A stretch of DNA of 60,474 nucleotides from Desulfomonilaceae bacterium (GCA_031082285.1 JAVHLK010000022.1:1-60474); one strand, 5' to 3'; shown: positions 1-60,474, numbered from the stretch's first letter. Numbers and translations: made by a program. Notes: generated from the sequence alone by a model not told the origin.

Positions 1-2889
1 TATGGCGGTGAGCAGGACAGGCCGAAACCTCACGAGGCCGGTGCGGATAAGCGCGTCACGGGCGTGAAGTCCCATCCCCTTCAATTTGTTGTAGTAATCA
101 ATGAGCACGATCGCATTGTTTACTACCACGCCGGCCAGACTGATCACCCCCACCCCGGTCATGATGATGCCGAACGCGGTTCCCGTTACCAGAAGTCCGA
201 AGAATACGCCGATGAGCGAAAGCACCACCGAGGTCAGGATGATGAAAGGCGTAACCGCGGAATTGAATTGAGTGACCAAGACCAGGAAAATGATGAAGAT
301 TGTGGCAATGAATGCTTTGGAGAGAAATGCGGATGATTTCTCCTGTTCGCGCTGCTCTCCCGTAAAACGGTACGAGTAGCCGCGGGGCCATTCGAACCGT
401 GCCAGGCGGGCTTCGATATCCGCGATGATGTCGTTTGCCAGCCTGTCGGACACATTGGCCGATACGGTTACCACGCGTTTCTGGTCGATCCTGGAAATGG
501 CGCCCAGTCCGCCGGCGAGGCTTACCGTCGCCACACTTGTCAGCGGGATCGGCTCTCCCCCGGGGCCTGAGACGGTGATACGTTTCAAACTCTCAACAGA
601 TCTCCGGTGCGTTTCCGGCAATCTCACCATAATGTCGTATTCTTCCTTGCCTTCTCGATAGACGCCCACCTTGGATCCGTTTATGGCCGACTTGACCGTG
701 TACGCGATCATATAGGTGTCCAAGCCAAGAAGCGCGGCCTTTTCCTTGTCCACATTGACGTTGATCTCGGGCTTTCCCGTGACGAAATTGTCCTTGAGAT
801 CGACCATTCCCGGTATGTCGAATATGATCTTGCGTACCTTGGCCGCCAATTTCCCCAGCAGTTCGATGTCCGGACCGGAAATCTCCATGTTGATGGGAGA
901 ACCGGTGGGCGGTCCCTCCTTTTCCTTCTCCACGCGCACGTCCGCGCCCCGTATGCTTGCCGCGGTCCGCTCTCGCACTTCCTTCACGATGCCGGACGAG
1001 GGCCGCGACCGGTCGTGAAAATCCTTGAAATCAAGGGTGACGCGGCTCAGGTGCGTTCCTACTCCCCCCACGGTGGAAAACGGATTCGCTTCCGCGGTTC
1101 CGATGTTGGAAATCACATAATTGATGTCCGGATAGTCCGCTACAATCTCTTCGACTTGTGTGACCACTGCGTCCGAAGCGTCGAGGTTGGTTCCTTCCGG
1201 GGCCTGCACGTCGACAAACGCGCGGCGAGGCTCCACATCGGGAAAGAACTCGCTTCCCTTGCCGAACAGCGCAAAAGAGGCCATGGACAGGACAAGGAGC
1301 CCAAAAGCCCCGGCAACGACCACGGCCCGGTGATCGAGGGACCACACCAGCAACCGTTTATAGACCCGTTTTGCAGGAGATAGGTTCTCTTCCGTTCCGT
1401 CGTCGGTCATGTTCTTGGGCTTGGCCGTCTGATAGCGGGCCGAGAGCACCGGGTTCACCGCCAAGGCCACAAACAACGATGCGCTCAGGGTGATGATCAC
1501 GGTCATGGGGAGATAGACCATGAACTCACCCATGATGTCCGGCCAGAAGAGCAACGGTACGAACGCGCCGAGCGTCGTCATGGTCGAAGTGATCACCGGC
1601 CAGGCCACCTCGTCGGTACCGATCCCGGCCGCCTCCAATTTGGTCTTTCCTTCCTGAACGTGCCGATAGATGTTCTCCACGATGACGATGCCGTTATCAA
1701 CCAGCATTCCGAGCGCGAGTATCAAGGAAAACAGCACCACGATGTTCAGAGTCACGTTCATTCCGTTGAGAACCGCAAACGTGATCAACATGGAGATCGG
1801 AATGGCCAGGGCGACAAAGAATGCCGAGCGCCCGCCGATGAATACGAACACGACGAGCAGCACCAGGACCAGACCGGACAGGATATTATTCTCCAGGTCC
1901 GAAAGAAGGAGTTTGACGTCCTTGGACATGTCCGAGGTCAGGTCGATCTGCAGGGACGGAGGCAAAAAGCTTTTCATCTCATGGACGACGGCCTTTATTT
2001 GCTCGTTGATCCGTACGATGTTCTCTCCGCTGCGCTTGGTAACCTCAATGGTTACGCTCGTGCGGCCGTTCATTCGACTTCTCGTCGTCGGGTCTTTGTA
2101 GTGATCTCGGATCGTCGCGATGTCTCTCAAGTAGACCGGCTTGCCGTCCCGCACGAAGGCCACTATGGAAAAGATCTCCTGAGGGTGTTTGAACTCTTCG
2201 GGCACTCTCACGAGATACTTTGCCTCGCCGATGTCCATTGCCCCCCCGGGCATGTTCACGTTGGATTGTTTCACCGCGGAAACGAGTTGTGAGAAGGGAA
2301 CCTTGTATGCCGCGATCCTTTCCAAGTCGAATTCCACGTGGATTTCCCGCTCCAGGCCCCCGATTATCTTGGCCTCCAGTACGCCCGGAACGGCCTCGAT
2401 ATGGTCCTCAAGCTCTTCGGCAAACGTCTTGAGCCGCTTGAGGCTGAACGGGCCTGACAGCACGACCTGGATAATGGGCAGATCCGAGAAGTTCGCTTCC
2501 GTGATGACGGGATCGTCGGGAAGCTCGCTGGGAAGGTCCTTCTTCGCCAGGTCCACCTTGTCTCGGACCTTCTGCAGCGCGTCATCGATGTCCACCTTGG
2601 GCAAGAATTTAATGGCAATGTAGGACAGCCCTTCGGCGGAGCTGGAACGGATCTCTTCCACGTCCGAGATCCCCTTGAGCTTTCGCTCGAGCGGCATGGT
2701 GATGAGTTTTTCGATGTCTTTGGAAGATACCCCCTCGTAGGTGGTCGTGACAAACACGAAGGGTATCGTAATGTCGGGGTTGGATTCGCGAGGCAGCGTC
2801 AAATAGCTGTACACGCCGGTGACAAGGATGATCACGAGCAACACCAGCACCGTGATCTGTCGGTCAAGGGCCGCGTGATTGACGATCAT
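1..2889 (-). CDS. RND-family efflux permease (C-terminus cut by window edge)
   Basis: Inner-membrane, proton-driven pump subunit of a tripartite efflux system; substrate not determinable. Translating the minus strand from the ATG at 2889 gives 963 uninterrupted residues running off the window start. The N-terminus has the family's first membrane helix (residues about 9-28) followed by LPRESNPDITIP. A long periplasmic porter region, a cluster of hydrophobic helices around residues 340-480 and a second half starting near residue 525 show the duplicated RND architecture. AcrB-class proteins are about 1,030 residues, so only the last helices should be missing. The start overlaps the stop of the adaptor gene (ATGA), indicating translational coupling. 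The sequence resembles the hydrophobe/amphiphile exporter branch more than the metal-exporting CzcA branch, but this is inference. Confidence 0.93.
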   Translation of the reverse strand, partial: MIVNHAALDRQITVLVLLVIILVTGVYSYLTLPRESNPDITIPFVFVTTTYEGVSSKDIEKLITMPLERKLKGISDVEEIRSSSAEGLSYIAIKFLPKVDIDDALQKVRDKVDLAKKDLPSELPDDPVITEANFSDLPIIQVVLSGPFSLKRLKTFAEELEDHIEAVPGVLEAKIIGGLEREIHVEFDLERIAAYKVPFSQLVSAVKQSNVNMPGGAMDIGEAKYLVRVPEEFKHPQEIFSIVAFVRDGKPVYLRDIATIRDHYKDPTTRSRMNGRTSVTIEVTKRSGENIVRINEQIKAVVHEMKSFLPPSLQIDLTSDMSKDVKLLLSDLENNILSGLVLVLLVVFVFIGGRSAFFVALAIPISMLITFAVLNGMNVTLNIVVLFSLILALGMLVDNGIVIVENIYRHVQEGKTKLEAAGIGTDEVAWPVITSTMTTLGAFVPLLFWPDIMGEFMVYLPMTVIITLSASLFVALAVNPVLSARYQTAKPKNMTDDGTEENLSPAKRVYKRLLVWSLDHRAVVVAGAFGLLVLSMASFALFGKGSEFFPDVEPRRAFVDVQAPEGTNLDASDAVVTQVEEIVADYPDINYVISNIGTAEANPFSTVGGVGTHLSRVTLDFKDFHDRSRPSSGIVKEVRERTAASIRGADVRVEKEKEGPPTGSPINMEISGPDIELLGKLAAKVRKIIFDIPGMVDLKDNFVTGKPEINVNVDKEKAALLGLDTYMIAYTVKSAINGSKVGVYREGKEEYDIMVRLPETHRRSVESLKRITVSGPGGEPIPLTSVATVSLAGGLGAISRIDQKRVVTVSANVSDRLANDIIADIEARLARFEWPRGYSYRFTGEQREQEKSSAFLSKAFIATIFIIFLVLVTQFNSAVTPFIILTSVVLSLIGVFFGLLVTGTAFGIIMTGVGVISLAGVVVNNAIVLIDYYNKLKGMGLHARDALIRTGLVRFRPVLLTAI

Positions 2890-4058
2890 CTGGTGCTCAC
2901 CCTCATCCCGTCCTCAACGTTGTGCTGTCCGGTCACGATGAGGTTGTCCCCCGGATTCAATCCGTCGACGATCTGCACCACATGATTTTCGATCACGCCC
3001 GTAGTTACCGTGCGCGCCCGGGCTGTACCGTCTTCCTCCACAAAAAGGATTCGTTCCCCTCCTTTGTCCACGATGGAGAACAATGGAGCAACTACCGCAT
3101 CCGGAACCAACCTGCGAAGAAACGAGACGTGAGCGATCATACCGGGCCGCATGCGACCGTCGGTGTTGTCCACCACCACCCTTGCCTTGAAGGTCTTGGT
3201 TGCCGGGTCCGCCTTGAACGCCACAAAATCCACGAGACCGTCCCAATGTTCTCCCGGAAACGCGGCGACCGTCACGCGAGCATTCTGCCAGACCTTGAGA
3301 TAACGAACATCCATCTCGGGAACGTCCACATTGATACGCATACGATCCACCGCGACAATCTCCAGTACGGCCTGGCCCCGCCTGACGAACTCTCCGGGGT
3401 CGACTTCCAGGCGATTCACCACCCCGTCAATGGGGGATCGCACAAATCCTTGCTCGAAATTGATTCGTGCCTCACGCACGTTGTGCAGAGCAAGCATCCG
3501 CTCGGTCTCCGCCTTTTCCATTTCTTCTTGGGAAACGATCATGCCCTCATGAAGGGACTTTCTGCGTTCCGCAACGATTTCGGCAAGTTCGTGTGCAGCC
3601 TTGTACCGATCGAGGGCCGTCTGGAGTGCCGCCACGTCGATCTTGGCCAGCAGTTCTCCTTCCTTAACCCGTTGTCCCTCCCGGGGGCCGATCCACTCGA
3701 CCCTCCCTTCCCGATCCGAAGCAAGCGTCACGTCGTGCAACGCTTCCGCAACACCCGGCAACAAGAGAACATCCCGAATCGGAGTGGGTTCGACCTTGAC
3801 GACGGTCACCTTGGCTTCGGGAATTTCCACATGGTTTTTCGTCGGACTGCCTTCACCGCGTCCGCATGCCGCGGCTCCCGCCAGAAAGGCCGTCAGGACT
3901 GCCAGCCTCAGGACAATCTTGAAGCGCAATCCGTACGCGCCGGCGGCACGTGTGCGTGCGCGTGTTTCCCAGGCCGCATCTAGTATCCTGCTCCGGTGTT
4001 TCGGGGGGCTCGTGAGTGAATGACTCTCAATGGTTCTCATCGTTCCGTCGTAATACAT
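2886..4058 (-). CDS. RND efflux membrane-fusion (periplasmic adaptor) protein
   Basis: HlyD/AcrA-type adaptor that would bridge the adjacent RND permease to an outer-membrane channel. Visible parts: a hydrophobic signal segment ending in GAAAC (possible lipoprotein cysteine), a biotinyl-lipoyl half (VEWIGPREGQRVKEGELLAKID), an alpha-hairpin with coiled-coil character, the second lipoyl half (GFVRSPIDGVVNRLEVDPGEFV) and beta-barrel/membrane-proximal domains. The annotated ATG gives 390 residues, but 43 residues then precede the signal peptide. A TTG at 3929 would give a protein beginning MRFKIVLRLAVLTAFL, a normal export signal, so the true start may be there. Neither start has a strong ribosome-binding site. 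The gene overlaps the permease start by four bases. No outer-membrane channel gene is in the window. Confidence 0.9.
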   Translation of the reverse strand: MYYDGTMRTIESHSLTSPPKHRSRILDAAWETRARTRAAGAYGLRFKIVLRLAVLTAFLAGAAACGRGEGSPTKNHVEIPEAKVTVVKVEPTPIRDVLLLPGVAEALHDVTLASDREGRVEWIGPREGQRVKEGELLAKIDVAALQTALDRYKAAHELAEIVAERRKSLHEGMIVSQEEMEKAETERMLALHNVREARINFEQGFVRSPIDGVVNRLEVDPGEFVRRGQAVLEIVAVDRMRINVDVPEMDVRYLKVWQNARVTVAAFPGEHWDGLVDFVAFKADPATKTFKARVVVDNTDGRMRPGMIAHVSFLRRLVPDAVVAPLFSIVDKGGERILFVEEDGTARARTVTTGVIENHVVQIVDGLNPGDNLIVTGQHNVEDGMRVSTR

Positions 4059-4360
4059 CGGTACTTCAAAATCAAGGCTGCGGCTTTTCGCGCACCGGAG
4101 CGGAAGTTACCCTGTCCGTTGACAATAATGTGCCTTGGAGCGGTCACTAATGGACCGGCCCGACTCGACGACACCGCCTCGAAATATACGTGGCCACATT
4201 GGTCGCAGGGTTACACCTTCGCCGTTTTTTGTCGCGTCCCACGGGATCGAACGCCGACTTATGGGACGGCACAGCCGTCGTCGCACCGGAATGCGCATGG
4301 CGACGGTCAGGACTCCCCGGACAGGAGCCCGATTTTCAGTCTTGGAATCTCGTATGATGA
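4059..4360. other. intergenic stretch, nothing recognised
   Basis: About 300 bases between the adaptor gene and the receiver-domain gene, both on the minus strand. Short open frames occur on both strands but have no ribosome-binding site or recognisable product. I saw no convincing promoter or terminator, although the adaptor promoter should lie here. Confidence 0.4.
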
Positions 4361-5095
4361 TTAGCTCTCCAAGTTGCCGATTCCCTTCAGTCCCGGATGG
4401 CGAGGACCATCGGCCGAACAGTCGCGAGCCCCTCGTCGGCCGGGGCCGTTACCGAGTGCGGGCGGCAGGCCCTTGCACCGGCCTCGGACCCGGAAACGGG
4501 GCTCCAAATAGTCTTTAGCTCCCTCGTTGCGCTTGCGTTCCCAATGTCCGTCCAATGTATAACCCATTGCTTCCAGGGATCGTGGAACGCTCCGTCCGAC
4601 CGTACCGAAAACGGAAAACCGTGTGCTTGCGGTGTCAATCGTCGTAGGAATCCGGCCGTCGCATGCAACCCCGTTCGTACATCCCGTTACAGAGCACGCG
4701 GTATGGATTCCCATCCGATCGCCCGGCCCCTTAAGCGCGTTCGTCACGGCACTCCTGAGCAGGCACTGCGGAATCGGCTTAAGCAGGCATGCGAATGGAT
4801 TGGAAGCCGCCATGGTCTCAAGCAGGTTTCGTTCCGCGTCGGTCGTCATAAATATGACCGGAATGTGAGTGCGCCTGCGAATGATCTCGGCAACCTCTTT
4901 TCCCTGTAACGCACCACGGAGCTCCAGTTCGATCAATACCAAGGAAAACCGGCCGGCATCGATCAGTTGAAGAGCCTCCTCACCGCCGGGAGCCGTGATG
5001 GGCGCACAATAGCCCATGCCGTGAAGCGTCCGCTGAAGATCGAGCGCTGCGAATGCGTTGCTTTCCACAATGAGTATTTTGTTGTGCGTCGACAT
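4361..5095 (-). CDS. Receiver-domain protein lacking the phosphoacceptor aspartate
   Basis: Residues about 5-122 follow the CheY-like receiver pattern: ILIVES opening, central LVLIELELRG strand, IPVIFMTTDAE strand with the conserved hydroxyl residue (T83/T84), and LLKPIP with the conserved lysine K105. The position that normally carries the phosphorylated Asp is Glu56, and the second residue of the acidic pocket is Ser12. It is therefore probably an atypical receiver, possibly locked in an active-like state. Residues 123-244 match no output domain I know and are rich in Arg, Gly and Pro, which may be a degraded or read-through tail. A good Shine-Dalgarno (GGAGGGG) precedes the ATG. It stands alone, divergent from carB, with no histidine kinase beside it. 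Confidence 0.7.
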   Translation of the reverse strand: MSTHNKILIVESNAFAALDLQRTLHGMGYCAPITAPGGEEALQLIDAGRFSLVLIELELRGALQGKEVAEIIRRRTHIPVIFMTTDAERNLLETMAASNPFACLLKPIPQCLLRSAVTNALKGPGDRMGIHTACSVTGCTNGVACDGRIPTTIDTASTRFSVFGTVGRSVPRSLEAMGYTLDGHWERKRNEGAKDYLEPRFRVRGRCKGLPPALGNGPGRRGARDCSADGPRHPGLKGIGNLES

Positions 5096-5302
5096 GGTTC
5101 CCCTCCGCTGCGCTGTACCGCGTTCCGTTCGGTCGGTTCGTCGTGGTCTTCTTCAGGACGCCCGCATCTTCTGCGGATCTACGTCAGCCCTCGTATCTCT
5201 ATATTCGGGGGGACGGCTCGAGCGTCACAGACAAGGTCGTTTTTCCGCATGGATTCCTTGTACACATTCGGTTACGGGCGGCCGGTGGAGTCAGGCATGT
5301 TC

Positions 5303-5388
5303 TTACGAGGAGCGGAAAGACGCGCCAATCTCCTCTTCCGCAAGTTGGAGATTGCTTCCGCCGGTTCGAGCCCGGAGTCGCAATGACG
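5303..5388. repeat. Dispersed palindromic repeat, family A, degenerate inverted pair
   Basis: In the 428-base divergent space between the receiver gene and carB lie two inverted arms. The left arm (5303-5333) reads TTACGAGGAGCGGAAAGACG and ends in CAATCTCC. The right arm (5347-5388) begins GGAGATTGCTTCCGCCGG and ends GTCGCAATGACG. The same module recurs at 13672-13746 and 32778-32815. No other feature was recognised in the rest of this gap; the carB promoter is expected in its last 130 bases. Confidence 0.6.
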
Positions 5389-5523
5389 TTGCCACCAAAC
5401 GAGATCCGCCTCGAGAGACGAACTGTTACATCTTCAAACGGTTTTGAGTTGAGATAGGGATTGGTAATTAGTATAACGGACTACTCTCTATGAAATGTCA
5501 TCAGTACTGAATCGGAGATCACC

Positions 5524-8500
5524 ATGCCGCGACGCGACGACGTGAAAAAGGTCATGATTATCGGTTCCGGTCCCATTGTAATCGGACAAGCCTGTGAGTT
5601 TGACTATTCCGGGACGCAAGCATGTAAGGCACTCCGGAGCCTCGGGTACGAGATAGTCCTGGTCAACTCCAATCCCGCCACCATCATGACCGACCCCGGG
5701 ACGGCAGACTATACCTATGTAGAACCACTTAATCTTCAGACCATGGAAGAAGTCATTCAAAAGGAAATGCCGGATGCACTGCTGCCCAATCTCGGCGGTC
5801 AGTCCGGTCTAAACTTGTCGTCCCAACTGGCTAAGGCGGGCATTCTCGATAAGTACGGGGTGAGAATCATCGGAGTGGCGGCCGACGCGATCGAACGTGG
5901 GGAAGACCGTATTGCGTTCAAGGAGACAATGGACCGCCTGGGCATCGAGATGCCTCGGAGCGAGGCCACTTTCAGCGTGGAAGGCGCCGAGCGAATTGCC
6001 GACGCGCTGGGATATCCCGTTGTGATCCGTCCGGCCTACACCCTGGGAGGCACGGGAGGCGGACTTGTATACAACGTCGAAGAGCTGCGAACCATTGCCG
6101 CGCGCGGTATTGCCGCGAGCATGGTGGGGCAAATTCTCGTTGAGGAATCGGTACTCGGATGGGAAGAACTTGAGTTGGAGGTCGTTCGGGACTCGAAGAA
6201 TCAAATGATCACGGTCTGTTTTATCGAGAATGTGGACGCCATGGGCGTTCACACGGGAGACTCGTACTGCACGGCTCCGATGCTCACCATCGCCACGGAC
6301 CTTCAGGAACTCCTTCAGCGCTTGTCCTATTCAATCGTTGAAGCCATTCAGGTGATAGGCGGCACGAACATTCAATTTGCACACGATCCCAAGACGGGTC
6401 GCGTCGTGGTCATTGAAATCAATCCGCGGACGTCGAGGTCATCGGCTCTGGCTTCCAAGGCCACGGGCTTCCCCATCGCGCTGATTTCGGCCTTGCTCGC
6501 AGGGGGACTGACGTTGGACGAGATTCCTTACTGGAGGGAGGGGACTCTCGACAAGTACACCCCGTGGGGTGATTACGTGGTGGTCAAGTTCGCTCGATGG
6601 GCCTTCGAGAAATTCGAAGGCGTCGAAGACAAGCTCGGCACACAGATGCGCGCGGTCGGCGAAGTGATGAGCATGGGGAAAACGTACAAGGAGGCGTTCC
6701 AGAAGGCCATTCGATCGTTGGAAATAGGCCGGTACGGACTGGGATTTGCCAAGGACTTTCACGAGAAACCGCTCGATCGGCTGATGGACATGCTGAGCGA
6801 ACCGTCGAGTGAACGGCAGTTCATCATGTATGAAGCCTTGCGGAAGGGCGCGGACGTCCGCACGCTGCATGAGAAGACCCATATCAAACCTTGGTTTATC
6901 GAGCAGATGAAGGACCTTGTGGACTTGGAGGGCAAGATCCTGGCCTGCAAAGGTCGTACATTACCGGACGATGTGCTGAGACAGGCAAAGAAGGACGGAT
7001 TCTCCGATCGCTATCTGTCCGGACTTCTGCAACTTAACGAGAATGAGGTGCGAAGACTGCGTGAGGACTTGGGGGTCGTACAAGCATGGGAGCCCGTTCC
7101 CGTGAGCGGTGTCGAAGACGCTGCTTACTATTTTTCCACCTACAATGCTCCCGACACGGTGAAATCAAGCACGAGGCCGAAGATCATGGTGTTGGGCGGC
7201 GGACCCAACAGAATCGGCCAGGGAATAGAATTCGACTACTGTTGTGTTCATGCCGCCTTTGCGATCAGAGACGAAAACTATGAATCGATTATGGTCAACT
7301 GCAACCCCGAAACGGTCTCAACGGACTACGACACCTCGGACAAACTGTATTTTGAGCCGCTCACCGTTGAGGACGTCCTGAGCATTTACGAGAAGGAAAA
7401 GCCCGAGGGGGTGATCGTCCAGTTCGGCGGCCAGACTCCCCTAAACATTGCCGGCGAGCTGGCTGCGGCTGGGGTAACCATTTTGGGAACCTCGCCCGAC
7501 ACCATCGACCTGGCGGAAGACCGCGACAGATTCAGGATCATGATGCGTGAACTCGGTATCCCGCAGCCCGAATCGGGGATGGCATCGGACCTTGCCGGTG
7601 CGCTCAAGGTTGCCGACAGAATCGGGTACCCGCTTATGGTGAGACCGTCCTATGTCTTGGGCGGACGCGCAATGCAGGTGGTCCATGACGAACAGATGCT
7701 CAGACATTACCTGGCCGCGGCGGTGGAAGTGACCCCCGAACGTCCGATCCTCATTGACAAATTTCTCGAGAACGCGATCGAAGCCGAAGCGGACGCCATA
7801 GCCGACGGTACCGATGCGTACGTCCCCGCGGTGATGGAGCACATCGAACTCGCCGGCATCCATTCGGGCGATTCGGCCTGTGTGATACCCCCCATCAGCA
7901 TTCCATCCAAGCATGTCGAGACAATCGTCGAGTACACTCGTACCATTGGGATCAAGCTGAATGTCGTCGGTCTCATGAACATCCAGTATGCAATCGCAAA
8001 TGACACGGTGTACGTGCTGGAGGCGAATCCGCGGGCATCGCGCACCGTGCCGATCGTGTCCAAGGTGTGCGGCATTTCCATGGCACGCATAGCTACTCAG
8101 GTCATGTTGGGCAAGAAGCTGAAGGACTTGAACATCGGACCCATTTCAGTGCCCCACTACGGAGTCAAAGAAGCGGTCTTTCCGTTCAACATGTTCCCGG
8201 AAGTGGATCCGGTGCTGGGGCCGGAGATGCGGTCGACCGGAGAGGTTTTGGGCCTCGCCGACTCCTTCGGTCTGGCATTCTACAAGGCTCAGGAGGCCGC
8301 TCAGCAGACGCTTCCCACCCAAGGAACGATCCTCATGACTGCTACCGAAAGGGATAGGCCTGCATTGATCGAGGTTGCCAGACAATTTATCGAATTGGGA
8401 TTCAAGATTAAGGCTACCGAGGGAACCCGGAACTACCTGTCGGACAACGGCATCACATGCGAGATGATCCTCAAATTGAATCAGGGTCGGCCGAATATCG

Positions 8501-8745
8501 TGGACGGGATCAAGAATGGCGAGATCGACCTGGTAGTCAATACTCCTCGGGGAAAGATCGGCAAAGAGGACGACTCCTATATCCGCAAGGCGGCAATCCG
8601 ACACAAAATTCCGTACATCACCACACTCGCGGCCGCAACCGCGGCGGCGAGAGGCATCCGAGAACTGAGAAACGGAAGAGGCAACGTGAAACCCCTTCAG
8701 CAGTACCATGCGGAAATACTGCGGGCTCCCAAGTCCGACGTGTAA
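5524..8745 (+). CDS. carB: Carbamoyl-phosphate synthase large subunit
   Basis: Makes carbamoyl phosphate from bicarbonate, ATP and glutamine-derived ammonia for pyrimidine and arginine synthesis, in complex with CarA (not in this window). The 1,073 residues match the usual length. The opening KKVMIIGSGPIVIGQACEFD and its internal duplicate KIMVLGGGPNRIGQGIEFDY (about residue 555) mark the two homologous synthetase halves. Each half carries an ATP-grasp domain (VIRPAYTLGGTGGG and MVRPSYVLGGRAM). The end is a methylglyoxal-synthase-like allosteric domain, where UMP and ornithine regulate the enzyme in relatives. The ATG follows GGAG with a 6-base spacer. It appears to be monocistronic. Confidence 0.98.
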   Translation: MPRRDDVKKVMIIGSGPIVIGQACEFDYSGTQACKALRSLGYEIVLVNSNPATIMTDPGTADYTYVEPLNLQTMEEVIQKEMPDALLPNLGGQSGLNLSSQLAKAGILDKYGVRIIGVAADAIERGEDRIAFKETMDRLGIEMPRSEATFSVEGAERIADALGYPVVIRPAYTLGGTGGGLVYNVEELRTIAARGIAASMVGQILVEESVLGWEELELEVVRDSKNQMITVCFIENVDAMGVHTGDSYCTAPMLTIATDLQELLQRLSYSIVEAIQVIGGTNIQFAHDPKTGRVVVIEINPRTSRSSALASKATGFPIALISALLAGGLTLDEIPYWREGTLDKYTPWGDYVVVKFARWAFEKFEGVEDKLGTQMRAVGEVMSMGKTYKEAFQKAIRSLEIGRYGLGFAKDFHEKPLDRLMDMLSEPSSERQFIMYEALRKGADVRTLHEKTHIKPWFIEQMKDLVDLEGKILACKGRTLPDDVLRQAKKDGFSDRYLSGLLQLNENEVRRLREDLGVVQAWEPVPVSGVEDAAYYFSTYNAPDTVKSSTRPKIMVLGGGPNRIGQGIEFDYCCVHAAFAIRDENYESIMVNCNPETVSTDYDTSDKLYFEPLTVEDVLSIYEKEKPEGVIVQFGGQTPLNIAGELAAAGVTILGTSPDTIDLAEDRDRFRIMMRELGIPQPESGMASDLAGALKVADRIGYPLMVRPSYVLGGRAMQVVHDEQMLRHYLAAAVEVTPERPILIDKFLENAIEAEADAIADGTDAYVPAVMEHIELAGIHSGDSACVIPPISIPSKHVETIVEYTRTIGIKLNVVGLMNIQYAIANDTVYVLEANPRASRTVPIVSKVCGISMARIATQVMLGKKLKDLNIGPISVPHYGVKEAVFPFNMFPEVDPVLGPEMRSTGEVLGLADSFGLAFYKAQEAAQQTLPTQGTILMTATERDRPALIEVARQFIELGFKIKATEGTRNYLSDNGITCEMILKLNQGRPNIVDGIKNGEIDLVVNTPRGKIGKEDDSYIRKAAIRHKIPYITTLAAATAAARGIRELRNGRGNVKPLQQYHAEILRAPKSDV

Positions 8746-8862
8746 GGGGGATCGGACGAGAGCGAACAGGTGACTTGGAGAAACGTAGTCTGCATCGGAC
8801 CCGCGCCACGCCCTGTTCGCGAGACGTGCCCTCGAGGTGTCTGAATGCAACTCAGAGGTCGT

Positions 8863-8939
8863 TTAGTCCTGCTAATTCAGACTTGACAAACAACACTTAG
8901 CCCGGCTAAACTACGCTGATTTGCGATTAGCGAAGCTAA
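8863..8939 (+). promoter_or_regulatory. Promoter with three TTAGC-N3-GCTAA palindromic operators
   Basis: Three 13-base palindromes lie at 8863-8875 (TTAGTCCTGCTAA, one mismatch), 8897-8909 (TTAGCCCGGCTAA) and 8927-8939 (TTAGCGAAGCTAA), 34 and 30 bases apart. A sigma-70-like promoter overlaps them: TTGACA at 8883-8888 and TAAACT at 8907-8912 with 18 bases between. The middle palindrome lies between the two hexamers and overlaps the -10, and the third lies just after the expected start site. This layout suits a dimeric repressor, but the regulator is unknown. The first coding sequence downstream starts at 9021. Confidence 0.7.
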
Positions 8940-9020
8940 GCCGCAGTAGTGCCGTCTCTCGGGTGAGAGCAGTCCTTCAGAGCCCAGACCGGCAGTTCAA
9001 ACGCCAAGGAGGACATGTCG

Positions 9021-10604
9021 ATGTCGTTTAGCCAGCCGAACCGTAGTCCTGCAACGAACACCAAGACCAGGGTCCAGCCCGCCCCAGTGTCCGGGATTTG
9101 CGTGACCTGCCTGGACGGATGCCCAGGCCCCTGTGAAATAGGGCAGTCCGCGATAAAGTGCCGCGAAGTCATATATCCCCAACCCTACGGAAAGATCACG
9201 GCAGGAGCGGACAAGGATTATCCCTGTGATTTCTCTCACTTCAATATTCAGGGCACGTGCGTGGGAGCTATCGGCATCGAGCCCGATCCGGACAAGGCAT
9301 TGTTCCCCGCGGTGGACTGCTCCACGTCCCTCGGCAAGGAAGGCACCATAAAGTTGTCCTTCCCGGTGTTCACCGGCGCTGTCGGTTCCACCTTCATTGC
9401 TCGGGCCAACTGGGAGGAAATGGCAATCGGCGCGGCCATATCCGGGATTATGGTTGTGGCCGGCGAGAACATCTGCGGGATGGACCGTCAAGCAGAGTTC
9501 AGAAATGGAAAGGTTACCAGATCGCCGGAGATGGAGCGCCGCGTCCATGCATTCAGGCAATGGTTCGACGGAACAGGAGCCATAGTGGTCCAGGCGAACG
9601 TGGAAGACACCAATCTGGGAGTCCCCGAATACGTCATTCAAAAGCTTGGAGTCGAAGTCTTTGAGCTCAAATGGGGGCAAGGCGCCAAGGACATCGGAGG
9701 CGAAGTTCAGCTCGGCAGTGTGGAAAGGGCCAGGCAGCTCAAGGAACGCGGATACTTGGTCATGCCGGATCCGGATTCGGAGTCTGCACTGAAAGCGTTT
9801 GAAGCCGGGGGAATCAAAGAGTTCGAGCGGCATTCTCGACTCGGTATGGTGGACGAAGAGAGCTTCTACTCACAAGTTGAACATCTGCGAGGCCTCGGAG
9901 CCAAATACGTCACGCTGAAGACCGGTGCATACCGACCGGCCGACTTGGCGCGCGCCATTAAGTACGCGTCAAACGCGCAACTCGACCTGCTTACCATTGA
10001 CGGAGCGGGCGGTGGTACGGGAATGAGTCCGTGGCGCATGATGAACGAGTGGGGCATCCCCACGACGTTCCTTGAGTCTCTGGCCTACGGGATGTGCGAA
10101 CGCCTGAGGAAGCAAGGAGCGTACGTGCCTCCCATAGCGATTGCGGGAGGGTTGTCCCTTGAAGATCACATCTTCAAGGCCATTGCTCTGGGCGCGCCCT
10201 ATGTCAAGGCGGTGTGTCTGGGCAGGGCTCTCATGACCGCGGCCATGGTGGGAAAAACGCAGGGAAAGAAGATACGAGAGAAAGTCGGCGAAGACGGCAT
10301 GGAAAGAGGAGTCCTGGGAACCTTTGCCGTAGCGGCCGAACTCAAGGATCGCTTTGCGTCGGATTTCGTGAAGATTCCTCCGGGCGCCATCGGCGTGTAT
10401 TCGTACGTGTCGAGACTGAAACAAGGTCTGCAGCAACTCATGGCCGGTGCACGCAAGTTTGCTCTTGAGCACATCGATCGCAACGACCTGGTTGCATTGA
10501 GCCGCGAGGCTTCGGCCATGTCCGGAATTCCCTATGTAATGGAATCGGATATGGCGGAAGTGGAACGGATCTTGGGACCGTCGCCGGCCAACTTCAAGGA
10601 ATAA
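9021..10604 (+). CDS. FMN-dependent glutamate-synthase-like protein
   Basis: Belongs to the family of stand-alone glutamate synthase FMN/central domains (GltS FMN-binding fold). The glutaminase domain and its N-terminal nucleophilic Cys are absent. About residues 270-450 hold the TIM-barrel signature: a conserved lysine in KYVTLKTGAYRPADLARAI, then LLTIDGAGGGTGMSPWRM and IAIAGGL with the FMN phosphate-binding glycines. The N-terminus has a cysteine cluster, C-x2-C-x3-C-x3-C (residues 27-38), that could hold an iron-sulfur cluster. Partner and substrate are unknown, so glutamate synthesis itself is not proven. ATG 9015 sits only two bases after AAGGAGG (9006-9012), whereas ATG 9021 has the ideal eight-base spacer, so 9021 is chosen (527 aa). 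The promoter above it carries three operator palindromes. Confidence 0.85.
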   Translation: MSFSQPNRSPATNTKTRVQPAPVSGICVTCLDGCPGPCEIGQSAIKCREVIYPQPYGKITAGADKDYPCDFSHFNIQGTCVGAIGIEPDPDKALFPAVDCSTSLGKEGTIKLSFPVFTGAVGSTFIARANWEEMAIGAAISGIMVVAGENICGMDRQAEFRNGKVTRSPEMERRVHAFRQWFDGTGAIVVQANVEDTNLGVPEYVIQKLGVEVFELKWGQGAKDIGGEVQLGSVERARQLKERGYLVMPDPDSESALKAFEAGGIKEFERHSRLGMVDEESFYSQVEHLRGLGAKYVTLKTGAYRPADLARAIKYASNAQLDLLTIDGAGGGTGMSPWRMMNEWGIPTTFLESLAYGMCERLRKQGAYVPPIAIAGGLSLEDHIFKAIALGAPYVKAVCLGRALMTAAMVGKTQGKKIREKVGEDGMERGVLGTFAVAAELKDRFASDFVKIPPGAIGVYSYVSRLKQGLQQLMAGARKFALEHIDRNDLVALSREASAMSGIPYVMESDMAEVERILGPSPANFKE

Positions 10605-10993
10605 AGGATCCGAACTTCCAGGATCCCCAATATACCGGGCGCTTTGGCTTAAGGCCCGAGCGTCCGATTTGACGTCCCGGTAACGCAATAACCGGGTAAG
10701 CCCTTTGACGGGGCAGACCGCGCACTGAGAGCGACGATTCCGTTACCGGCGCGCGAGCTGAGCGCATACCTTGCGCTCAAAGGTCCGTTGGGATGTGGTA
10801 AACGGCAGTCCGGATGCACTCGGAACCGAATGTGGAGAGAAGGCCGGTCGCGACTGCTTGGGATCCCTCGGCCCGTTCTAGTCGCTCGGCTTCCAAGGTT
10901 CCGTTCTCTCCGTATGCGGATTTCCCGCCTGAGGTGCGATGCCCTTTCAGTCGCGCCCGACACGAATGTTGATTGACACAGGGAGATTGACCC
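10605..10993. other. intergenic stretch, no clear feature
   Basis: About 390 bases between two plus-strand genes. A weak hairpin (CGGGC...GCCCG, about 10635-10662) could end the upstream transcript but lacks a T run. GGGAGA at 10981-10986 is the ribosome-binding site of the next gene. Nothing else was recognised. Confidence 0.4.
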
Positions 10994-11311
10994 GTGAATG
11001 TGAGCGTTGTGACATCGGTTGAAGAACTCAAGGCGTCCATCAAGTGCAGATCGTTTCCCACAATCGTCGTGGAAGGTCAACTCGCCGGCAATATTGTGGC
11101 GTCGGGCATTCTGGCGCCGCTGATGGAAGAGCGGGCGTCTTCATCGGTCCCGCCGGGGAACGAGGACACTGTTCCTCGCACCCCTACCCATGAAGTGATT
11201 CAACTGCTGCGAGACCTGTCACTCCATCATGCGATCCACGTGATCGACGGAACAAGCGGTCCGCAAATCAAGATTCATCCCGTATCCGCGCCAAGGCGGG
11301 AAGGGAATTAG
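10994..11311 (+). CDS. Small protein of unknown function
   Basis: A 105-residue protein starting at GTG, seven bases after GGGAGA. It shows an alternating pattern, IVVEGQLAGNIVASGILAPLM, then a polar linker and a second conserved-looking part, HEVIQLLRDLSLHHAIHVIDGTSGPQIKIHPV. No signal peptide, transmembrane helix or cysteine motif is visible, so it is probably cytosolic. I do not recognise the family. It may be co-regulated with the upstream FMN protein, but the 389-base gap makes one operon uncertain. Coding status rests on the ribosome-binding site and the protein-like composition. Confidence 0.55.
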   Translation: MNVSVVTSVEELKASIKCRSFPTIVVEGQLAGNIVASGILAPLMEERASSSVPPGNEDTVPRTPTHEVIQLLRDLSLHHAIHVIDGTSGPQIKIHPVSAPRREGN

Positions 11312-11390
11312 ATTCGGTCGCAAATAGGCCTAACGCCTGGACGCCGCTGCGCGTACAGGGATACCTTACCGTACGTATGCCTTCGTTCAT

Positions 11391-11660
11391 TTAATCGTCG
11401 TGGTCACACGTGCAATTGGAAATCTTCCATGCCTGCATGGCCCCGACGCTCGGGAAATAATACGGCGTCGCTCCCTTGCAACGTTTTTCAGCTTCAGCTT
11501 GAGACCGAACGGAAAAATAGTCCGAGCACTTGTAGCAGTTGCGGTCCGCGTCGTACCATTGACAGAGGGTGTAAATAATTTGCTGAGCCGAAGCGGCAAC
11601 GGGAGCCGCTACCAGAAACACTGCCATCACCACTACCACTAGTCTTTTCAATGAGTTCAT
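11391..11660 (-). CDS. Small secreted cysteine-rich protein
   Basis: Eighty-nine residues with a clear Sec signal peptide (KR, a hydrophobic run VVVVMAVFLVAAPVAAS, then cleavage near ASA-QQ). The mature part of about 64 residues carries six cysteines, in LCQW, CYKC, RCKG and NCTC, plus many aromatic residues, suggesting a periplasmic or extracellular domain held by disulfides or binding a ligand. GGAGGC precedes the ATG at normal spacing. It lies downstream of the phosphate transporter pair on the same strand, but 266 bases separate them. Family and role not recognised. Confidence 0.7.
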   Translation of the reverse strand: MNSLKRLVVVVMAVFLVAAPVAASAQQIIYTLCQWYDADRNCYKCSDYFSVRSQAEAEKRCKGATPYYFPSVGAMQAWKISNCTCDHDD

Positions 11661-11926
11661 GGTTGCCTCCAGCGGATATCTTTGCCAACGGTTAGGAAAG
11701 TAAGATCAGTAAGTTACGCTCTGAGCATAGCCCCTGGTTTCGCTCGTGTCAACGGCTCGGCACGCAAAAAAAATTTCTCGTGCCCCCATCGTTTCATCGT
11801 CCGACTCTCACGGGGTGCTTCAAACGCGTGCCGAGCATTACAAAAGCAGGGTTCTCGACCCGCGGTCCGGGCGATCATGATTTGGACCGTTCGGCTGCAC
11901 GAGACCGCGGACGCGCGGGCGACATC

Positions 11927-12538
11927 TCAGAACATCTTCACCACAATATTGGTGATGATGTTTGCCGCGTCGTCTACGCGATCGGCACTGCGATTGAAGT
12001 GTCTGTAGATCTCTCGATATTTGATGATCGTGCGAGGGTTCGGCTCGTGAAACAGCTCTTTGAGCGCCTCCAAGAACAGGTCGTTCATTTCGTTTTCCAC
12101 CCGTTTCGCCCGGACCGCGTACTGTACCGCAACGTTCGGGTTCTTTTCCAAATGCCTCATGCCCGTGACCAGGTGTTCGGCTCCCTTGACCATGAGAAGC
12201 GCCATTTGGCGAAGGTGGTCATTGGCGGCTACTTCAAAGGCATTCATCTCCCTCACGGTGTTGTACGCGTGATCCAAGACGTCATCCACTGCACGCGAAA
12301 GGGCAAAAATGTCTTCCCGATCGAAGGGCGTGATGAACGTCTGGTTGAGCTCATCGATGAGTACCCGGCGGATGTCGTCCGCCTCTCGTTCAATGCGGGC
12401 AAGATCCTCAGGTTGAGACGAACCGTTGAGGAAACTCAGGAGCGCGTTGCAACCTTCGAGGGTTTTTTCCGACTGGGACAGAAGAATCCCATAGAAATCC
12501 GTTTTCTTGCCCGAACCAAAGATCTTCCAGAACGACAT
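11927..12538 (-). CDS. DUF47/PhoU-like regulator of phosphate transport
   Basis: An all-helical protein of about 203 residues in the DUF47 (PhoU-like, Pit accessory) family. It opens MSFWKIFGSGKKTDFYGILL and contains EREADDIRRVLIDELNQTFITPFDREDIFALSRAVDDVLDH, the E-x-x-x-D metal-binding pattern of PhoU-like bundles. Members are encoded next to PiT transporters and are thought to modulate them; the same pairing occurs here, 16 bases after the transporter stop. A GTG nine bases further upstream is possible, but GGTGAG is better spaced from the ATG at 12538. Confidence 0.9.
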   Translation of the reverse strand: MSFWKIFGSGKKTDFYGILLSQSEKTLEGCNALLSFLNGSSQPEDLARIEREADDIRRVLIDELNQTFITPFDREDIFALSRAVDDVLDHAYNTVREMNAFEVAANDHLRQMALLMVKGAEHLVTGMRHLEKNPNVAVQYAVRAKRVENEMNDLFLEALKELFHEPNPRTIIKYREIYRHFNRSADRVDDAANIITNIVVKMF

Positions 12539-12554
12539 TACGCTCACCTTTCCA

Positions 12555-13574
12555 TCAGTACGACACCATCGCCTTGAGAGCCCAGAAGATCAGCCCGGAC
12601 AAGGCGGCGCAGACGGGAACGGTCATGAACCACGCATAACCTATGTTGCGGGCCGATCCCCAACGCACGCTGCTGAGTCGGCGGGAGGCCCCAACGCCCA
12701 CGACCGAGGCGCCGACGATTTGCGTGGTACTTACCGGGCCGCCCAGGATGGAAGCGCCCAGCACCACCGAAGTTGAACTCAGGAGTGAAGCACAGGAATG
12801 CACCGGCTCCATGCGAAACAGGTCGTAACCAACGCTCTTGACGATACGAAGTCCGCCTGCCGCCACCCCTGCGGCAAGCGATGCTGCGGCTGAGACCACC
12901 ACCCATGAGGGAAGCTGTTCAATTGTGTACCCGTGCCCATTGTGTGCCAGCACGACCAGCGCGATCATTCCCATTGCCTTTTGCGCATCGTTTGACCCTT
13001 GGCTTGCCGCGAGAGTCATCATAATGGGTTTCTGAACCGCGACGAAGAACCGGCCTATGCTCCGGTGGGCTTGGCCGGCCATCGCCCTTATGACGGAAAA
13101 GGAAAGATATCCTACCAGTAACCCGAGAAAGGGAGAAACTATTAAGGGTACCACAACACTCCGCAAGATCACCGATACATCGACCCCCCCCCTACCGACT
13201 GCAACAAGCGCGGCACCGGTAAGTCCGCTGATGATGGCATGCGAACTGCTTGACGGAAGGCCCAAGAACCACGTGGGAACCTTCCACAGAATTGCCGCGG
13301 CCGACGCACTAATGACGATTAGGCTCATACCCCGATGAGGAAGCCGTGTCACCACTTCCGGATTCAAGATGTCCACAATCGTCTTGGCTACCGCGGTTCC
13401 GATCACGACGGATCCGATGAATTCCGCCAGAGTCGCAAACAGAAGCGCGCGATAGGGATGCATGGACCGGGAACCAATGATGGTCGCCACGACATTGCCG
13501 CCGTCATGAAACCCGTTGACGAACGCGAAGCACAATGCGACGGCTACTGAAACATGCAGTAAGGCTTCGTCCAA
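12555..13574 (-). CDS. PiT-family inorganic phosphate transporter
   Basis: Low-affinity, cation-coupled phosphate permease of the inner membrane. The 339 residues show about ten hydrophobic segments and the duplicated PiT signature: FAFVNGFHDGGNVVATII near the N-terminus and LAASQGSNDAQKAMGMIAL in the second half. The open frame extends about 880 bases further upstream, but that part has no PiT character and crosses repeats. The likely start is a TTG (13574-13572) five bases after GGAGG, giving M-DEALLHVSVAVALCFAF. It forms an operon with the DUF47 gene. No Pho box was recognised. Confidence 0.92.
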   Translation of the reverse strand: MDEALLHVSVAVALCFAFVNGFHDGGNVVATIIGSRSMHPYRALLFATLAEFIGSVVIGTAVAKTIVDILNPEVVTRLPHRGMSLIVISASAAAILWKVPTWFLGLPSSSSHAIISGLTGAALVAVGRGGVDVSVILRSVVVPLIVSPFLGLLVGYLSFSVIRAMAGQAHRSIGRFFVAVQKPIMMTLAASQGSNDAQKAMGMIALVVLAHNGHGYTIEQLPSWVVVSAAASLAAGVAAGGLRIVKSVGYDLFRMEPVHSCASLLSSTSVVLGASILGGPVSTTQIVGASVVGVGASRRLSSVRWGSARNIGYAWFMTVPVCAALSGLIFWALKAMVSY

Positions 13575-13629
13575 ATCATCCTCCAAGAAACAACCCAGGT
13601 ACGGTGCCGGCGGACGCCGTGACGAACTA

Positions 13630-13776
13630 AGTGCGCCGTTTCCTAAATACGGTCGCGGATTCCGGCGAGCTGAGATTGCTTCGCTTTGCTCGCAATGACA
13701 ACCTTTACCATGTCTTTGCGAGGAGCGAAGCGACGAAGCAATCTCGACGCGGAAGAAATGTGCGACCGTATTTGTG
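13630..13776. repeat. Composite nested palindrome (repeat families A and B)
   Basis: Inside the 960-base gene-free stretch between the phosphate transporter and nifA (13575-14534). Outer arms: AAATACGGTCGCG near 13645-13657 and its inverse TGCGACCGTATTT at 13761-13773. Inner arms: GAGATTGCTTCGCTTTGCTC from 13672 and its inverse, TTTGCGAGGAGCGAAGCGAC...GCAATCTC, ending at 13745. The element could fold as one long hairpin, like a MITE. Family A recurs at 5303 and 32778, family B at 21728 and 60387. The remainder of the gap (13777-14534) holds no gene I can support; the nifA promoter should be there but was not identified. Confidence 0.7.
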
Positions 13777-14534
13777 CCACAGAGCACTAAGGATGACCAA
13801 TCTTCTCCGGACCTCGGCCGACCGTATCCGAGGTCGTCGCAGAACTTCGTCGGAGTCGGTTGCCGGGACGATTTCAAGGTGAGGCTGATGCCCCGTAGGA
13901 TCCGTCCCGGGCACCAGGTCTCTCCGGCAACCGTGTCGGTGCAATTCCGGGATTCGGGTCCCCCTCGGGAAGGACCCGGAATGAGTCGACCTTCGGGTCG
14001 ATCCGGGATATCGTTTCTTCCGTACTCCACCCAAGGATTTGAATTCACGTAAAAATACCAGAACTGGCGAACAATGCAACTTGATAAAGGGACCTGTGAC
14101 ACATCCGGCAGCCGACCATGGCGATGGGATGGGACTACATTGTCGTATATATGTCGTCGTTCACATACCCAAATGTCGGTTCTTTTTCCCCGCCGTCGTA
14201 CGGGCTGATCCACTACCTCACTGTGATCACTAGTTATTACCCGCGGGACACGTTCTTGGCACGAGCCGTGAATTATGACGCGGTCGGAGGTTCGACGGGA
14301 GGACGGCCACTCTGCCGGTCCGGACAAAAAGAGTTCCTGCAATCGGGATCGGCACTCTCGCAATTGATTGTGACCGGGGAAGATTGGCGACGTCCTCTCA
14401 ACACACAACGGTCGTGCCGAATGAAGCGGGCCCAGTTTCCGGAGACTCCTGAGCAACAAGAACCCGATGCGTCCCGAGACTGCCCTCTGGAGAGGATAAT
14501 TGTCGGCACGACACGATCATCCCGATACGGAACC

Positions 14535-16097
14535 ATGAATGCCATTCTAAGCCAACTGAAACTGCGCGTACTGTCCAACATCAGCCAAGTCGTCGGCCAT
14601 GCCCTCAACCTCAATGAAACACTGGCACAGATTCTTGAGGTTCTCTCGCGAGAACTTTCCATGAAACGGGCCACAATAACCTTGAAGCGCAGGGGTTCGG
14701 GAGTCCTTGCCATACTTGCGTCGCATGGGTTAACGGCCGGCGAGCGGGAACGCGGAATCTATCGACTGGACGAGGGAGTGACCGGTCGGATATTCAGTTC
14801 CGGAAAACCGTGTGTAGTCCCCGATGTGAGTAAGGAACCCCTGTTCTTGAACAGAACCGGATCGAGAGAAATCGACAAGGATCGGATCACGTTTATAGGC
14901 GTCCCCATCACGCTTCACGATGAAACCGTCGGGGTGCTGAGCGTCGACCGGCTCTTTGAGGAAGATGTGGCCTTTGAGGAGGATTTCCAATTTCTGACGG
15001 TGCTTGCCACGCTCGTCGCGCAGTTGATCAGTCTGAACGATCAGGTGGAGGCTCGAGAGAAGAACCTGCGCAGGGCAAACCTCTGCTTGAAACAGGAATT
15101 ATCCACGAAGTGCACGAGCTTCTTCAAGATAGGACAGAGCCCGGCCATGGTCGAGGTTCAGAAGCTCATCAGGAAAGTGGCCGTGACCAATGCCACTGTA
15201 CTACTCTTGGGGGAATCGGGAACAGGAAAGACCTTGGCTGCTCAAATCATCCATGAGCTTAGTTCACGTTCCAGCGCTCCCTTCATAGGGATCAACAGTG
15301 CCGCGCTGCCTGATAACCTGCTGGAGTCGGAGCTGTTCGGTTACGAAAAGGGCGCGTTCACCGGAGCCGTCAGTTCCAAGATCGGACGAGTGGAAGAGGC
15401 CCACGGAGGAACATTGTTCCTGGACGAAATCGGCGAGATCCCGGTCACCACTCAGGCCAAACTCTTGAGGTTCCTCCAGGACCGCGAATTCGAACGTGTC
15501 GGAAGCAACAAAGCCAGGCGGGTGGACGTGCGCATCGTTGCAGCGACCAACAGATCCATAGAGGAAGCCGTTCGTGAGGGATCCTTTCGGGAAGACCTCT
15601 ACTACCGGCTCAACGTGTTCCCGATCTCCGTGCCGCCCCTCCGTGAGCGGATTGAGGACTTGGAAGCTCTGGTCGAATTCTTTTCTCAAAAGCTGTCGCG
15701 ACGGTACGGATGCTCCTTGAGATTCACGCCTGCATCCTTCCAGGCGCTCAAACGGTATTCCTGGCCCGGAAATGTACGTGAGTTGGAGAATCTCATGGAA
15801 CGCATCGCAATCATGTGGGAAGGGGAGCCGGTTCATGTACCGGATCTCCTTCCCTTCATAGGCCATGCCTTGCCCAAACGCACATTTCGCGACGACCTTG
15901 GCTGGGAGATGCCCCCGCCGTGCGGTTCGCTCGAAGAAGTCGAACGCACGCGTCTGCTCGAAGCGCTCGAGTGCAACCGATGGGTTCAAACTCGGGCGGC
16001 CAAGGAACTCGGCATATCCATGAGGCAGATCGGGTACAAGATCAAGAAATACAATCTCGGACATCTTGTGAGACAGAGACGGGGGATTCAGAATTAA
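14535..16097 (+). CDS. nifA: NifA, sigma-54-dependent activator of nitrogen fixation genes
   Basis: Enhancer-binding protein that would open sigma-54 promoters of nif genes. From the ATG at 14535 it has 520 residues, the usual NifA length: an N-terminal GAF domain (about 10-170), AAA+ domain with Walker A GESGTGKT (about 226), sigma-54 contact loop GAFTGA (about 274), Walker [12 protein letters not shown], and a C-terminal Fis-type helix-turn-helix ([20 protein letters not shown]). The open frame continues upstream to 14118, and another ATG at 14421 is possible; none has a strong ribosome-binding site. No NifL partner is present, so sensing presumably lies in the GAF domain. Position just before nifH supports the name. 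The paired cysteines of oxygen-sensitive NifA are not seen between the AAA+ domain and the helix-turn-helix. Confidence 0.88.
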
Positions 16098-16153
16098 GCT
16101 CGAAGCCAACCCTTCCTGCCAAAAGGACACCCCCCAGGGTGCCGTCAAGGAAT

Positions 16154-16180
16154 ACCGGCACGGAAGCCGGCGCTTCCAAA
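16154..16180. repeat. Dispersed GC-rich repeat, family C
   Basis: TACCGGCACGGAAGCCGGCG followed by CTTCCAA, in the nifA-nifH space. Nearly the same sequence (with GGAGGCC and CTACC) occurs at 23402-23431 between nifE and nifN, where it forms one arm of a large palindrome. Confidence 0.55.
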
Positions 16181-16342
16181 TTAACTGTGGCCGCCTTCGT
16201 AGTGTGACCGTGATCGTGCCCTTCGCTTCGCCCCTCCCCGTGCATCCCTGCCTTCAGTAGACCGGCATCTCGCCGGATCGCCATCGTCAGGGCCGGTTCG
16301 TGCCGTTGCGCGCAGCGGCCCCAAAGCCCTTTTCGCGAACCA

Positions 16343-16385
16343 TCACATTTTCATTAATGTGAGCTCTTGTGATACAAAAATGTGA
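16343..16385 (+). promoter_or_regulatory. Candidate upstream activator sites for nifH promoter
   Basis: Cluster of TGTGA half-sites at 16358-16362, 16368-16372 and 16381-16385, with an inverted TCACA at 16343-16347. This gives the palindrome TCACA-N10-TGTGA (core ACA-N10-TGT) and a nested TTGTGATACAA at 16367-16377. It lies about 115-155 bases upstream of the -24/-12 promoter, where NifA enhancer sites usually sit. The textbook NifA site TGT-N10-ACA was not found, so the identity of the bound activator is inferred. Confidence 0.5.
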
Positions 16386-16494
16386 ACTTCTCCCCGACCA
16401 GCCCACACTCCTTCCGGTAACGCAGCGGCAGCCGCTACATAATTTGCTCGTGATTGCCCTCACATACACGTCCATCTCACCTTTGTTCCACCGG

Positions 16495-16512
16495 TTGGCA
16501 CACGTGTTGCTC
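16495..16512 (+). promoter_or_regulatory. Sigma-54 (-24/-12) promoter of the nif operon
   Basis: TTGGCACACGTGTTGCTC matches the sigma-54 consensus TGGCAC-N5-TTGCW exactly, with GG at -24 (16497-16498) and GC at -12 (16509-16510). Transcription should start near 16522, about 29 bases before the nifH ATG. Confidence 0.93.
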
Positions 16513-16538
16513 TTAAGGTGCATATCAAATTCCCGTGA

Positions 16539-17375
<837 letters not shown>

Positions 17376-17422
17376 GCGAGACGGTCTATGGACATTGAAA
17401 TTTGCGAAGAGAGGTAACGCAC

Positions 17423-17779
17423 ATGTTGATGATCAGATCCATCGTGAGGCCCACAAAGGTGGATGACGTACTGACGGCGTTGATGGAAGCCGGCTTTCCT
17501 GCAGTGACCAAAATATCGGTGGTAGGCCGCGGCAAGCAGCGAGGGATCAAGATCGGCGAAATCAGCTACGACGAAATCCCCAAAGAATTGCTCATCACCG
17601 TGGTACCGGATGCAGACAAGGATTTTGTCGTCAAGACCGTCATAAAGGCTGCTCGCAGCGGCGACAAAGGCGCGTTCGGCGACGGCAAGATCTTCATCAG
17701 TCCTGTGGAAGAGGTCTACACCATCAGTTCCGGCATCAAGGAGACGGGGTCCGGGGAAATCCAAGAGGTGAAGATATGA
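17423..17779 (+). CDS. nifI1: NifI1, PII-like nitrogenase regulator
   Basis: PII-superfamily protein of 118 residues that, with NifI2, binds and inhibits the MoFe protein when nitrogen is sufficient, with 2-oxoglutarate relieving inhibition (known from methanogens). It begins MLMIRSIVRPTKVDDVLTAL, the PII first strand and helix. It has a T-loop region different from GlnB and the strand pair LLITVVPDADKDFVVKTVIKAA, then GDGKIFISPVEEVYTI. GAGAGG with an eight-base spacer selects the ATG at 17423 over an upstream in-frame start. It overlaps nifI2 by ATGA. Confidence 0.95.
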   Translation: MLMIRSIVRPTKVDDVLTALMEAGFPAVTKISVVGRGKQRGIKIGEISYDEIPKELLITVVPDADKDFVVKTVIKAARSGDKGAFGDGKIFISPVEEVYTISSGIKETGSGEIQEVKI

Positions 17780-18156
17780 GAGAAATCATGGCGGTCATCC
17801 GCATGAACATGATGAACAAGACCAAGCTCGCGCTCTCTGAGGGAGGCATTTGCTCCATGACGGCTAAGGACGTGCTCGGGCGAGGCAAGGGCCTGGTTGA
17901 CATGAGCCTCATGAAAGGCGCGGAAAAGGGCTATGAAGAGGCAATCGCGCAGCTTGGGCAGAGCCGGCGCCTCATTCCCAAACGCCTGCTCATCCTCGTT
18001 GTCCCGGAGAAGCTTGTAGACACGACAGTGAAAACCATTATCAAAGTGAACCAAACCGGAAAGTCCGGTGACGGCAAGATCTTCGTCATGCCGGTAGTCG
18101 ATTCGTTCAGCGTGCGTACCGGCGAAGGCGGTGAGAAGGTCCTGGATGGAGCGTAA
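17776..18156 (+). CDS. nifI2: NifI2, PII-like nitrogenase regulator
   Basis: Second PII-like subunit, 126 residues, expected to form a heterooligomer with NifI1. It opens with MREIMAVIRMNMMNKTKLAL, then has the KLVDTTVKTIIKVNQTGKSGDGKIFVMPV segment typical of the PII fold, where the B and C loops bind ATP/2-oxoglutarate. The longer T-loop region (about residues 35-70) fits NifI2. The start is in the ATGA overlap with nifI1, so the two are translationally coupled. The nifHI1I2DK order is characteristic of anaerobes (Deltaproteobacteria, Clostridia, methanogens). Confidence 0.95.
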   Translation: MREIMAVIRMNMMNKTKLALSEGGICSMTAKDVLGRGKGLVDMSLMKGAEKGYEEAIAQLGQSRRLIPKRLLILVVPEKLVDTTVKTIIKVNQTGKSGDGKIFVMPVVDSFSVRTGEGGEKVLDGA

Positions 18157-18206
18157 GCCACCACCACGAGGCACGGCAAACGGTTGTGTGCCGACGGGAG
18201 AACGCC

Positions 18207-19862
18207 ATGAAGGCAGTGAAAGAAGAACCTAATGCGCTCGGGATCGAGACCGTCGATCCTGATGAAGTGAAACAGACGCTCTTGGCCAAGGTCCCGACCA
18301 AGGTGGCTCGCAAACGAGCGAAGCAAATCGTCATAAACAAGACCGGCGAGGACCCTGAGGTGCCGGAGATCGGGGCCAACACGCGGACCATCCCGGGCAT
18401 CATAACTCAGCGCGGGTGCACGTATGCGGGCTGCAAAGGCGTGATCCTGGGCCCGACACGAGACATTGTAAACATCACCCACGGTCCCATCGGATGCGGC
18501 TTCTACAGCTGGCTGACGCGGCGCAATCAGACCCGGCCGGCGGGGCCGGATGATTACAATTTCATGACCTACTGCTTTTCCACGGACATGCAGGAAAGCG
18601 ACATCGTGTTCGGCGGCGAAAAGAAGCTGCGGACGGCAATCCAGGAAGCGTACGACTTGTTCAAGCCCAAGGCGATCAGCATATTCTCGACCTGCCCGGT
18701 GGGACTTATCGGCGACGACGTGCATTCCGTCGCACGGGAGATGAAGGAAAAACTCGGGATCAACGTCTTCGCGTTCAGTTGCGAGGGTTACAAAGGCGTC
18801 AGCCAATCCGCGGGACACCACATCGCCAACAACGGCATCTTCACCCACGTCGTGGGGCTCGATGACGCGGTCAAGGGCGGCAAGTACAGGATAAACCTTC
18901 TCGGGGAGTACAACATCGGCGGTGACGCGTTTGAAATCGACCGCATCCTGGAGGATTGCGGGATCACCGTTGTGTCGACTTTCAGCGGCAATTCCAGCTA
19001 CGACGAGTTTGCCAACGCCCACACCGCGGACCTCAACACCATCATGTGCCACCGTTCCATCAACTATGTGGCTGAAATGATGGAAACCAAGTTCGGCATC
19101 CCATGGATCAAGATCAACTTCCTGGGCGCCAAGGCATGCGCAAAATCACTTCGCAAGATCGCACGGTACTTCGAGGATGCGGAACTCATTGAACGTGTCG
19201 AAGAGGTCATTGCACGGGAATTGCCCGAGGTCGAGAAAGTGGCCGAGGAAGTGAGCCGGCGGTGCGAAGGAAAGCGGGCAATGCTCTTTGTGGGCGGTTC
19301 CCGAGCCCACCATTACCAGGAACTTTTCGCTGAAATAGGGATGAAAACCATATGCGCGGGCTACGAATTCGCTCACCGGGATGACTACGAGGGACGGAAG
19401 GTCCTCCCCTTTCTCAAGGTCGATGCGGACAGCCGCAACATCGAGGAGCTGGAAGTACATGCCGATCCGGAACGGTACAGGCCGCGCAAGACCGCGGAAG
19501 ATATGGAAAGACTTCAGTCCGAGGGATTCCGCTTCAAGGACTACGACGGCATGATGCCGGAGATGATGAAGAACACCCTGGTAATCGATGACATCAGTCA
19601 GCATGAAACGGAGAAGCTGCTCGAGATTTACAAACCGGACGTTTTCTGCGCAGGCATCAAAGAGAAATTTGCAGTCCAGAAGTCCGGCATCCCGATGAAG
19701 CAGCTCCACAGTTACGATTCCGGCGGCCCTTACGCCGGCTTCAGAGGTGCGGTCAATTTCTACCGAGAGATCGATCGCATGGTCAACAGCAAGGTCTGGA
19801 AATATATCAAGGCGCCCTGGCAGGAAAGCCCCGAACTTACGGCCAGATACGCCTGCGATTGA
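18207..19862 (+). CDS. nifD: Nitrogenase molybdenum-iron protein alpha chain
   Basis: Catalytic alpha subunit holding FeMo-cofactor. It has 551 residues from the ATG at 18207, preceded by GGGAGA; an in-frame GTG 21 bases upstream is less likely. P-cluster cysteine contexts are visible: GCTYAGCKG, HGPIGCGFYSW and FSTCPVGLIGDD. Cofactor ligands are seen as Cys in NTIMCHRSINYV and His in KQLHSYDSGGPYAGFRG. The PYAGFRGAVNFYREIDRM tail and overall length resemble the clostridial/methanogen-like and deltaproteobacterial NifD group rather than the Azotobacter type. No anfG/vnfG-type delta subunit gene is present, supporting a Mo enzyme. Confidence 0.97.
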   Translation: MKAVKEEPNALGIETVDPDEVKQTLLAKVPTKVARKRAKQIVINKTGEDPEVPEIGANTRTIPGIITQRGCTYAGCKGVILGPTRDIVNITHGPIGCGFYSWLTRRNQTRPAGPDDYNFMTYCFSTDMQESDIVFGGEKKLRTAIQEAYDLFKPKAISIFSTCPVGLIGDDVHSVAREMKEKLGINVFAFSCEGYKGVSQSAGHHIANNGIFTHVVGLDDAVKGGKYRINLLGEYNIGGDAFEIDRILEDCGITVVSTFSGNSSYDEFANAHTADLNTIMCHRSINYVAEMMETKFGIPWIKINFLGAKACAKSLRKIARYFEDAELIERVEEVIARELPEVEKVAEEVSRRCEGKRAMLFVGGSRAHHYQELFAEIGMKTICAGYEFAHRDDYEGRKVLPFLKVDADSRNIEELEVHADPERYRPRKTAEDMERLQSEGFRFKDYDGMMPEMMKNTLVIDDISQHETEKLLEIYKPDVFCAGIKEKFAVQKSGIPMKQLHSYDSGGPYAGFRGAVNFYREIDRMVNSKVWKYIKAPWQESPELTARYACD

Positions 19863-19885
19863 GCCGTTGAGGAAGGAACGGACAC

Positions 19886-21262
19886 ATGCTGCTCCGACAT
19901 ACACCGAAAGAAATCACCGATCGCAAGATCTTGACCATTAACCCGGCCAAGACATGCCAGCCCATCGGGGCCATGTATGCGGCTCTGGGCATTCACAACT
20001 GCCTGCCTCACAGTCACGGGTCTCAGGGATGCTGCGCGTACCACCGGAGCACCTTGACGCGGCACTACAAGGAACCGGTCATGGCCGCGACCAGTTCGTT
20101 CACCGAAGGTGCGTCCGTATTCGGCGGACAGGCCAACCTGGTCCAGGCGATCGACAATATTTTCACCATATATGAACCCGATGTGATCGCGGTACACACG
20201 ACCTGTTTGTCGGAAACCATCGGGGACGATATTCCGCAGATTGCCCGAAAGGCTGAAGCGGACGGCAAAATTCCCCCGGGCAAGTATGTCATTCACGTCA
20301 ATACTCCCAGTTATGTGGGGACCCATGTGACCGGGTTTGCCGGCATGACAAAGGCCATGGTGGATTATTTTGCGGAGTCCGCCGGGAAGAAGATCAATCA
20401 GATAAACATCATTCCCGGCTATGTGGAACCGTCCGACATGGAGGAAATCCGACGTATCGCCGAGGTCATGGGCGTCCGAACCGTCCTGTTTCCCGATACC
20501 TCCGGGGTGCTCAATCGGCCTCAGACGGGCAAGTACGACATGTTCCCCCCCGGCGGCGTTACCGTAGAAGCCTTGAAGAGCACCGGCAACAGTCAAGCCA
20601 CGATCGCATTGGGGCAGTTGGCTTCGGGGCCGGCCGCACGAGCCCTGGACAGTAAGTGCAAGGTACCGTGCGAAATCCTTGACCTGCCCATCGGTCTCAA
20701 GGCTACCGACAGGTTTGTGGATACTCTCAGGAGAACCGCGGGAACGGACGTACCCGACACCATCAACATCGAACGCGGCCGGCTTTTGGACATCATCACC
20801 GATATGCACCAGTACTTCTACGGGAAGAAGGTTGCCCTCGCCGGCGATCCCGATCAACTTATCGCGCTGACCGAGTTCCTGGTGTCCATCGACATGTGGC
20901 CGATTCACATCGTGTCCGGGACTGTGGACAAGGACTTCCAGGCTCGCATCAAGGAAATCACGCAGTACGTGCCGCATCCCGTGAACGTGGGCATACCCGG
21001 GGACCTGTTCCTGCTTCATCAATGGATTAAGAACGAACCAGTGGACCTGCTCGTGGGCAACACGTACATGAAGTACATTTCCCGCGATGAAGACATCCCG
21101 TTGGTACGCTTCGGCTTCCCCGTACTGGACCGCATCGGCCACGGCTATTTCCCGACGGTCGGTTACCGTGGCGGCATGCGCTTGCTGGAAAAGATCCTGG
21201 ATGTCCTCCTGGACCGGCAGGACCGGGATGCGAAAGAGGAGAGTTTCGAACTGGTCATGTAG
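19886..21262 (+). CDS. nifK: Nitrogenase molybdenum-iron protein beta chain
   Basis: Beta subunit completing the P-cluster. It has 458 residues, shorter than the roughly 520 of Azotobacter NifK because it lacks the N-terminal extension, as in other anaerobe-type enzymes. P-cluster cysteine contexts: PAKTCQPIGAMYA, GSQGCCAYHRS and HTTCLSETIGDD. VIHVNTPSYVGTHVTGFAGM is the usual NifK core. It starts 23 bases after nifD with a GGAAGGAA-type ribosome-binding site. Confidence 0.97.
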   Translation: MLLRHTPKEITDRKILTINPAKTCQPIGAMYAALGIHNCLPHSHGSQGCCAYHRSTLTRHYKEPVMAATSSFTEGASVFGGQANLVQAIDNIFTIYEPDVIAVHTTCLSETIGDDIPQIARKAEADGKIPPGKYVIHVNTPSYVGTHVTGFAGMTKAMVDYFAESAGKKINQINIIPGYVEPSDMEEIRRIAEVMGVRTVLFPDTSGVLNRPQTGKYDMFPPGGVTVEALKSTGNSQATIALGQLASGPAARALDSKCKVPCEILDLPIGLKATDRFVDTLRRTAGTDVPDTINIERGRLLDIITDMHQYFYGKKVALAGDPDQLIALTEFLVSIDMWPIHIVSGTVDKDFQARIKEITQYVPHPVNVGIPGDLFLLHQWIKNEPVDLLVGNTYMKYISRDEDIPLVRFGFPVLDRIGHGYFPTVGYRGGMRLLEKILDVLLDRQDRDAKEESFELVM

Positions 21263-21426
21263 GAGAGGCACACAACTCGGCTCCTCGTGAATGGATGGTG
21301 CAAGGCGCGGGAACCGCGACGAAAATCGGAGACCCGCGGCAACGAAGCGGCCGGCGATGCATGTGCCGCTCCCTCAACTCAAGAATGGAGCCTTCAAAGG
21401 GCTGCCTGACAAAAAGGAAGAGCGTG

Positions 21427-21729
21427 ATGCTGAAACCCGATCATCATATACTTGTATGTGCAAGTTTTCGCGGTACTGAACCCAAGGGAAAATGTATCAA
21501 GAAGGATTCGCTTCAACTGATCCCCTACATTGAAGAAGAAGTGCTGGAGCGCGGCCTGAACGTGATGGTGTCCAGCACCGGATGCCTGAAACTCTGCGAG
21601 GATGGCCCCGTGGTGGTCGTCTATCCCGAAGCCTATTGGTACAAGGGCGTGACGAATGAAGAAGCGGTGGATGAGATCCTGGATTCCTTGGAAAACGGCG
21701 GCCCTGCTGAGAAGTATCTGCTGACGTAG
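21427..21729 (+). CDS. Thioredoxin-like [2Fe-2S] ferredoxin in the nif operon
   Basis: One-hundred-residue protein of the Shethna-type/Clostridium pasteurianum 2Fe-2S ferredoxin family, which has a thioredoxin fold. Cluster cysteines are visible as C-x10-C in CASFRGTEPKGKC and C-x3-C in GCLKLCEDGPVVVVYPE. The GPVVVVYPEAYWYKGVT ending is typical. In diazotrophs such proteins are linked to nitrogenase electron transfer or protection. The ATG at 21427 follows AAGGAAG; the frame is open about 130 bases further upstream without family similarity. The stop codon abuts a family B repeat. Confidence 0.9.
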   Translation: MLKPDHHILVCASFRGTEPKGKCIKKDSLQLIPYIEEEVLERGLNVMVSSTGCLKLCEDGPVVVVYPEAYWYKGVTNEEAVDEILDSLENGGPAEKYLLT

Positions 21730-21796
21730 TATGCCGTTTCATAAGTACGGTCGCATTTACATGCACCGTCTCCCCGGCCCAGGCCGGGACCCAGAT
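21728..21796. repeat. Dispersed repeat, family B
   Basis: Begins at the stop codon of the ferredoxin gene with AGTATGCCGTTTCATAAGTA, continues CGGTCGCATTTACATGCACC and ends in GC-rich CCCCGGCCCAGGCCGGGACC. A nearly identical copy begins at the stop codon of the last gene in the window (60387), and a diverged core is at 13630. Confidence 0.75.
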
Positions 21797-21827
21797 CGTA
21801 GGACGGGCACAGCCCGCCCTACGATCT
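21793..21827. terminator. Strong hairpin between ferredoxin gene and nifE
   Basis: Arms AGATCGTAGGACGGGC (21793-21808) and GCCCGCCCTACGATCT (21812-21827) around a three-base loop, with one A/C mismatch. No T run follows on either strand, so it may be an mRNA-stabilising or attenuating structure, or a repeat, rather than a true terminator. The module GATCGTAGGGCGG recurs at about 23440. Confidence 0.45.
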
Positions 21828-21876
21828 GATGCAACTATCCATTCCATCACCTCTTCGGACACCGGGAGATCGACGA

Positions 21877-23292
21877 ATGTCTGCAACGGTATTTGATGAA
21901 CGTCGGAACCAGATCCACCGCAAGGGTGACACGCCGTTTGACCTGGCCTGCGACAAGGACAGTCTTGCCGGTGCAGTGAGCCAGCGGGCGTGCGTGTTCT
22001 GCGGATCGCGGGTCGTACTCTACCCCATAGCCGATGCGCTCCATCTTGTGCACGGCCCTATAGGATGTGCCGCATATACATGGGACATCCGAGGAGCACT
22101 CTCTTCAGGACCCGAACTTCACCGGCTCAGCTTCTCCACCGACCTCCGGGAACGTGACATCATCTTCGGCGGAGAGGACAAGCTGTACCGTGCTTTGATC
22201 GAACTTATCGACCGCCACGCCCCGCAAGCGGCTTTTGTGTACTCAACATGCATCGTGGGCATTATCGGCGACGACCTGGAAGGGGTCAGTCGACGAGTCG
22301 AAAAGGAAAAGGGCATACCGGTTATCCCCGTGCAATCGGAAGGTTTCAAAGGAAACAAAAGAGCCGGCTACCATGCGGCATGCCGGGCAATGTTCCGCTT
22401 GACGGGTTCCGGAGGCACATCCGCGATCTCGGCGAAGAGCATCAACATTCTGGGGGATTTCAACCTGGCCGGTGAACTCTGGATCATACGACGATACTAC
22501 GAACGCATGGGCATTGAAGTCGTGGCCAACGTCACCGGTGACGGGAGGGTCGCGGATCTGCAGCGGGCTCATGGGGCCGCACTCAATGTGGTTCAGTGCT
22601 CGGGTTCCACCATGGATCTCGCGAAGATGATGCAGGCCGAGTACGGCACTCCGTTTCTTCGAGTCTCATATTTCGGTGTCGAGGACATGGCGGAATCACT
22701 CTACACCGTCGCGCGGTTCTTCGAGGATCTCGACCCGGAAATCGTGTCCCGCACGCGGGAACTCGTCAAGGAGGAGCTGGAGTCTCTCTATCCGGAATTG
22801 GAAAAGTATCGCTCCGCACTTGCCGGGAAGAAAGCCGCCATTTACGTGGGCGGGGCGTTCAAGGCCTTTTCACTGATCAAGGCGTTCCGGCTGGTGGGCA
22901 TGGACGTCGTGCTGGTGGGATCCCAGACGGGGACCAAAGAAGATTACCAGGAACTGTACGAGATAACCGACAGAGGTACCGTCATCGTGGACGACACGAA
23001 TCCCTTGGAGCTCTCGAGTTTTCTCCAGGATCGGCACGTGGATGTGTTCGTCGGAGGCGTCAAAGAACGCCCCATAGCGTACAAGCTCGGCGTCGGATTC
23101 TGCGATCACAACCACGAACGAAAGACCGTGCTGGCCGGATTTCAAGGGATGCTCAACTTCGCCAAAGAGGTCCATTCATCGGTCATGAGCCCGGTGTGGC
23201 GCTTCGTGCCGAGGCACACCACGAACAGCACTCCCGGGTCGGAAGAACCGGCGTCGGTCCCTGAACGGCTGACCGCTGCGGGCGGCGCCTGA
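21877..23292 (+). CDS. nifE: FeMo-cofactor scaffold protein NifE
   Basis: Paralogue of NifD that, with NifN, forms the scaffold on which the NifB cofactor precursor matures to FeMo-co. It has 471 residues from the ATG at 21877 (GGGAG, eight-base spacer), with the conserved cysteine contexts QRACVFCGSRVV, HGPIGCAAYTWD and YSTCIVGIIGDD. SFSTDLRERDIIFGGEDKL and PVQSEGFKGNKRAGYHAAC are standard NifE blocks. A repeat-containing gap of about 150 bases precedes the gene, and no second sigma-54 promoter was seen, so transcription probably continues from nifH. Confidence 0.96.
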   Translation: MSATVFDERRNQIHRKGDTPFDLACDKDSLAGAVSQRACVFCGSRVVLYPIADALHLVHGPIGCAAYTWDIRGALSSGPELHRLSFSTDLRERDIIFGGEDKLYRALIELIDRHAPQAAFVYSTCIVGIIGDDLEGVSRRVEKEKGIPVIPVQSEGFKGNKRAGYHAACRAMFRLTGSGGTSAISAKSINILGDFNLAGELWIIRRYYERMGIEVVANVTGDGRVADLQRAHGAALNVVQCSGSTMDLAKMMQAEYGTPFLRVSYFGVEDMAESLYTVARFFEDLDPEIVSRTRELVKEELESLYPELEKYRSALAGKKAAIYVGGAFKAFSLIKAFRLVGMDVVLVGSQTGTKEDYQELYEITDRGTVIVDDTNPLELSSFLQDRHVDVFVGGVKERPIAYKLGVGFCDHNHERKTVLAGFQGMLNFAKEVHSSVMSPVWRFVPRHTTNSTPGSEEPASVPERLTAAGGA

Positions 23293-23367
23293 CCGCGTGA
23301 CGGGTTTCGTAGGGCGCGCCCCCGTGCCTGCCCTTGCCGAAGAGGGTCTCGGCATCTCTTCTCAGAT

Positions 23368-23429
23368 GGTAGCGTCCCGGCGTCCCTGCCGGGCGCGAAG
23401 AGAGTACCGGCACGGAGGCCGGCGCTACC
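23368..23429. repeat. REP-like large palindrome, family C
   Basis: Between nifE and nifN. Left arm GGTAGCGTCCCGGCGTCCCT continuing GCCGG; right arm CCGGCACGGAGGCCGGCGCT ending ACC. The arms are inverse to each other apart from a few mismatches and a two-base length difference. The right arm is nearly identical to 16154-16180 in front of nifH. The element type resembles REP sequences that end in GCCGGC-rich arms. Confidence 0.65.
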
Positions 23430-23511
23430 AAAGCTGATCGTAGGGCGGTCTGAGTTTCTCGAATGCGGCCACGCATACGCGGGGCGCTCGCCCGCTTGCA
23501 AAGGAAATACC

Positions 23512-24882
23512 ATGGGAAAACCAGCCAAATCATACGTGTCGACCACGAATGCATGCAAGCTCTGTAAGCCGCTGGGTGCGTGCCTTGCCTTCAAGGGCAT
23601 TGAAGGCGCCGTACCCTATCTCCACGGCTCGCAAGGGTGCGCGACCTATATGAGACGCTACATAATCAGTCATTTTCGAGAGCCGATGGACATAGCTTCA
23701 TCTTCCCTCGGGGAGAAGCACGCGATTTACGGGGGAGGACCGAACCTGAAGCTTGGACTCAAGAACGTCATCACCAAGTATGATTGCCGGCTCGTCGGAA
23801 TTGCCACGACCTGTTTGACCGAAACAATCGGTGACGACACGCCCATGTACCTCAATGAGTTCAGGCGCGAGTTCAAAGATCTGCTCGATTCGCACGATAG
23901 TCCCGAGCTGGTAAGCGTTTCCACGCCGAGCTACTCGGGAACGCACATGGAAGGTTTCCACGAGGCGTTGCGGGCCGTGGTGGATCAAATCTCCAGGAGC
24001 GGGCCGCGCCATTCACGGATCACCATCATGCCGGGGTTCGTCTCGCCGGCCGATACCCGGTACCTGAAAGAGATAATCGGAGATTTCGGAATGTCCGCCA
24101 CGATCTTCCCGGACATCTCCACTTCGCTGGACGGCGTTGCCGCGGTTGTCTATGAGAAGCTTGCTTCCGGAGGCGTTCCTCTGTCCGAGATCCGGGAAAT
24201 GGGGGCCTCGCCTGCGAGCCTGGAGTTCGGCCGTACATTGGATAAGGCACATACGGCGGCGGGATTACTGGAGAACGATTACCACATCCCGTGCTACAGC
24301 TTGGGCACGCCCGTCGGACTCCGAGAGACGGATCGCTTCTTCGAGACTCTGAGCAGTCTTTCACACTCACCTATCCCGGAGAAGCATGAGATGGAGAGGG
24401 GCCGGTTGATCGACGCGTATGTGGATGCCCACAAGTACTCGTTCGGAGTGCGGGCCGTGGTGTACGGCGAAGAGGATCTGGTGGTCGGTCTCACCTCGTT
24501 CCTCGCGGAGATAGGCGTAAAGGTCGTCCTGTGCGCTTCGGGAGGAGAGAGCGGCCGGCTGAAGGAAGCCGTGGGGAGCGTAACCACAGATCTGCTTTCG
24601 GAGCCGCCAATTGTGGTGGAGGGCGTGGATTTCCATGAAATAGCCGAGATCGCCGAGCGTCTCCACCCTGATATCCTCATCGGAAATTCCAAGGGATACC
24701 ATCTGGCTCGCCGCTGGGGGGTTCCGTTCGTTCGGGTGGGGTTTCCCATACACGACCGGTTCGGAGGCCAACGAATCCTCCACCTTGGGTACAGAGGCGC
24801 TCAAAGCCTGCTCGACGGAATTGTCAATGCCGTTATCGAGACAAGACAGGAAGCGTCCGATATAGGCTACACCTATTACTAG
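23512..24882 (+). CDS. nifN: FeMo-cofactor scaffold protein NifN
   Basis: Paralogue of NifK and partner of NifE in the cofactor scaffold, 456 residues. Visible blocks: NACKLCKPLGACLAFKGI, LHGSQGCATYMRRY and GIATTCLTETIGDDT, followed by VSTPSYSGTHMEGFHEALRA. The second half keeps the Rossmann-type repeats of the family, ending LGYRGAQSLLDGIVNAVIE. The ATG follows AAAGGAAA. Only 14 bases separate the stop from nifB. Confidence 0.95.
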   Translation: MGKPAKSYVSTTNACKLCKPLGACLAFKGIEGAVPYLHGSQGCATYMRRYIISHFREPMDIASSSLGEKHAIYGGGPNLKLGLKNVITKYDCRLVGIATTCLTETIGDDTPMYLNEFRREFKDLLDSHDSPELVSVSTPSYSGTHMEGFHEALRAVVDQISRSGPRHSRITIMPGFVSPADTRYLKEIIGDFGMSATIFPDISTSLDGVAAVVYEKLASGGVPLSEIREMGASPASLEFGRTLDKAHTAAGLLENDYHIPCYSLGTPVGLRETDRFFETLSSLSHSPIPEKHEMERGRLIDAYVDAHKYSFGVRAVVYGEEDLVVGLTSFLAEIGVKVVLCASGGESGRLKEAVGSVTTDLLSEPPIVVEGVDFHEIAEIAERLHPDILIGNSKGYHLARRWGVPFVRVGFPIHDRFGGQRILHLGYRGAQSLLDGIVNAVIETRQEASDIGYTYY

Positions 24883-24896
24883 AAGGACGAACGGCC

Positions 24897-26168
24897 ATGA
24901 TAAATCGACTGAACATACACAATCACCCTTGCTTTAATGGTGAGGTCAAGGGGAAATACGGACGAGTTCATCTGCCGGTGGCGCCTCAATGCAACATAAA
25001 ATGCAACTACTGCAATCGCCGATATGATTGTGTCAACGAGAGCAGGCCCGGCGTATCCAGCGCAGTTCTCTCCCCGGCTCGGGCGGTGAACTACCTCGAA
25101 GAAGTCCTCGCAAAGGCTCCCGAGATTACCGTGGCCGGCATCGCGGGCCCGGGCGATGCCTTCGCGGAGCCGGAACGAACATTGGAGACCCTCCGTGAGG
25201 TGCGGAAACGATTTCCCGATCTGCTCCTCTGTGTCGCGTCCAATGGATTGAACGCTGTTCAGTACGTTGACGAGCTCGAGGAATTGAGTGTTTCTCATGT
25301 GACGATCACGGTCAATGCCGTGGATCCGGATTTCGGAGCACTGATCTACGGCTGGGTGCGGTTCGGTAAGAAGGTATACCGGAAAAGACAAGCCGCGGAG
25401 ATGCTGCTTAATCGGCAACTTGCCGCCATCAGCGCCCTCAAGCGAAAAGGCATCGTCGTCAAGGTAAACACGATCGTGGTTCCGGGCATCAACGACCATC
25501 ACGTGGTGGACGTGGCAAAGATGATGGCCGACCTCGGAGTTGATATTCAGAACTGCATGGCTATGTATCCCAATGCGGATTCACCGTTTTCGGCGATTCC
25601 CGAACCTTCGCCGAAACTCATGTCCGAGATTCAAGCGAAAGCCGGCCGGATCATGCCTCAAATGATGCACTGCACACGGTGCAGAGCCGACGCGGTGGGA
25701 CTCCTGGGAGTCGACGCATCCGCCGAGTACCGCGGGTGTCTTGCCCGCAACGCGGAAGGGGCCGTTTCTTGCGCTCCCGACAAACCGTATGTCGCGGTCG
25801 CGACGCTGGAGGGAGTGCTGGTCAACCAGCACCTCGGGCATGCATACAAATTCCAGATTTGGGGCAAGTCGGATCAGGGGTTTGAACTGATGGAAGAGAG
25901 AGAAGCACCGCCGGTGGGTGACGGCGACAACCGATGGCTTCGTCTGGCGAGCACGTTGGGGGATTGCAGAGCCGTTCTGGTGAGCGCGATCGGCGCAGCC
26001 CCCAGACGATTCCTTCTGCAACACAACATCGTACCCGTTGAAATGAGCGGGTTCATCCGGCAGGGCTTGGAGACGGTCTACCAGGGCGGCGACATTGATT
26101 CGCTCAAGGGCAGGCGTAAGGGAATAGCCAAGGGCGGGTGTTGCGGCGCGGGAGAGGGTTGCGGTTGA
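24897..26168 (+). CDS. nifB: NifB, radical SAM FeMo-cofactor core synthase with C-terminal NifX-like domain
   Basis: Builds NifB-co, the [8Fe-9S-C] core, from two [4Fe-4S] clusters using S-adenosylmethionine. It has 423 residues: radical SAM motif CNIKCNYC (about residues 33-40) with the GIAGPGDAF block, and further cysteines in HCTRCRADAVG. From about residue 300 a dinitrogenase-cofactor-binding (NifX/NafY-like) domain follows, VAVATLEGVLVNQHLGHAYKF. The tail GGCCGAGEGCG is cysteine-rich. AGAAGGA precedes the ATG. It is the last gene of the operon and converges on the RiPP locus. Confidence 0.97.
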   Translation: MINRLNIHNHPCFNGEVKGKYGRVHLPVAPQCNIKCNYCNRRYDCVNESRPGVSSAVLSPARAVNYLEEVLAKAPEITVAGIAGPGDAFAEPERTLETLREVRKRFPDLLLCVASNGLNAVQYVDELEELSVSHVTITVNAVDPDFGALIYGWVRFGKKVYRKRQAAEMLLNRQLAAISALKRKGIVVKVNTIVVPGINDHHVVDVAKMMADLGVDIQNCMAMYPNADSPFSAIPEPSPKLMSEIQAKAGRIMPQMMHCTRCRADAVGLLGVDASAEYRGCLARNAEGAVSCAPDKPYVAVATLEGVLVNQHLGHAYKFQIWGKSDQGFELMEEREAPPVGDGDNRWLRLASTLGDCRAVLVSAIGAAPRRFLLQHNIVPVEMSGFIRQGLETVYQGGDIDSLKGRRKGIAKGGCCGAGEGCG

Positions 26169-26177
26169 TCCTTCGTG

Positions 26178-26206
26178 ACCGGGTCGCCGATGGGGCGTCA
26201 CCCGGT
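26178..26206. terminator. Hairpin between the convergent nifB and radical SAM genes
   Basis: ACCGGGT at 26178-26184 pairs with ACCCGGT at 26200-26206 across a 15-base loop, and covers the stop codon of the minus-strand gene. No T run is present, so a role in ending both transcripts is only a guess. Confidence 0.3.
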
Positions 26207-28003
26207 AAGACGACGTCCGAAGTGCAGGCTCGATCCATGAGACCCGAATACGGCCGGAAGCTTCATGTAATCCACCGCACCGTCGGGTCTCTTTCTGAAA
26301 AGCACGGCGCAGGGTTCATAAATTATGTCTCGCGGCAGGTGCCGGTACCCGTCGGCCCTGACCTCCTTTATGAACGCGGTCACATCGAACGAAAAACTCT
26401 CCACGTAAGTGGATTCCGCGCCTTCACCGCTCAGTTTGGGTCTGTTGAACGCCAGGTCGAATCTCATCAGTTCATGAATATAGTGGCTGGAGTGCCCGAG
26501 CAGGTTCACGCGCCTCGCGATGAATTGAGAAACGGACATCAATGAGTGTGAAGTTGCTATGTGATTGAAAATATTTCCTTCCGGAAGGTCAAGATCTTCG
26601 ATTCGATCCAAGAGGCTCTCCGGATACCCGAGTTCCGGGTCCTTAAGAAGAACAAAGGCGGTGTATCTCAGCGACACCAAGTTCATCATCAAGTGAGCGA
26701 CCCGGACAAAGTGATCCCTGTCGACATGCTCCGGAACATAGTGGTACAGAGTAGAGAACACCTGGGGATACCGCTTGGCAAACTCAGTGTCCACCAGAGT
26801 GGCCGGGGAGACGGAAAAGTTGGAAAGATGCTCGTCCAAGGCCAATCGGTTCCCATATTTCTCGAAAAGGGGACTCCCCGGGAAGGGGACGAGAAGCCAA
26901 GTGAGTATGTCGGAGATCCCCCGTTCGCCGGAGAAATAGACCTCCAGCATCAAACGCATGGTCTGCGCCAGGTCGGCCGATTCTTCCTGAGGGAACCCGA
27001 TGATGAAACCGCTGCCCGCAATAATTCCCGCGTCACACACCTTACGGACGACCGCGGGTGCGCGTTCCAGATTCAGACGTTTGTTCAGGAGCTTCTGCAT
27101 GCGCGGAGAGCCGGTCTCGATCCCGAAATAGATGAAATTGCAGCCTGCTCGTGCCATACAGTCCACCATTTCATCGTCTATGGTGTCGATCCTGGAAAAG
27201 CACTCCCATCGGATGTTCATGTGTTCTGCGATAAGCGCATTGCAGAACGTCATGAGCCACGTGCGGTTCAAGGTAAGCAGGTCGTGTTCTATGCGGAGAT
27301 AGTCCTTTCCATAGTCTTCGACCAGACTCTTGATGAGCTTGATGACGCTCTCCACCGAACGTTGCCTGAACCTGCCCCCGCCCATGCTGTTGGTCACGCA
27401 ATAGCCGCATCTGAAAGGGCACCCTCGTCCCACGTCCACTCCGATACGCTCAATCTTATCCAGTGACGGTATCAACGAGTAGTCCGGCAAAGGAAGGCGG
27501 TCCAGGTCGGGAACCGGGCCCTGGTCGGGAGTCCTGATGATATTCCCTCGGTGCATGAAGGTCACGCCCGGCACTTTGCGGAGTTTGTCCGGATCGTGAA
27601 TAGATCTCACGATGTCGCCGATCGTATGGTCGCACTCGCCCCTGGCAACGACATGCACTTGCGGAAAGGCCTGTACCGTCTCCCGATCCGTATGGGTGGC
27701 CTGTACTCCGCCGAAAAGGATTTTGGTATGCGGGGCCAACTCCCGAACGATTCGTGCACATTTCGTCAGGTCCAAGTAGTAGTTGCACCAGGTCGAGAAT
27801 CCAACCACATCTGGTCGGCGGGCTACCACGGCTTCCGGGATTTCTCGGTACGTGGCATCGGAACACACCGCGTTGACATCGAGGATCTCCACGTCGATGC
27901 CGTCGTCTCGAAGTACCGTGGCGAGAGAGAGAACACCCAGCGGCACGTACGATTTCGGGCGGCCGGCCTCCAGAACAGGGTTTGGGAGGAGCAACACTTT
28001 CAT
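26198..28003 (-). CDS. B12-binding-domain radical SAM enzyme of the lasso-type RiPP locus
   Basis: A 601-residue protein. Residues about 1-140 form a cobalamin-binding-like Rossmann domain (MKVLLLPNPVLEAGRPKSYV, then KILFGGVQATHT). Residues about 185-400 form the radical SAM barrel with GRGCPFRCGYC (C-x3-C-x2-C) binding the [4Fe-4S] cluster. The last 200 residues are helical and unassigned. The cobalamin-ligating D-x-H-x2-G motif is not evident, as in many class B members. Its ATG overlaps the kinase stop by one base (TAATG), so it is very likely co-translated with the lasso genes and acts on the peptide, perhaps by methylation or C-C chemistry at an unactivated carbon. The reaction is inference; a housekeeping role cannot be excluded. 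Confidence 0.88.
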   Translation of the reverse strand: MKVLLLPNPVLEAGRPKSYVPLGVLSLATVLRDDGIDVEILDVNAVCSDATYREIPEAVVARRPDVVGFSTWCNYYLDLTKCARIVRELAPHTKILFGGVQATHTDRETVQAFPQVHVVARGECDHTIGDIVRSIHDPDKLRKVPGVTFMHRGNIIRTPDQGPVPDLDRLPLPDYSLIPSLDKIERIGVDVGRGCPFRCGYCVTNSMGGGRFRQRSVESVIKLIKSLVEDYGKDYLRIEHDLLTLNRTWLMTFCNALIAEHMNIRWECFSRIDTIDDEMVDCMARAGCNFIYFGIETGSPRMQKLLNKRLNLERAPAVVRKVCDAGIIAGSGFIIGFPQEESADLAQTMRLMLEVYFSGERGISDILTWLLVPFPGSPLFEKYGNRLALDEHLSNFSVSPATLVDTEFAKRYPQVFSTLYHYVPEHVDRDHFVRVAHLMMNLVSLRYTAFVLLKDPELGYPESLLDRIEDLDLPEGNIFNHIATSHSLMSVSQFIARRVNLLGHSSHYIHELMRFDLAFNRPKLSGEGAESTYVESFSFDVTAFIKEVRADGYRHLPRDIIYEPCAVLFRKRPDGAVDYMKLPAVFGSHGSSLHFGRRLTG

Positions 28004-28908
28004 TATGGATTCCGCGCGTCCCCTGACTCTTTCAAAATACCGTGTTCGATCATCCCCGCGATTTCGGCAACCAGGGATACGTCACGCGGTCTGGTCAACC
28101 GCAGTACGGGAACCTGGGTCGCAAGTCGTGCACACTGGAGGAAATATGACGAAGGCCTGGCATCGTGCATGAGGCGTATCCAATACGAGTTCTTCACGAG
28201 TTCGTACACGGATTCATGACCGCTGACCGGCGCAATGCCGAGATCGGGGCCTTCATGGAGCAGATAGATCCGAGCCAGAGGCACCGGCCGGCTCGGAAAA
28301 CCCTCATCTCTTCGGAATGTAAGCTTTTCTTCCTCAACGTCCTGCGCAGAAGGCTCTCCCAATTTCTTGCCAAAGTATTCTGCGGCATCCGGAAGCAGGT
28401 GAAGCCCCGGGTACCCGGGAAACGCTACAGGCATTGATCCGGAGTTGCGTACGACCGTCACGTCATCGGCCACCAGCGCATGCCCCCTGGAAACGAGCGC
28501 GGCGGCCGTGGTTGATTTTCCTGATCCACTATCCCCCACGAATGCCACAGCCTGACCGCCGACTTGTACGCAGCTCGCGTGCAGCGTCAAATAGCCTCTC
28601 TGGTGAAGCAACACCGACAGGCCCGGCCCTTGAGCCATAACGGGAATGACTTGGTCGTCCATGCCTTCATCAGGTTCACCCACGATTTCCCTGCCTTGGA
28701 CGACCAGACACGCACCGAGGCCGCGGTAGAGGAAAAAGGCCCTGTCTCCCTTGAATTGAAGAGACAACCGGGCGTCGGGAGGAACAGGTTCCAACGGCTC
28801 GGCTCGGCCGAACCTCATCACCACATCGTGAGCTGCATCGCTCTCTATAAGGTCGGGAAGCGGAACGTCGCACCGAATGCCCAAACCATATGCCGAGTAG
28901 GTGTACAC
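28003..28908 (-). CDS. HPr-kinase-like lasso peptide kinase
   Basis: Belongs to the HprK-related kinases found in lasso peptide clusters (paeninodin type), which phosphorylate a serine at the peptide C-terminus. The GTG at 28908 gives 301 residues and lies four bases after GGAG and ten bases after the precursor stop; an upstream ATG (28959) would overlap the precursor gene. Visible: LTLHASCVQVGGQAVAF, P-loop GDSGSGKST (about 125-133) and the catalytic acidic pair in ALVADDVTVV (about 144-152). The N-terminal 90 residues are a divergent domain. In the predicted core Ser59 is the penultimate residue, a plausible target. Position between precursor and radical SAM gene supports a tailoring role. 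Confidence 0.88.
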   Translation of the reverse strand: MYTYSAYGLGIRCDVPLPDLIESDAAHDVVMRFGRAEPLEPVPPDARLSLQFKGDRAFFLYRGLGACLVVQGREIVGEPDEGMDDQVIPVMAQGPGLSVLLHQRGYLTLHASCVQVGGQAVAFVGDSGSGKSTTAAALVSRGHALVADDVTVVRNSGSMPVAFPGYPGLHLLPDAAEYFGKKLGEPSAQDVEEEKLTFRRDEGFPSRPVPLARIYLLHEGPDLGIAPVSGHESVYELVKNSYWIRLMHDARPSSYFLQCARLATQVPVLRLTRPRDVSLVAEIAGMIEHGILKESGDARNP

Positions 28909-28918
28909 TGAACTCCGT

Positions 28919-29101
28919 CTATACGGATCGCCGGGTCGGATTGACAATGGTTCCGCCATCCTCCTGGCCCGTCCCCTTCTGTTCTTCAGTGATCTTTTCC
29001 ACACTTCCGTGAACGACGAGTTCGGGTGTCTCATAGGGTTTCTTGGCGTTGCCCTCTACGCCGGCTTTCGGTACACCATTCTCTTCCTTTGGTCTCGCCA
29101 T
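28919..29101 (-). CDS. Lasso-type RiPP precursor peptide
   Basis: Sixty residues starting at an ATG eight bases after GAGAGG. The leader carries the lasso recognition pattern Y-x2-P-x-L-x3-G-x5-T exactly: Y23, P26, L28, G32, T38 in KPYETPELVVHGSVEKITE. With Thr at the penultimate leader position, the core would be residues 40-60, EQKGTGQEDGGTIVNPTRRS plus V. That puts Glu at position 1, and Glu8 or Asp9 as ring acceptors. Position 1 is normally Gly, Ala, Ser or Cys, so either the core is unusual or cleavage differs; a start at Gly43 would leave acceptors at positions 5-6, too early for a usual 7-9 residue ring. It lies between the cyclase and kinase genes. Confidence 0.85.
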   Translation of the reverse strand: MARPKEENGVPKAGVEGNAKKPYETPELVVHGSVEKITEEQKGTGQEDGGTIVNPTRRSV

Positions 29102-29197
29102 CGTCGATCCTCTCCCGCGGTACTGGCCGGACCCGCTCACGCTCGACCGGATGACGCGCGGCATCGTTCCCGTCAATCAGGGTGCGTACGGAATCCT

Positions 29198-31093
29198 TTA
29201 CGGCTGCAGGTCCGCCCTGCTCAACCACAGTCCCAGAGACAATGCGAACCGGAGGAACGACGGATCCCGCTTCAATGGATTCGAGATGTACTCCGCATAG
29301 GATCTGTTCACGGCGGCAGGGTCCACGTACCTCTCGATTGCTCTGAGACTGTCTTGAAGCAAACCTTCCAACCGGTCTCGATTCATGCCGAGAATAGCAT
29401 AATTGAAACTCGGGCGGAAGTCGATCTTACCCGCGCGCCACTGTATCTCGGCGGGTAGGATTCCGTCCATCCCCCTGCGCAATACCATTCGGGTCCATCC
29501 TTTGCAGATCTTCTGAGAATGAGGGAGAGCCGTACAAAACTCGGCCAGACGGCGGTCAAAGAACGGATGCCTGGGCTCAATGCCGCCCCTCGCGGCAATC
29601 TTGTTCATAGACTCCAACGTCTGGGTAAGGCCTCCCCAGGTCAAGCTGCGGCAGTGGTCCTCTCTGGCATTGTGCACCGGTTTCAGGTAGAAGCCGTTGA
29701 AGTGCCGATACCGCTCGGCGAGCCCCATGCGTTCGGCAAAGTCCGGGGATATGAGCGCGTCCTTGGCCCAGGGCCTATCGCCATACCCGGTCAGTCGACG
29801 CCACGTCTTCCGCACAATCGCGGGCGTCAGCGGTCTAATGGCCTTGCGCCACAGAAGATCCATGCAGGACCGGCTCTCCCTGGACGACACCGCGAGCGCC
29901 TCGCGCACAAGGGTTATGAATCGGCCTCTGTGGGCAAGTTCGGCAAGATACGCGTAGCCGTGTGAAACCGTGTTGTCACCGTCGAACCCGTCGAGTACAA
30001 CCCGAATCCCCGATTCGTGCAAGCGATTCCTCGCTGAGATTGCAAAGGAGGTCGGTGCGTCGAGCGGATCGTCGTGAAGGTACGGACCGTCCAGGTCGAA
30101 ATAGGGCAGCGGTACGGCCGAGTCGGCCTCGAGATACACTGGCGTGACCGAGCCTTGGGCGAGTACCGCCTCAATATACTCTCGTTCGTCGCACTCTTTG
30201 ACGTGATCGTAAATCAGAGAAAGTGTGGTGAGGGGAGTGTTGGATAAGCCGGCAGGCAAGTCTCTTGCCACGCACGTCACGCTGGACGAATCGAGCCCTC
30301 CGCTCAGTGTGGTCGCGACGGGATGTGAACTTCGCAGACGGCATCGAACGGATTCCACGAAGAGATCCCGAAAAGCCTCGGCATACTCCATGTCCGAGTC
30401 CATGCGCAACTCAATTGAAGGATCTAAAGACCAGTACCGACGCATCCTCTCTCCCTTGCACTTCACCAGCAGCGTGTGTCCCGGAGGCAGGCGCAAAAGG
30501 TCGCGGTAGAATGAGAGAGTCTGATCGTCCGGCATGCCGATGAGATAATCCGCGACCGCGAGCTCGTTGAGTTTCCGAGGCACCCACTCAAGGCCCAGGA
30601 GCGGCCTGATTTCCGAAGCAAAGGAAAAGACGTGGTGACTGGAATGATAGTAAAACGGCCGGACTCCGAACGGGTCACGGCAACAGAACAGCTCGCGCCG
30701 TGCACGATCCCAGACGCAGTAGGCAAAATCTCCGACGAGCTCCGCTGGGCTGCGGTCACCCCACTTCGCGTACGCTCGTACGATGATCTCGCCGTCACTT
30801 ATCTCGGCGACGGACTTTGCTCCGAATCCCAGTGTATCGATCAGTTCTTCACGGTTGTCGAGACGCGCGTCCGCGGTGAGAACGTATCGCCCGGTAACGT
30901 CCACTTCCGGGTTCCGCTCCACACTCGATTCCGGTGTGGTGTTGAGCATAAGGAGGCCCAATCCCAGCGAGCCTTCGATCCACATACGCGAGCCGTCCGG
31001 CCCCCGGTAGTGCATGGTCTGAAGCATTCGTCCCAGGAATCCGCCGGCGACGGGGCCGCCGTCACGACGGAATATGCCTGCGATTCCGCTCAC
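29198..31093 (-). CDS. Asparagine-synthetase-like lasso macrolactam synthetase (C protein)
   Basis: A 631-residue homologue of AsnB that, in lasso clusters, adenylates the Glu/Asp side chain and closes the isopeptide ring. The N-terminal glutaminase-like domain begins MSGIAGIFRRDG: the catalytic Cys2 of true asparagine synthetases is Ser, so glutamine-dependent ammonia release should be lost. The ATP-pyrophosphatase loop SGGLDSSSV (about 264-272) is intact. HYRGPDGSRMW and FCCRDPFGVRPFYY are family blocks. Its ATG overlaps the end of the B2 gene by four bases. The precursor gene follows 96 bases downstream. Context identifies it as the cyclase rather than a metabolic asparagine synthetase. 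Confidence 0.93.
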   Translation of the reverse strand: MSGIAGIFRRDGGPVAGGFLGRMLQTMHYRGPDGSRMWIEGSLGLGLLMLNTTPESSVERNPEVDVTGRYVLTADARLDNREELIDTLGFGAKSVAEISDGEIIVRAYAKWGDRSPAELVGDFAYCVWDRARRELFCCRDPFGVRPFYYHSSHHVFSFASEIRPLLGLEWVPRKLNELAVADYLIGMPDDQTLSFYRDLLRLPPGHTLLVKCKGERMRRYWSLDPSIELRMDSDMEYAEAFRDLFVESVRCRLRSSHPVATTLSGGLDSSSVTCVARDLPAGLSNTPLTTLSLIYDHVKECDEREYIEAVLAQGSVTPVYLEADSAVPLPYFDLDGPYLHDDPLDAPTSFAISARNRLHESGIRVVLDGFDGDNTVSHGYAYLAELAHRGRFITLVREALAVSSRESRSCMDLLWRKAIRPLTPAIVRKTWRRLTGYGDRPWAKDALISPDFAERMGLAERYRHFNGFYLKPVHNAREDHCRSLTWGGLTQTLESMNKIAARGGIEPRHPFFDRRLAEFCTALPHSQKICKGWTRMVLRRGMDGILPAEIQWRAGKIDFRPSFNYAILGMNRDRLEGLLQDSLRAIERYVDPAAVNRSYAEYISNPLKRDPSFLRFALSLGLWLSRADLQP

Positions 31094-31482
31094 TCTTGTG
31101 CTCCGTCAAAGATGGGCAACGGAGTGTACCGGTCATGCTCGGGGGATCCTATGAGAATGGTTCCGCGATCCTCCAACCAGGCATGCGCGGCCAATCGACC
31201 GGACTCGTCTTTGGCAACTCCGATTCGCAGCAACGAAGGATGACCGGCCATGGCGAGCAGCAATTTTGTCGTCAGCGCAACGGCCAGGCAATTGCCCAGC
31301 ACGGGAACGCGTCCTACAACGGACGATACCGCCCACACGATCCGATCCGGTGACCGGTGAGTGCCCGGAAGCCGGCGAGGGAGTACCGGGGCAAGCTTTC
31401 TCGATGCGGCAAGCACGGTCCGGAGAGAAGCCAATCTCAGGGAGACGGTGAGACAGGCCGCCAGACTTGCAGCGAGAATCAC
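31090..31482 (-). CDS. Lasso leader peptidase B2 (transglutaminase-like cysteine protease)
   Basis: Removes the leader at the site presented by B1. The family core is visible near the C-terminus: Cys65 in VLGNCLAVALTTKLLLAMAG and His100 in RLAAHAWLEDRG form the catalytic pair, followed by an acidic residue. A hydrophobic N-terminal segment (ILAASLAACLTVSLRLA) is common in B2 proteins. The start is uncertain: GTG at 31482 gives 130 residues without a large overlap, while the open frame continues through ATG 31632, which would overlap B1 by 125 bases; similarity suggests the true N-terminus lies slightly upstream of 31482. It overlaps the cyclase gene by ATGA. Confidence 0.85.
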   Translation of the reverse strand: MILAASLAACLTVSLRLASLRTVLAASRKLAPVLPRRLPGTHRSPDRIVWAVSSVVGRVPVLGNCLAVALTTKLLLAMAGHPSLLRIGVAKDESGRLAAHAWLEDRGTILIGSPEHDRYTPLPIFDGAQE

Positions 31483-31507
31483 CAGAAGTTTGTCTTCTGC
31501 CGAGAGA

Positions 31508-31837
31508 TCACGAAACCTGCTCAGGATGCTCGTTGCACACTTCGACCAATGCCGCGTCGATGAGCCGCGTAAGGAATCCTCGCAGGTCTTCGCAGCATCT
31601 ATCCGGCTGTACGTCGTATTCGGCACAGACATCTTCCCGTATTCGGCGAACCGTCCTCGGCTCGCTGATAAGGCCCCAGACGTGGGCGCCGACCTGGTTC
31701 AATCCATAGTAGACGCCGGTGTCAAGATTCAGAATGGCCACTTCGCCCCCCACCTCTGTGGAGACTTGATTCTCAGCGGCCACCACCACCGTATCACATG
31801 ATATGGCTATCCCATCGGAATTCTGAAACTTGTCCAT
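31508..31837 (-). CDS. PqqD-like leader-binding protein B1
   Basis: A RiPP recognition element of 109 residues that would bind the precursor's Y-x2-P-x-L leader and hand it to the B2 protease. It follows the PqqD pattern: VSTEVGGEVAILNLDTGVYYGLNQVGAHVWGLISEPRTVRRI, then a helical C-terminal part (CCEDLRGFLTRLIDAALVEV). GAGGTGA precedes two overlapping starts, GTG 31840 and ATG 31837; the ATG is chosen. First gene of the RiPP operon, with a candidate promoter directly upstream. Confidence 0.92.
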   Translation of the reverse strand: MDKFQNSDGIAISCDTVVVAAENQVSTEVGGEVAILNLDTGVYYGLNQVGAHVWGLISEPRTVRRIREDVCAEYDVQPDRCCEDLRGFLTRLIDAALVEVCNEHPEQVS

Positions 31838-31855
31838 CACGAATCACCTCGCTGC

Positions 31856-31883
31856 ATTATACAACATCCACACGGACGCGCAA
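31856..31883 (-). promoter_or_regulatory. Candidate sigma-70 promoter of the lasso-type operon
   Basis: On the minus strand, TTGCGC (31883-31878) and a perfect TATAAT (31861-31856) are separated by 16 bases. Transcription would start near 31849, leaving a very short leader that barely contains the B1 ribosome-binding site (GAGG at 31850-31847), which weakens the call. The rest of 31884-32098 holds only unsupported short frames. Confidence 0.45.
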
Positions 31884-32098
31884 CCCGCCTGAAAGCCGGG
31901 ATTCCTCCTCCGCTCGGCCTGATGGGACTCCCAACAGTTCCCACCTCATGCCCCATTGCTTGGATAGCTTTTATTGCGGTGAGAGAGCGTCGGACCGGCA
32001 TCACGTATACATCGAATGGAGCCGACGGGACGGCAATCGATCGAAATGGGCTACTCATCGGGGCCCATACGGGGCGCGTGGCGTCGTGCATCGCACCT

Positions 32099-32596
32099 CT
32101 AGGATACAAGCATATCTTCCAGCTGCGCGAGCGTACCGGCAGGAATGGAATACATCCCTTCGTCCACTTCCAACAATACCCCGTTTCTCACCAGGGCGTT
32201 GAGGTATTTGCTCAAGCTCTTCCTATAATTATCCTTATAGAACTTTCGTGCTTCCTTCATTTCCAACCGAATTTGCTCACGCGTAAAAGCATCCTCCTGC
32301 TTGACGAGCGTGAGACTCGCACACGCGGCGACAACGAGATCTTGACCCGTGGAACATCGCAACGTTTTTGCTATGGTTGCAACGGTCATCGGTAAGGGTT
32401 GCCTCTCGGGCACGGCGGGCACCGCTTCTTCCTCAGCGGATTCAGCTTCTTGGTCGAGTTCGACGCGTGGGGGACCTTCTCGGCGAAATGCTTCGCTTGC
32501 AGCGGCCATGTCGGCAACAGCCTTCTTCAGATGGTCTTCGGGACCTTCGTACTCGATCTCCAAGTCCCCCACTTTTATTCGGATCTTGATCTCCAT
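32099..32596 (-). CDS. Protein of unknown function with N-terminal beta-hairpin and possible winged helix
   Basis: A 165-residue protein preceded by AAGGGAGG five bases before the ATG. It begins MEIKIRIKVGDLEIEYEGPE, an amphipathic hairpin seen at the start of many unclassified small prokaryotic proteins. An acidic linker rich in Glu/Ala/Pro follows (about 48-70). The second half, REQIRLEMKEARKFYKDNYRKSLSKYLNALVRNGVLLEV, looks like a winged-helix DNA- or protein-binding domain. No signal peptide. It lies 261 bases upstream of the lasso operon on the same strand; a regulatory role for that operon is possible but unproven. Confidence 0.75.
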   Translation of the reverse strand: MEIKIRIKVGDLEIEYEGPEDHLKKAVADMAAASEAFRREGPPRVELDQEAESAEEEAVPAVPERQPLPMTVATIAKTLRCSTGQDLVVAACASLTLVKQEDAFTREQIRLEMKEARKFYKDNYRKSLSKYLNALVRNGVLLEVDEGMYSIPAGTLAQLEDMLVS

Positions 32597-32777
32597 ACGG
32601 CCTCCCTTTTAGAGATGATTGATATTATTGTACAAATCGTCAAGCCACTGCCGCACCCCCGATTCGACAAAACTAACGATTTCGAGAAGTTATACAACAC
32701 GCCGAGCAGGACGTCAAACCAAAACACTCATCAGGGCATGCATTCGTTCCTGCCGTCGAGAGCGTCGTTTCAATCAG

Positions 32778-32815
32778 GTCATTTCGTGGAGCGAGGTGAC
32801 GAAACAATCTCAACG
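32778..32815. repeat. Dispersed repeat, family A, single diverged arm
   Basis: GTCATTTCGTGGAGCGAGGT followed by GACGAAACAATCTCAACG, a diverged copy of the arm at 13713-13746. It lies in the 498-base space 32597-33094, which otherwise holds the sat terminator and no gene I can support. Confidence 0.55.
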
Positions 32816-33027
32816 TCCGTCCCTCATTCCGCCGCGTAGAGATCGCTTCGCCGATCATCCGTCGACGACACGTGGGTCGTTCAATTCTTGCCTTCAAGAG
32901 TGAATGGTTGCAACCCGCGGTGTCGTGGTCGGTGCGGAGTAGATTCGGAACGCGGGCCGGGGAAACGCGTGATCCGTCAGGATCGGTCATGGAAGAAACG
33001 GAGCAAACTTTCACCAAAAAGAAGAAA

Positions 33028-33062
33028 AGCCCGGCGACCTCGCTTACTTCGGTTGCCGGGCT
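33028..33062 (-). terminator. Rho-independent terminator of sat
   Basis: Stem arms AGCCCGGCGAC (33028-33038) and GTTGCCGGGCT (33052-33062). On the minus strand the stem is followed by TTTCTTCTTTTTGG (complement of 33014-33027). It sits 33 bases after the sat stop. Confidence 0.85.
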
Positions 33063-33094
33063 CATTTGTCCGAGAAATTGCGGTTGTTAAGGGA

Positions 33095-34315
33095 CTACTT
33101 TTTCACATCGCCTGTTGCCGCGCCGTGGAGCTTGACCTCCACTTTCTCTTCCAGTCCCTGATAGTAGTCTTGCAGGATTTTTACGACTTCCGGCCGAGAG
33201 AATTCCCCGGGCAGTTCTCCACCCTCGGACAAGGTCTTGCGGACCATGGTGCCGGAAAGAAGCAGACGATCGTCTTTCCCGTGGGGACAGGTTCTCATTG
33301 AAGCCATTCCGCCGCACTTGTAGCAATGGAATGTCCAGTCGATATTGAGCGGTTCGAGCTCGAGCGAACCGTCGGGAATCTGGTCAAAGATTCTCTGCGC
33401 GTCGAAGGGACCGTAATAGTCGCCCACGCCGGCATGGTCACGACCCACGATGAGATGGCTGCATCCGTAGTTCTGGCGAAATACGCCGTGGAGCAGGGCC
33501 TCTCTCGGACCGGCATACCGCATTTCCATCGGGTATCCCTTGGTGACGACGGTATCTTTGACGAAGTAGTTGTCCACAAGCGCGTTGATCGCGGCAACAC
33601 GAACGTCCGCCGGGATGTCCCCCGCCTTCAGCTTGCCGAGAAGCTGATGGATGATCAGACCGTCCATCACTTCGACGGCAATCTTGGCCAAGAATTCGTG
33701 CGAACGGTGCATGGGGTTGCGCAACTGTAGCGCGGCCACACGTTTCCAGCCCTTGTCATTGAAAATCTTTCGAGTTTCCGCCGGCGTAGCGTAAATGCCC
33801 GCGTAGGTCTCCGGGAATCCGCCTTCGGTGAAGACCTTGATGGGACCGGCAAGGTTGTACTTGCCCTGAGCCATCACCTTCTGCACACCGGGATGTTCCA
33901 TGTCGTCAGTGGTGAACACCGATTTGCATTCATGAGCCTTGTCGATCTCGTATTTCTCGGTGATCTCCATGGATGCCATCAGTTCACCGGTATCGGAATC
34001 GACCAATGCTACCCTGTCGCCTTCCTTGACGCTTTCATCATCGGTGGAAAGGGTGATGGGAATCGGCCAGAATAAGCCGTCGGCCATCTTGAATTCGTTG
34101 CACACGCCTTTCCAGTCGGCATACCCCATGAAACCGTCCAGAGGGGTAAACGCGCCGCAGCCCATCATGAGAATGTCGCCGGATTCCCGAGAGGTAATCT
34201 GGATCTTTGGCAGGGATTCGGCCACCTTCTTGGCCTCATACAATGCATTGCCTTCAAGAAGCAGGGGCTTCAGGCCACCACCACCGTGGGGGTTGACCAG
34301 CTTCTTCATAGCCAT
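33095..34315 (-). CDS. sat: Sulfate adenylyltransferase (ATP sulfurylase)
   Basis: Activates sulfate to adenosine phosphosulfate with ATP, the first step of dissimilatory sulfate reduction. It has 406 residues, the homooligomeric bacterial/archaeal type without an APS kinase domain. Substrate-binding blocks [15 protein letters not shown] and the HXXH-like [18 protein letters not shown] are present. The zinc site [16 protein letters not shown] is typical of sulfate reducers. Single gene with its own terminator; no aprAB or qmo genes in the window. This gene is the best clue to an anaerobic sulfate-metabolising host. Confidence 0.97.
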
Positions 34316-34649
34316 GTGAGTTCCTCCTTAGTAGGACTGATATGTCCCTACGGTTGTCCGTTCCGTCCTTGACGCGCACCGACCGGACGGGACGAAATCT
34401 ATTGTACTTTTTTTCGGTTCAGGATATTATTCCAGCGTAACGCCGGCAAGAATGTGGAATTCTACTTCGACTTTGGAAGTTGTGTCAAGAAATTTGAGGA
34501 CCTAGAAAAAATACTCCGGCCGCCCAAGAATCGTCATGCCGATGATGGGATAATGTATTCTCGGAGGAATGTAAGGAACTATATCCGCTCTGTCAGTCCC
34601 CGACCCGAGGGTCAAGAGAGAATGCTCTTATTTTCCAAGCAGATGCATC
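34316..34649. other. intergenic stretch upstream of sat
   Basis: Separates sat from the M23 peptidase gene, both on the minus strand. The sat ribosome-binding site (AAGGAGG, about 34322-34328) is at its start, and an AT-richer part (34400-34570) probably holds the sat promoter, but no clear hexamers were fixed. No gene seen. Confidence 0.4.
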
Positions 34650-35567
34650 TCACCGACGTGCGGTCAGGAGGTCGGGAATTTGCCACCTCGCGCGGACGGG
34701 CCCCATGGGCGAGTCGGTGAATCGTTTGGCAATTCGGGTTCCGGACAATGCTCCCGGGGAAAAGTACGCGAGAGGGTTGTACATTTTGTTCCCTACGCGC
34801 ATCTCCACGTGCAGATGAGGACCGGTGGAACGACCCGTGTTCCCCACCGTGGCAATCTTCCGGCCCTTACGAACCGTCTGGTTCTTCTTCACGAGGATCT
34901 TGTCCAGATGAGCGTAATACGTATAGACCCCCTTGCCGTGGTGAATCAGCACCGTGTTGCCGTACCTTCGAAACCTCTTTCTGCTCCCGGTGAAGATGAC
35001 CCGGCCGTCCGCACAGGCCCGGACCGTGGTTCCTGTGGGAGCCGCAATGTCGAGACCCGTGTGAAATTTGCCCCACCGGTACCCGAACGGCGACGTCAAC
35101 ACCCCGCCGGGAACCGGGAACTCCATCTCCGGTACCGATTGGTCTATTCGCCCCCGAATGGCATTCGCGATCTTGCGACGATCGCCGCCGGCGCTTGCCC
35201 AGCTGGTCGACTCTTCCCTGTGGAGACGATTGGAGGGCTTGCCCTCGGGAAGAAGGGCGCTTGCGGGGAGGAATACCGTGTCTCCTTCGTTCAACGCGTA
35301 CGGGGCCTTCAAGCGATTGATCGAGGCCACCTTACCAAAATCCAGTCCGTATACCTCGCAGATGTGACGAAGACTGTCGCCCTTGCCCACTATGTGAAAC
35401 GCGCCTTCCTCCTCGGACGGCGCTATCAATTCCTGATTTGACGCCAGGCGCACCTCTTTGACGGCCGGTTCGGAACCACTGTCTTTCTTCACCAATCCCG
35501 CCGTCGACGAACAGGCGGCAAAGAATGGCAAGAAAAACACCGCAAGCCATTTCAGGTCACGACCCAT
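34650..35567 (-). CDS. LysM and M23 (LytM) peptidase-domain lipoprotein
   Basis: Envelope protein of about 305 residues acting on, or controlling enzymes that act on, peptidoglycan (NlpD/EnvC-like). The signal MGRDLKWLAVFFLPFFAACSS suggests lipid attachment at the cysteine. LysM domain: FHIVGKGDSLRHICEVYGLDF...LNEGDTVFLP (about 58-105). The C-terminal M23 domain keeps the zinc ligands H-x3-D in FHTGLDIAAPTGT and H-x-H in GPHLHVEMRVG, so it may be an active endopeptidase rather than a degenerate activator. ATG 35567 is chosen because GGAG precedes it and the signal then starts at once. Confidence 0.9.
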   Translation of the reverse strand: MGRDLKWLAVFFLPFFAACSSTAGLVKKDSGSEPAVKEVRLASNQELIAPSEEEGAFHIVGKGDSLRHICEVYGLDFGKVASINRLKAPYALNEGDTVFLPASALLPEGKPSNRLHREESTSWASAGGDRRKIANAIRGRIDQSVPEMEFPVPGGVLTSPFGYRWGKFHTGLDIAAPTGTTVRACADGRVIFTGSRKRFRRYGNTVLIHHGKGVYTYYAHLDKILVKKNQTVRKGRKIATVGNTGRSTGPHLHVEMRVGNKMYNPLAYFSPGALSGTRIAKRFTDSPMGPVRARWQIPDLLTARR

Positions 35568-36028
35568 ACCATCTCCACACCGGTACACTGCGCCTACTGA
35601 CGGAGTATTCTACCACATGCTTCATAAAATAACTATGTTTTTCAATATGTTTAGCTCATTTTAATATCTGATCTTTTTATTCTTGCTTCCAACATATTGT
35701 TATTACAGGAGAGACTATGTCACTCGTCGGGTGTGCGGTCGGCCCAGCCGCTCGTTGCCCGGGGGGAGCGAGAGGGGGGCCGCCCTCTGCCGGCCGGAAC
35801 ATCCAGGTTCCGGCGTGCGAATCGACGACCGTTGGATCATTTCCGAGGGGGACTGTCTTCCGCTGTGAACTGCAGTAACCTGCGGGGCCGGGGAGCGGGT
35901 GCACATCCGACAAGTGTGGTGCCCGAAGAAGCGGGAAGGTCCCGTGATCCTTCCCTTTGGAGGCATGATGACGGAACCCACTACCCCGGTTGCAGGATGC
36001 CGAAATGGTGTCGGTTTTTCGTCCGAAC
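35568..36028. other. intergenic stretch, no gene supported
   Basis: About 460 bases. The part 35620-35705 is AT-rich and probably contains the promoter of the M23 gene. From 35710 the sequence is GC-rich, with overlapping frames on both strands that show no family similarity or ribosome-binding sites. Confidence 0.4.
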
Positions 36029-36814
36029 CTACTTCGCGGCCTGAACAGGTGCGGGATTGGCGGCCACGGTCTGCTCAACCTGGGCTGCCGGGACTTTCTG
36101 AGCCGCTTTCACGGAAGCGCCGGCCGGTTGCGGAGCAGCTTTCTCCGGTGCCGCCGCCGCTGCGGGGGCCTGCCGTTTTTCGACCACGGCGGGAATTTCG
36201 TGGGAACTCACCGGGGCTTTCACCGCAGGCGCGGCACTCACTTGTGCCGGTTTACCGGTAACTGCGGGAAGAGCTTTTGCAGCGGGGGCGGCCTTTTCCG
36301 AGGTCTCGGCCGGACAAGACGGACACTCCTTGGAGAGATTCGCGCCCTGCTGGACGGCTTGAGCAGGTTTCGCAGCGGGAGCGGGAGTCTGAACGGCCGA
36401 TCCCTGGTTCGCGGGAGCCGGCTGCGCAGGTTTCTCGGCTTGCTTGGCCATAAGGCTCGATATTTCCTGCTTCACCTTGGAAAGCTCTTGGGAGTACTGT
36501 TCGATCTGTCTCGTCAATACGGAATTGGAACTGTTCTGCAGCTCTTCGATCTGGGACTCGAGTTTCGCGATCTGTGCATCCACCCGCACCCTCTGTTGCA
36601 TCAAATGGCTGAGGGAATTTTGGAGGGCCAGAACCTGCTGTTTCATACTTTCAGCGCTTTGCTTCTTCGCCTGGTCAATGTGGTTCTGTATGCGCATCGC
36701 CTGGTTTTCGAGAGCGGTTACCTGCGCGGACATGTTTTGCGCGTAGACGTTCAAGCAAAATGTGACGATAAGAATCGAGAGAATCATCGTCAGGATGCCG
36801 GTTTTCTTCATCAT
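36029..36814 (-). CDS. Secreted coiled-coil protein with Ala/Pro-rich tail
   Basis: A 261-residue protein. Signal peptide in residues 1-25 (KKTGILTMILSILIVTFCLNVYA-Q). Residues about 28-125 form a long heptad-patterned coiled coil rich in Gln, Glu and Leu. The remaining half is low complexity, Ala/Pro/Lys/Val-rich, with one cysteine pair (CPSCP). Such Pro/Ala tails often span the periplasm or contact peptidoglycan. No enzyme motif. AAGAGGAG precedes the start; a second Met follows directly. Probably periplasmic, function unknown. Confidence 0.8.
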   Translation of the reverse strand: MMKKTGILTMILSILIVTFCLNVYAQNMSAQVTALENQAMRIQNHIDQAKKQSAESMKQQVLALQNSLSHLMQQRVRVDAQIAKLESQIEELQNSSNSVLTRQIEQYSQELSKVKQEISSLMAKQAEKPAQPAPANQGSAVQTPAPAAKPAQAVQQGANLSKECPSCPAETSEKAAPAAKALPAVTGKPAQVSAAPAVKAPVSSHEIPAVVEKRQAPAAAAAPEKAAPQPAGASVKAAQKVPAAQVEQTVAANPAPVQAAK

Positions 36815-37277
36815 GCAACTCCTCTTTGCGTGATCTGAGACTCATTGGCCTCCATCTAGTTTGGTTTTCATATCACACGCCGGGAGAAATGCAAGTTTTT
36901 TTCCAATGAAGTCTATGTGTTCAAGGCTAAATCTAAACCATTTTCTAGCTTATGCGCCGCGCTCTGATTTTGTTGTTTACTTCATGGAAGGCAGGTGGTA
37001 GACAGTCTCGGAGAATCGTGTATTATCCGTGCGTCGTCAGAGAGGTACCATGTGAGATGCCGTTGGTGCGGGCTCGCACGGGAACTCCCCATTCGCCGGC
37101 CCCTATGCGGAAGATCATCCGAACTCCGTCGGAACCGAATCGATCGTATGGCCCTCCTCTGAAGGCCTCGGTACACATCAATTCATGTATGGATCAAGGT
37201 GAGATCGTGAGCAAAGAGATCGGACATCGGGTCGGCATCTCGTCGGAAGAGCGCGGACGGCACGGGGGAGGCACGGC
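36815..37277. other. divergent intergenic stretch
   Basis: About 460 bases between a minus-strand and a plus-strand gene. 36840-36960 is AT-rich and should contain both promoters. A 109-residue open frame (36952-37281, plus) has no recognisable product and I do not call it. Confidence 0.4.
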
Positions 37278-38639
37278 ATGATCGACAAGGTTTATCTTGC
37301 GTTGTCCGAACCATGCGGACACCGGGGGTGCTTGACACCATGGATGGTTTGCCTGCCGCTCTTAGTACTTATGGTGCCGGCCGCGGATCTCTGGGCCGGC
37401 CCCCCGATGCCGGGAGAGGAACCGACGGGACTTTTCCACACCATAACGCACCTCCATCCTGCGGCGTACGTCCTGCTGTTTCTTGTCTTTGTTTTATCGG
37501 TAATCAATCTGGTCTTTCAGTTCGGCGTCTCCAATTTCATGAGGCCGGTGGCGTCGTTATTCTCCTTTGTGCGTCGAGACTTTGAGGTTGCGGGCACCCT
37601 TCCCGTGTTGAGAGGTCTCAAACGGTCCCGTATCGGATCCTCCGTACAGAAATGCGACCCACAGGCCGGCAGCACCCGCGTGGACTCGGACGGGGCCGCG
37701 ATCTCGATGGGAATACCTGTCAAACCGGTTCGGCAGACGTCTGCTCCCGTTGTTCCGACGCCTCTGGAAGGAGTAAACCATGCTCTGCCGAAGTTCACGG
37801 AGCCTTGGTCACATCAATCCGGCACGCCGCGCGTGAGGGGCCCCCAACCTGACCAACGGGCATCGGAGTTCAGGTTTTCGTCCGCGGTGGACGTTCCGAC
37901 GCCGGAAGAAGTGGAACGCCGTGAGAGGACGCAGCTCGTGGTGACCGGATCCGTACTGGGGCCGGACGGCAAGGGCATCCCGTCGGTCATCGTCTACCTG
38001 ACTGACGATGAGGGCAATCGCGTCGGACAATCGTGCCGTACCATGCCGGAAACGGGCGAATTCAAGGTGTTGACCGGAGAGCCCGGAACGTATCGAATAA
38101 GCGGCTATAAGAGGGGTTTTGTATTGGAAGGGAGCGAAGCTCCACGGATCCCCATCGAATCGGGAAGGATTGAAGGTTTCAATTTCCGCATGATACCCGA
38201 GGGATGCGGAATTTCGGGCCGGGTGGTGAGGGACGAGAGCGGGGAAGGACTTCCAAAACATGACGTCACGTGCGTGTGCGCGGTTCTCAACTACACACGC
38301 TCGGTTCAGACCGCTGCGGACGGGCAATTTCGAATGAACGGCATACCGGTGAACTCGGAATGCTTCCTTGAAGTGCGAGGAGAGGACGGGGGCCTGCTGG
38401 CCGCCACGGACACCTTTCAGACCGTCCAGAAGAAGGAGATGTACATCGAGATCAAGATCGCGAATCCTGAACCGGAATCCCGTGAAGAACCCGACGCGTT
38501 TCCCGGGACCGACCCGGCGGGGACCGATGCAACGGAAGACGAGTCCGTGCTCGCATCCGGCCGGGACGATTCGACGGACCGGACTCAAGATCCCGAATCA
38601 CTTCCCCCCCGAGGTTCGGGCGCCCCAACTCCTGCGTGA
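37278..38639 (+). CDS. Membrane-anchored protein with carboxypeptidase-regulatory-like domains
   Basis: A 453-residue protein. Residues about 20-42 are a signal-like hydrophobic segment and about 60-85 a membrane helix (AAYVLLFLVFVLSVINLVFQF). A charged linker follows. Two beta-sandwich repeats of the carboxypeptidase-regulatory/CnaB-like kind then occur: VVTGSVLGPDGKGIPSVIVY...GTYRISGYKRGF and ISGRVVRDESGEGLPKHDV...GQFRMNGIPVNSECFLEV. The tail is acidic and low complexity. Likely displayed in the periplasm; partner unknown. Its last 55 bases overlap the end of the convergent yqeC-like gene. Confidence 0.8.
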   Translation: MIDKVYLALSEPCGHRGCLTPWMVCLPLLVLMVPAADLWAGPPMPGEEPTGLFHTITHLHPAAYVLLFLVFVLSVINLVFQFGVSNFMRPVASLFSFVRRDFEVAGTLPVLRGLKRSRIGSSVQKCDPQAGSTRVDSDGAAISMGIPVKPVRQTSAPVVPTPLEGVNHALPKFTEPWSHQSGTPRVRGPQPDQRASEFRFSSAVDVPTPEEVERRERTQLVVTGSVLGPDGKGIPSVIVYLTDDEGNRVGQSCRTMPETGEFKVLTGEPGTYRISGYKRGFVLEGSEAPRIPIESGRIEGFNFRMIPEGCGISGRVVRDESGEGLPKHDVTCVCAVLNYTRSVQTAADGQFRMNGIPVNSECFLEVRGEDGGLLAATDTFQTVQKKEMYIEIKIANPEPESREEPDAFPGTDPAGTDATEDESVLASGRDDSTDRTQDPESLPPRGSGAPTPA

Positions 38640-39463
38640 AGGTGCCGACTCGCCGGCGCGGCGGGGCTTGTCCCACGCAAACTCCCCACAACGATCGTGT
38701 CGATGCGCCCCCCGCCTTGCTGGGCAATAACGCTTGAGATCCGATCGATCGCGGCCGCGTCCTCGAGCCGATCCCGCTTGTTGAGAAACGGCCTCACGGG
38801 AACGCCCGGCGGCACCCCCTTCAGGGCTCCCTGCGGATGGGACAGCAGCCGGCCGACAGCTGCGGCCGTTATGATCTCTCCCTCGCGTACCTCGGTCAGA
38901 TCCAAGAACCTTTCGAGTCTGAACACGTTTTCACGAGTAGCCGGTGTCCCTATGCAGTCAAGTCCGACCACGGGGACCACAAAGTCGGTACGTTCCGGTA
39001 TCACGGGCTCCCATTGCTCGGGAGCCTTGATAGGGCGACGGGAAGCGCCGTCCGACTCGACGACTACCATATCCGCGTGCTGCGCGCAGGATTCAATCAC
39101 CCCATCCCCCACCCCTTGAAGCTTCCCAGCCGCGGGAAGGTACGCCTGAGCTACCGTTACATGTTGGAATTCCAGAAGATTCCTTGGAAGGCTTGCAAGT
39201 CCTGGATGCGATCCGACCAGAACCAGACAGGGGGACTCGTGGGGCTCGGGAGGAAAGATCTTGGTCGTGGTGGTAGTGACCACCGTCTTGCCCAACGACA
39301 CGATCTCCCGAGCCAATGCGTACATCAGGGAGGTCTTTCCGCCGGCACCTACAAGAGCAATTACCCGGACACTGGGCTCAACTCCAAGACAGTTCAGGAG
39401 GGAACCGGGCGCACGCGCGTCGTGGGAATGCTCGAAGTGCCTGACGACAACCGGGCTCCCCAT
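38585..39463 (-). CDS. yqeC: YqeC-type selenium-dependent hydroxylase accessory protein
   Basis: Putative nucleotide-dependent factor in maturation of selenium-containing molybdenum hydroxylases. It has 292 residues with an N-terminal P-loop (RVIALVGAGGKTSLMYALA), followed by TVVTTTTTKIFPP, VVVESDGASRRPIKAPEQWEPVIP and VPVVGLDCIGTPATRENVFR, all standard for this family. The open frame extends upstream, but the ATG at 39463 overlaps the stop of the preceding secreted-protein gene as TAATG, so coupling decides the start. No molybdenum hydroxylase or selenium genes are visible nearby. The C-terminal tail overlaps the convergent gene. Confidence 0.85.
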   Translation of the reverse strand: MGSPVVVRHFEHSHDARAPGSLLNCLGVEPSVRVIALVGAGGKTSLMYALAREIVSLGKTVVTTTTTKIFPPEPHESPCLVLVGSHPGLASLPRNLLEFQHVTVAQAYLPAAGKLQGVGDGVIESCAQHADMVVVESDGASRRPIKAPEQWEPVIPERTDFVVPVVGLDCIGTPATRENVFRLERFLDLTEVREGEIITAAAVGRLLSHPQGALKGVPPGVPVRPFLNKRDRLEDAAAIDRISSVIAQQGGGRIDTIVVGSLRGTSPAAPASRHLHAGVGAPEPRGGSDSGS

Positions 39464-39810
39464 TAGATCCACGGCGGCTTGATGCTGTAGCGTATACGGA
39501 ACGAGGAGGCGTTTCCCGAGATGATCATCGGCCCCTTGCAGTATTGATCCTTGTAGAACTTGAGCAGGTATGTTCCACGGTTGCCGATGTCGTAACATTT
39601 CGTCTGCTTTCCCCACGTCACCCAGACCTTGAAGTTGTCCAACTCCTGATACGGCGGATAGCAGACAATATCGTACACCTGTACGAACACGGGGCCAATG
39701 TGACCTTCCGGCCAGTTGATGAAATACCTCGTTCCCCGGGCCGACGACATGGCCGGCATCAGAATCACTACAAGAGTCACCAATAAGACTCGTCTCATCC
39801 ACTTTTTCAT
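39463..39810 (-). CDS. Small secreted protein of unknown function
   Basis: A 115-residue protein with a textbook signal peptide (KKWMRRVLLVTLVVILMPAMSSA). The mature part (about 90 residues) is rich in aromatic residues, glycine and three cysteines, with a beta-like pattern (FVQVYDIVCYPPY, FKVWVTWGKQTKCYDI, GTYLLKFYKDQYC). GAGAGGA precedes the ATG. Its stop overlaps the yqeC-like start by one base. Family not recognised. Confidence 0.75.
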   Translation of the reverse strand: MKKWMRRVLLVTLVVILMPAMSSARGTRYFINWPEGHIGPVFVQVYDIVCYPPYQELDNFKVWVTWGKQTKCYDIGNRGTYLLKFYKDQYCKGPMIISGNASSFRIRYSIKPPWI

Positions 39811-40090
39811 ACCGATTCCTCTCGATCGATCCTCTGGATCTGGAGGTTGTTTAGCAGTAATATACCATATTTCTCACGTAGTTGAAAGCATTTTATAATC
39901 CCTTTTCCCAAGGTATCGTCACCGCGATTCACCCTCCCTCTTCACCCCGCGCGTTTTCTGTGGCAAACTCGTAACTGTTTGTGCGCACGCGCGGTTGACG
40001 CGATACCGTGAGTTCGGGCCGCCGAAGCGGTGACGAGCGTGTTGGGGCGAACGAGTACGGAGATGTCTCGACGATGAAAGGACAATCCTT

Positions 40091-41428
40091 ATGACCAAGA
40101 GCCTGGCGGACTTGAGGAAGGATGCGGCCTCAATACTCGAGGCCGGCCTTGAAGCGGCCGATCCTGAACGGGCCGTTAAGGCCTCTGTACGTCTTGAAGG
40201 GGAGATGCTCGTGGTGGGGCCGGACTATCGGCTTGATCTCCGCGGCGTCGATCGTGTGTTCATCGTGGGAGGCGGTAAGGCGAGCGCGCCGATGGGCAAG
40301 GCCGTGGAAGACCTCTTGGGAGATCGAATCACGGGGGGCGTGATTTGTGTCAAGTACGGACACGGGTTGGACCTGAGGAGGACGCGTGTGACGGAGGGAG
40401 CGCATCCCATACCGGACGCGGCCGGTGAGCGGGCCGCTCGAGACATCATCGCGTTACTTGAATCCGCGGGAGAACGCGATCTGGTGATTTCGTGCATATC
40501 CGGAGGGGGGTCTGCCTTGCTGCCTTGCGTGCCTCCCGGGATAACTCTGCAGGAGAAGCAGGACATCACCGGCCGTCTGCTTGCGGTCGGGGCCGACATC
40601 TATGAGATCAACGCGGTGAGGAAGCATCTTTCCGTAACAAAGGGGGGGAATCTCGCGAGGTTTGCGTTTCCGGCACACGTGATAAACCTCATGCTCTCGG
40701 ACGTGGCGGGCGACGCAACGGATACCATCGCATCGGGGCCTTTTGTTCCGGACGGCTCAACATTCGAGCAGGTTCTCGGGATTCTGGAAAAATACAATCT
40801 CACGGCGACGGTTCCGGAATCGATTTTGAGTCGCCTACGGTCGGGTGCACGAGGGGAGATCCCGGAAACTCCCAAGGAAGGGGATACGATCTTCGAGAAG
40901 GTCAAGAATGTGATCGTGGGCAGCAATTTCTTGTCTCTCTCGGCCGGTGAGGCTCGAGCCGTAAACCTCGGATACGAAACGATCCTCCTTTCGTCCGCGA
41001 TTGAAGGAGATACGTCCGAGGCTGCGGGATTCCACGCTGCGATTGCCCATGAGGTTCGTTCCACGGGCAAGCCCGTGCCCTCTCCCGCGTGTATTCTTAG
41101 CGGCGGCGAGACGACGGTGGTGCTCAAGGGGAACGGCAAAGGCGGGAGGAATCAGCATTTCGCTCTGTCGCTCGTGGAAAAGGCCTCGAGGATATCGTGC
41201 AGCGTCTTTTTGAGCGCGGGCACGGACGGCACGGACGGGCCCACTGATGCGGCCGGTGCGATTGTGGACACGGACACTGGGGCCCGAGCCCGGCAGTTGG
41301 GCATGGACCCCGATGATTATCTCCGAAGAAATGATTCTTACAACTTCTTTCAACCGCTGGGCGATCTCATTATGACCGGCCCTACGCGAACGAACGTCAT
41401 GGATGTCAGAATCTGCCTCGTCGGTTAG
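40091..41428 (+). CDS. Glycerate 2-kinase (MOFRL/GckA family)
   Basis: Phosphorylates glycerate to 2-phosphoglycerate with ATP, feeding glycolate/serine-type carbon into glycolysis. It has 445 residues with the DUF4147 N-terminal domain (RVFIVGGGKASAPMGKAVE, EGAHPIPDAAGERAARDI, VISCISGGGSALLPCVPPGI) and the C-terminal MOFRL domain (CILSGGETTVVLKGNGKGGRNQHFAL, SAGTDGTDGPTDAAGAIVD). AAAGGA lies nine bases before the ATG. Stands alone. Older annotations call this family hydroxypyruvate reductase. Confidence 0.93.
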   Translation: MTKSLADLRKDAASILEAGLEAADPERAVKASVRLEGEMLVVGPDYRLDLRGVDRVFIVGGGKASAPMGKAVEDLLGDRITGGVICVKYGHGLDLRRTRVTEGAHPIPDAAGERAARDIIALLESAGERDLVISCISGGGSALLPCVPPGITLQEKQDITGRLLAVGADIYEINAVRKHLSVTKGGNLARFAFPAHVINLMLSDVAGDATDTIASGPFVPDGSTFEQVLGILEKYNLTATVPESILSRLRSGARGEIPETPKEGDTIFEKVKNVIVGSNFLSLSAGEARAVNLGYETILLSSAIEGDTSEAAGFHAAIAHEVRSTGKPVPSPACILSGGETTVVLKGNGKGGRNQHFALSLVEKASRISCSVFLSAGTDGTDGPTDAAGAIVDTDTGARARQLGMDPDDYLRRNDSYNFFQPLGDLIMTGPTRTNVMDVRICLVG

Positions 41429-41574
41429 TACTTCAGCTCACAAATCCGGTGTCGCCTTGACGGGACCGGCAGAATGCCCGTCCTACTCACGCCTAGATGG
41501 AGTAGACTTTGCTCGCCGCGGTCGGCCGTGTTGCTCCGCCGAGATGAGATCGTTTTCCCGCGGGGCGCACGATC

Positions 41575-41790
41575 TCACTGCCTGCAATGACATACGTCGT
41601 TCCGGCAGACAAGACCGGGATTAAGACGGTCGTACAGCGCTATCTGCTCCGCCATGGAAAGCTTGGCGCCGGAGTTTCCGTTCCGTCCGGCACGGCATGC
41701 ACGGCACCGACTCTCGGAGCAGCCCTGGCACATCCTGCAATCCGCGCAGGGATGTTTGCGCGGAACATTCGCACCTGTACTCGATTGCAT
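41575..41790 (-). CDS. Cysteine-rich miniprotein
   Basis: A 71-residue open frame with AAAGG eight bases before the ATG. It contains eight cysteines in PCADCRMCQGCSESRCRACR and near the end (LVCRNDVCHC). The spacing C-x2-C-x2-C-x2-C-x4-C-x2-C suggests zinc or iron-sulfur binding. No signal peptide. Small proteins with similar C-x2-C runs occur in other deltaproteobacteria, but I cannot name the family. It lies convergent to glycerate kinase and divergent from purC. Confidence 0.5.
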   Translation of the reverse strand: MQSSTGANVPRKHPCADCRMCQGCSESRCRACRAGRNGNSGAKLSMAEQIALYDRLNPGLVCRNDVCHCRQ

Positions 41791-41921
41791 GGCACCACCT
41801 TTCGTGATAGTTTAGCCCATCTTCCGTGAGTGTCAAATTGACATGGGAGAGGATCGGCGGAACGTGCCGATATTCATGCGCGTTCAGGCCGGCAATATCT
41901 TGAGGGCAGGACGTTCGGTTG

Positions 41922-42824
41922 ATGGGATTGCGAGTAGTCAAAGAAACGAATTTGTCGTCCGTGCGGCTGGTCGGACGGGGAAAAGTGCGGGATGTGTACG
42001 AAGTGGAAGACAAGCTTCTCATCGTATCCACCGACAGACTGTCGGCATTCGATGTTGTTCTCCCGGACCCCATTCCCCACAAGGGTCAAGTTCTGAACGG
42101 CCTCAGCGCATTTTGGATGGATAAGACGGCGGACATGGTTCCCAATCACCTCATCACGACTGAGTGCGGCGAGTATCCGGAAGAGGTTCGCGGGTTCGCG
42201 GATGAACTGGAGGGTCGCAGTATGCTCGTGGCGAGGGCCGAGCCGTTCCCAGTGGAATGTGTGGTACGCGGGTACATTATCGGAAGCGGCTGGAAAGACT
42301 ACCAGCGAAGCGGGGAGATCTGCGGAATCGGACTTCCCAAAGGACTCAAGCAAGCCGAGAAGCTCCCGGAGCCCATCTTCACTCCGTCGACCAAGGCCGA
42401 CATAGGCGATCATGATGAGAACATCAGCTTCAATCGGGTGAAGGATCTTGTGGGAGAAGACACTGCTCGCCGGCTTCGAGACAAGACCATAGAACTCTAC
42501 CTCCATGGATCGCGGTGGGCTGAGGAGCGTGGCATCATTATCGCCGATACCAAGTTCGAATTCGGTCTTGTGGACGGCGAAATGACGTTGATCGACGAGG
42601 CCCTCACTCCGGACTCGTCGCGTTTCTGGCCCCGTGCACAGTATCGGACGGGCATTTCTCCACCCTCCCTGGACAAGCAGTTCGTACGGGACTATCTTGA
42701 AGGGCTGGATTGGGACAAGAAGCCGCCCGCGCCGTCATTGCCGCCGGATATCATTTCAAAAACAGAGGAGAAATACCTCCAGATTTATCGTATACTTACC
42801 GGTAAAGATTTGGAATACCGTTAG
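41922..42824 (+). CDS. purC: Phosphoribosylaminoimidazole-succinocarboxamide synthase
   Basis: Joins aspartate to CAIR in purine synthesis, using ATP. It has 300 residues from the ATG at 41922 (a TTG codon just before it is the alternative). Signature blocks are present: [80 protein letters not shown]. The length is that of the longer bacterial/yeast-like SAICAR synthases. A hairpin terminator follows at 42856. Confidence 0.97.
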
Positions 42825-42855
42825 AATACTCCCGGCATATCTTAGAATCGTCATG

Positions 42856-42890
42856 GCAGGCCGATCCGCGTGACCGCGCAGCCGGCCTGC
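42856..42890 (+). terminator. Hairpin terminator after purC
   Basis: GCAGGCCG (42856-42863) pairs perfectly with CGGCCTGC (42883-42890), followed by TTTCC. The T run is short. Confidence 0.5.
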
Positions 42891-43120
42891 TTTCCACCCA
42901 TACCCCGGGCCTGCGGGAGAGTGTAGAATCTTGATTTAACGCCCTGCCTGACGTATCGTGAGTACCAAATCTCAACTTGACTTTGAACGATTTCCGTAAG
43001 AGATTACCCCCGTCGATCCAATCGCCGTCCAATGCCCAAAGCCAAGCGGAGAGAAAGCATTCCGGTGGTTTGGCTTGGGAAAGGTGAGAAAGCATCGTCC
43101 GTGAGGACCAGGAGAGCGGC

Positions 43121-44809
43121 ATGTACAAGAGCACAAAATTTATATTTATTACGGGTGGAGTGCTTTCCTCCCTTGGAAAGGGACTGTCGGCGGCCAGTAT
43201 TGCGGCGCTGATGGAATGTCGTGGACTGACGGTTACCCTCCTCAAAATGGATCCTTACATCAATGTGGACCCGGGCACCATGAACCCTTTCCAGCATGGC
43301 GAAGTGTTTGTTACGGAGGATGGGGCGGAAACCGACCTGGATCTCGGTCACTACGAACGATTCACCCATGCGGTGCTCACCCAGAAGAACAATTTTACGA
43401 CGGGGCAAATCTACGACGCGGTCATTCAGAAGGAGCGAAAAGGAGAGTATCTCGGCGCGACGGTGCAGGTCATTCCACACGTCACGGACGAAATCAAGAA
43501 CAAAATCAGGAATCTGGGCAATGGAGTGGATGTTGCCATTGTAGAGGTCGGCGGTACCGTAGGCGACATTGAGAGCCTCCCTTTCCTTGAGGCCATACGG
43601 CAACTCAGAGCCGACCTGGGGCCGCAGAACGTGCTGTACATACATCTGACGCTGTTGCCCTACATGAAGACATCGGGCGAGGTGAAGACGAAGCCCACTC
43701 AGCACAGTGTCAAAGCGTTGCGGGAAGTCGGCATTCAAGCCGACATACTGATTTGTCGCACCGAGCGCAAGATCTCGAGGGAAGTCAAGGAGAAGATCGC
43801 GCTGTTCTGCAACGTCAGACCCGAAGAGGTGATCGCGGCCGAAGATGTGGAATGTATCTATGAGGTACCCTTGAAGTTTCACGAGGAGGGCTTGGACCAG
43901 AAAATCGTCGAATTGCTCAACATCTGGACCCGCGCCCCTCGGTTGGACGAGTGGCAGGCTTTTTCCGAGAAGGTCAAATCCCTGAAGCAGGAGATCACCA
44001 TAGCAATCGTGGGCAAGTATGTGGACCTCCATGAGTCGTACAAGAGTCTGAACGAGGCGCTTTTCGCCGGTGGAGTGCACAACGGGACCCGGGTGATGCT
44101 CAAGTTCATCGACTCGGAATCGATAGAAAACGAGGGCCTGGGCGACAAGTTCGATGATGCGGATGGGATTTTGGTACCGGGAGGATTCGGTTCTCGGGGA
44201 ATCGAGGGAAAGATCCTCGCCGTACGCCATGCGCGCGAAAACCTGATTCCGTACTTCGGAATCTGTCTGGGAATGCAGGTGGCGGTGGTGGAGGTGGCAA
44301 GAAATGTCTGCAGGCTCGAAGGTGCGAACTCTACGGAGTTCGATCCCGGCACTCCGCATCCCGTGATTCACATGATGTTGGAACAACGTTCCATAAAGGA
44401 CAAAGGCGGAACCATGAGGCTCGGGACGTATCAATGTGTGATACCCGAAGGGAGCCGGTGCCGCACCATATACGGCACGGACGTCATCAACGAACGGCAC
44501 CGCCATCGGTACGAATTCAACCTCGACTACGCCGAAGTCTTGGCCCAAGGCGGATTGATGCCCGGCGGCTTGTCCCCGGACGGAAAGCTCGTTGAGATGG
44601 TCGAATTGGCGGATCATCCCTGGTTCATCGGTTGTCAATTCCATCCTGAATTCAAATCCGGTCCCATGGAGTCGCACCCGCTCTTCTCGTCCTACATCAG
44701 GGCTTGTTTGGATCGCAAACTCGGGGTCGAAAGCGTACTCGCCGATGCTCACACAGAGATTGAGGACGAAGCCCATACCAAGCCTTCGGAACGAGTGCGC
44801 TTCGGGTAA
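43121..44809 (+). CDS. pyrG: CTP synthase
   Basis: Aminates UTP to CTP using glutamine. It has 562 residues. The N-terminal synthetase domain begins [27 protein letters not shown], with [21 protein letters not shown] and [12 protein letters not shown]. The C-terminal class I glutamine amidotransferase domain has the nucleophile in [18 protein letters not shown] and the His-Glu pair in [18 protein letters not shown] precedes the ATG. It starts a plus-strand run with kdsA/kdsC and lpt genes, an order seen in many proteobacteria. Confidence 0.98.
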
Positions 44810-44929
44810 CGGAACAAAATATCGAGGTTTTTTGGATATTCTCGTTCGCGTCCCGGGGACGATTGCGGTCCGCGATTGGCCAAACCGGCGTCTTTGAGGA
44901 AGTGAAATCCCTCGGTCGGGAGTGAAATC

Positions 44930-46342
44930 ATGAGCGAATCCACGGCAACACCGCCGGCAGTGGATATCGGCGGACATTCCTTGCGCAGTGGGGGAGAATT
45001 ATTCTTTATCGTGGGTCCGTGCGTGATCGAATCGGAGCATCTTGCGATCGAGATCGCTCTGGAAACGGCTAGAATCCGGGACCTCACCGGGGCTCCCATG
45101 CTGTTCAAGTCGTCATTCGACAAGGCGAACCGCACCTCCATCGACTCATTCAGGGGTCCGGGAATCGAGCGAGGATTGGAGATCCTGAACGAGGTCAGGA
45201 CGAGGACCGGACTTCCGCTCGTTTCCGACATCCACACGCCGGATCAGGCGCCGATTGCGGCTGAAGTATTGGACGTCATTCAGATTCCCGCATTCTTGAG
45301 TCGCCAGACGGATCTTCTGGTGGCGGCCGGGGCCTCGGGACGAGCGGTAAACGTTAAGAAAGGCCAGTTTCAGGCCCCTCAGGATATGGAGCATGCCATA
45401 CGGAAGATCCGGAGTACTGGAAACAACCGGATTCTGGTCACCGAACGAGGCACCAGCTTCGGATATCACGATTTGGTTGTGGACATGCGCTCCATCGTTC
45501 GCATGAAGCAATTCGGTTTTCCCATCGTTTTCGACGCCACCCACTCGGCCCAGCTTCCCGCAGCGGGAGAAGGCTGTTCGAGCGGCGATCGCTCGTTGGT
45601 TCCTCACCTGGCACGAGCCGCGGTGGCGGCGGGGGCCGACGGCGTATTCATGGAGGTCCATCCTTCTCCGGAAAAGGCTCTTTGTGATGGACCGAACTCG
45701 CTTTTCCTGAGCAATCTCGAGTCTCTGGTGATCAACCTTCTGTCAATCCACCGAGACGCGCGGACCGCTGCCGTGGCTTCCGCAGGATCCGGAGTTCCCG
45801 CGGGTGAGGAGGCGCCTTCTCCGCCCATCCGGGAGCGGTTGAGAAAGATCAAACTGATTATTCTCGATGTTGACGGCGTACTAACCGACGGTCGGATCAC
45901 TTTCGGCAGCGATTCGTTGGAGATTAAGTCCTTTGACGTGCGAGACGGACATGGTATAAAGCTTGCACAGAGGCGTGGTCTTCAATTCGCGCTTGTGACC
46001 GGACGAACATCCGACATCGTCCCTCGACGTGCGGAGGACTTGGGTATATCCTACGTCTACCAGAACATCTGGAACAAACGGCCTGTTCTGGATGAACTCC
46101 GCACTGCTTTGAGCCTGGAGACTGACGAGGTCGCGGTAATAGGCGACGATGTCGTGGACATTCCGCTGTTTCGAGAGGCCGGGTTCAGTTTCACCGTCCC
46201 CGAAGCGCCTTTGGAAGTAAGGCGGGAAGCGAACTATGTCACTCATCATCGTGGCGGTCGCGGCGCGGTGAGAGAGATGATAGAGGTGATCCTGAAGGCC
46301 CAGGGAAAGTGGGAACGTGCCATGGCGAGGTACTATGCATGA
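44930..46342 (+). CDS. Fused KDO-8-phosphate synthase / KDO-8-phosphate phosphatase
   Basis: One 470-residue frame carrying two consecutive LPS enzymes. Residues about 10-285 are KdsA (phosphoenolpyruvate plus arabinose-5-phosphate to KDO-8-P): FIVGPCVIESE, FKSSFDKANRTS, AVNVKKGQFQAPQDM, VFDATHSAQLP. A linker at about 286-305 (Ala/Gly/Ser/Pro) leads to a KdsC-type HAD phosphatase: IILDVDGVLTDGRITF, LVTGRTSDIVPRRAEDLGI, AVIGDDVVDIPLFREAGFS. kdsA and kdsC are normally separate genes that lie near each other. No internal stop or obvious restart was seen, so this looks like a true fusion. Followed by lptC. Confidence 0.93.
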   Translation: MSESTATPPAVDIGGHSLRSGGELFFIVGPCVIESEHLAIEIALETARIRDLTGAPMLFKSSFDKANRTSIDSFRGPGIERGLEILNEVRTRTGLPLVSDIHTPDQAPIAAEVLDVIQIPAFLSRQTDLLVAAGASGRAVNVKKGQFQAPQDMEHAIRKIRSTGNNRILVTERGTSFGYHDLVVDMRSIVRMKQFGFPIVFDATHSAQLPAAGEGCSSGDRSLVPHLARAAVAAGADGVFMEVHPSPEKALCDGPNSLFLSNLESLVINLLSIHRDARTAAVASAGSGVPAGEEAPSPPIRERLRKIKLIILDVDGVLTDGRITFGSDSLEIKSFDVRDGHGIKLAQRRGLQFALVTGRTSDIVPRRAEDLGISYVYQNIWNKRPVLDELRTALSLETDEVAVIGDDVVDIPLFREAGFSFTVPEAPLEVRREANYVTHHRGGRGAVREMIEVILKAQGKWERAMARYYA

Positions 46343-46546
46343 CCGCCATGTGCTCCGGAGCACGCGTGCGGATGGACCGCAACCCGTGGGACGATGGGTG
46401 GAAAAACCGCCGCCGGCGGGGAACGCTTCTGAAGGTTGTGGGTCTGCACCGCATGGCCCGTGCGAGCACCTTCTTGGCGAGTGAGTGCCCACGGCAGAAC
46501 TTCGGGGTTCGGCACCGATATTGGAAGCTTGTCCGAAAGGACGGGA

Positions 46547-47167
46547 ATGGGCTTCGGTATGAAACATAAGGAACTGGAACGCTGGTACAGGCTAAGGAAC
46601 ATTAGACGGGGAGCCCAACTCCTCATTCTTGTTTCCGTAGTGCTGTCCATATCGGGTTACGCCGCGTCTGTTTTCGTTTCTCGTCCGGCTCCCGCCGAGT
46701 CTCCGGAGCTTGTGGAGTCGGGCAGCCGAATCGACAATTTCACCTATTCCACCCCCGGTGCAAATCCCTGGGAGCTCGAAGCGTCGTCGGCAATCATTGC
46801 GGATTCATTGGACAAGATCGAGCTGACCAACCCCCGGGTGGTATATCGCGGCGGCAAGGGAGGAACGATCTATTTGTCCGCCAAAGTCGGGCAACTGGAC
46901 AGGAAGAGCAACAACGTATCCGCACATGGAGATGTGATCATCCGTTACAAAGACATGAAATTTGCGACCGGCGAAATCACCTATTCTCAGGCGAATCATC
47001 AGGCGAAAAGTTCTTCACCCGTATCCTTGGAAGGCGGCGACCTCTCTTTGACCGGCAAAGGCTTGAAGGTGTCTATTGATGATGAGGAGATAACCATTGA
47101 GCGCGACGTCGAGGCCAGGCTTTTCAATGTCAGATTAGTAGGGCCCAAGAACAGACTGCCGATGTAA
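46547..47167 (+). CDS. lptC: LPS export protein LptC
   Basis: Single-pass inner-membrane protein that passes LPS from LptBFG to LptA. It has 206 residues: a membrane helix at about 25-47 (GAQLLILVSVVLSISGYAASVF), then a periplasmic beta-jellyroll (ANPWELEASSAIIADSLDKIELTNPRVVY, VSAHGDVIIRYKDMKFATGEITY). The ATG at 46547 follows AAGGACGGGA; a second ATG at 46559 is possible. Similarity is to the YrbK/DUF1239 fold, and the position before lptA and lptB supports the name. Confidence 0.87.
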   Translation: MGFGMKHKELERWYRLRNIRRGAQLLILVSVVLSISGYAASVFVSRPAPAESPELVESGSRIDNFTYSTPGANPWELEASSAIIADSLDKIELTNPRVVYRGGKGGTIYLSAKVGQLDRKSNNVSAHGDVIIRYKDMKFATGEITYSQANHQAKSSSPVSLEGGDLSLTGKGLKVSIDDEEITIERDVEARLFNVRLVGPKNRLPM

Positions 47168-47184
47168 CAAGGGAGATCCGCCTG

Positions 47185-47754
47185 ATGAGGTTTTGCACAC
47201 TCTTTCTCGCACTACTCGTGTTGATCGACCTATCGGCGGTATCGGCGTGGTCTGAATCGGATAAGGGCATCCTTTCGTTCATGGGCGATTCGAGCCGACC
47301 GGTTGAGATCGCCGCGGACAAAGCCGAGGGGAGAAGCCTGCCCCGGGGTTACGAAACGGTTTTTTCCGGCAAAGTCAAGGTGACTCAGGCCGACATGATC
47401 TTGACCTGCGACAGGCTCATCATAATCTATGAGCAGAAAGAGGGATCGACGAGTCGGTCCGCCACTGCGAGAGGCCCTTCGGATAACCTTCGGAGCGCAG
47501 AGAATATCAGGACCATAACTGCGTTGGGACATGTTAAAATAGTTCAGCGCGATACGACGGCAACGGCCGGTAAAGGCGTGTACGACCATGCGGAACGTAC
47601 CGTGACGCTCTCCGAAAGTCCGCGGTTGCGGCAGGGATCCAATGTGCTTGAGGCGAACACGATAGTCATTTTTCTCGAGGAGAACCGCATTGAATTCGAG
47701 GGCGGAGGTCAGCGCATAAAGGGCACGCTCAGTCCCGGCAACCAAAAAAGATAG
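47185..47754 (+). CDS. lptA: LPS transport protein LptA (OstA-like)
   Basis: Periplasmic bridge protein of 189 residues. Signal peptide MRFCTLFLALLVLIDLSAVSA, then an OstA_N beta-jellyroll: RPVEIAADKAEGRSLPRGYETVFSGKVKVTQADMILTCDRL and ITALGHVKIVQRDTTATAGKGVYDHAERTVTLSESPRLRQGSNVLEANTIVIFLEENRIEFEG, all family blocks. It starts 17 bases after lptC. Confidence 0.93.
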   Translation: MRFCTLFLALLVLIDLSAVSAWSESDKGILSFMGDSSRPVEIAADKAEGRSLPRGYETVFSGKVKVTQADMILTCDRLIIIYEQKEGSTSRSATARGPSDNLRSAENIRTITALGHVKIVQRDTTATAGKGVYDHAERTVTLSESPRLRQGSNVLEANTIVIFLEENRIEFEGGGQRIKGTLSPGNQKR

Positions 47755-47783
47755 GAGAATCGGTAATCGTCGGCAATAGAGAA

Positions 47784-48497
47784 TTGAGAGCTGACAGGCT
47801 CGTAAAGGAATACGGTAATCAACGCGTGGTGGACGACGTGAGCTTGCGTATTCGTTCCGGCGAGGTGGTCGGCTTACTGGGTCCGAACGGAGCGGGAAAG
47901 ACGACCACGTTTTATATGATTACCGGGCTTGAGAGACCCGACGAGGGCCGAGTTTACCTGGACGACCAGGATATCTCGCAGCTTCCCGTCTATCTGAGAG
48001 CCAGGCTGGGAATCAATTATCTCCCTCAAGAGACTTCCGTTTTTCGCAAGCTGACGGTTGCGCAGAACATCCTGGCAATTCTCGAGACGGTTGAGTCGGA
48101 CAAGGAGAAACGAGATCAGCGGCTCGCTTCGCTTCTGGCGGAGTTGGACATCACGGGTCTCGCGGACCAGAAAGCCGAAAGCCTTTCCGGAGGTCAGAAG
48201 AGGCGACTTGAGATTACTCGAGCTCTGGTGACCAACCCTGACTTTATTCTGCTCGACGAGCCCTTCGCCGGTCTCGACCCCATCGTTGTTCTGGAAATTC
48301 AGAAGATCATTTCCAAATTAAGAGAACGCGGCATAGGAATCGTAATTACGGATCATAATACTAGAGAGACCTTGGGTGTTTGTGATACAATATATCTGTT
48401 GGACAAAGGCCGAATCCTCGAGCGGGGAGATCCGAAATCCATAGCGGCCAGTGAGCGGGCGCGAGAAGTCTACCTGGGCAAGCAGTTCAGTATGTAG
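47784..48497 (+). CDS. lptB: LPS export ABC transporter ATPase LptB
   Basis: Cytoplasmic ATPase driving LPS extraction, 237 residues. Walker A GPNGAGKTTT, Q-loop NYLPQETSVFRKLTV, signature LSGGQKRRLEI, Walker B FILLDEPFAGLDPI and switch His in ITDHNTRETLGVCD. The start is taken as TTG 47784, which aligns with family N-termini (LRADRLVKEYG); it lacks a strong ribosome-binding site, and AGGAGA at about 47753 lies too far upstream. The partner permeases LptF/G are not in the window. Confidence 0.96.
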   Translation: MRADRLVKEYGNQRVVDDVSLRIRSGEVVGLLGPNGAGKTTTFYMITGLERPDEGRVYLDDQDISQLPVYLRARLGINYLPQETSVFRKLTVAQNILAILETVESDKEKRDQRLASLLAELDITGLADQKAESLSGGQKRRLEITRALVTNPDFILLDEPFAGLDPIVVLEIQKIISKLRERGIGIVITDHNTRETLGVCDTIYLLDKGRILERGDPKSIAASERAREVYLGKQFSM

Positions 48498-48511
48498 TCG
48501 TAATAGGGCAC

Positions 48512-49960
48512 ATGGGACTTGAAATAAAACAACAGTTGCGTCAGACCCAACAGTTGGTAATGACGCCACAACTCCAGCAGGCGATCAAGTTACTCCAGTA
48601 CAATCACCAAGAAATGCTTGGTGCCCTGGAACAGGAACTCAAGGAAAACCCTCTTCTTGAGGCGCTCCCTTACGAGGAGCCTTTCTCTGAACAAGATCCG
48701 TCGAGCAGGAGTGATAACAAGAACTTCGAGGATGCCAACGCCGAACCGGATAGTTCCAAGACGGAGATCTTCGACCCCAAGGACGTGTTTGACGTTGAAT
48801 GGGAAAACTATCTGGAGAGCTACGGCCGCGACTACGCTCCCGCACAGAGGGACGACTCGGAGCATCCCTCTATCGAGAATATGGCCACCTATTCCGAGAA
48901 CCTGTTTACCCATATGGTTGTGCAGCTGCAATTGAGCAGGATCGAGGGCCGTGATCGCCGGACGGCATTTGAACTGATCGGTAATCTAAACGAGAATGGA
49001 TTCCTTGACGTTGAGCTTGAGGAGATCGCCCGGTCGGTGGGTGTTGAAATCGATGAAGTGGAGCGAGTGCTCCGGTTGGTCCAAGAATTCGATCCTCCGG
49101 GGGTTGCGGCACGGAGTTTGCTGGAGTGCCTGCTGATACAGGCCCGGGCCTTGGAGCCGCCCGAGCCGTTGGCGGTGAGGATTCTGGAGGAGGCTTTCGG
49201 TCTTTTTGAAGCGGGAAAAATGGAAGCAATTTCCCGGGCTCTGAAGGCTCCCGTGGAAGACGTGCGCGCGGCTCTCATGATTATTTCGACACTCGATCCG
49301 AATCCGGGCAGACCTTTCCTTAACAATGACACGATCTATGTGGTGCCGGACATTTTCGTAATCAAGGTGGGCGAAAACTATTCCGTGGTGCTCAATGATG
49401 ACGGCATTCCAAGGCTGCGCATCAGCTCGTACTACCAAAAGGAACTTCACGCGCAGGGTTCTTCTTCGATCACGAAGGATTATATTCATGAGAAGATGAG
49501 AGGTGCGATGTGGCTCATCAAGAGCATCCATCAAAGGCGGCGGACAATCTACAGGGTCACTGAATCAATTCTGAAATTTCAGAGAGAATTCTTCGACAAG
49601 GGGATTGATTACTTGAGACCGCTCATCCTCAAAGACGTTGCCGACGACATCGAAATGCATGAATCGACCATTAGCCGAGTGACCACCAACAAGTACGTGC
49701 ACACGCCGCGTGGGACCTTTGAGCTTAAGTTTTTTTTCAATTCCGGTATTCGCCACGGCGCGGATTCCATTGCTTCCGAATCCGTGAAAAATCACATTGC
49801 GAGAATAGTCAAGAGCGAGAACCCGAATAAGCCGGCGAGCGACAAGCAGATTGTTGACGAGTTGGCTCGATCGCAAATTCACATCGCGAGACGAACGGTA
49901 GCAAAGTACAGGGAACTATTAGGTATTCCTCCATCCAGCAAGCGGCGGAAGAAATTCTGA
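48512..49960 (+). CDS. rpoN: RNA polymerase sigma-54 factor
   Basis: Sigma factor for -24/-12 promoters, needed with NifA for the nif operon at 16.5 kb. It has 482 residues. Region I MGLEIKQQLRQTQQLVMTPQLQQAIKLLQ binds activators; an acidic region II follows (about 45-95); the core-binding and DNA-binding region III includes DIEMHESTISRVTTNKYVHTPRGTFELKFFF. The RpoN box is intact as ARRTVAKYRELLGIPPSSKRR at the end. Only 14 bases after lptB. Confidence 0.98.
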   Translation: MGLEIKQQLRQTQQLVMTPQLQQAIKLLQYNHQEMLGALEQELKENPLLEALPYEEPFSEQDPSSRSDNKNFEDANAEPDSSKTEIFDPKDVFDVEWENYLESYGRDYAPAQRDDSEHPSIENMATYSENLFTHMVVQLQLSRIEGRDRRTAFELIGNLNENGFLDVELEEIARSVGVEIDEVERVLRLVQEFDPPGVAARSLLECLLIQARALEPPEPLAVRILEEAFGLFEAGKMEAISRALKAPVEDVRAALMIISTLDPNPGRPFLNNDTIYVVPDIFVIKVGENYSVVLNDDGIPRLRISSYYQKELHAQGSSSITKDYIHEKMRGAMWLIKSIHQRRRTIYRVTESILKFQREFFDKGIDYLRPLILKDVADDIEMHESTISRVTTNKYVHTPRGTFELKFFFNSGIRHGADSIASESVKNHIARIVKSENPNKPASDKQIVDELARSQIHIARRTVAKYRELLGIPPSSKRRKKF

Positions 49961-50002
49961 GCTGTTGGATCGTACATCAGGATTCCTAAGGAGGTAGTGT
50001 GA

Positions 50003-50545
50003 ATGGAACTTTCCGTAACTTTCAGACATATGGAGCCGTCCGATGCGTTGAGGGATTATGTCCAGGACAGGACCAACAAATTAACCAAGTACATCGACAG
50101 ACCTTTGGACAGCCAGGTGACCCTCAGCGTCCAGAAATTCAGGCAAATCGCGGACGTGGTCATCAACGCCGACGGAATCAGGATAGCCGGCCAGGAAACA
50201 CACGAGGACATGTACGCGGCCATCGATCTCGTCATGGACAAGATCGAAAGGCAGGTCAAGAAGTACCGAGAGAAAATAAGAAATCACAAACCGTCTTCCG
50301 GTCGCGCAATTAAGTGGCGACGAGACATCTACGAACAGGAGAGCTTTGAATCGGACCGGGAACCGATGGTGGTGCGAACGGAAAACTACTTCGTGAAGCC
50401 CATGTCGGTGGATGAAGCAGCCATGCAGATGGATCTGTCCCAGCAAGAGTTCCTGGTATTCAACAATGCGTCGACGCAGACGGTCAACGTCCTTTACAGG
50501 AGAAAAGACGGCAACTATGGCCTGATTGTTCCCCAAAATTCGTAG
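50003..50545 (+). CDS. hpf: Long-form ribosome hibernation promoting factor
   Basis: Binds the 30S decoding region and pairs ribosomes into inactive 100S particles. It has 180 residues. The N-terminal S30AE domain (MELSVTFRHMEPSDALRDYVQ, DVVINADGIRIAGQETHEDMYAAIDLVMDKIERQ) and the C-terminal dimerisation domain of the long form (KPMSVDEAAMQMDLSQQEFLVFNNASTQTVNVLYRRKDGNYGLI) are both present. AAGGAGG precedes the ATG with eight bases. Usual neighbour of rpoN. Confidence 0.95.
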   Translation: MELSVTFRHMEPSDALRDYVQDRTNKLTKYIDRPLDSQVTLSVQKFRQIADVVINADGIRIAGQETHEDMYAAIDLVMDKIERQVKKYREKIRNHKPSSGRAIKWRRDIYEQESFESDREPMVVRTENYFVKPMSVDEAAMQMDLSQQEFLVFNNASTQTVNVLYRRKDGNYGLIVPQNS

Positions 50546-50810
50546 AATGTGATTCCACCCTTGACAAATCTCATTCTCCCGGCCGACCATGTGCCCGGTA
50601 CCGGAAGCGTAAGAGATCCGGATCGGGCATATGTGCACCCGAAGGCCGACCCCAGCCGAGCAGCCGAGAAACGGCAGGGTCCCCTGCAAAAGCCACCGGC
50701 GGAATGTCACAGCTGTGAGCGCGAATTCCTATCCGGAACGATTCTCGTGGTGAGGCGTTTCGTGATTGATATCAATTGTTTTGACGTAGACTTCACGAGA
50801 GTATGATTCC

Positions 50811-51275
50811 ATGAGGATTCTTGATTTCCTCCGTTTCGACGGTATTATTGCGTCACTGAAGGCAGGCTCCAAAGAAGAGGTCTTGATGGAACTTGTCGAA
50901 CCCGTGGCCAAAGCCAACCCTAATATGAACAAGGCCGGTCTCATAAAGACTCTCATCGAACGAGAGAATCTTGGGAGCACTGGCATCGGGGGCGGTGTGG
51001 CCATCCCGCACGGCAAGTTCGAGGGTCTCAAAGAATTGGCCGGGGTATTCGGCCGCAGCGCGAGTGGAATAGACTTCAGTTCGATGGACAACCAGCCTGC
51101 CCATCTGTTCTTTCTCCTCGTCGCGCCCAAGAATTCCGCCGGGGATCATCTCAAGGCACTTGCTCGAATTTCCAGGCTCCTGAAGGACCCCTTGCTTAAG
51201 CGGGGGTTGAGGCAAGCCGATACGGCCGACGAAATTTACGGCATTCTTGAGGAGTATGACCGTCGCATTCCATGA
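50811..51275 (+). CDS. ptsN: Nitrogen PTS enzyme IIA
   Basis: Phosphoacceptor protein of the regulatory nitrogen PTS, 154 residues. The active histidine is in GVAIPHGKFEGLKELAGVFG, and ENLGSTGIGGG and PAHLFFLLVAPKNSAGDHLKALARISRLLKD are family blocks. The usual rpoN-hpf-ptsN order holds, although 265 bases separate it from hpf. No hprK-type regulator or rapZ follows; a radical SAM gene does instead. Confidence 0.95.
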   Translation: MRILDFLRFDGIIASLKAGSKEEVLMELVEPVAKANPNMNKAGLIKTLIERENLGSTGIGGGVAIPHGKFEGLKELAGVFGRSASGIDFSSMDNQPAHLFFLLVAPKNSAGDHLKALARISRLLKDPLLKRGLRQADTADEIYGILEEYDRRIP

Positions 51276-51394
51276 CTTGACCGACGATGGTATAGAGGCC
51301 GCGGCATTCCCCGGGCCGCGTTTGATGACGGGAAATTTGGGGGAAGATCTTATTGCGTACGGAAACGTAATTGACTACGAGCCGAGGGGGTATC

Positions 51395-52912
51395 ATGAAC
51401 ACGAGACGGTCGGTCCTCCTGACGTCACTCATCAACAGTACCGAGAATATGGGTTTGAAGTCCGTTCATGCGTCGTTGCTCGAACGCGGACACGATTCTC
51501 ATATTCTTTTCTACGTTTCGGACAGCCCGTCATATTTTCGGGAAGTAGCGGATTTTGTGCGAGAGCATCAGGTATCGGTGGTGGGCATCAGTCTCATGAG
51601 CAGACTGCTCCCTCTCGCCGCGGCCCTCACCGAATCTCTCAAGAAGACGAGCGATCCCGGCCCGCGTATTGTGTGGGGTGGAATTCATGCCATGATCGAT
51701 CCTCGCTCGGCCGCCGGCTATGCAGACTATGTGTGTATGGGCGAAGGAGAGTCCGCGTTCGGTGACTTCCTGGATGGGTATCACGATGACAGTGAGGTGA
51801 CGGGCGTCGAGGGAATCGTACCTTCCGATTCGCCCGAATTCGGCAAGATTGAGCCGATCGCGGATTTGGACGCGTTGCCGAACTGCGAGTATTTGCCCAA
51901 GTCTGCATGGATCACGGACGAAGGCCGCATCAAGCCCTTGGATCATCAGCTCACTATGAAACACAACCGGAATCGTGGTGCCTACCTGGGTGTTCTGACC
52001 TCGAGGGGATGCCCGTTCTCATGTAGCTACTGCTGTAACAACTTTCTTCAACGCTACTATGGAACGAAGATAAGGAAGAGAAGCCCGGAAAGGGTGATTC
52101 AGGAGATTGAAGAAGCCTTGTTCGCGGTCAAGAGAAAATTCCTCTCAATAAACGTGCTTGACGATTGCTTCACCGCGCATTCAAACCAGTGGCTCGAGAC
52201 TTTCTGCTCCTATATGAAGCCGTTCAATATTCCACTTGCGTTCCGGGCCATCCCCCGATTCTTGTCGAGGGAGAAGCTGCGAATATTGAGGGATATTCCG
52301 ATAAGTTCGGTCGTGCTGGGATTGCAGAGCGGCAGTGAACGCACGTTACGGGAGGTGTATCAACGCAAGCACTCCCCACTAGCCCTGACTTCCTGCGCTC
52401 AATTGCTTGATGAACACGACATCCCGGCAGTCTACGACGTCATTGTGGACAACCCGTACGAAACTCGGGCCGACATTGAGGAGACCGTGAAACTGGTGTC
52501 CGACCTGCCGAATACCGCTTACGTTTCTCTGTTTTCCCTCACCTTTTACAAAGGCACGGCACTCTACGACAAGGCCAAGGCGGACGGTTACCCTGTGGAC
52601 GACCACCTGACGAAGGATCAGGATGGTTGGTCCAAGGCGTCTCCCGAAGTGCGGGCATTGAAGGTTGCAGCCTTGTTGAACCGCACGACGGCTCTCGAGG
52701 TACTCCAGAACCCCTCCGGCCTGGCTGCGATCAGACCGTTCATTGCGAGCAGGGTACTTCTGAGAATCCTTGAGCCGTGGAGACACCTGAGAATGCTTTA
52801 CCTATCCAGCGGACGGAAATACCTAACCCTGCTACGTCTTATCGGTGCGCATGTTCGGGATTACGCGTGCAAGTATTTCTCCCTTTCCCGGGTAAACAAG
52901 CAACCACATTGA
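51395..52912 (+). CDS. B12-binding-domain radical SAM protein
   Basis: A 505-residue protein. Residues about 5-120 form a cobalamin-binding-like domain (LLTSLINSTENMGLKSVHASLLERG, VSVVGISLMSR, RIVWGGIHAMID). The radical SAM motif is in LTSRGCPFSCSYCCNNFLQRYYG (C-x3-C-x2-C, about 207-214), then SSVVLGLQSGSERTLREVYQRKH. The last 110 residues form a helical tail of unknown role. Substrate unknown; the family includes methylases of lipids, hopanoids and antibiotics. ATG 51395 follows GAGGGGG. It is not closely similar to the enzyme in the lasso-type locus. Confidence 0.85.
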   Translation: MNTRRSVLLTSLINSTENMGLKSVHASLLERGHDSHILFYVSDSPSYFREVADFVREHQVSVVGISLMSRLLPLAAALTESLKKTSDPGPRIVWGGIHAMIDPRSAAGYADYVCMGEGESAFGDFLDGYHDDSEVTGVEGIVPSDSPEFGKIEPIADLDALPNCEYLPKSAWITDEGRIKPLDHQLTMKHNRNRGAYLGVLTSRGCPFSCSYCCNNFLQRYYGTKIRKRSPERVIQEIEEALFAVKRKFLSINVLDDCFTAHSNQWLETFCSYMKPFNIPLAFRAIPRFLSREKLRILRDIPISSVVLGLQSGSERTLREVYQRKHSPLALTSCAQLLDEHDIPAVYDVIVDNPYETRADIEETVKLVSDLPNTAYVSLFSLTFYKGTALYDKAKADGYPVDDHLTKDQDGWSKASPEVRALKVAALLNRTTALEVLQNPSGLAAIRPFIASRVLLRILEPWRHLRMLYLSSGRKYLTLLRLIGAHVRDYACKYFSLSRVNKQPH

Positions 52913-53119
52913 GGAACCGGCGAGAGGACATGAGTTTCAGATATTCCGCGGACGCGGCATGGGTGAGACGATTGGTGGTTCTACCGGTGAATCCTTGGCT
53001 CAGGCTGAGGTATCATTGTTTCAACTCAGTTGGAATTCCACAAAGCCTCTGCTATAACTATGGCCAAGAAGAGTGACTGACGTTTGAAGTCTGGTTTCCA
53101 GGCCTCGAATTGGAGAGTG

Positions 53120-53154
53120 CCCCTAAACCCCATTTGTCAAAGGGGGGCCGGGGG
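53120..53154. repeat. GC-rich palindromic element
   Basis: CCCCTAAACCCC, a short loop (ATTTGTCAAA), then GGGGGGCCGGGGG. This looks like the widespread CCCC-TAA-CCCC / GGGG intergenic palindromes. It lies in the 322-base space 52913-53234; the rest of that space shows no gene. Confidence 0.5.
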
Positions 53155-53234
53155 AATTTGCCTGGGAACGACCCGGACCTCAGCATCTCGGACAAAACTT
53201 CCGGCAACTACTGGAAGACAGTCGCAAGACGAAT

Positions 53235-54518
53235 ATGGAGGACTGCGGCATCAGTATGTCCGGAGCAACAACAAAATGCAGGCCGCTTCGAAACGTGCTC
53301 CTCATCGTAGGGTCTGTCTTGGCGGCATTGCTGGTAGGTGAGGGGGTCCTCGCCGTCCTCGAACACAAGCAAATGCGTCTGGATCACAGAGGTTTCTACA
53401 CGTATGATCCGCTCCTGGGTTGGAAGATGAAGCCCAACACCCGGAGAATAAACGTGACCGAGGAATTCAGGGCAATCGAGGAAACGAATTCCAAGGGAAT
53501 TCGCGGGGGTGAGTACTCTTATGAGAAGGGTCCAAATGAATACCGAATACTCATTCTGGGTGACTCCTTTGCAGAAGGATATACGGTTGATTTCGAGAAC
53601 TTGTTTTCCGAGGTCTTGAAGAGCACACTCAATAGTGGATCGCACGGCACCTATTACGAGGTCATCAACGCGGGTACTGTGGGATACGGTACCGATCAGG
53701 AGTTGCTCTTCTATCAATCCGAAGGGTACAAGTACGATCCTGATCTTGTGATCGTGATGTTCTACGAAAACGATGTCATCGACAACGTCACCAGAAGGGA
53801 AAATTACGGCAAATTCAAGCCGCTGTTCAGAATAAGAGACAATAGACCGGTCCTCGAAGAAAGGCCCGTCCCCGAGGAGTCACGTTCTCGAGTGCCGGAA
53901 AGTTCCGCCGACCATCCTGGCCTAAGTCACTGGTTGAAGAAACGCTCCCGAGTTTATTCGATCTTGGACGAGGGACTGACGATGTTGGGTCTGACTGCGC
54001 CGGAGGCCTCAGCAACGCCGTCAACCTCTCTCGAATTTGGACCACTGTCCCGAGAGAGGGGACCCGAGATCGAGCAGGCCTGGAAACTCACGGAACTGCT
54101 GCTGGTGGATCTAAAGCGTAGAGTTGAAGCCTCCTGCGCGGACCTGCTTGTGTTTTATGTTCCCAGCATCCACAGCGTTGACCCTGATTCATGGAATGCG
54201 ACCAGGAAGCAATACGGGATGACTGGAGATCAATGGAACCCGAGTCAGGTTGAATCGGACCTCCTACGGATCTGTCGCAGGCACTCTGTTCCATGTGTGG
54301 CTACCATCGCTCTGTTCAAGGAAAGAGCAAAGACCCGTGGGGAAAGCGCTCGCTGCTTCTATCACCTCCGAGACGGTCACTGGAACGTCGAGGGGCATCG
54401 ATTTGCGGGGGAGATTCTCGCCCACTCCGTCAGTTCGGGCGCTCACAAACCGCGCGTCACGGTCGGATCGTCATCCTCTTCCTCAAACGTAACGGATTGC
54501 ACGGATCGCGCACAATGA
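53235..54518 (+). CDS. Membrane-anchored SGNH-hydrolase-like protein
   Basis: A 427-residue protein with one N-terminal membrane anchor (NVLLIVGSVLAALLVGEGVLAVL, about 20-42) and an exported SGNH/GDSL domain. The nucleophile block is in YRILILGDSFAEGYTVD, the Gly/Asn blocks in VINAGTVGYGTDQELLFY and MFYENDVIDN, and the Asp-His pair in RDGHWNVEGHRFAGEIL. Similar proteins add or remove acetyl groups on exported polysaccharides. Start uncertain: ATG 53235 has no good ribosome-binding site; ATG 53256 is an alternative. The stop overlaps the next start (ATGA). Confidence 0.82.
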   Translation: MEDCGISMSGATTKCRPLRNVLLIVGSVLAALLVGEGVLAVLEHKQMRLDHRGFYTYDPLLGWKMKPNTRRINVTEEFRAIEETNSKGIRGGEYSYEKGPNEYRILILGDSFAEGYTVDFENLFSEVLKSTLNSGSHGTYYEVINAGTVGYGTDQELLFYQSEGYKYDPDLVIVMFYENDVIDNVTRRENYGKFKPLFRIRDNRPVLEERPVPEESRSRVPESSADHPGLSHWLKKRSRVYSILDEGLTMLGLTAPEASATPSTSLEFGPLSRERGPEIEQAWKLTELLLVDLKRRVEASCADLLVFYVPSIHSVDPDSWNATRKQYGMTGDQWNPSQVESDLLRICRRHSVPCVATIALFKERAKTRGESARCFYHLRDGHWNVEGHRFAGEILAHSVSSGAHKPRVTVGSSSSSSNVTDCTDRAQ

Positions 54519-56398
54519 CTCAAAGGAAACCAGGCGGCCTTCTTGTAGCTTCCAGTGCGGACGAATCATTTCCAGGAGTCTGCTCCCATGCCTCAATTCC
54601 CACGGAAGCTCTTATTCGTAAGGTCTTTTGGATTCTAGGCGCTTCGTGTGGAGCGATTCTCGCGTACACTACACGTCACTTTGTGAACGGCGATGCGATC
54701 GCATATGTAGACATGGCTGAAGCCTTTCGCCTCGGCGAGTGGGCCGATTTGGTCAATCTCACCTATGCGCCGGGTTATTCCGTCCTATTGGGAATCTTAC
54801 GCTCCATCGTACCGGACGCGAACGAGTTCTATTTGGCAAAGGTGCTCAACTTTCTTTGCTTTCTGGGGGCCATGGCAGCCTGCGATCTGTTTATGAATCG
54901 TTTAAGAATCTTCCTTCGACGCGGTTCCCACGAATCGACTCTTGAGGGATGGAGATTTGGATCCTCACCCCCGGCAACTGCTCGGACGAAGCACGGCACC
55001 TGTGCCCTTCCTGTCGAGAGGGGAACCCATGAGCGCAACAGTTGCCTCTCTCAAGGGGTGGAAGTATCGAATTGCACGTCGCTGCCGATGTCGGTAATTT
55101 TGGCGATCGGTTATTCAGCGTTTCTCGTTGCCGCTTTGGTCTGGGTTAAGATTCAAATTATCACTCCGGATCTCCTGGTATTCACGTTTGTTTTACTGTG
55201 CGGCACTTCTCTGTTAATGATCCGACGCGAACCGGAGAGGTTTGTTCATTTCGGCTCCCTCGGTTTGTTCATCGGGTTAGGATACATTTTCAAGACGTTC
55301 TTTTTCCCATTTTCCGCAGTCTTTTTCCTGGTTTCCGCACTCTGCTGCCGGTCCTTGCGAGCGGCGGCCCCCCGGCTCATGTTTGGAATGGCCGTAATGC
55401 TCGTTGTCAGTGCTCCAGTGGTGATTGCTCAATCCATGAAGGCGGGCCGACTCTCGTTCGGCGAGTCGGGAAGCTACAATTACACCCAATTTGTGGCCGG
55501 ACGCGGTGAGCGTATTCATCACCCCGAGGTCCTCCACAGAAATCCGGACGTGCTCTGGTACAACCATGGGAAGATTACGACCATTCCGAACAGGGTCGAT
55601 CCGGCCTATTGGGGTCTCGGGACAAGACCGGCTCTGGATCTCCATGCCCAGGCTGCAGCCATATGGAAGAACCTTAAGGACATGCTGGGGAGAATCTTCA
55701 TGCCTACGGCTGCAATCCTCATCTGGTTTTGCGCGCAGTGGTGGGGCAACGGCATTTCCAGGAGCCGATTCTTGCCGCCTTCTCTTGGTGTCATTCTGCT
55801 GATGGTCGCGGCTGCCGGCTCGTTGATGTATTGTCTCGTCGTCATGGAGATACGTTATGTCGCTCCGTTCGTTTTCCTCGGGTTCGTGGCGCTTACCGTG
55901 CTGCCCCGTTACCGGTCCGAGGCGGAGATAGGACAACGGAGAGTTCTTGTCCACGCCGGGCTCTTGGTCATTTTCTTTCTCGGGACCTTGGCTCACTCCA
56001 TGGTCGATCAGACGGTCAGGGCTCAGTATACCTTCGCCGGCAAGAGATCACACCGCGAACTGTTTCTGGAAGCGGAAGCAATGAGGGAATTCCTGCTCTC
56101 GCGTAAGCTGGTAAAGGGCGACACGGTCGCCATAGTCAGTCCATTCTCTAAGAGATTCATCTGGGCGTCTCGCGCCGGCCTGAGAATAAGAGCGGAACTG
56201 ACAAACGGGGCGGCATTTCTGGAATACGGAAACGCCGAGAGAGAAGCGGCCCTGGCGGCATTGACGAGAGCAGGGTTCAAGGCCGTCGTATCCACCAGTC
56301 CGCTTTGCGCAGATATCGGGAGTGACGGCTGCGTCAAGGTGCCTGGAACAAGGAACTATTTCGTTCAGTTTTTGAACACCGAAATGGAAGATAGGTGA
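54515..56398 (+). CDS. GT-C type (GT39/ArnT-like) membrane glycosyltransferase
   Basis: A 627-residue polytopic protein with roughly ten or more hydrophobic segments. The first periplasmic loop carries an acidic motif (HFVNGDAIAYVDMAEAFRLGEW) and then TYAPGYSVLLGILRSI, as in polyprenyl-phosphate-dependent GT-C enzymes of the PMT/ArnT superfamily. About residues 135-190 form a low-similarity insert with charged residues. The last 120 residues look like a soluble periplasmic domain. It would transfer a sugar from a lipid carrier to a surface glycan or lipid. The ATG lies in the ATGA overlap with the SGNH gene, so the pair is coupled. Confidence 0.8.
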   Translation: MTQRKPGGLLVASSADESFPGVCSHASIPTEALIRKVFWILGASCGAILAYTTRHFVNGDAIAYVDMAEAFRLGEWADLVNLTYAPGYSVLLGILRSIVPDANEFYLAKVLNFLCFLGAMAACDLFMNRLRIFLRRGSHESTLEGWRFGSSPPATARTKHGTCALPVERGTHERNSCLSQGVEVSNCTSLPMSVILAIGYSAFLVAALVWVKIQIITPDLLVFTFVLLCGTSLLMIRREPERFVHFGSLGLFIGLGYIFKTFFFPFSAVFFLVSALCCRSLRAAAPRLMFGMAVMLVVSAPVVIAQSMKAGRLSFGESGSYNYTQFVAGRGERIHHPEVLHRNPDVLWYNHGKITTIPNRVDPAYWGLGTRPALDLHAQAAAIWKNLKDMLGRIFMPTAAILIWFCAQWWGNGISRSRFLPPSLGVILLMVAAAGSLMYCLVVMEIRYVAPFVFLGFVALTVLPRYRSEAEIGQRRVLVHAGLLVIFFLGTLAHSMVDQTVRAQYTFAGKRSHRELFLEAEAMREFLLSRKLVKGDTVAIVSPFSKRFIWASRAGLRIRAELTNGAAFLEYGNAEREAALAALTRAGFKAVVSTSPLCADIGSDGCVKVPGTRNYFVQFLNTEMEDR

Positions 56399-56496
56399 TC
56401 GAGTCGCGTCTTGGTCGCCTGCTACACATGAAATGTGGTTGTGAGTTTCACTGGGACAACGGATTGTTGCCCCAACATGGATGGCTGCCGTATGCC

Positions 56497-57240
56497 CTAC
56501 AGGTACCTTTTCTTGATCACCATCAAGTCTTGAAATGCCACGAGATAATCTCTCGGCCGTATTTTTGACCCTGAGCGTTCCGTCCATTCTTTGAGTGGTG
56601 ACTCGTATATGAGTCTTTCAGGGGAATCGGCCAAACCGTTCCGATGAGCCTTAACCATCCTCGCAATCAATTCGACATCCAACAGCCATCGGCTTATAAA
56701 CGGTTCCTCGAACAGAGCGACCGTGTTTGGAGTTGCACGAAATAACTTGGCACCGCATTGCGTGTCGTACACGGGGAGTTTCAGCACCATCGAGATAACA
56801 GTGGCCGCGATCCGGCCGAAATAATGTCTCAACGGTGACCGGCAAATTGTCCTGCCAAGCATTCTCACCCGTGACCCGATAACCATTTGGAGAGTAGGCA
56901 GGTTGTCCAAGATGTCGCGGAAGAGGAGCAACTCATCAAGAGGCGCAGCCAGATCGGCGTCCCACATTCCCACGTAGCGGAAACCGGCGACGGATGTGTT
57001 GAGTACGCCTTGTCTCACCGCCTCTGCCTTGCCGGAGTTATCATGCAACTCGTGTATGACTACTTGCTTTGGGGCTTGAGCGTGGACGTCGGCGAGGACC
57101 TCGGAGGTTTCATCAGTGCTCCCGTCGTTGACGAACACGAAAGTCACGGTAGTGTTCGCACGACAGAATTCGAGAAAAGTCGATCCGTCCAGGCGTCGAG
57201 CTTCATTGTAGCACGGAACGACGACCACGATGTCTTTCAT
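56497..57240 (-). CDS. Family 2 glycosyltransferase (DPG synthase-like)
   Basis: A 247-residue GT-A enzyme. KDIVVVVPCYNEARRLDG opens the fold, VNDGSTDETSEVLADV binds the nucleotide sugar, GMWDADLAAPLDEL holds the D-x-D metal site, and GSRVRMLGR continues the domain. The closest style is dolichyl/polyprenyl-phosphate beta-glucosyl- or mannosyltransferases, which would supply the lipid-linked sugar used by a GT-C enzyme such as the one encoded next door. A longer frame exists, but the ATG at 57240 overlaps the methyltransferase stop (ATGA) and begins the conserved domain. Confidence 0.88.
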   Translation of the reverse strand: MKDIVVVVPCYNEARRLDGSTFLEFCRANTTVTFVFVNDGSTDETSEVLADVHAQAPKQVVIHELHDNSGKAEAVRQGVLNTSVAGFRYVGMWDADLAAPLDELLLFRDILDNLPTLQMVIGSRVRMLGRTICRSPLRHYFGRIAATVISMVLKLPVYDTQCGAKLFRATPNTVALFEEPFISRWLLDVELIARMVKAHRNGLADSPERLIYESPLKEWTERSGSKIRPRDYLVAFQDLMVIKKRYL

Positions 57241-58013
57241 ATACTGCCCTGTTCCTTGCGCAGCAACGCCATCAGGCTGACGCCGAAAACGAACGGCGAA
57301 CGGCGTCGACCCTTGAGAGCACTGGTCAGGAACCTCCCCTCCCAAGAGAACGTCTTGGCAAGGAGGCCGTTAAGGAAATGCGGGGGCAAACTGAGATCGG
57401 TTCCGGCCAAACCATATTCTCGATTCCGACACCTTGTCACCGTTCTCACAATCCTCACGATCGGATAAAGAAAGGTATTGAAATACGAGATGAAAATCAA
57501 TGAAGCAGGCAGACTAGAGCACAGTTCCTCCAAGTCCGACAATTCATAGCGGCGATAGTGACCGTGATGTACATCGTGCGGGCTCCACAAAGACATGTCA
57601 GCCGGGACCGTCAGCAGTATATGCCCCTTTGGCTTGACGTGATTGAGCAAATTGACCAGGAATTCCCTGTCGAACGCAACATGCTCAAGAACATCCAGCA
57701 GGAGCAACAGATCCGTGAGCCCCCCCAGCTCTTCCATGTCTCCCTGTGCACTTCCGCAGATGAATTTTGTTTCCGGAAATCGTTTCTTGGCGAGCTCGAT
57801 ACCTTCCGCAGAATCATCCAAACCCGTGCATGCGTAGTGCCTTGCCAATACACCCAGATTGCCGCCGGTCCCGCATCCGACATCGACAATGTGAAAGTCC
57901 TTCGATGGCGGCGCGATCTGAAACACCACCCGTCTGATTATCTCCCGCCTGCCGACAAACCACCAGTGCTTGTCCTCGATGTTCGCGTGTAGTTCAAATT
58001 GCTCCGGTGTCAT
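57237..58013 (-). CDS. Class I SAM-dependent methyltransferase
   Basis: A 258-residue enzyme with motif I VDVGCGTGGNLGVLARH, the acidic residue ending strand 2 (CTGLDDSAEGIELAKKRF) and motif post-I/IV LLLLDVLEHVAFDREFLVNLL. The N-terminal HWWFVGRREIIRRVV is common in methyltransferases encoded beside polyprenyl-phosphate GT2 genes. The helical C-terminal part (SYFNTFLYPIVRIVRTVTRCRN) could touch the membrane. Substrate unknown, perhaps a glycolipid or glycan precursor. Coupled to the GT2 gene by a four-base overlap. Confidence 0.9.
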   Translation of the reverse strand: MTPEQFELHANIEDKHWWFVGRREIIRRVVFQIAPPSKDFHIVDVGCGTGGNLGVLARHYACTGLDDSAEGIELAKKRFPETKFICGSAQGDMEELGGLTDLLLLLDVLEHVAFDREFLVNLLNHVKPKGHILLTVPADMSLWSPHDVHHGHYRRYELSDLEELCSSLPASLIFISYFNTFLYPIVRIVRTVTRCRNREYGLAGTDLSLPPHFLNGLLAKTFSWEGRFLTSALKGRRRSPFVFGVSLMALLRKEQGSI

Positions 58014-59076
58014 CGCTCTTTGTAGATTCGCAATAGTGCGAGAATGGCTGTTTTCGTGTCATATGCGTTTGCAGAGACTTGTATCGGATCACCATTGCAT
58101 ACGAGTAAGAAACGCACTACTGCCGGAGCGATCCGTAAATAGGGAAACATTGGAGAGCGACACGACCACTGCGGTGAAACTCAACGGATTGACGGCCGCT
58201 TGTTTTGCCTTGCGTCTACCGGACGAGCGTCTCGCCTTCCGGAAGCGACGTCCCCAGTGGGCTCGGCATTGGTTCCCGAGGCGTTACTCCCATCAAACTT
58301 GGGCAGAGAGCCTCAGTGCGTCCACTTCTTGGCCTTTTTCAGGCGTTCACTACTCGAAAGAAGGCCTTGTACGGCTGGTATTATACTGTTCCAAAGGATA
58401 TTGAGCAAGGTTATTCCAGAAATGAATCATGCGACTGGACGGCCGACCTTGAGACGAACCCGTGCAATATGATTCCTGCCAGACTGCTCTCGCTTCCTGG
58501 ACTATGAAGGAATGTCCCGTCGATTTCGGGCTTGACGAAGCTGAAACGTTTTAGGATCTGAGGTGGGACCCTTTTCCCTCAACATGGCAAACCAGGGCTT
58601 CTCGAAACTCTCGCAATACCTTGTTGCAGGATGATTACTTTGCCGGGTGCGCTTGGAGAAGCGCCTTGACTCCGGGCGATTCACAAACCACGCCTCACAA
58701 GGGACAACGTTCCTATCAGGTGTTCTTTCAATGATGAGACAGTCTCTCTGTTCCACCCTCATCACCAGTTTCAAGAATTCCGTCGCAACCTCATCGGTCT
58801 CCATGTCCTGAGCCGGACCCGGCACGAACCCCACAATTTCGTTGACCAACCCTTTCGTTCTATTTATACCCTATGTCCATAACCGGTCCTCCCTCGGCAA
58901 ACAGGCTTTCGCAAGCGCGATGTAAACCGTCCGACGACCGGCCACGAGGGTTTCCTCGTTGTCATCCGTCCGATTTCACGTTCGTTGTTTCCGACAAGAG
59001 ATCGCGGCGCTCATGAGCCTTTCTGCACCCATTTTCTTGTAGGGAACACAACGCATTCGATAGAGAGGTACCAGGG
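58014..59076. other. 1-kb region without a supported gene
   Basis: Short open frames exist on both strands (for example 58205-58507 plus and 58502-58849 minus, about 100-115 residues each), but none has a good ribosome-binding site, signal peptide or known motif. The plus frame contains a protein-like stretch (KALYGWYYTVPKDIEQGYS). This may be decayed sequence between two glycan gene sets. Confidence 0.4.
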
Positions 59077-60387
59077 TTGAAGGCTCGTGCAGTCTCGATC
59101 AAAAAACTTTGCTTATGGACCGCGGCGATGGTTCCTACCCTATTGTTGCTGGAACTGTCCGGGTTTGTGGCATGTGAGAATTTCATTCCGGCAAGGATCA
59201 GGTCGAGGGCCGCGGCAGGAACCGCAGGATTTCACATCACTCAGGGAGCCAACGCTACAGCGCACATGTCGAGTTCCTCCCGCCTTGATGTTCAAGGAGT
59301 CTCCGAAAATCTACCGGATGACGGCCCTACCATATTTCACCCCGTTTTGGGATGGGATTATCCTCCAAACGTGAAGTACACCGGTCTTGACGGCATATCG
59401 TATCGACAAGGTCCTCTGGGAGAAAGGCGTACATGTACGAATTTCCCATCAACTTCAGTAAGCTCCTACGGGGATTCATTCACGTACTGCAACGAAGTAT
59501 CTGATGAACACACCTGGCAGACATTCTTGGGAAGAAAGATTGGGTCGAATGTGTTGAATTTCGGGGTAGGCGGATACGGAACGGATCAGGCTTACCTGAG
59601 ATACAAGCGTAACGGCTCATTCGGTGAGCACATTGTCATGCTCTGCATATTACCGGAGAACATAAACCGTATCGTCAATATCTTTCGCCCCTTTTACAAC
59701 TACCACTATGATGATCCGTTGCGTCTTACCAAACCTCGTTTTGTCCTGAATGGAAACGGTTTCAGGCTGATTGAGAACCCGATTTCGCGTAGTACCGATC
59801 TGTGGAAACTTCATGATCGTCAGTTTCTTGAGAAACTCGGCGAGATGGATTACTGGTATCGTCTTGACCGGGATCTGCCTCGACTGGGGCCACCATATCT
59901 GCTTTCATTTATAGCCTGGCGGAAACCGATTCTGGAGCAACTCAAATTGCGCTTAAGGTGCGTAACGGGCATTAGGTTCCATGCCCGTTACCCTTGGAGT
60001 CTGTTCGACGAAGTTGAGCCGTTCGGTATTCTGTGCCACATCGTGGACAACTTCGTTCAGACTGCAAGAGACCGAGGAGCAGAACCGATAATAGTCATCA
60101 TGCCTCAATCGGACTTTGTCCGAGAATTGCAGGAGTGCGGCATCAACCGTGCAGGTAAGCTCGTCGCGTACCTGGAATACAGAAACTATGCGTTCGTGGA
60201 TCTGGTTCAGGCCATGGCCGCCATTGGTCCGACTCGAGACCAGTTGGACCAATGGTACGACGGACATGCCACCCCTGAAGGAAACCGAATCACCGCAGAC
60301 CTTATGTTCCGGAATCTTGTGAGAATGAAAAGCCTGGACAGCGGTCGGCGCGGGCAGCGTCCTACAACGGTTGATTCTGAGCACTAA
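59077..60387 (+). CDS. Membrane-anchored SGNH-hydrolase-like protein
   Basis: A 436-residue protein starting at TTG, eight bases after GAGAGG. N-terminal signal anchor (KKLCLWTAAMVPTLLLLELSGFVA), then an exported SGNH domain: nucleophile block SSYGDSFTYCNEVSD (about 130-144), VLNFGVGGYGTDQAYLRYKR, and the Asp-His pair in WYDGHATPEGNRITADLM near the C-terminus. It resembles the 53.2-kb gene in layout but not closely in sequence. Probable role in acyl modification of an exported glycan. Its stop codon abuts a family B repeat. Confidence 0.82.
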   Translation: MKARAVSIKKLCLWTAAMVPTLLLLELSGFVACENFIPARIRSRAAAGTAGFHITQGANATAHMSSSSRLDVQGVSENLPDDGPTIFHPVLGWDYPPNVKYTGLDGISYRQGPLGERRTCTNFPSTSVSSYGDSFTYCNEVSDEHTWQTFLGRKIGSNVLNFGVGGYGTDQAYLRYKRNGSFGEHIVMLCILPENINRIVNIFRPFYNYHYDDPLRLTKPRFVLNGNGFRLIENPISRSTDLWKLHDRQFLEKLGEMDYWYRLDRDLPRLGPPYLLSFIAWRKPILEQLKLRLRCVTGIRFHARYPWSLFDEVEPFGILCHIVDNFVQTARDRGAEPIIVIMPQSDFVRELQECGINRAGKLVAYLEYRNYAFVDLVQAMAAIGPTRDQLDQWYDGHATPEGNRITADLMFRNLVRMKSLDSGRRGQRPTTVDSEH

Positions 60388-60454
60388 GTACGCCATTTCA
60401 TAAGTACGGTCGCATTTACAGGCACCGTCTCCCCGGCGCAGGCCGGGGTCCAGA
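60387..60454. repeat. Dispersed repeat, family B, second near-identical copy
   Basis: AGTACGCCATTTCATAAGTA, then CGGTCGCATTTACAGGCACC and CCCCGGCGCAGGCCGGGGTC. It differs at only a few positions from 21728-21796 and, like that copy, begins at a gene's stop codon. The sequence to the window end (60455-60474) may continue a further GC-rich arm. Confidence 0.75.
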
Positions 60455-60474
60455 AAAGCAAGACTGGGCCCCGG

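Follow-up and report, generated by a model that had tools for sequence, protein, structure and literature searches.

A conserved lasso peptide gene cluster in Desulfomonilaceae with an HprK-like kinase and a B12-binding radical SAM protein

Described systems and organisation of the locus

The tailoring reactions reviewed for lasso peptides include phosphorylation, deimination and epimerisation as well as the formation of methyl esters or isoaspartate; the literature searched yielded no radical C-methylation of a lasso peptide. We know of no characterised lasso peptide from Desulfomonilaceae. The paeninodin-type (PadeA/C/K/B1/B2) and proteobacterial A-B1-B2-C-K clusters come close to the locus described here, with which they share a split B1/B2, a cyclase C, a YxxP leader and an HprK-like kinase with His-Lys-Asp-Asp residues (PMC9266682, PMC5067487), the catalytic motif of lasso kinases (PMC9266682). 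They contain no radical SAM gene, however, and in their case the phosphorylated Ser is the C-terminal residue rather than the penultimate one. Phosphorylation of a precursor Ser by HprK-like kinases is common to lasso and LPP pathways (PMC9266682, PMC13381572). The LPP family (RRE, HprK-like kinase and archaeal-type signal peptidase) also has a lasso-like RRE, but differs in having no cyclase, another leader peptidase, a WxxP leader and no radical SAM gene (PMC13381572). The SynChlorMet cassette combines radical SAM, PqqD and HprK-like proteins without a lasso cyclase C. Among B12-radical SAM enzymes, ApyD acts in the aminopyruvatide pathway as a beta-C-methyltransferase, turning a Tyr of the RiPP into beta-methyl-tyrosine (PMC10635010), while cross-linking by such enzymes is also described in RiPP clusters, namely in the pbs cluster (PMC12257519).

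The window analysed here is a 60,474-nt stretch of Desulfomonilaceae DNA (GCA_031082285.1 JAVHLK010000022.1:1-60474), in which a six-gene cluster occupies positions 26198–31837 on the minus strand. Each of the six ORFs was confirmed as an open frame, and they are transcribed in the order B1, B2, C, precursor A, HprK-like kinase K and B12-binding radical SAM protein. In contrast to the paeninodin-type and proteobacterial clusters, no transporter or nucleotidyltransferase gene is included. No B12 riboswitch or other RNA family reached its gathering score within the window. Direct reading confirmed both stop/start overlaps reported by an earlier note on this sequence: GTGA at 31090–31093, where the GTG start of C overlaps the B2 stop, and TAATG at 28003, where the ATG of the radical SAM gene overlaps the kinase stop.

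Contig C29 of a second genome, G012 (locus L026), carries all six genes in an identical order; this genome belongs to another genus of the same family. Another genome of the latter genus, G005, is Desulfomonile tiedjei DSM 6799, and its contig C2 was 100% identical to plasmid NC_018026.1 over the 20 kb compared. Global protein identities between the window and G012 were 45% for B1, 38% for B2, 52% for C, 44% for A, 54% for K and 52% for the radical SAM protein (53% in the genome search). Synonymous sites were saturated with protein sequence kept (pN/pS of 0.40 for the radical SAM gene, 0.39 for the kinase and 0.44 for the cyclase). The flanks of the two clusters are unrelated, with matches limited to a paralogous B12-radical SAM gene lying far away and to short weak ones. 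The same gene order in another genus indicates that the arrangement is not due to chance, and, together with the unshared flanks, that kinase and radical SAM gene form one unit with the lasso genes. Judged by this synteny, the radical SAM gene belongs to the lasso cluster and the association is a real, conserved one. Translational coupling of the radical SAM gene, as claimed in the earlier note, holds for the window with its TAATG but does not extend to the orthologue, where 20 bases separate the kinase stop from the radical SAM start.

Lasso enzymes, precursor and kinase

Curated models with defined bit cut-offs (NF033535, 525; NF033537, 33; NF033536, 80; NF033521, 19; NF050148, 750) were used to assign the genes. 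The predicted PqqD-like RiPP recognition element B1, which would bind the leader peptide (31508–31837, minus strand), matched Pfam PqqD above that model's own cut-off (1.9e-16), scored 65 bits against the lasso-specific NF033536 and thus fell below its cut-off, and was 52% identical to its G012 orthologue over 88 aa. B2, a putative leader peptidase of the transglutaminase-like Cys/His type (31090–31632, minus strand; Transglut_core3, 1.7e-20), reached 78 bits against NF033537, carries both Cys (GNCL) and His (AHAW), and likewise has an orthologue in G012. Its ORF opens inside B1, so that the two genes overlap by 125 nt as annotated; translation may in fact begin further downstream (3') than 31632. 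The predicted isopeptide-bond-forming cyclase C, Asn-synthetase-like and with a GTG start (29198–31093, minus strand), scored 718 bits against NF033535 and was 52% identical to its G012 orthologue over 631 aa; it carries the SGGLDSS ATP motif, and the N-terminal Cys of glutaminases is absent.

The 60-aa precursor A (28919–29101, minus strand) passed the NF033521 lasso leader cut-off with 22.1 bits. Its leader is of the YxxPxL..G..x5T type and ends in YETPELVVHGSVEKITE, compared with YATPELIMHGSVEKITE in the G012 precursor. Applying the Thr(-2) rule, we propose the cores EQKGTGQEDGGTIVNPTRRSV for the window and QTTAGPNDDNGMGTYDRYSQ for G012. Both have acidic residues at positions 8 and 9 (Glu8 and Asp9 in the window), within the 7–9 range expected of a lasso core, and each contains a single, penultimate Ser. 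Aromatic residues, Cys and Met do not occur in the window core. The calculated monoisotopic mass of the lasso form would be 2210.104 Da for the window core (2224.120 with CH2, 2290.070 with HPO3 and 2304.086 with both) and 2171.881 Da for the G012 core (2185.897, 2251.848 and 2265.863, respectively). Nine other lasso precursors found in the phylum have cores that begin with Gly, Ala, Ser or Val, whereas the two cores here begin with Glu or Gln; a shift by one residue would align EQxxxGxxD in both precursors, which leaves the exact start of the core unsure. Asp9 (or Glu8) is proposed as the ring-closing acid, with ring size and threading predicted by analogy rather than observed.

The kinase gene (28003–28908, minus strand) matched Hpr_kinase_C (2.6e-11) as well as solved HPr kinases. 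A longer ORF opening at 29034 was rejected, since its additional part is nothing but the precursor gene read in a different frame; the start is therefore placed at GTG 28908, just 3' of the precursor stop, and a GTG occupies the corresponding place in the G012 orthologue. A kinase of 301 aa starting at this GTG is the most likely reading of the sequence. The HprK-like kinase recognised by the earlier note indeed has the His-Lys-Asp-Asp residues of characterised lasso kinases, in the LHAS, GSGKS (P-loop Lys) and ADD motifs common to the window and G012. The C-terminal core Ser used by known lasso kinases was found in neither core, the only Ser being penultimate in both. LppK phosphorylates core Ser3 (PMC13381572), which makes a penultimate Ser plausible as a kinase site, and phosphorylation is likely at the one Ser that each core has, next to its C-terminal residue.

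The lasso-type RiPP operon claimed by the earlier note is thus borne out by curated models for B2, C and A and by Pfam PqqD for B1, and assignment to a lasso peptide biosynthetic cluster can be considered well founded at the sequence level for its lasso and kinase parts. A cluster that contains remnants, be it the kinase or another part, and yields a plain lasso peptide free of modifications would be quite improbable: all six genes are intact in both genomes, catalytic residues are conserved, and protein sequences have been retained while synonymous sites became saturated.

The radical SAM protein, its clade and its likely chemistry

The earlier note had described the 601-aa product of the last gene (26198–28003, minus strand) as a B12-type radical SAM protein, and both Pfam domains were found above their gathering scores (N-terminal B12-binding, 6.7e-16; Radical_SAM, 5.5e-20), its membership of the cluster being backed by conserved synteny and by a RiPP-linked clade. 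A CxxxCxxC motif spans residues 195–202 (C195, C199 and C202). ApyD was the best NCBIfam model (NF050148, 287 bits, residues 21–532 aligned), followed by BchE with 163 bits. Since 287 bits for the window protein (310 for that of G012) compare with a cut-off of 750, the protein is not ApyD itself. The likeness to ApyD, a RiPP tailoring enzyme, is further limited by the latter's methylation of Tyr in an MNIO/P450 pathway, whereas the window core contains no Tyr and no RRE was detected in the window enzyme.

Proteins scoring 206–314 bits on the ApyD model occur in 23 of 395 genomes of the phylum. Neighbourhoods were fetched for 17 proteins of other genomes (209–270 bits); in 16 of them, genes for PqqD, B2, C and a kinase were all absent, while the remaining one had a weak PqqD-like match. 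We rejected the ApyD-model score as proof of RiPP function, as scores of 245–270 bits are reached by proteins without RiPP genes nearby, and the score alone is accordingly no proof of peptide methylation. The window genome itself has 27 matches to the superfamily of this protein.

Phylogenetic placement was more informative. In the tree, the window and G012 proteins grouped together (support 100/99), joined first by a paralogue on contig C302 of the window's own genome (100/97) and then by a planctomycete protein, L012 (99/91), while 11 long proteins without RiPP genes nearby formed a separate, larger sister clade. Next to the C302 paralogue lie genes for an ABC exporter, an NHLP-clan precursor (NF038399, 1.4e-8, slightly under the cut-off), a SPASM radical SAM protein akin to sactipeptide maturases and a small protein with weak similarity to the ApyI recognition domain; L012 adjoins PqqD, SPASM radical SAM and HprK-like genes. 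By gene neighbourhood, then, the small clade is RiPP-linked in every member examined. The earlier note had regarded a family found mostly away from RiPP genes as evidence against its reading, and had suggested a search for co-occurrence with lasso B1/B2/C genes. A location mostly away from RiPP genes proved true of the wide family and false for the protein's own small clade, and co-occurrence was found as a full cluster in G012.

These data also bear on the alternative that the radical SAM protein serves the host elsewhere, in lipid or cofactor metabolism or with another RiPP, and is simply co-transcribed with an ordinary phosphorylated lasso cluster. The 27 superfamily matches in the genome and the large sister clade away from RiPP genes would agree with such a role, but the last-in-operon position is kept in two genera with different flanks and the enzyme's own clade is RiPP-linked throughout the members examined, so that we regard this explanation as unlikely. 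A radical modification of the lasso precursor is probable, its chemistry being inferred.

The structure model was good for the B12 and radical SAM domains (residues 1–385 mostly above 80) and unreliable for the C-terminal ~200 residues (pLDDT under 50). The closest solved folds were TsrM, AprD4, MgmA, TokK, CysS and OxsB; of these top fold matches, we take TsrM, MgmA, TokK and CysS to be C-methylating enzymes. When the last 217 aa were compared with B1 proteins by hhalign, the probability was 0.2%, in a region modelled with pLDDT under 50. As no RRE was recognised in this part, the leader would have to be recognised by B1 or by some other domain of the radical SAM enzyme itself.

The absence of aromatic residues, Cys and Met from the window core rules out the beta-methylation of Tyr (ApyD), methylation of Trp (TsrM) and aryl cross-links (pbs cluster). 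With none of the characterised B12-radical SAM reactions considered here directly transferable, the target must be an aliphatic carbon, and C-methylation, by analogy with the relatives above, appears the likeliest chemistry. The enzyme might instead act on the lasso precursor by another radical reaction, such as C–C or C–heteroatom cross-linking, epimerisation or dehydrogenation, given that the B12-radical SAM enzyme of the RiPP pbs cluster can cross-link (PMC12257519) and that the fold and sequence matches include OxsB and AprD4, whose chemistry is different. The known cross-linking case, however, needs aromatic residues, which the window core lacks, and most of the closest characterised relatives methylate; we consider such a reaction possible, though clearly the less probable course.

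Proposed pathway and distribution of the cluster

Gene content, family assignments, gene order in two genera, the leader motif and the conservation of the single Ser and of Asp9 are observed features of both clusters. On this basis we favour a lasso operon with two tailoring enzymes, a kinase and a B12-radical SAM enzyme, a pathway to which as a whole we assign a probability of roughly 0.55. B1 would bind the YxxPxL leader of A and present A to the other enzymes. Acting on the linear precursor, the HprK-like kinase would phosphorylate the sole, penultimate core Ser, and the B12-radical SAM enzyme would modify an unactivated aliphatic core carbon, most likely by C-methylation. B2 would then remove the leader, cutting after Thr-Glu, and C would close a ring between the side chain of Asp9 (or Glu8) and the freed N-terminus, with the tail threaded through it. 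The substrate and reaction of the radical enzyme, the succession of steps and the size and threading of the ring are the parts of this scheme that go beyond the observed features, and tandem phosphorylation and radical modification must be regarded as unproven.

Should the scheme hold, a peptide scaffold ranking among the most stable would, in Desulfomonilaceae, gain chemistry at an unactivated carbon. The cluster would also show, as a natural experiment, whether one B1 RRE in the form of a standalone protein can act for three enzymes (protease, kinase and radical SAM) that share one leader; the two orthologous clusters are ready for reconstitution. That a B12-radical SAM enzyme is not an established lasso tailoring enzyme, as the earlier note had it, agrees with the literature searched, in which no such enzyme was found in a lasso cluster; the lasso survey of Tietz et al. 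2017 was outside the scope of this search, so that absence is not proven.

The six-gene cluster was found in two genomes only, those of the window and G012. A search for further window-type radical SAM proteins in 395 genomes of the phylum (E ≤ 1e-80) and in all 42 genomes of the class returned only the G012 protein and the own-genome paralogue, and none was found in 343 genomes of Planctomycetota (the phylum of L012) and 63 of another class, in searches that were run without a positive control. A contig scan yielded 14 distant relatives (22–29% identity), none of them adjoining lasso B2/C, and plasmid records contained distant relatives only, with no lasso genes in the two neighbourhoods read. 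A B2 match was present in 27 of the 395 phylum genomes. Among 13 further loci of the phylum with B2 and C, for which neighbourhoods were fetched (some contigs being short), 11 had a kinase and none a B12-radical SAM gene. Three other loci (L063, L064 and L086) combine a B12-radical SAM protein with PqqD, a B2-like protease and HprK, without a cyclase; L063 and L064 share with the SynChlorMet cassette the combination of radical SAM, PqqD and HprK-like proteins. The B12-radical SAM enzymes of all three are placed elsewhere in the tree, suggesting that such pairings arose more than once.

Core start and flanks of the window operon

The proposed lasso cores of the window precursor (28919-29101) and of its counterpart at L026 (4116-4289), the orthologous locus in another genus of Desulfomonilaceae, have Glu or Gln as their first residue, while the nine other lasso precursors detected in the phylum start their cores with Gly, Ala, Ser or Val. 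Pyroglutamate formation by the N-terminal Gln/Glu could compete with ring closure in the window and L026 cores.

A nitrogenase cluster (window 14118-26168; nifA-like, nifH, nifD, nifK, nifE, nifN-like and nifB, of which nifD seems to contain an insertion) immediately adjoins the lasso operon in convergent orientation, with 29 bases between the stops of the nifB-like and radical SAM genes; this cluster is not common to the L026 locus. Upstream of B1, the minus strand encodes a 165-aa protein (window 32099-32596), for which a family search returned no confident match and no counterpart was present at L026.

Cyclase-less loci and a lasso locus with two kinase genes

B12-radical SAM, PqqD, lasso-B2-like protease and HprK-like kinase genes were found together, without a lasso cyclase, at L063 (8217-11530), L064 (7995-13724) and L086 (1317-9274), a gene set possibly representing a RiPP type not yet described. 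L064 additionally encodes DUF362 and NTP_transf_5 proteins, and a polysaccharide synthesis gene adjoins L063. Separately, the lasso locus L078 carries two HprK-like kinase genes in tandem (10600-12380).

RiPP-like cluster on contig C302 of the window genome

Contig C302 of the window's own genome harbours another RiPP-like cluster (L027, 2681-10151), comprising a small winged-helix/ApyI-like protein, an ApyD-like B12-radical SAM protein, a SPASM radical SAM protein with a PqqD-like stretch at its N-terminus, an NHLP-clan precursor of Os1348 type and an ABC exporter. Three additional radical SAM genes surround it.
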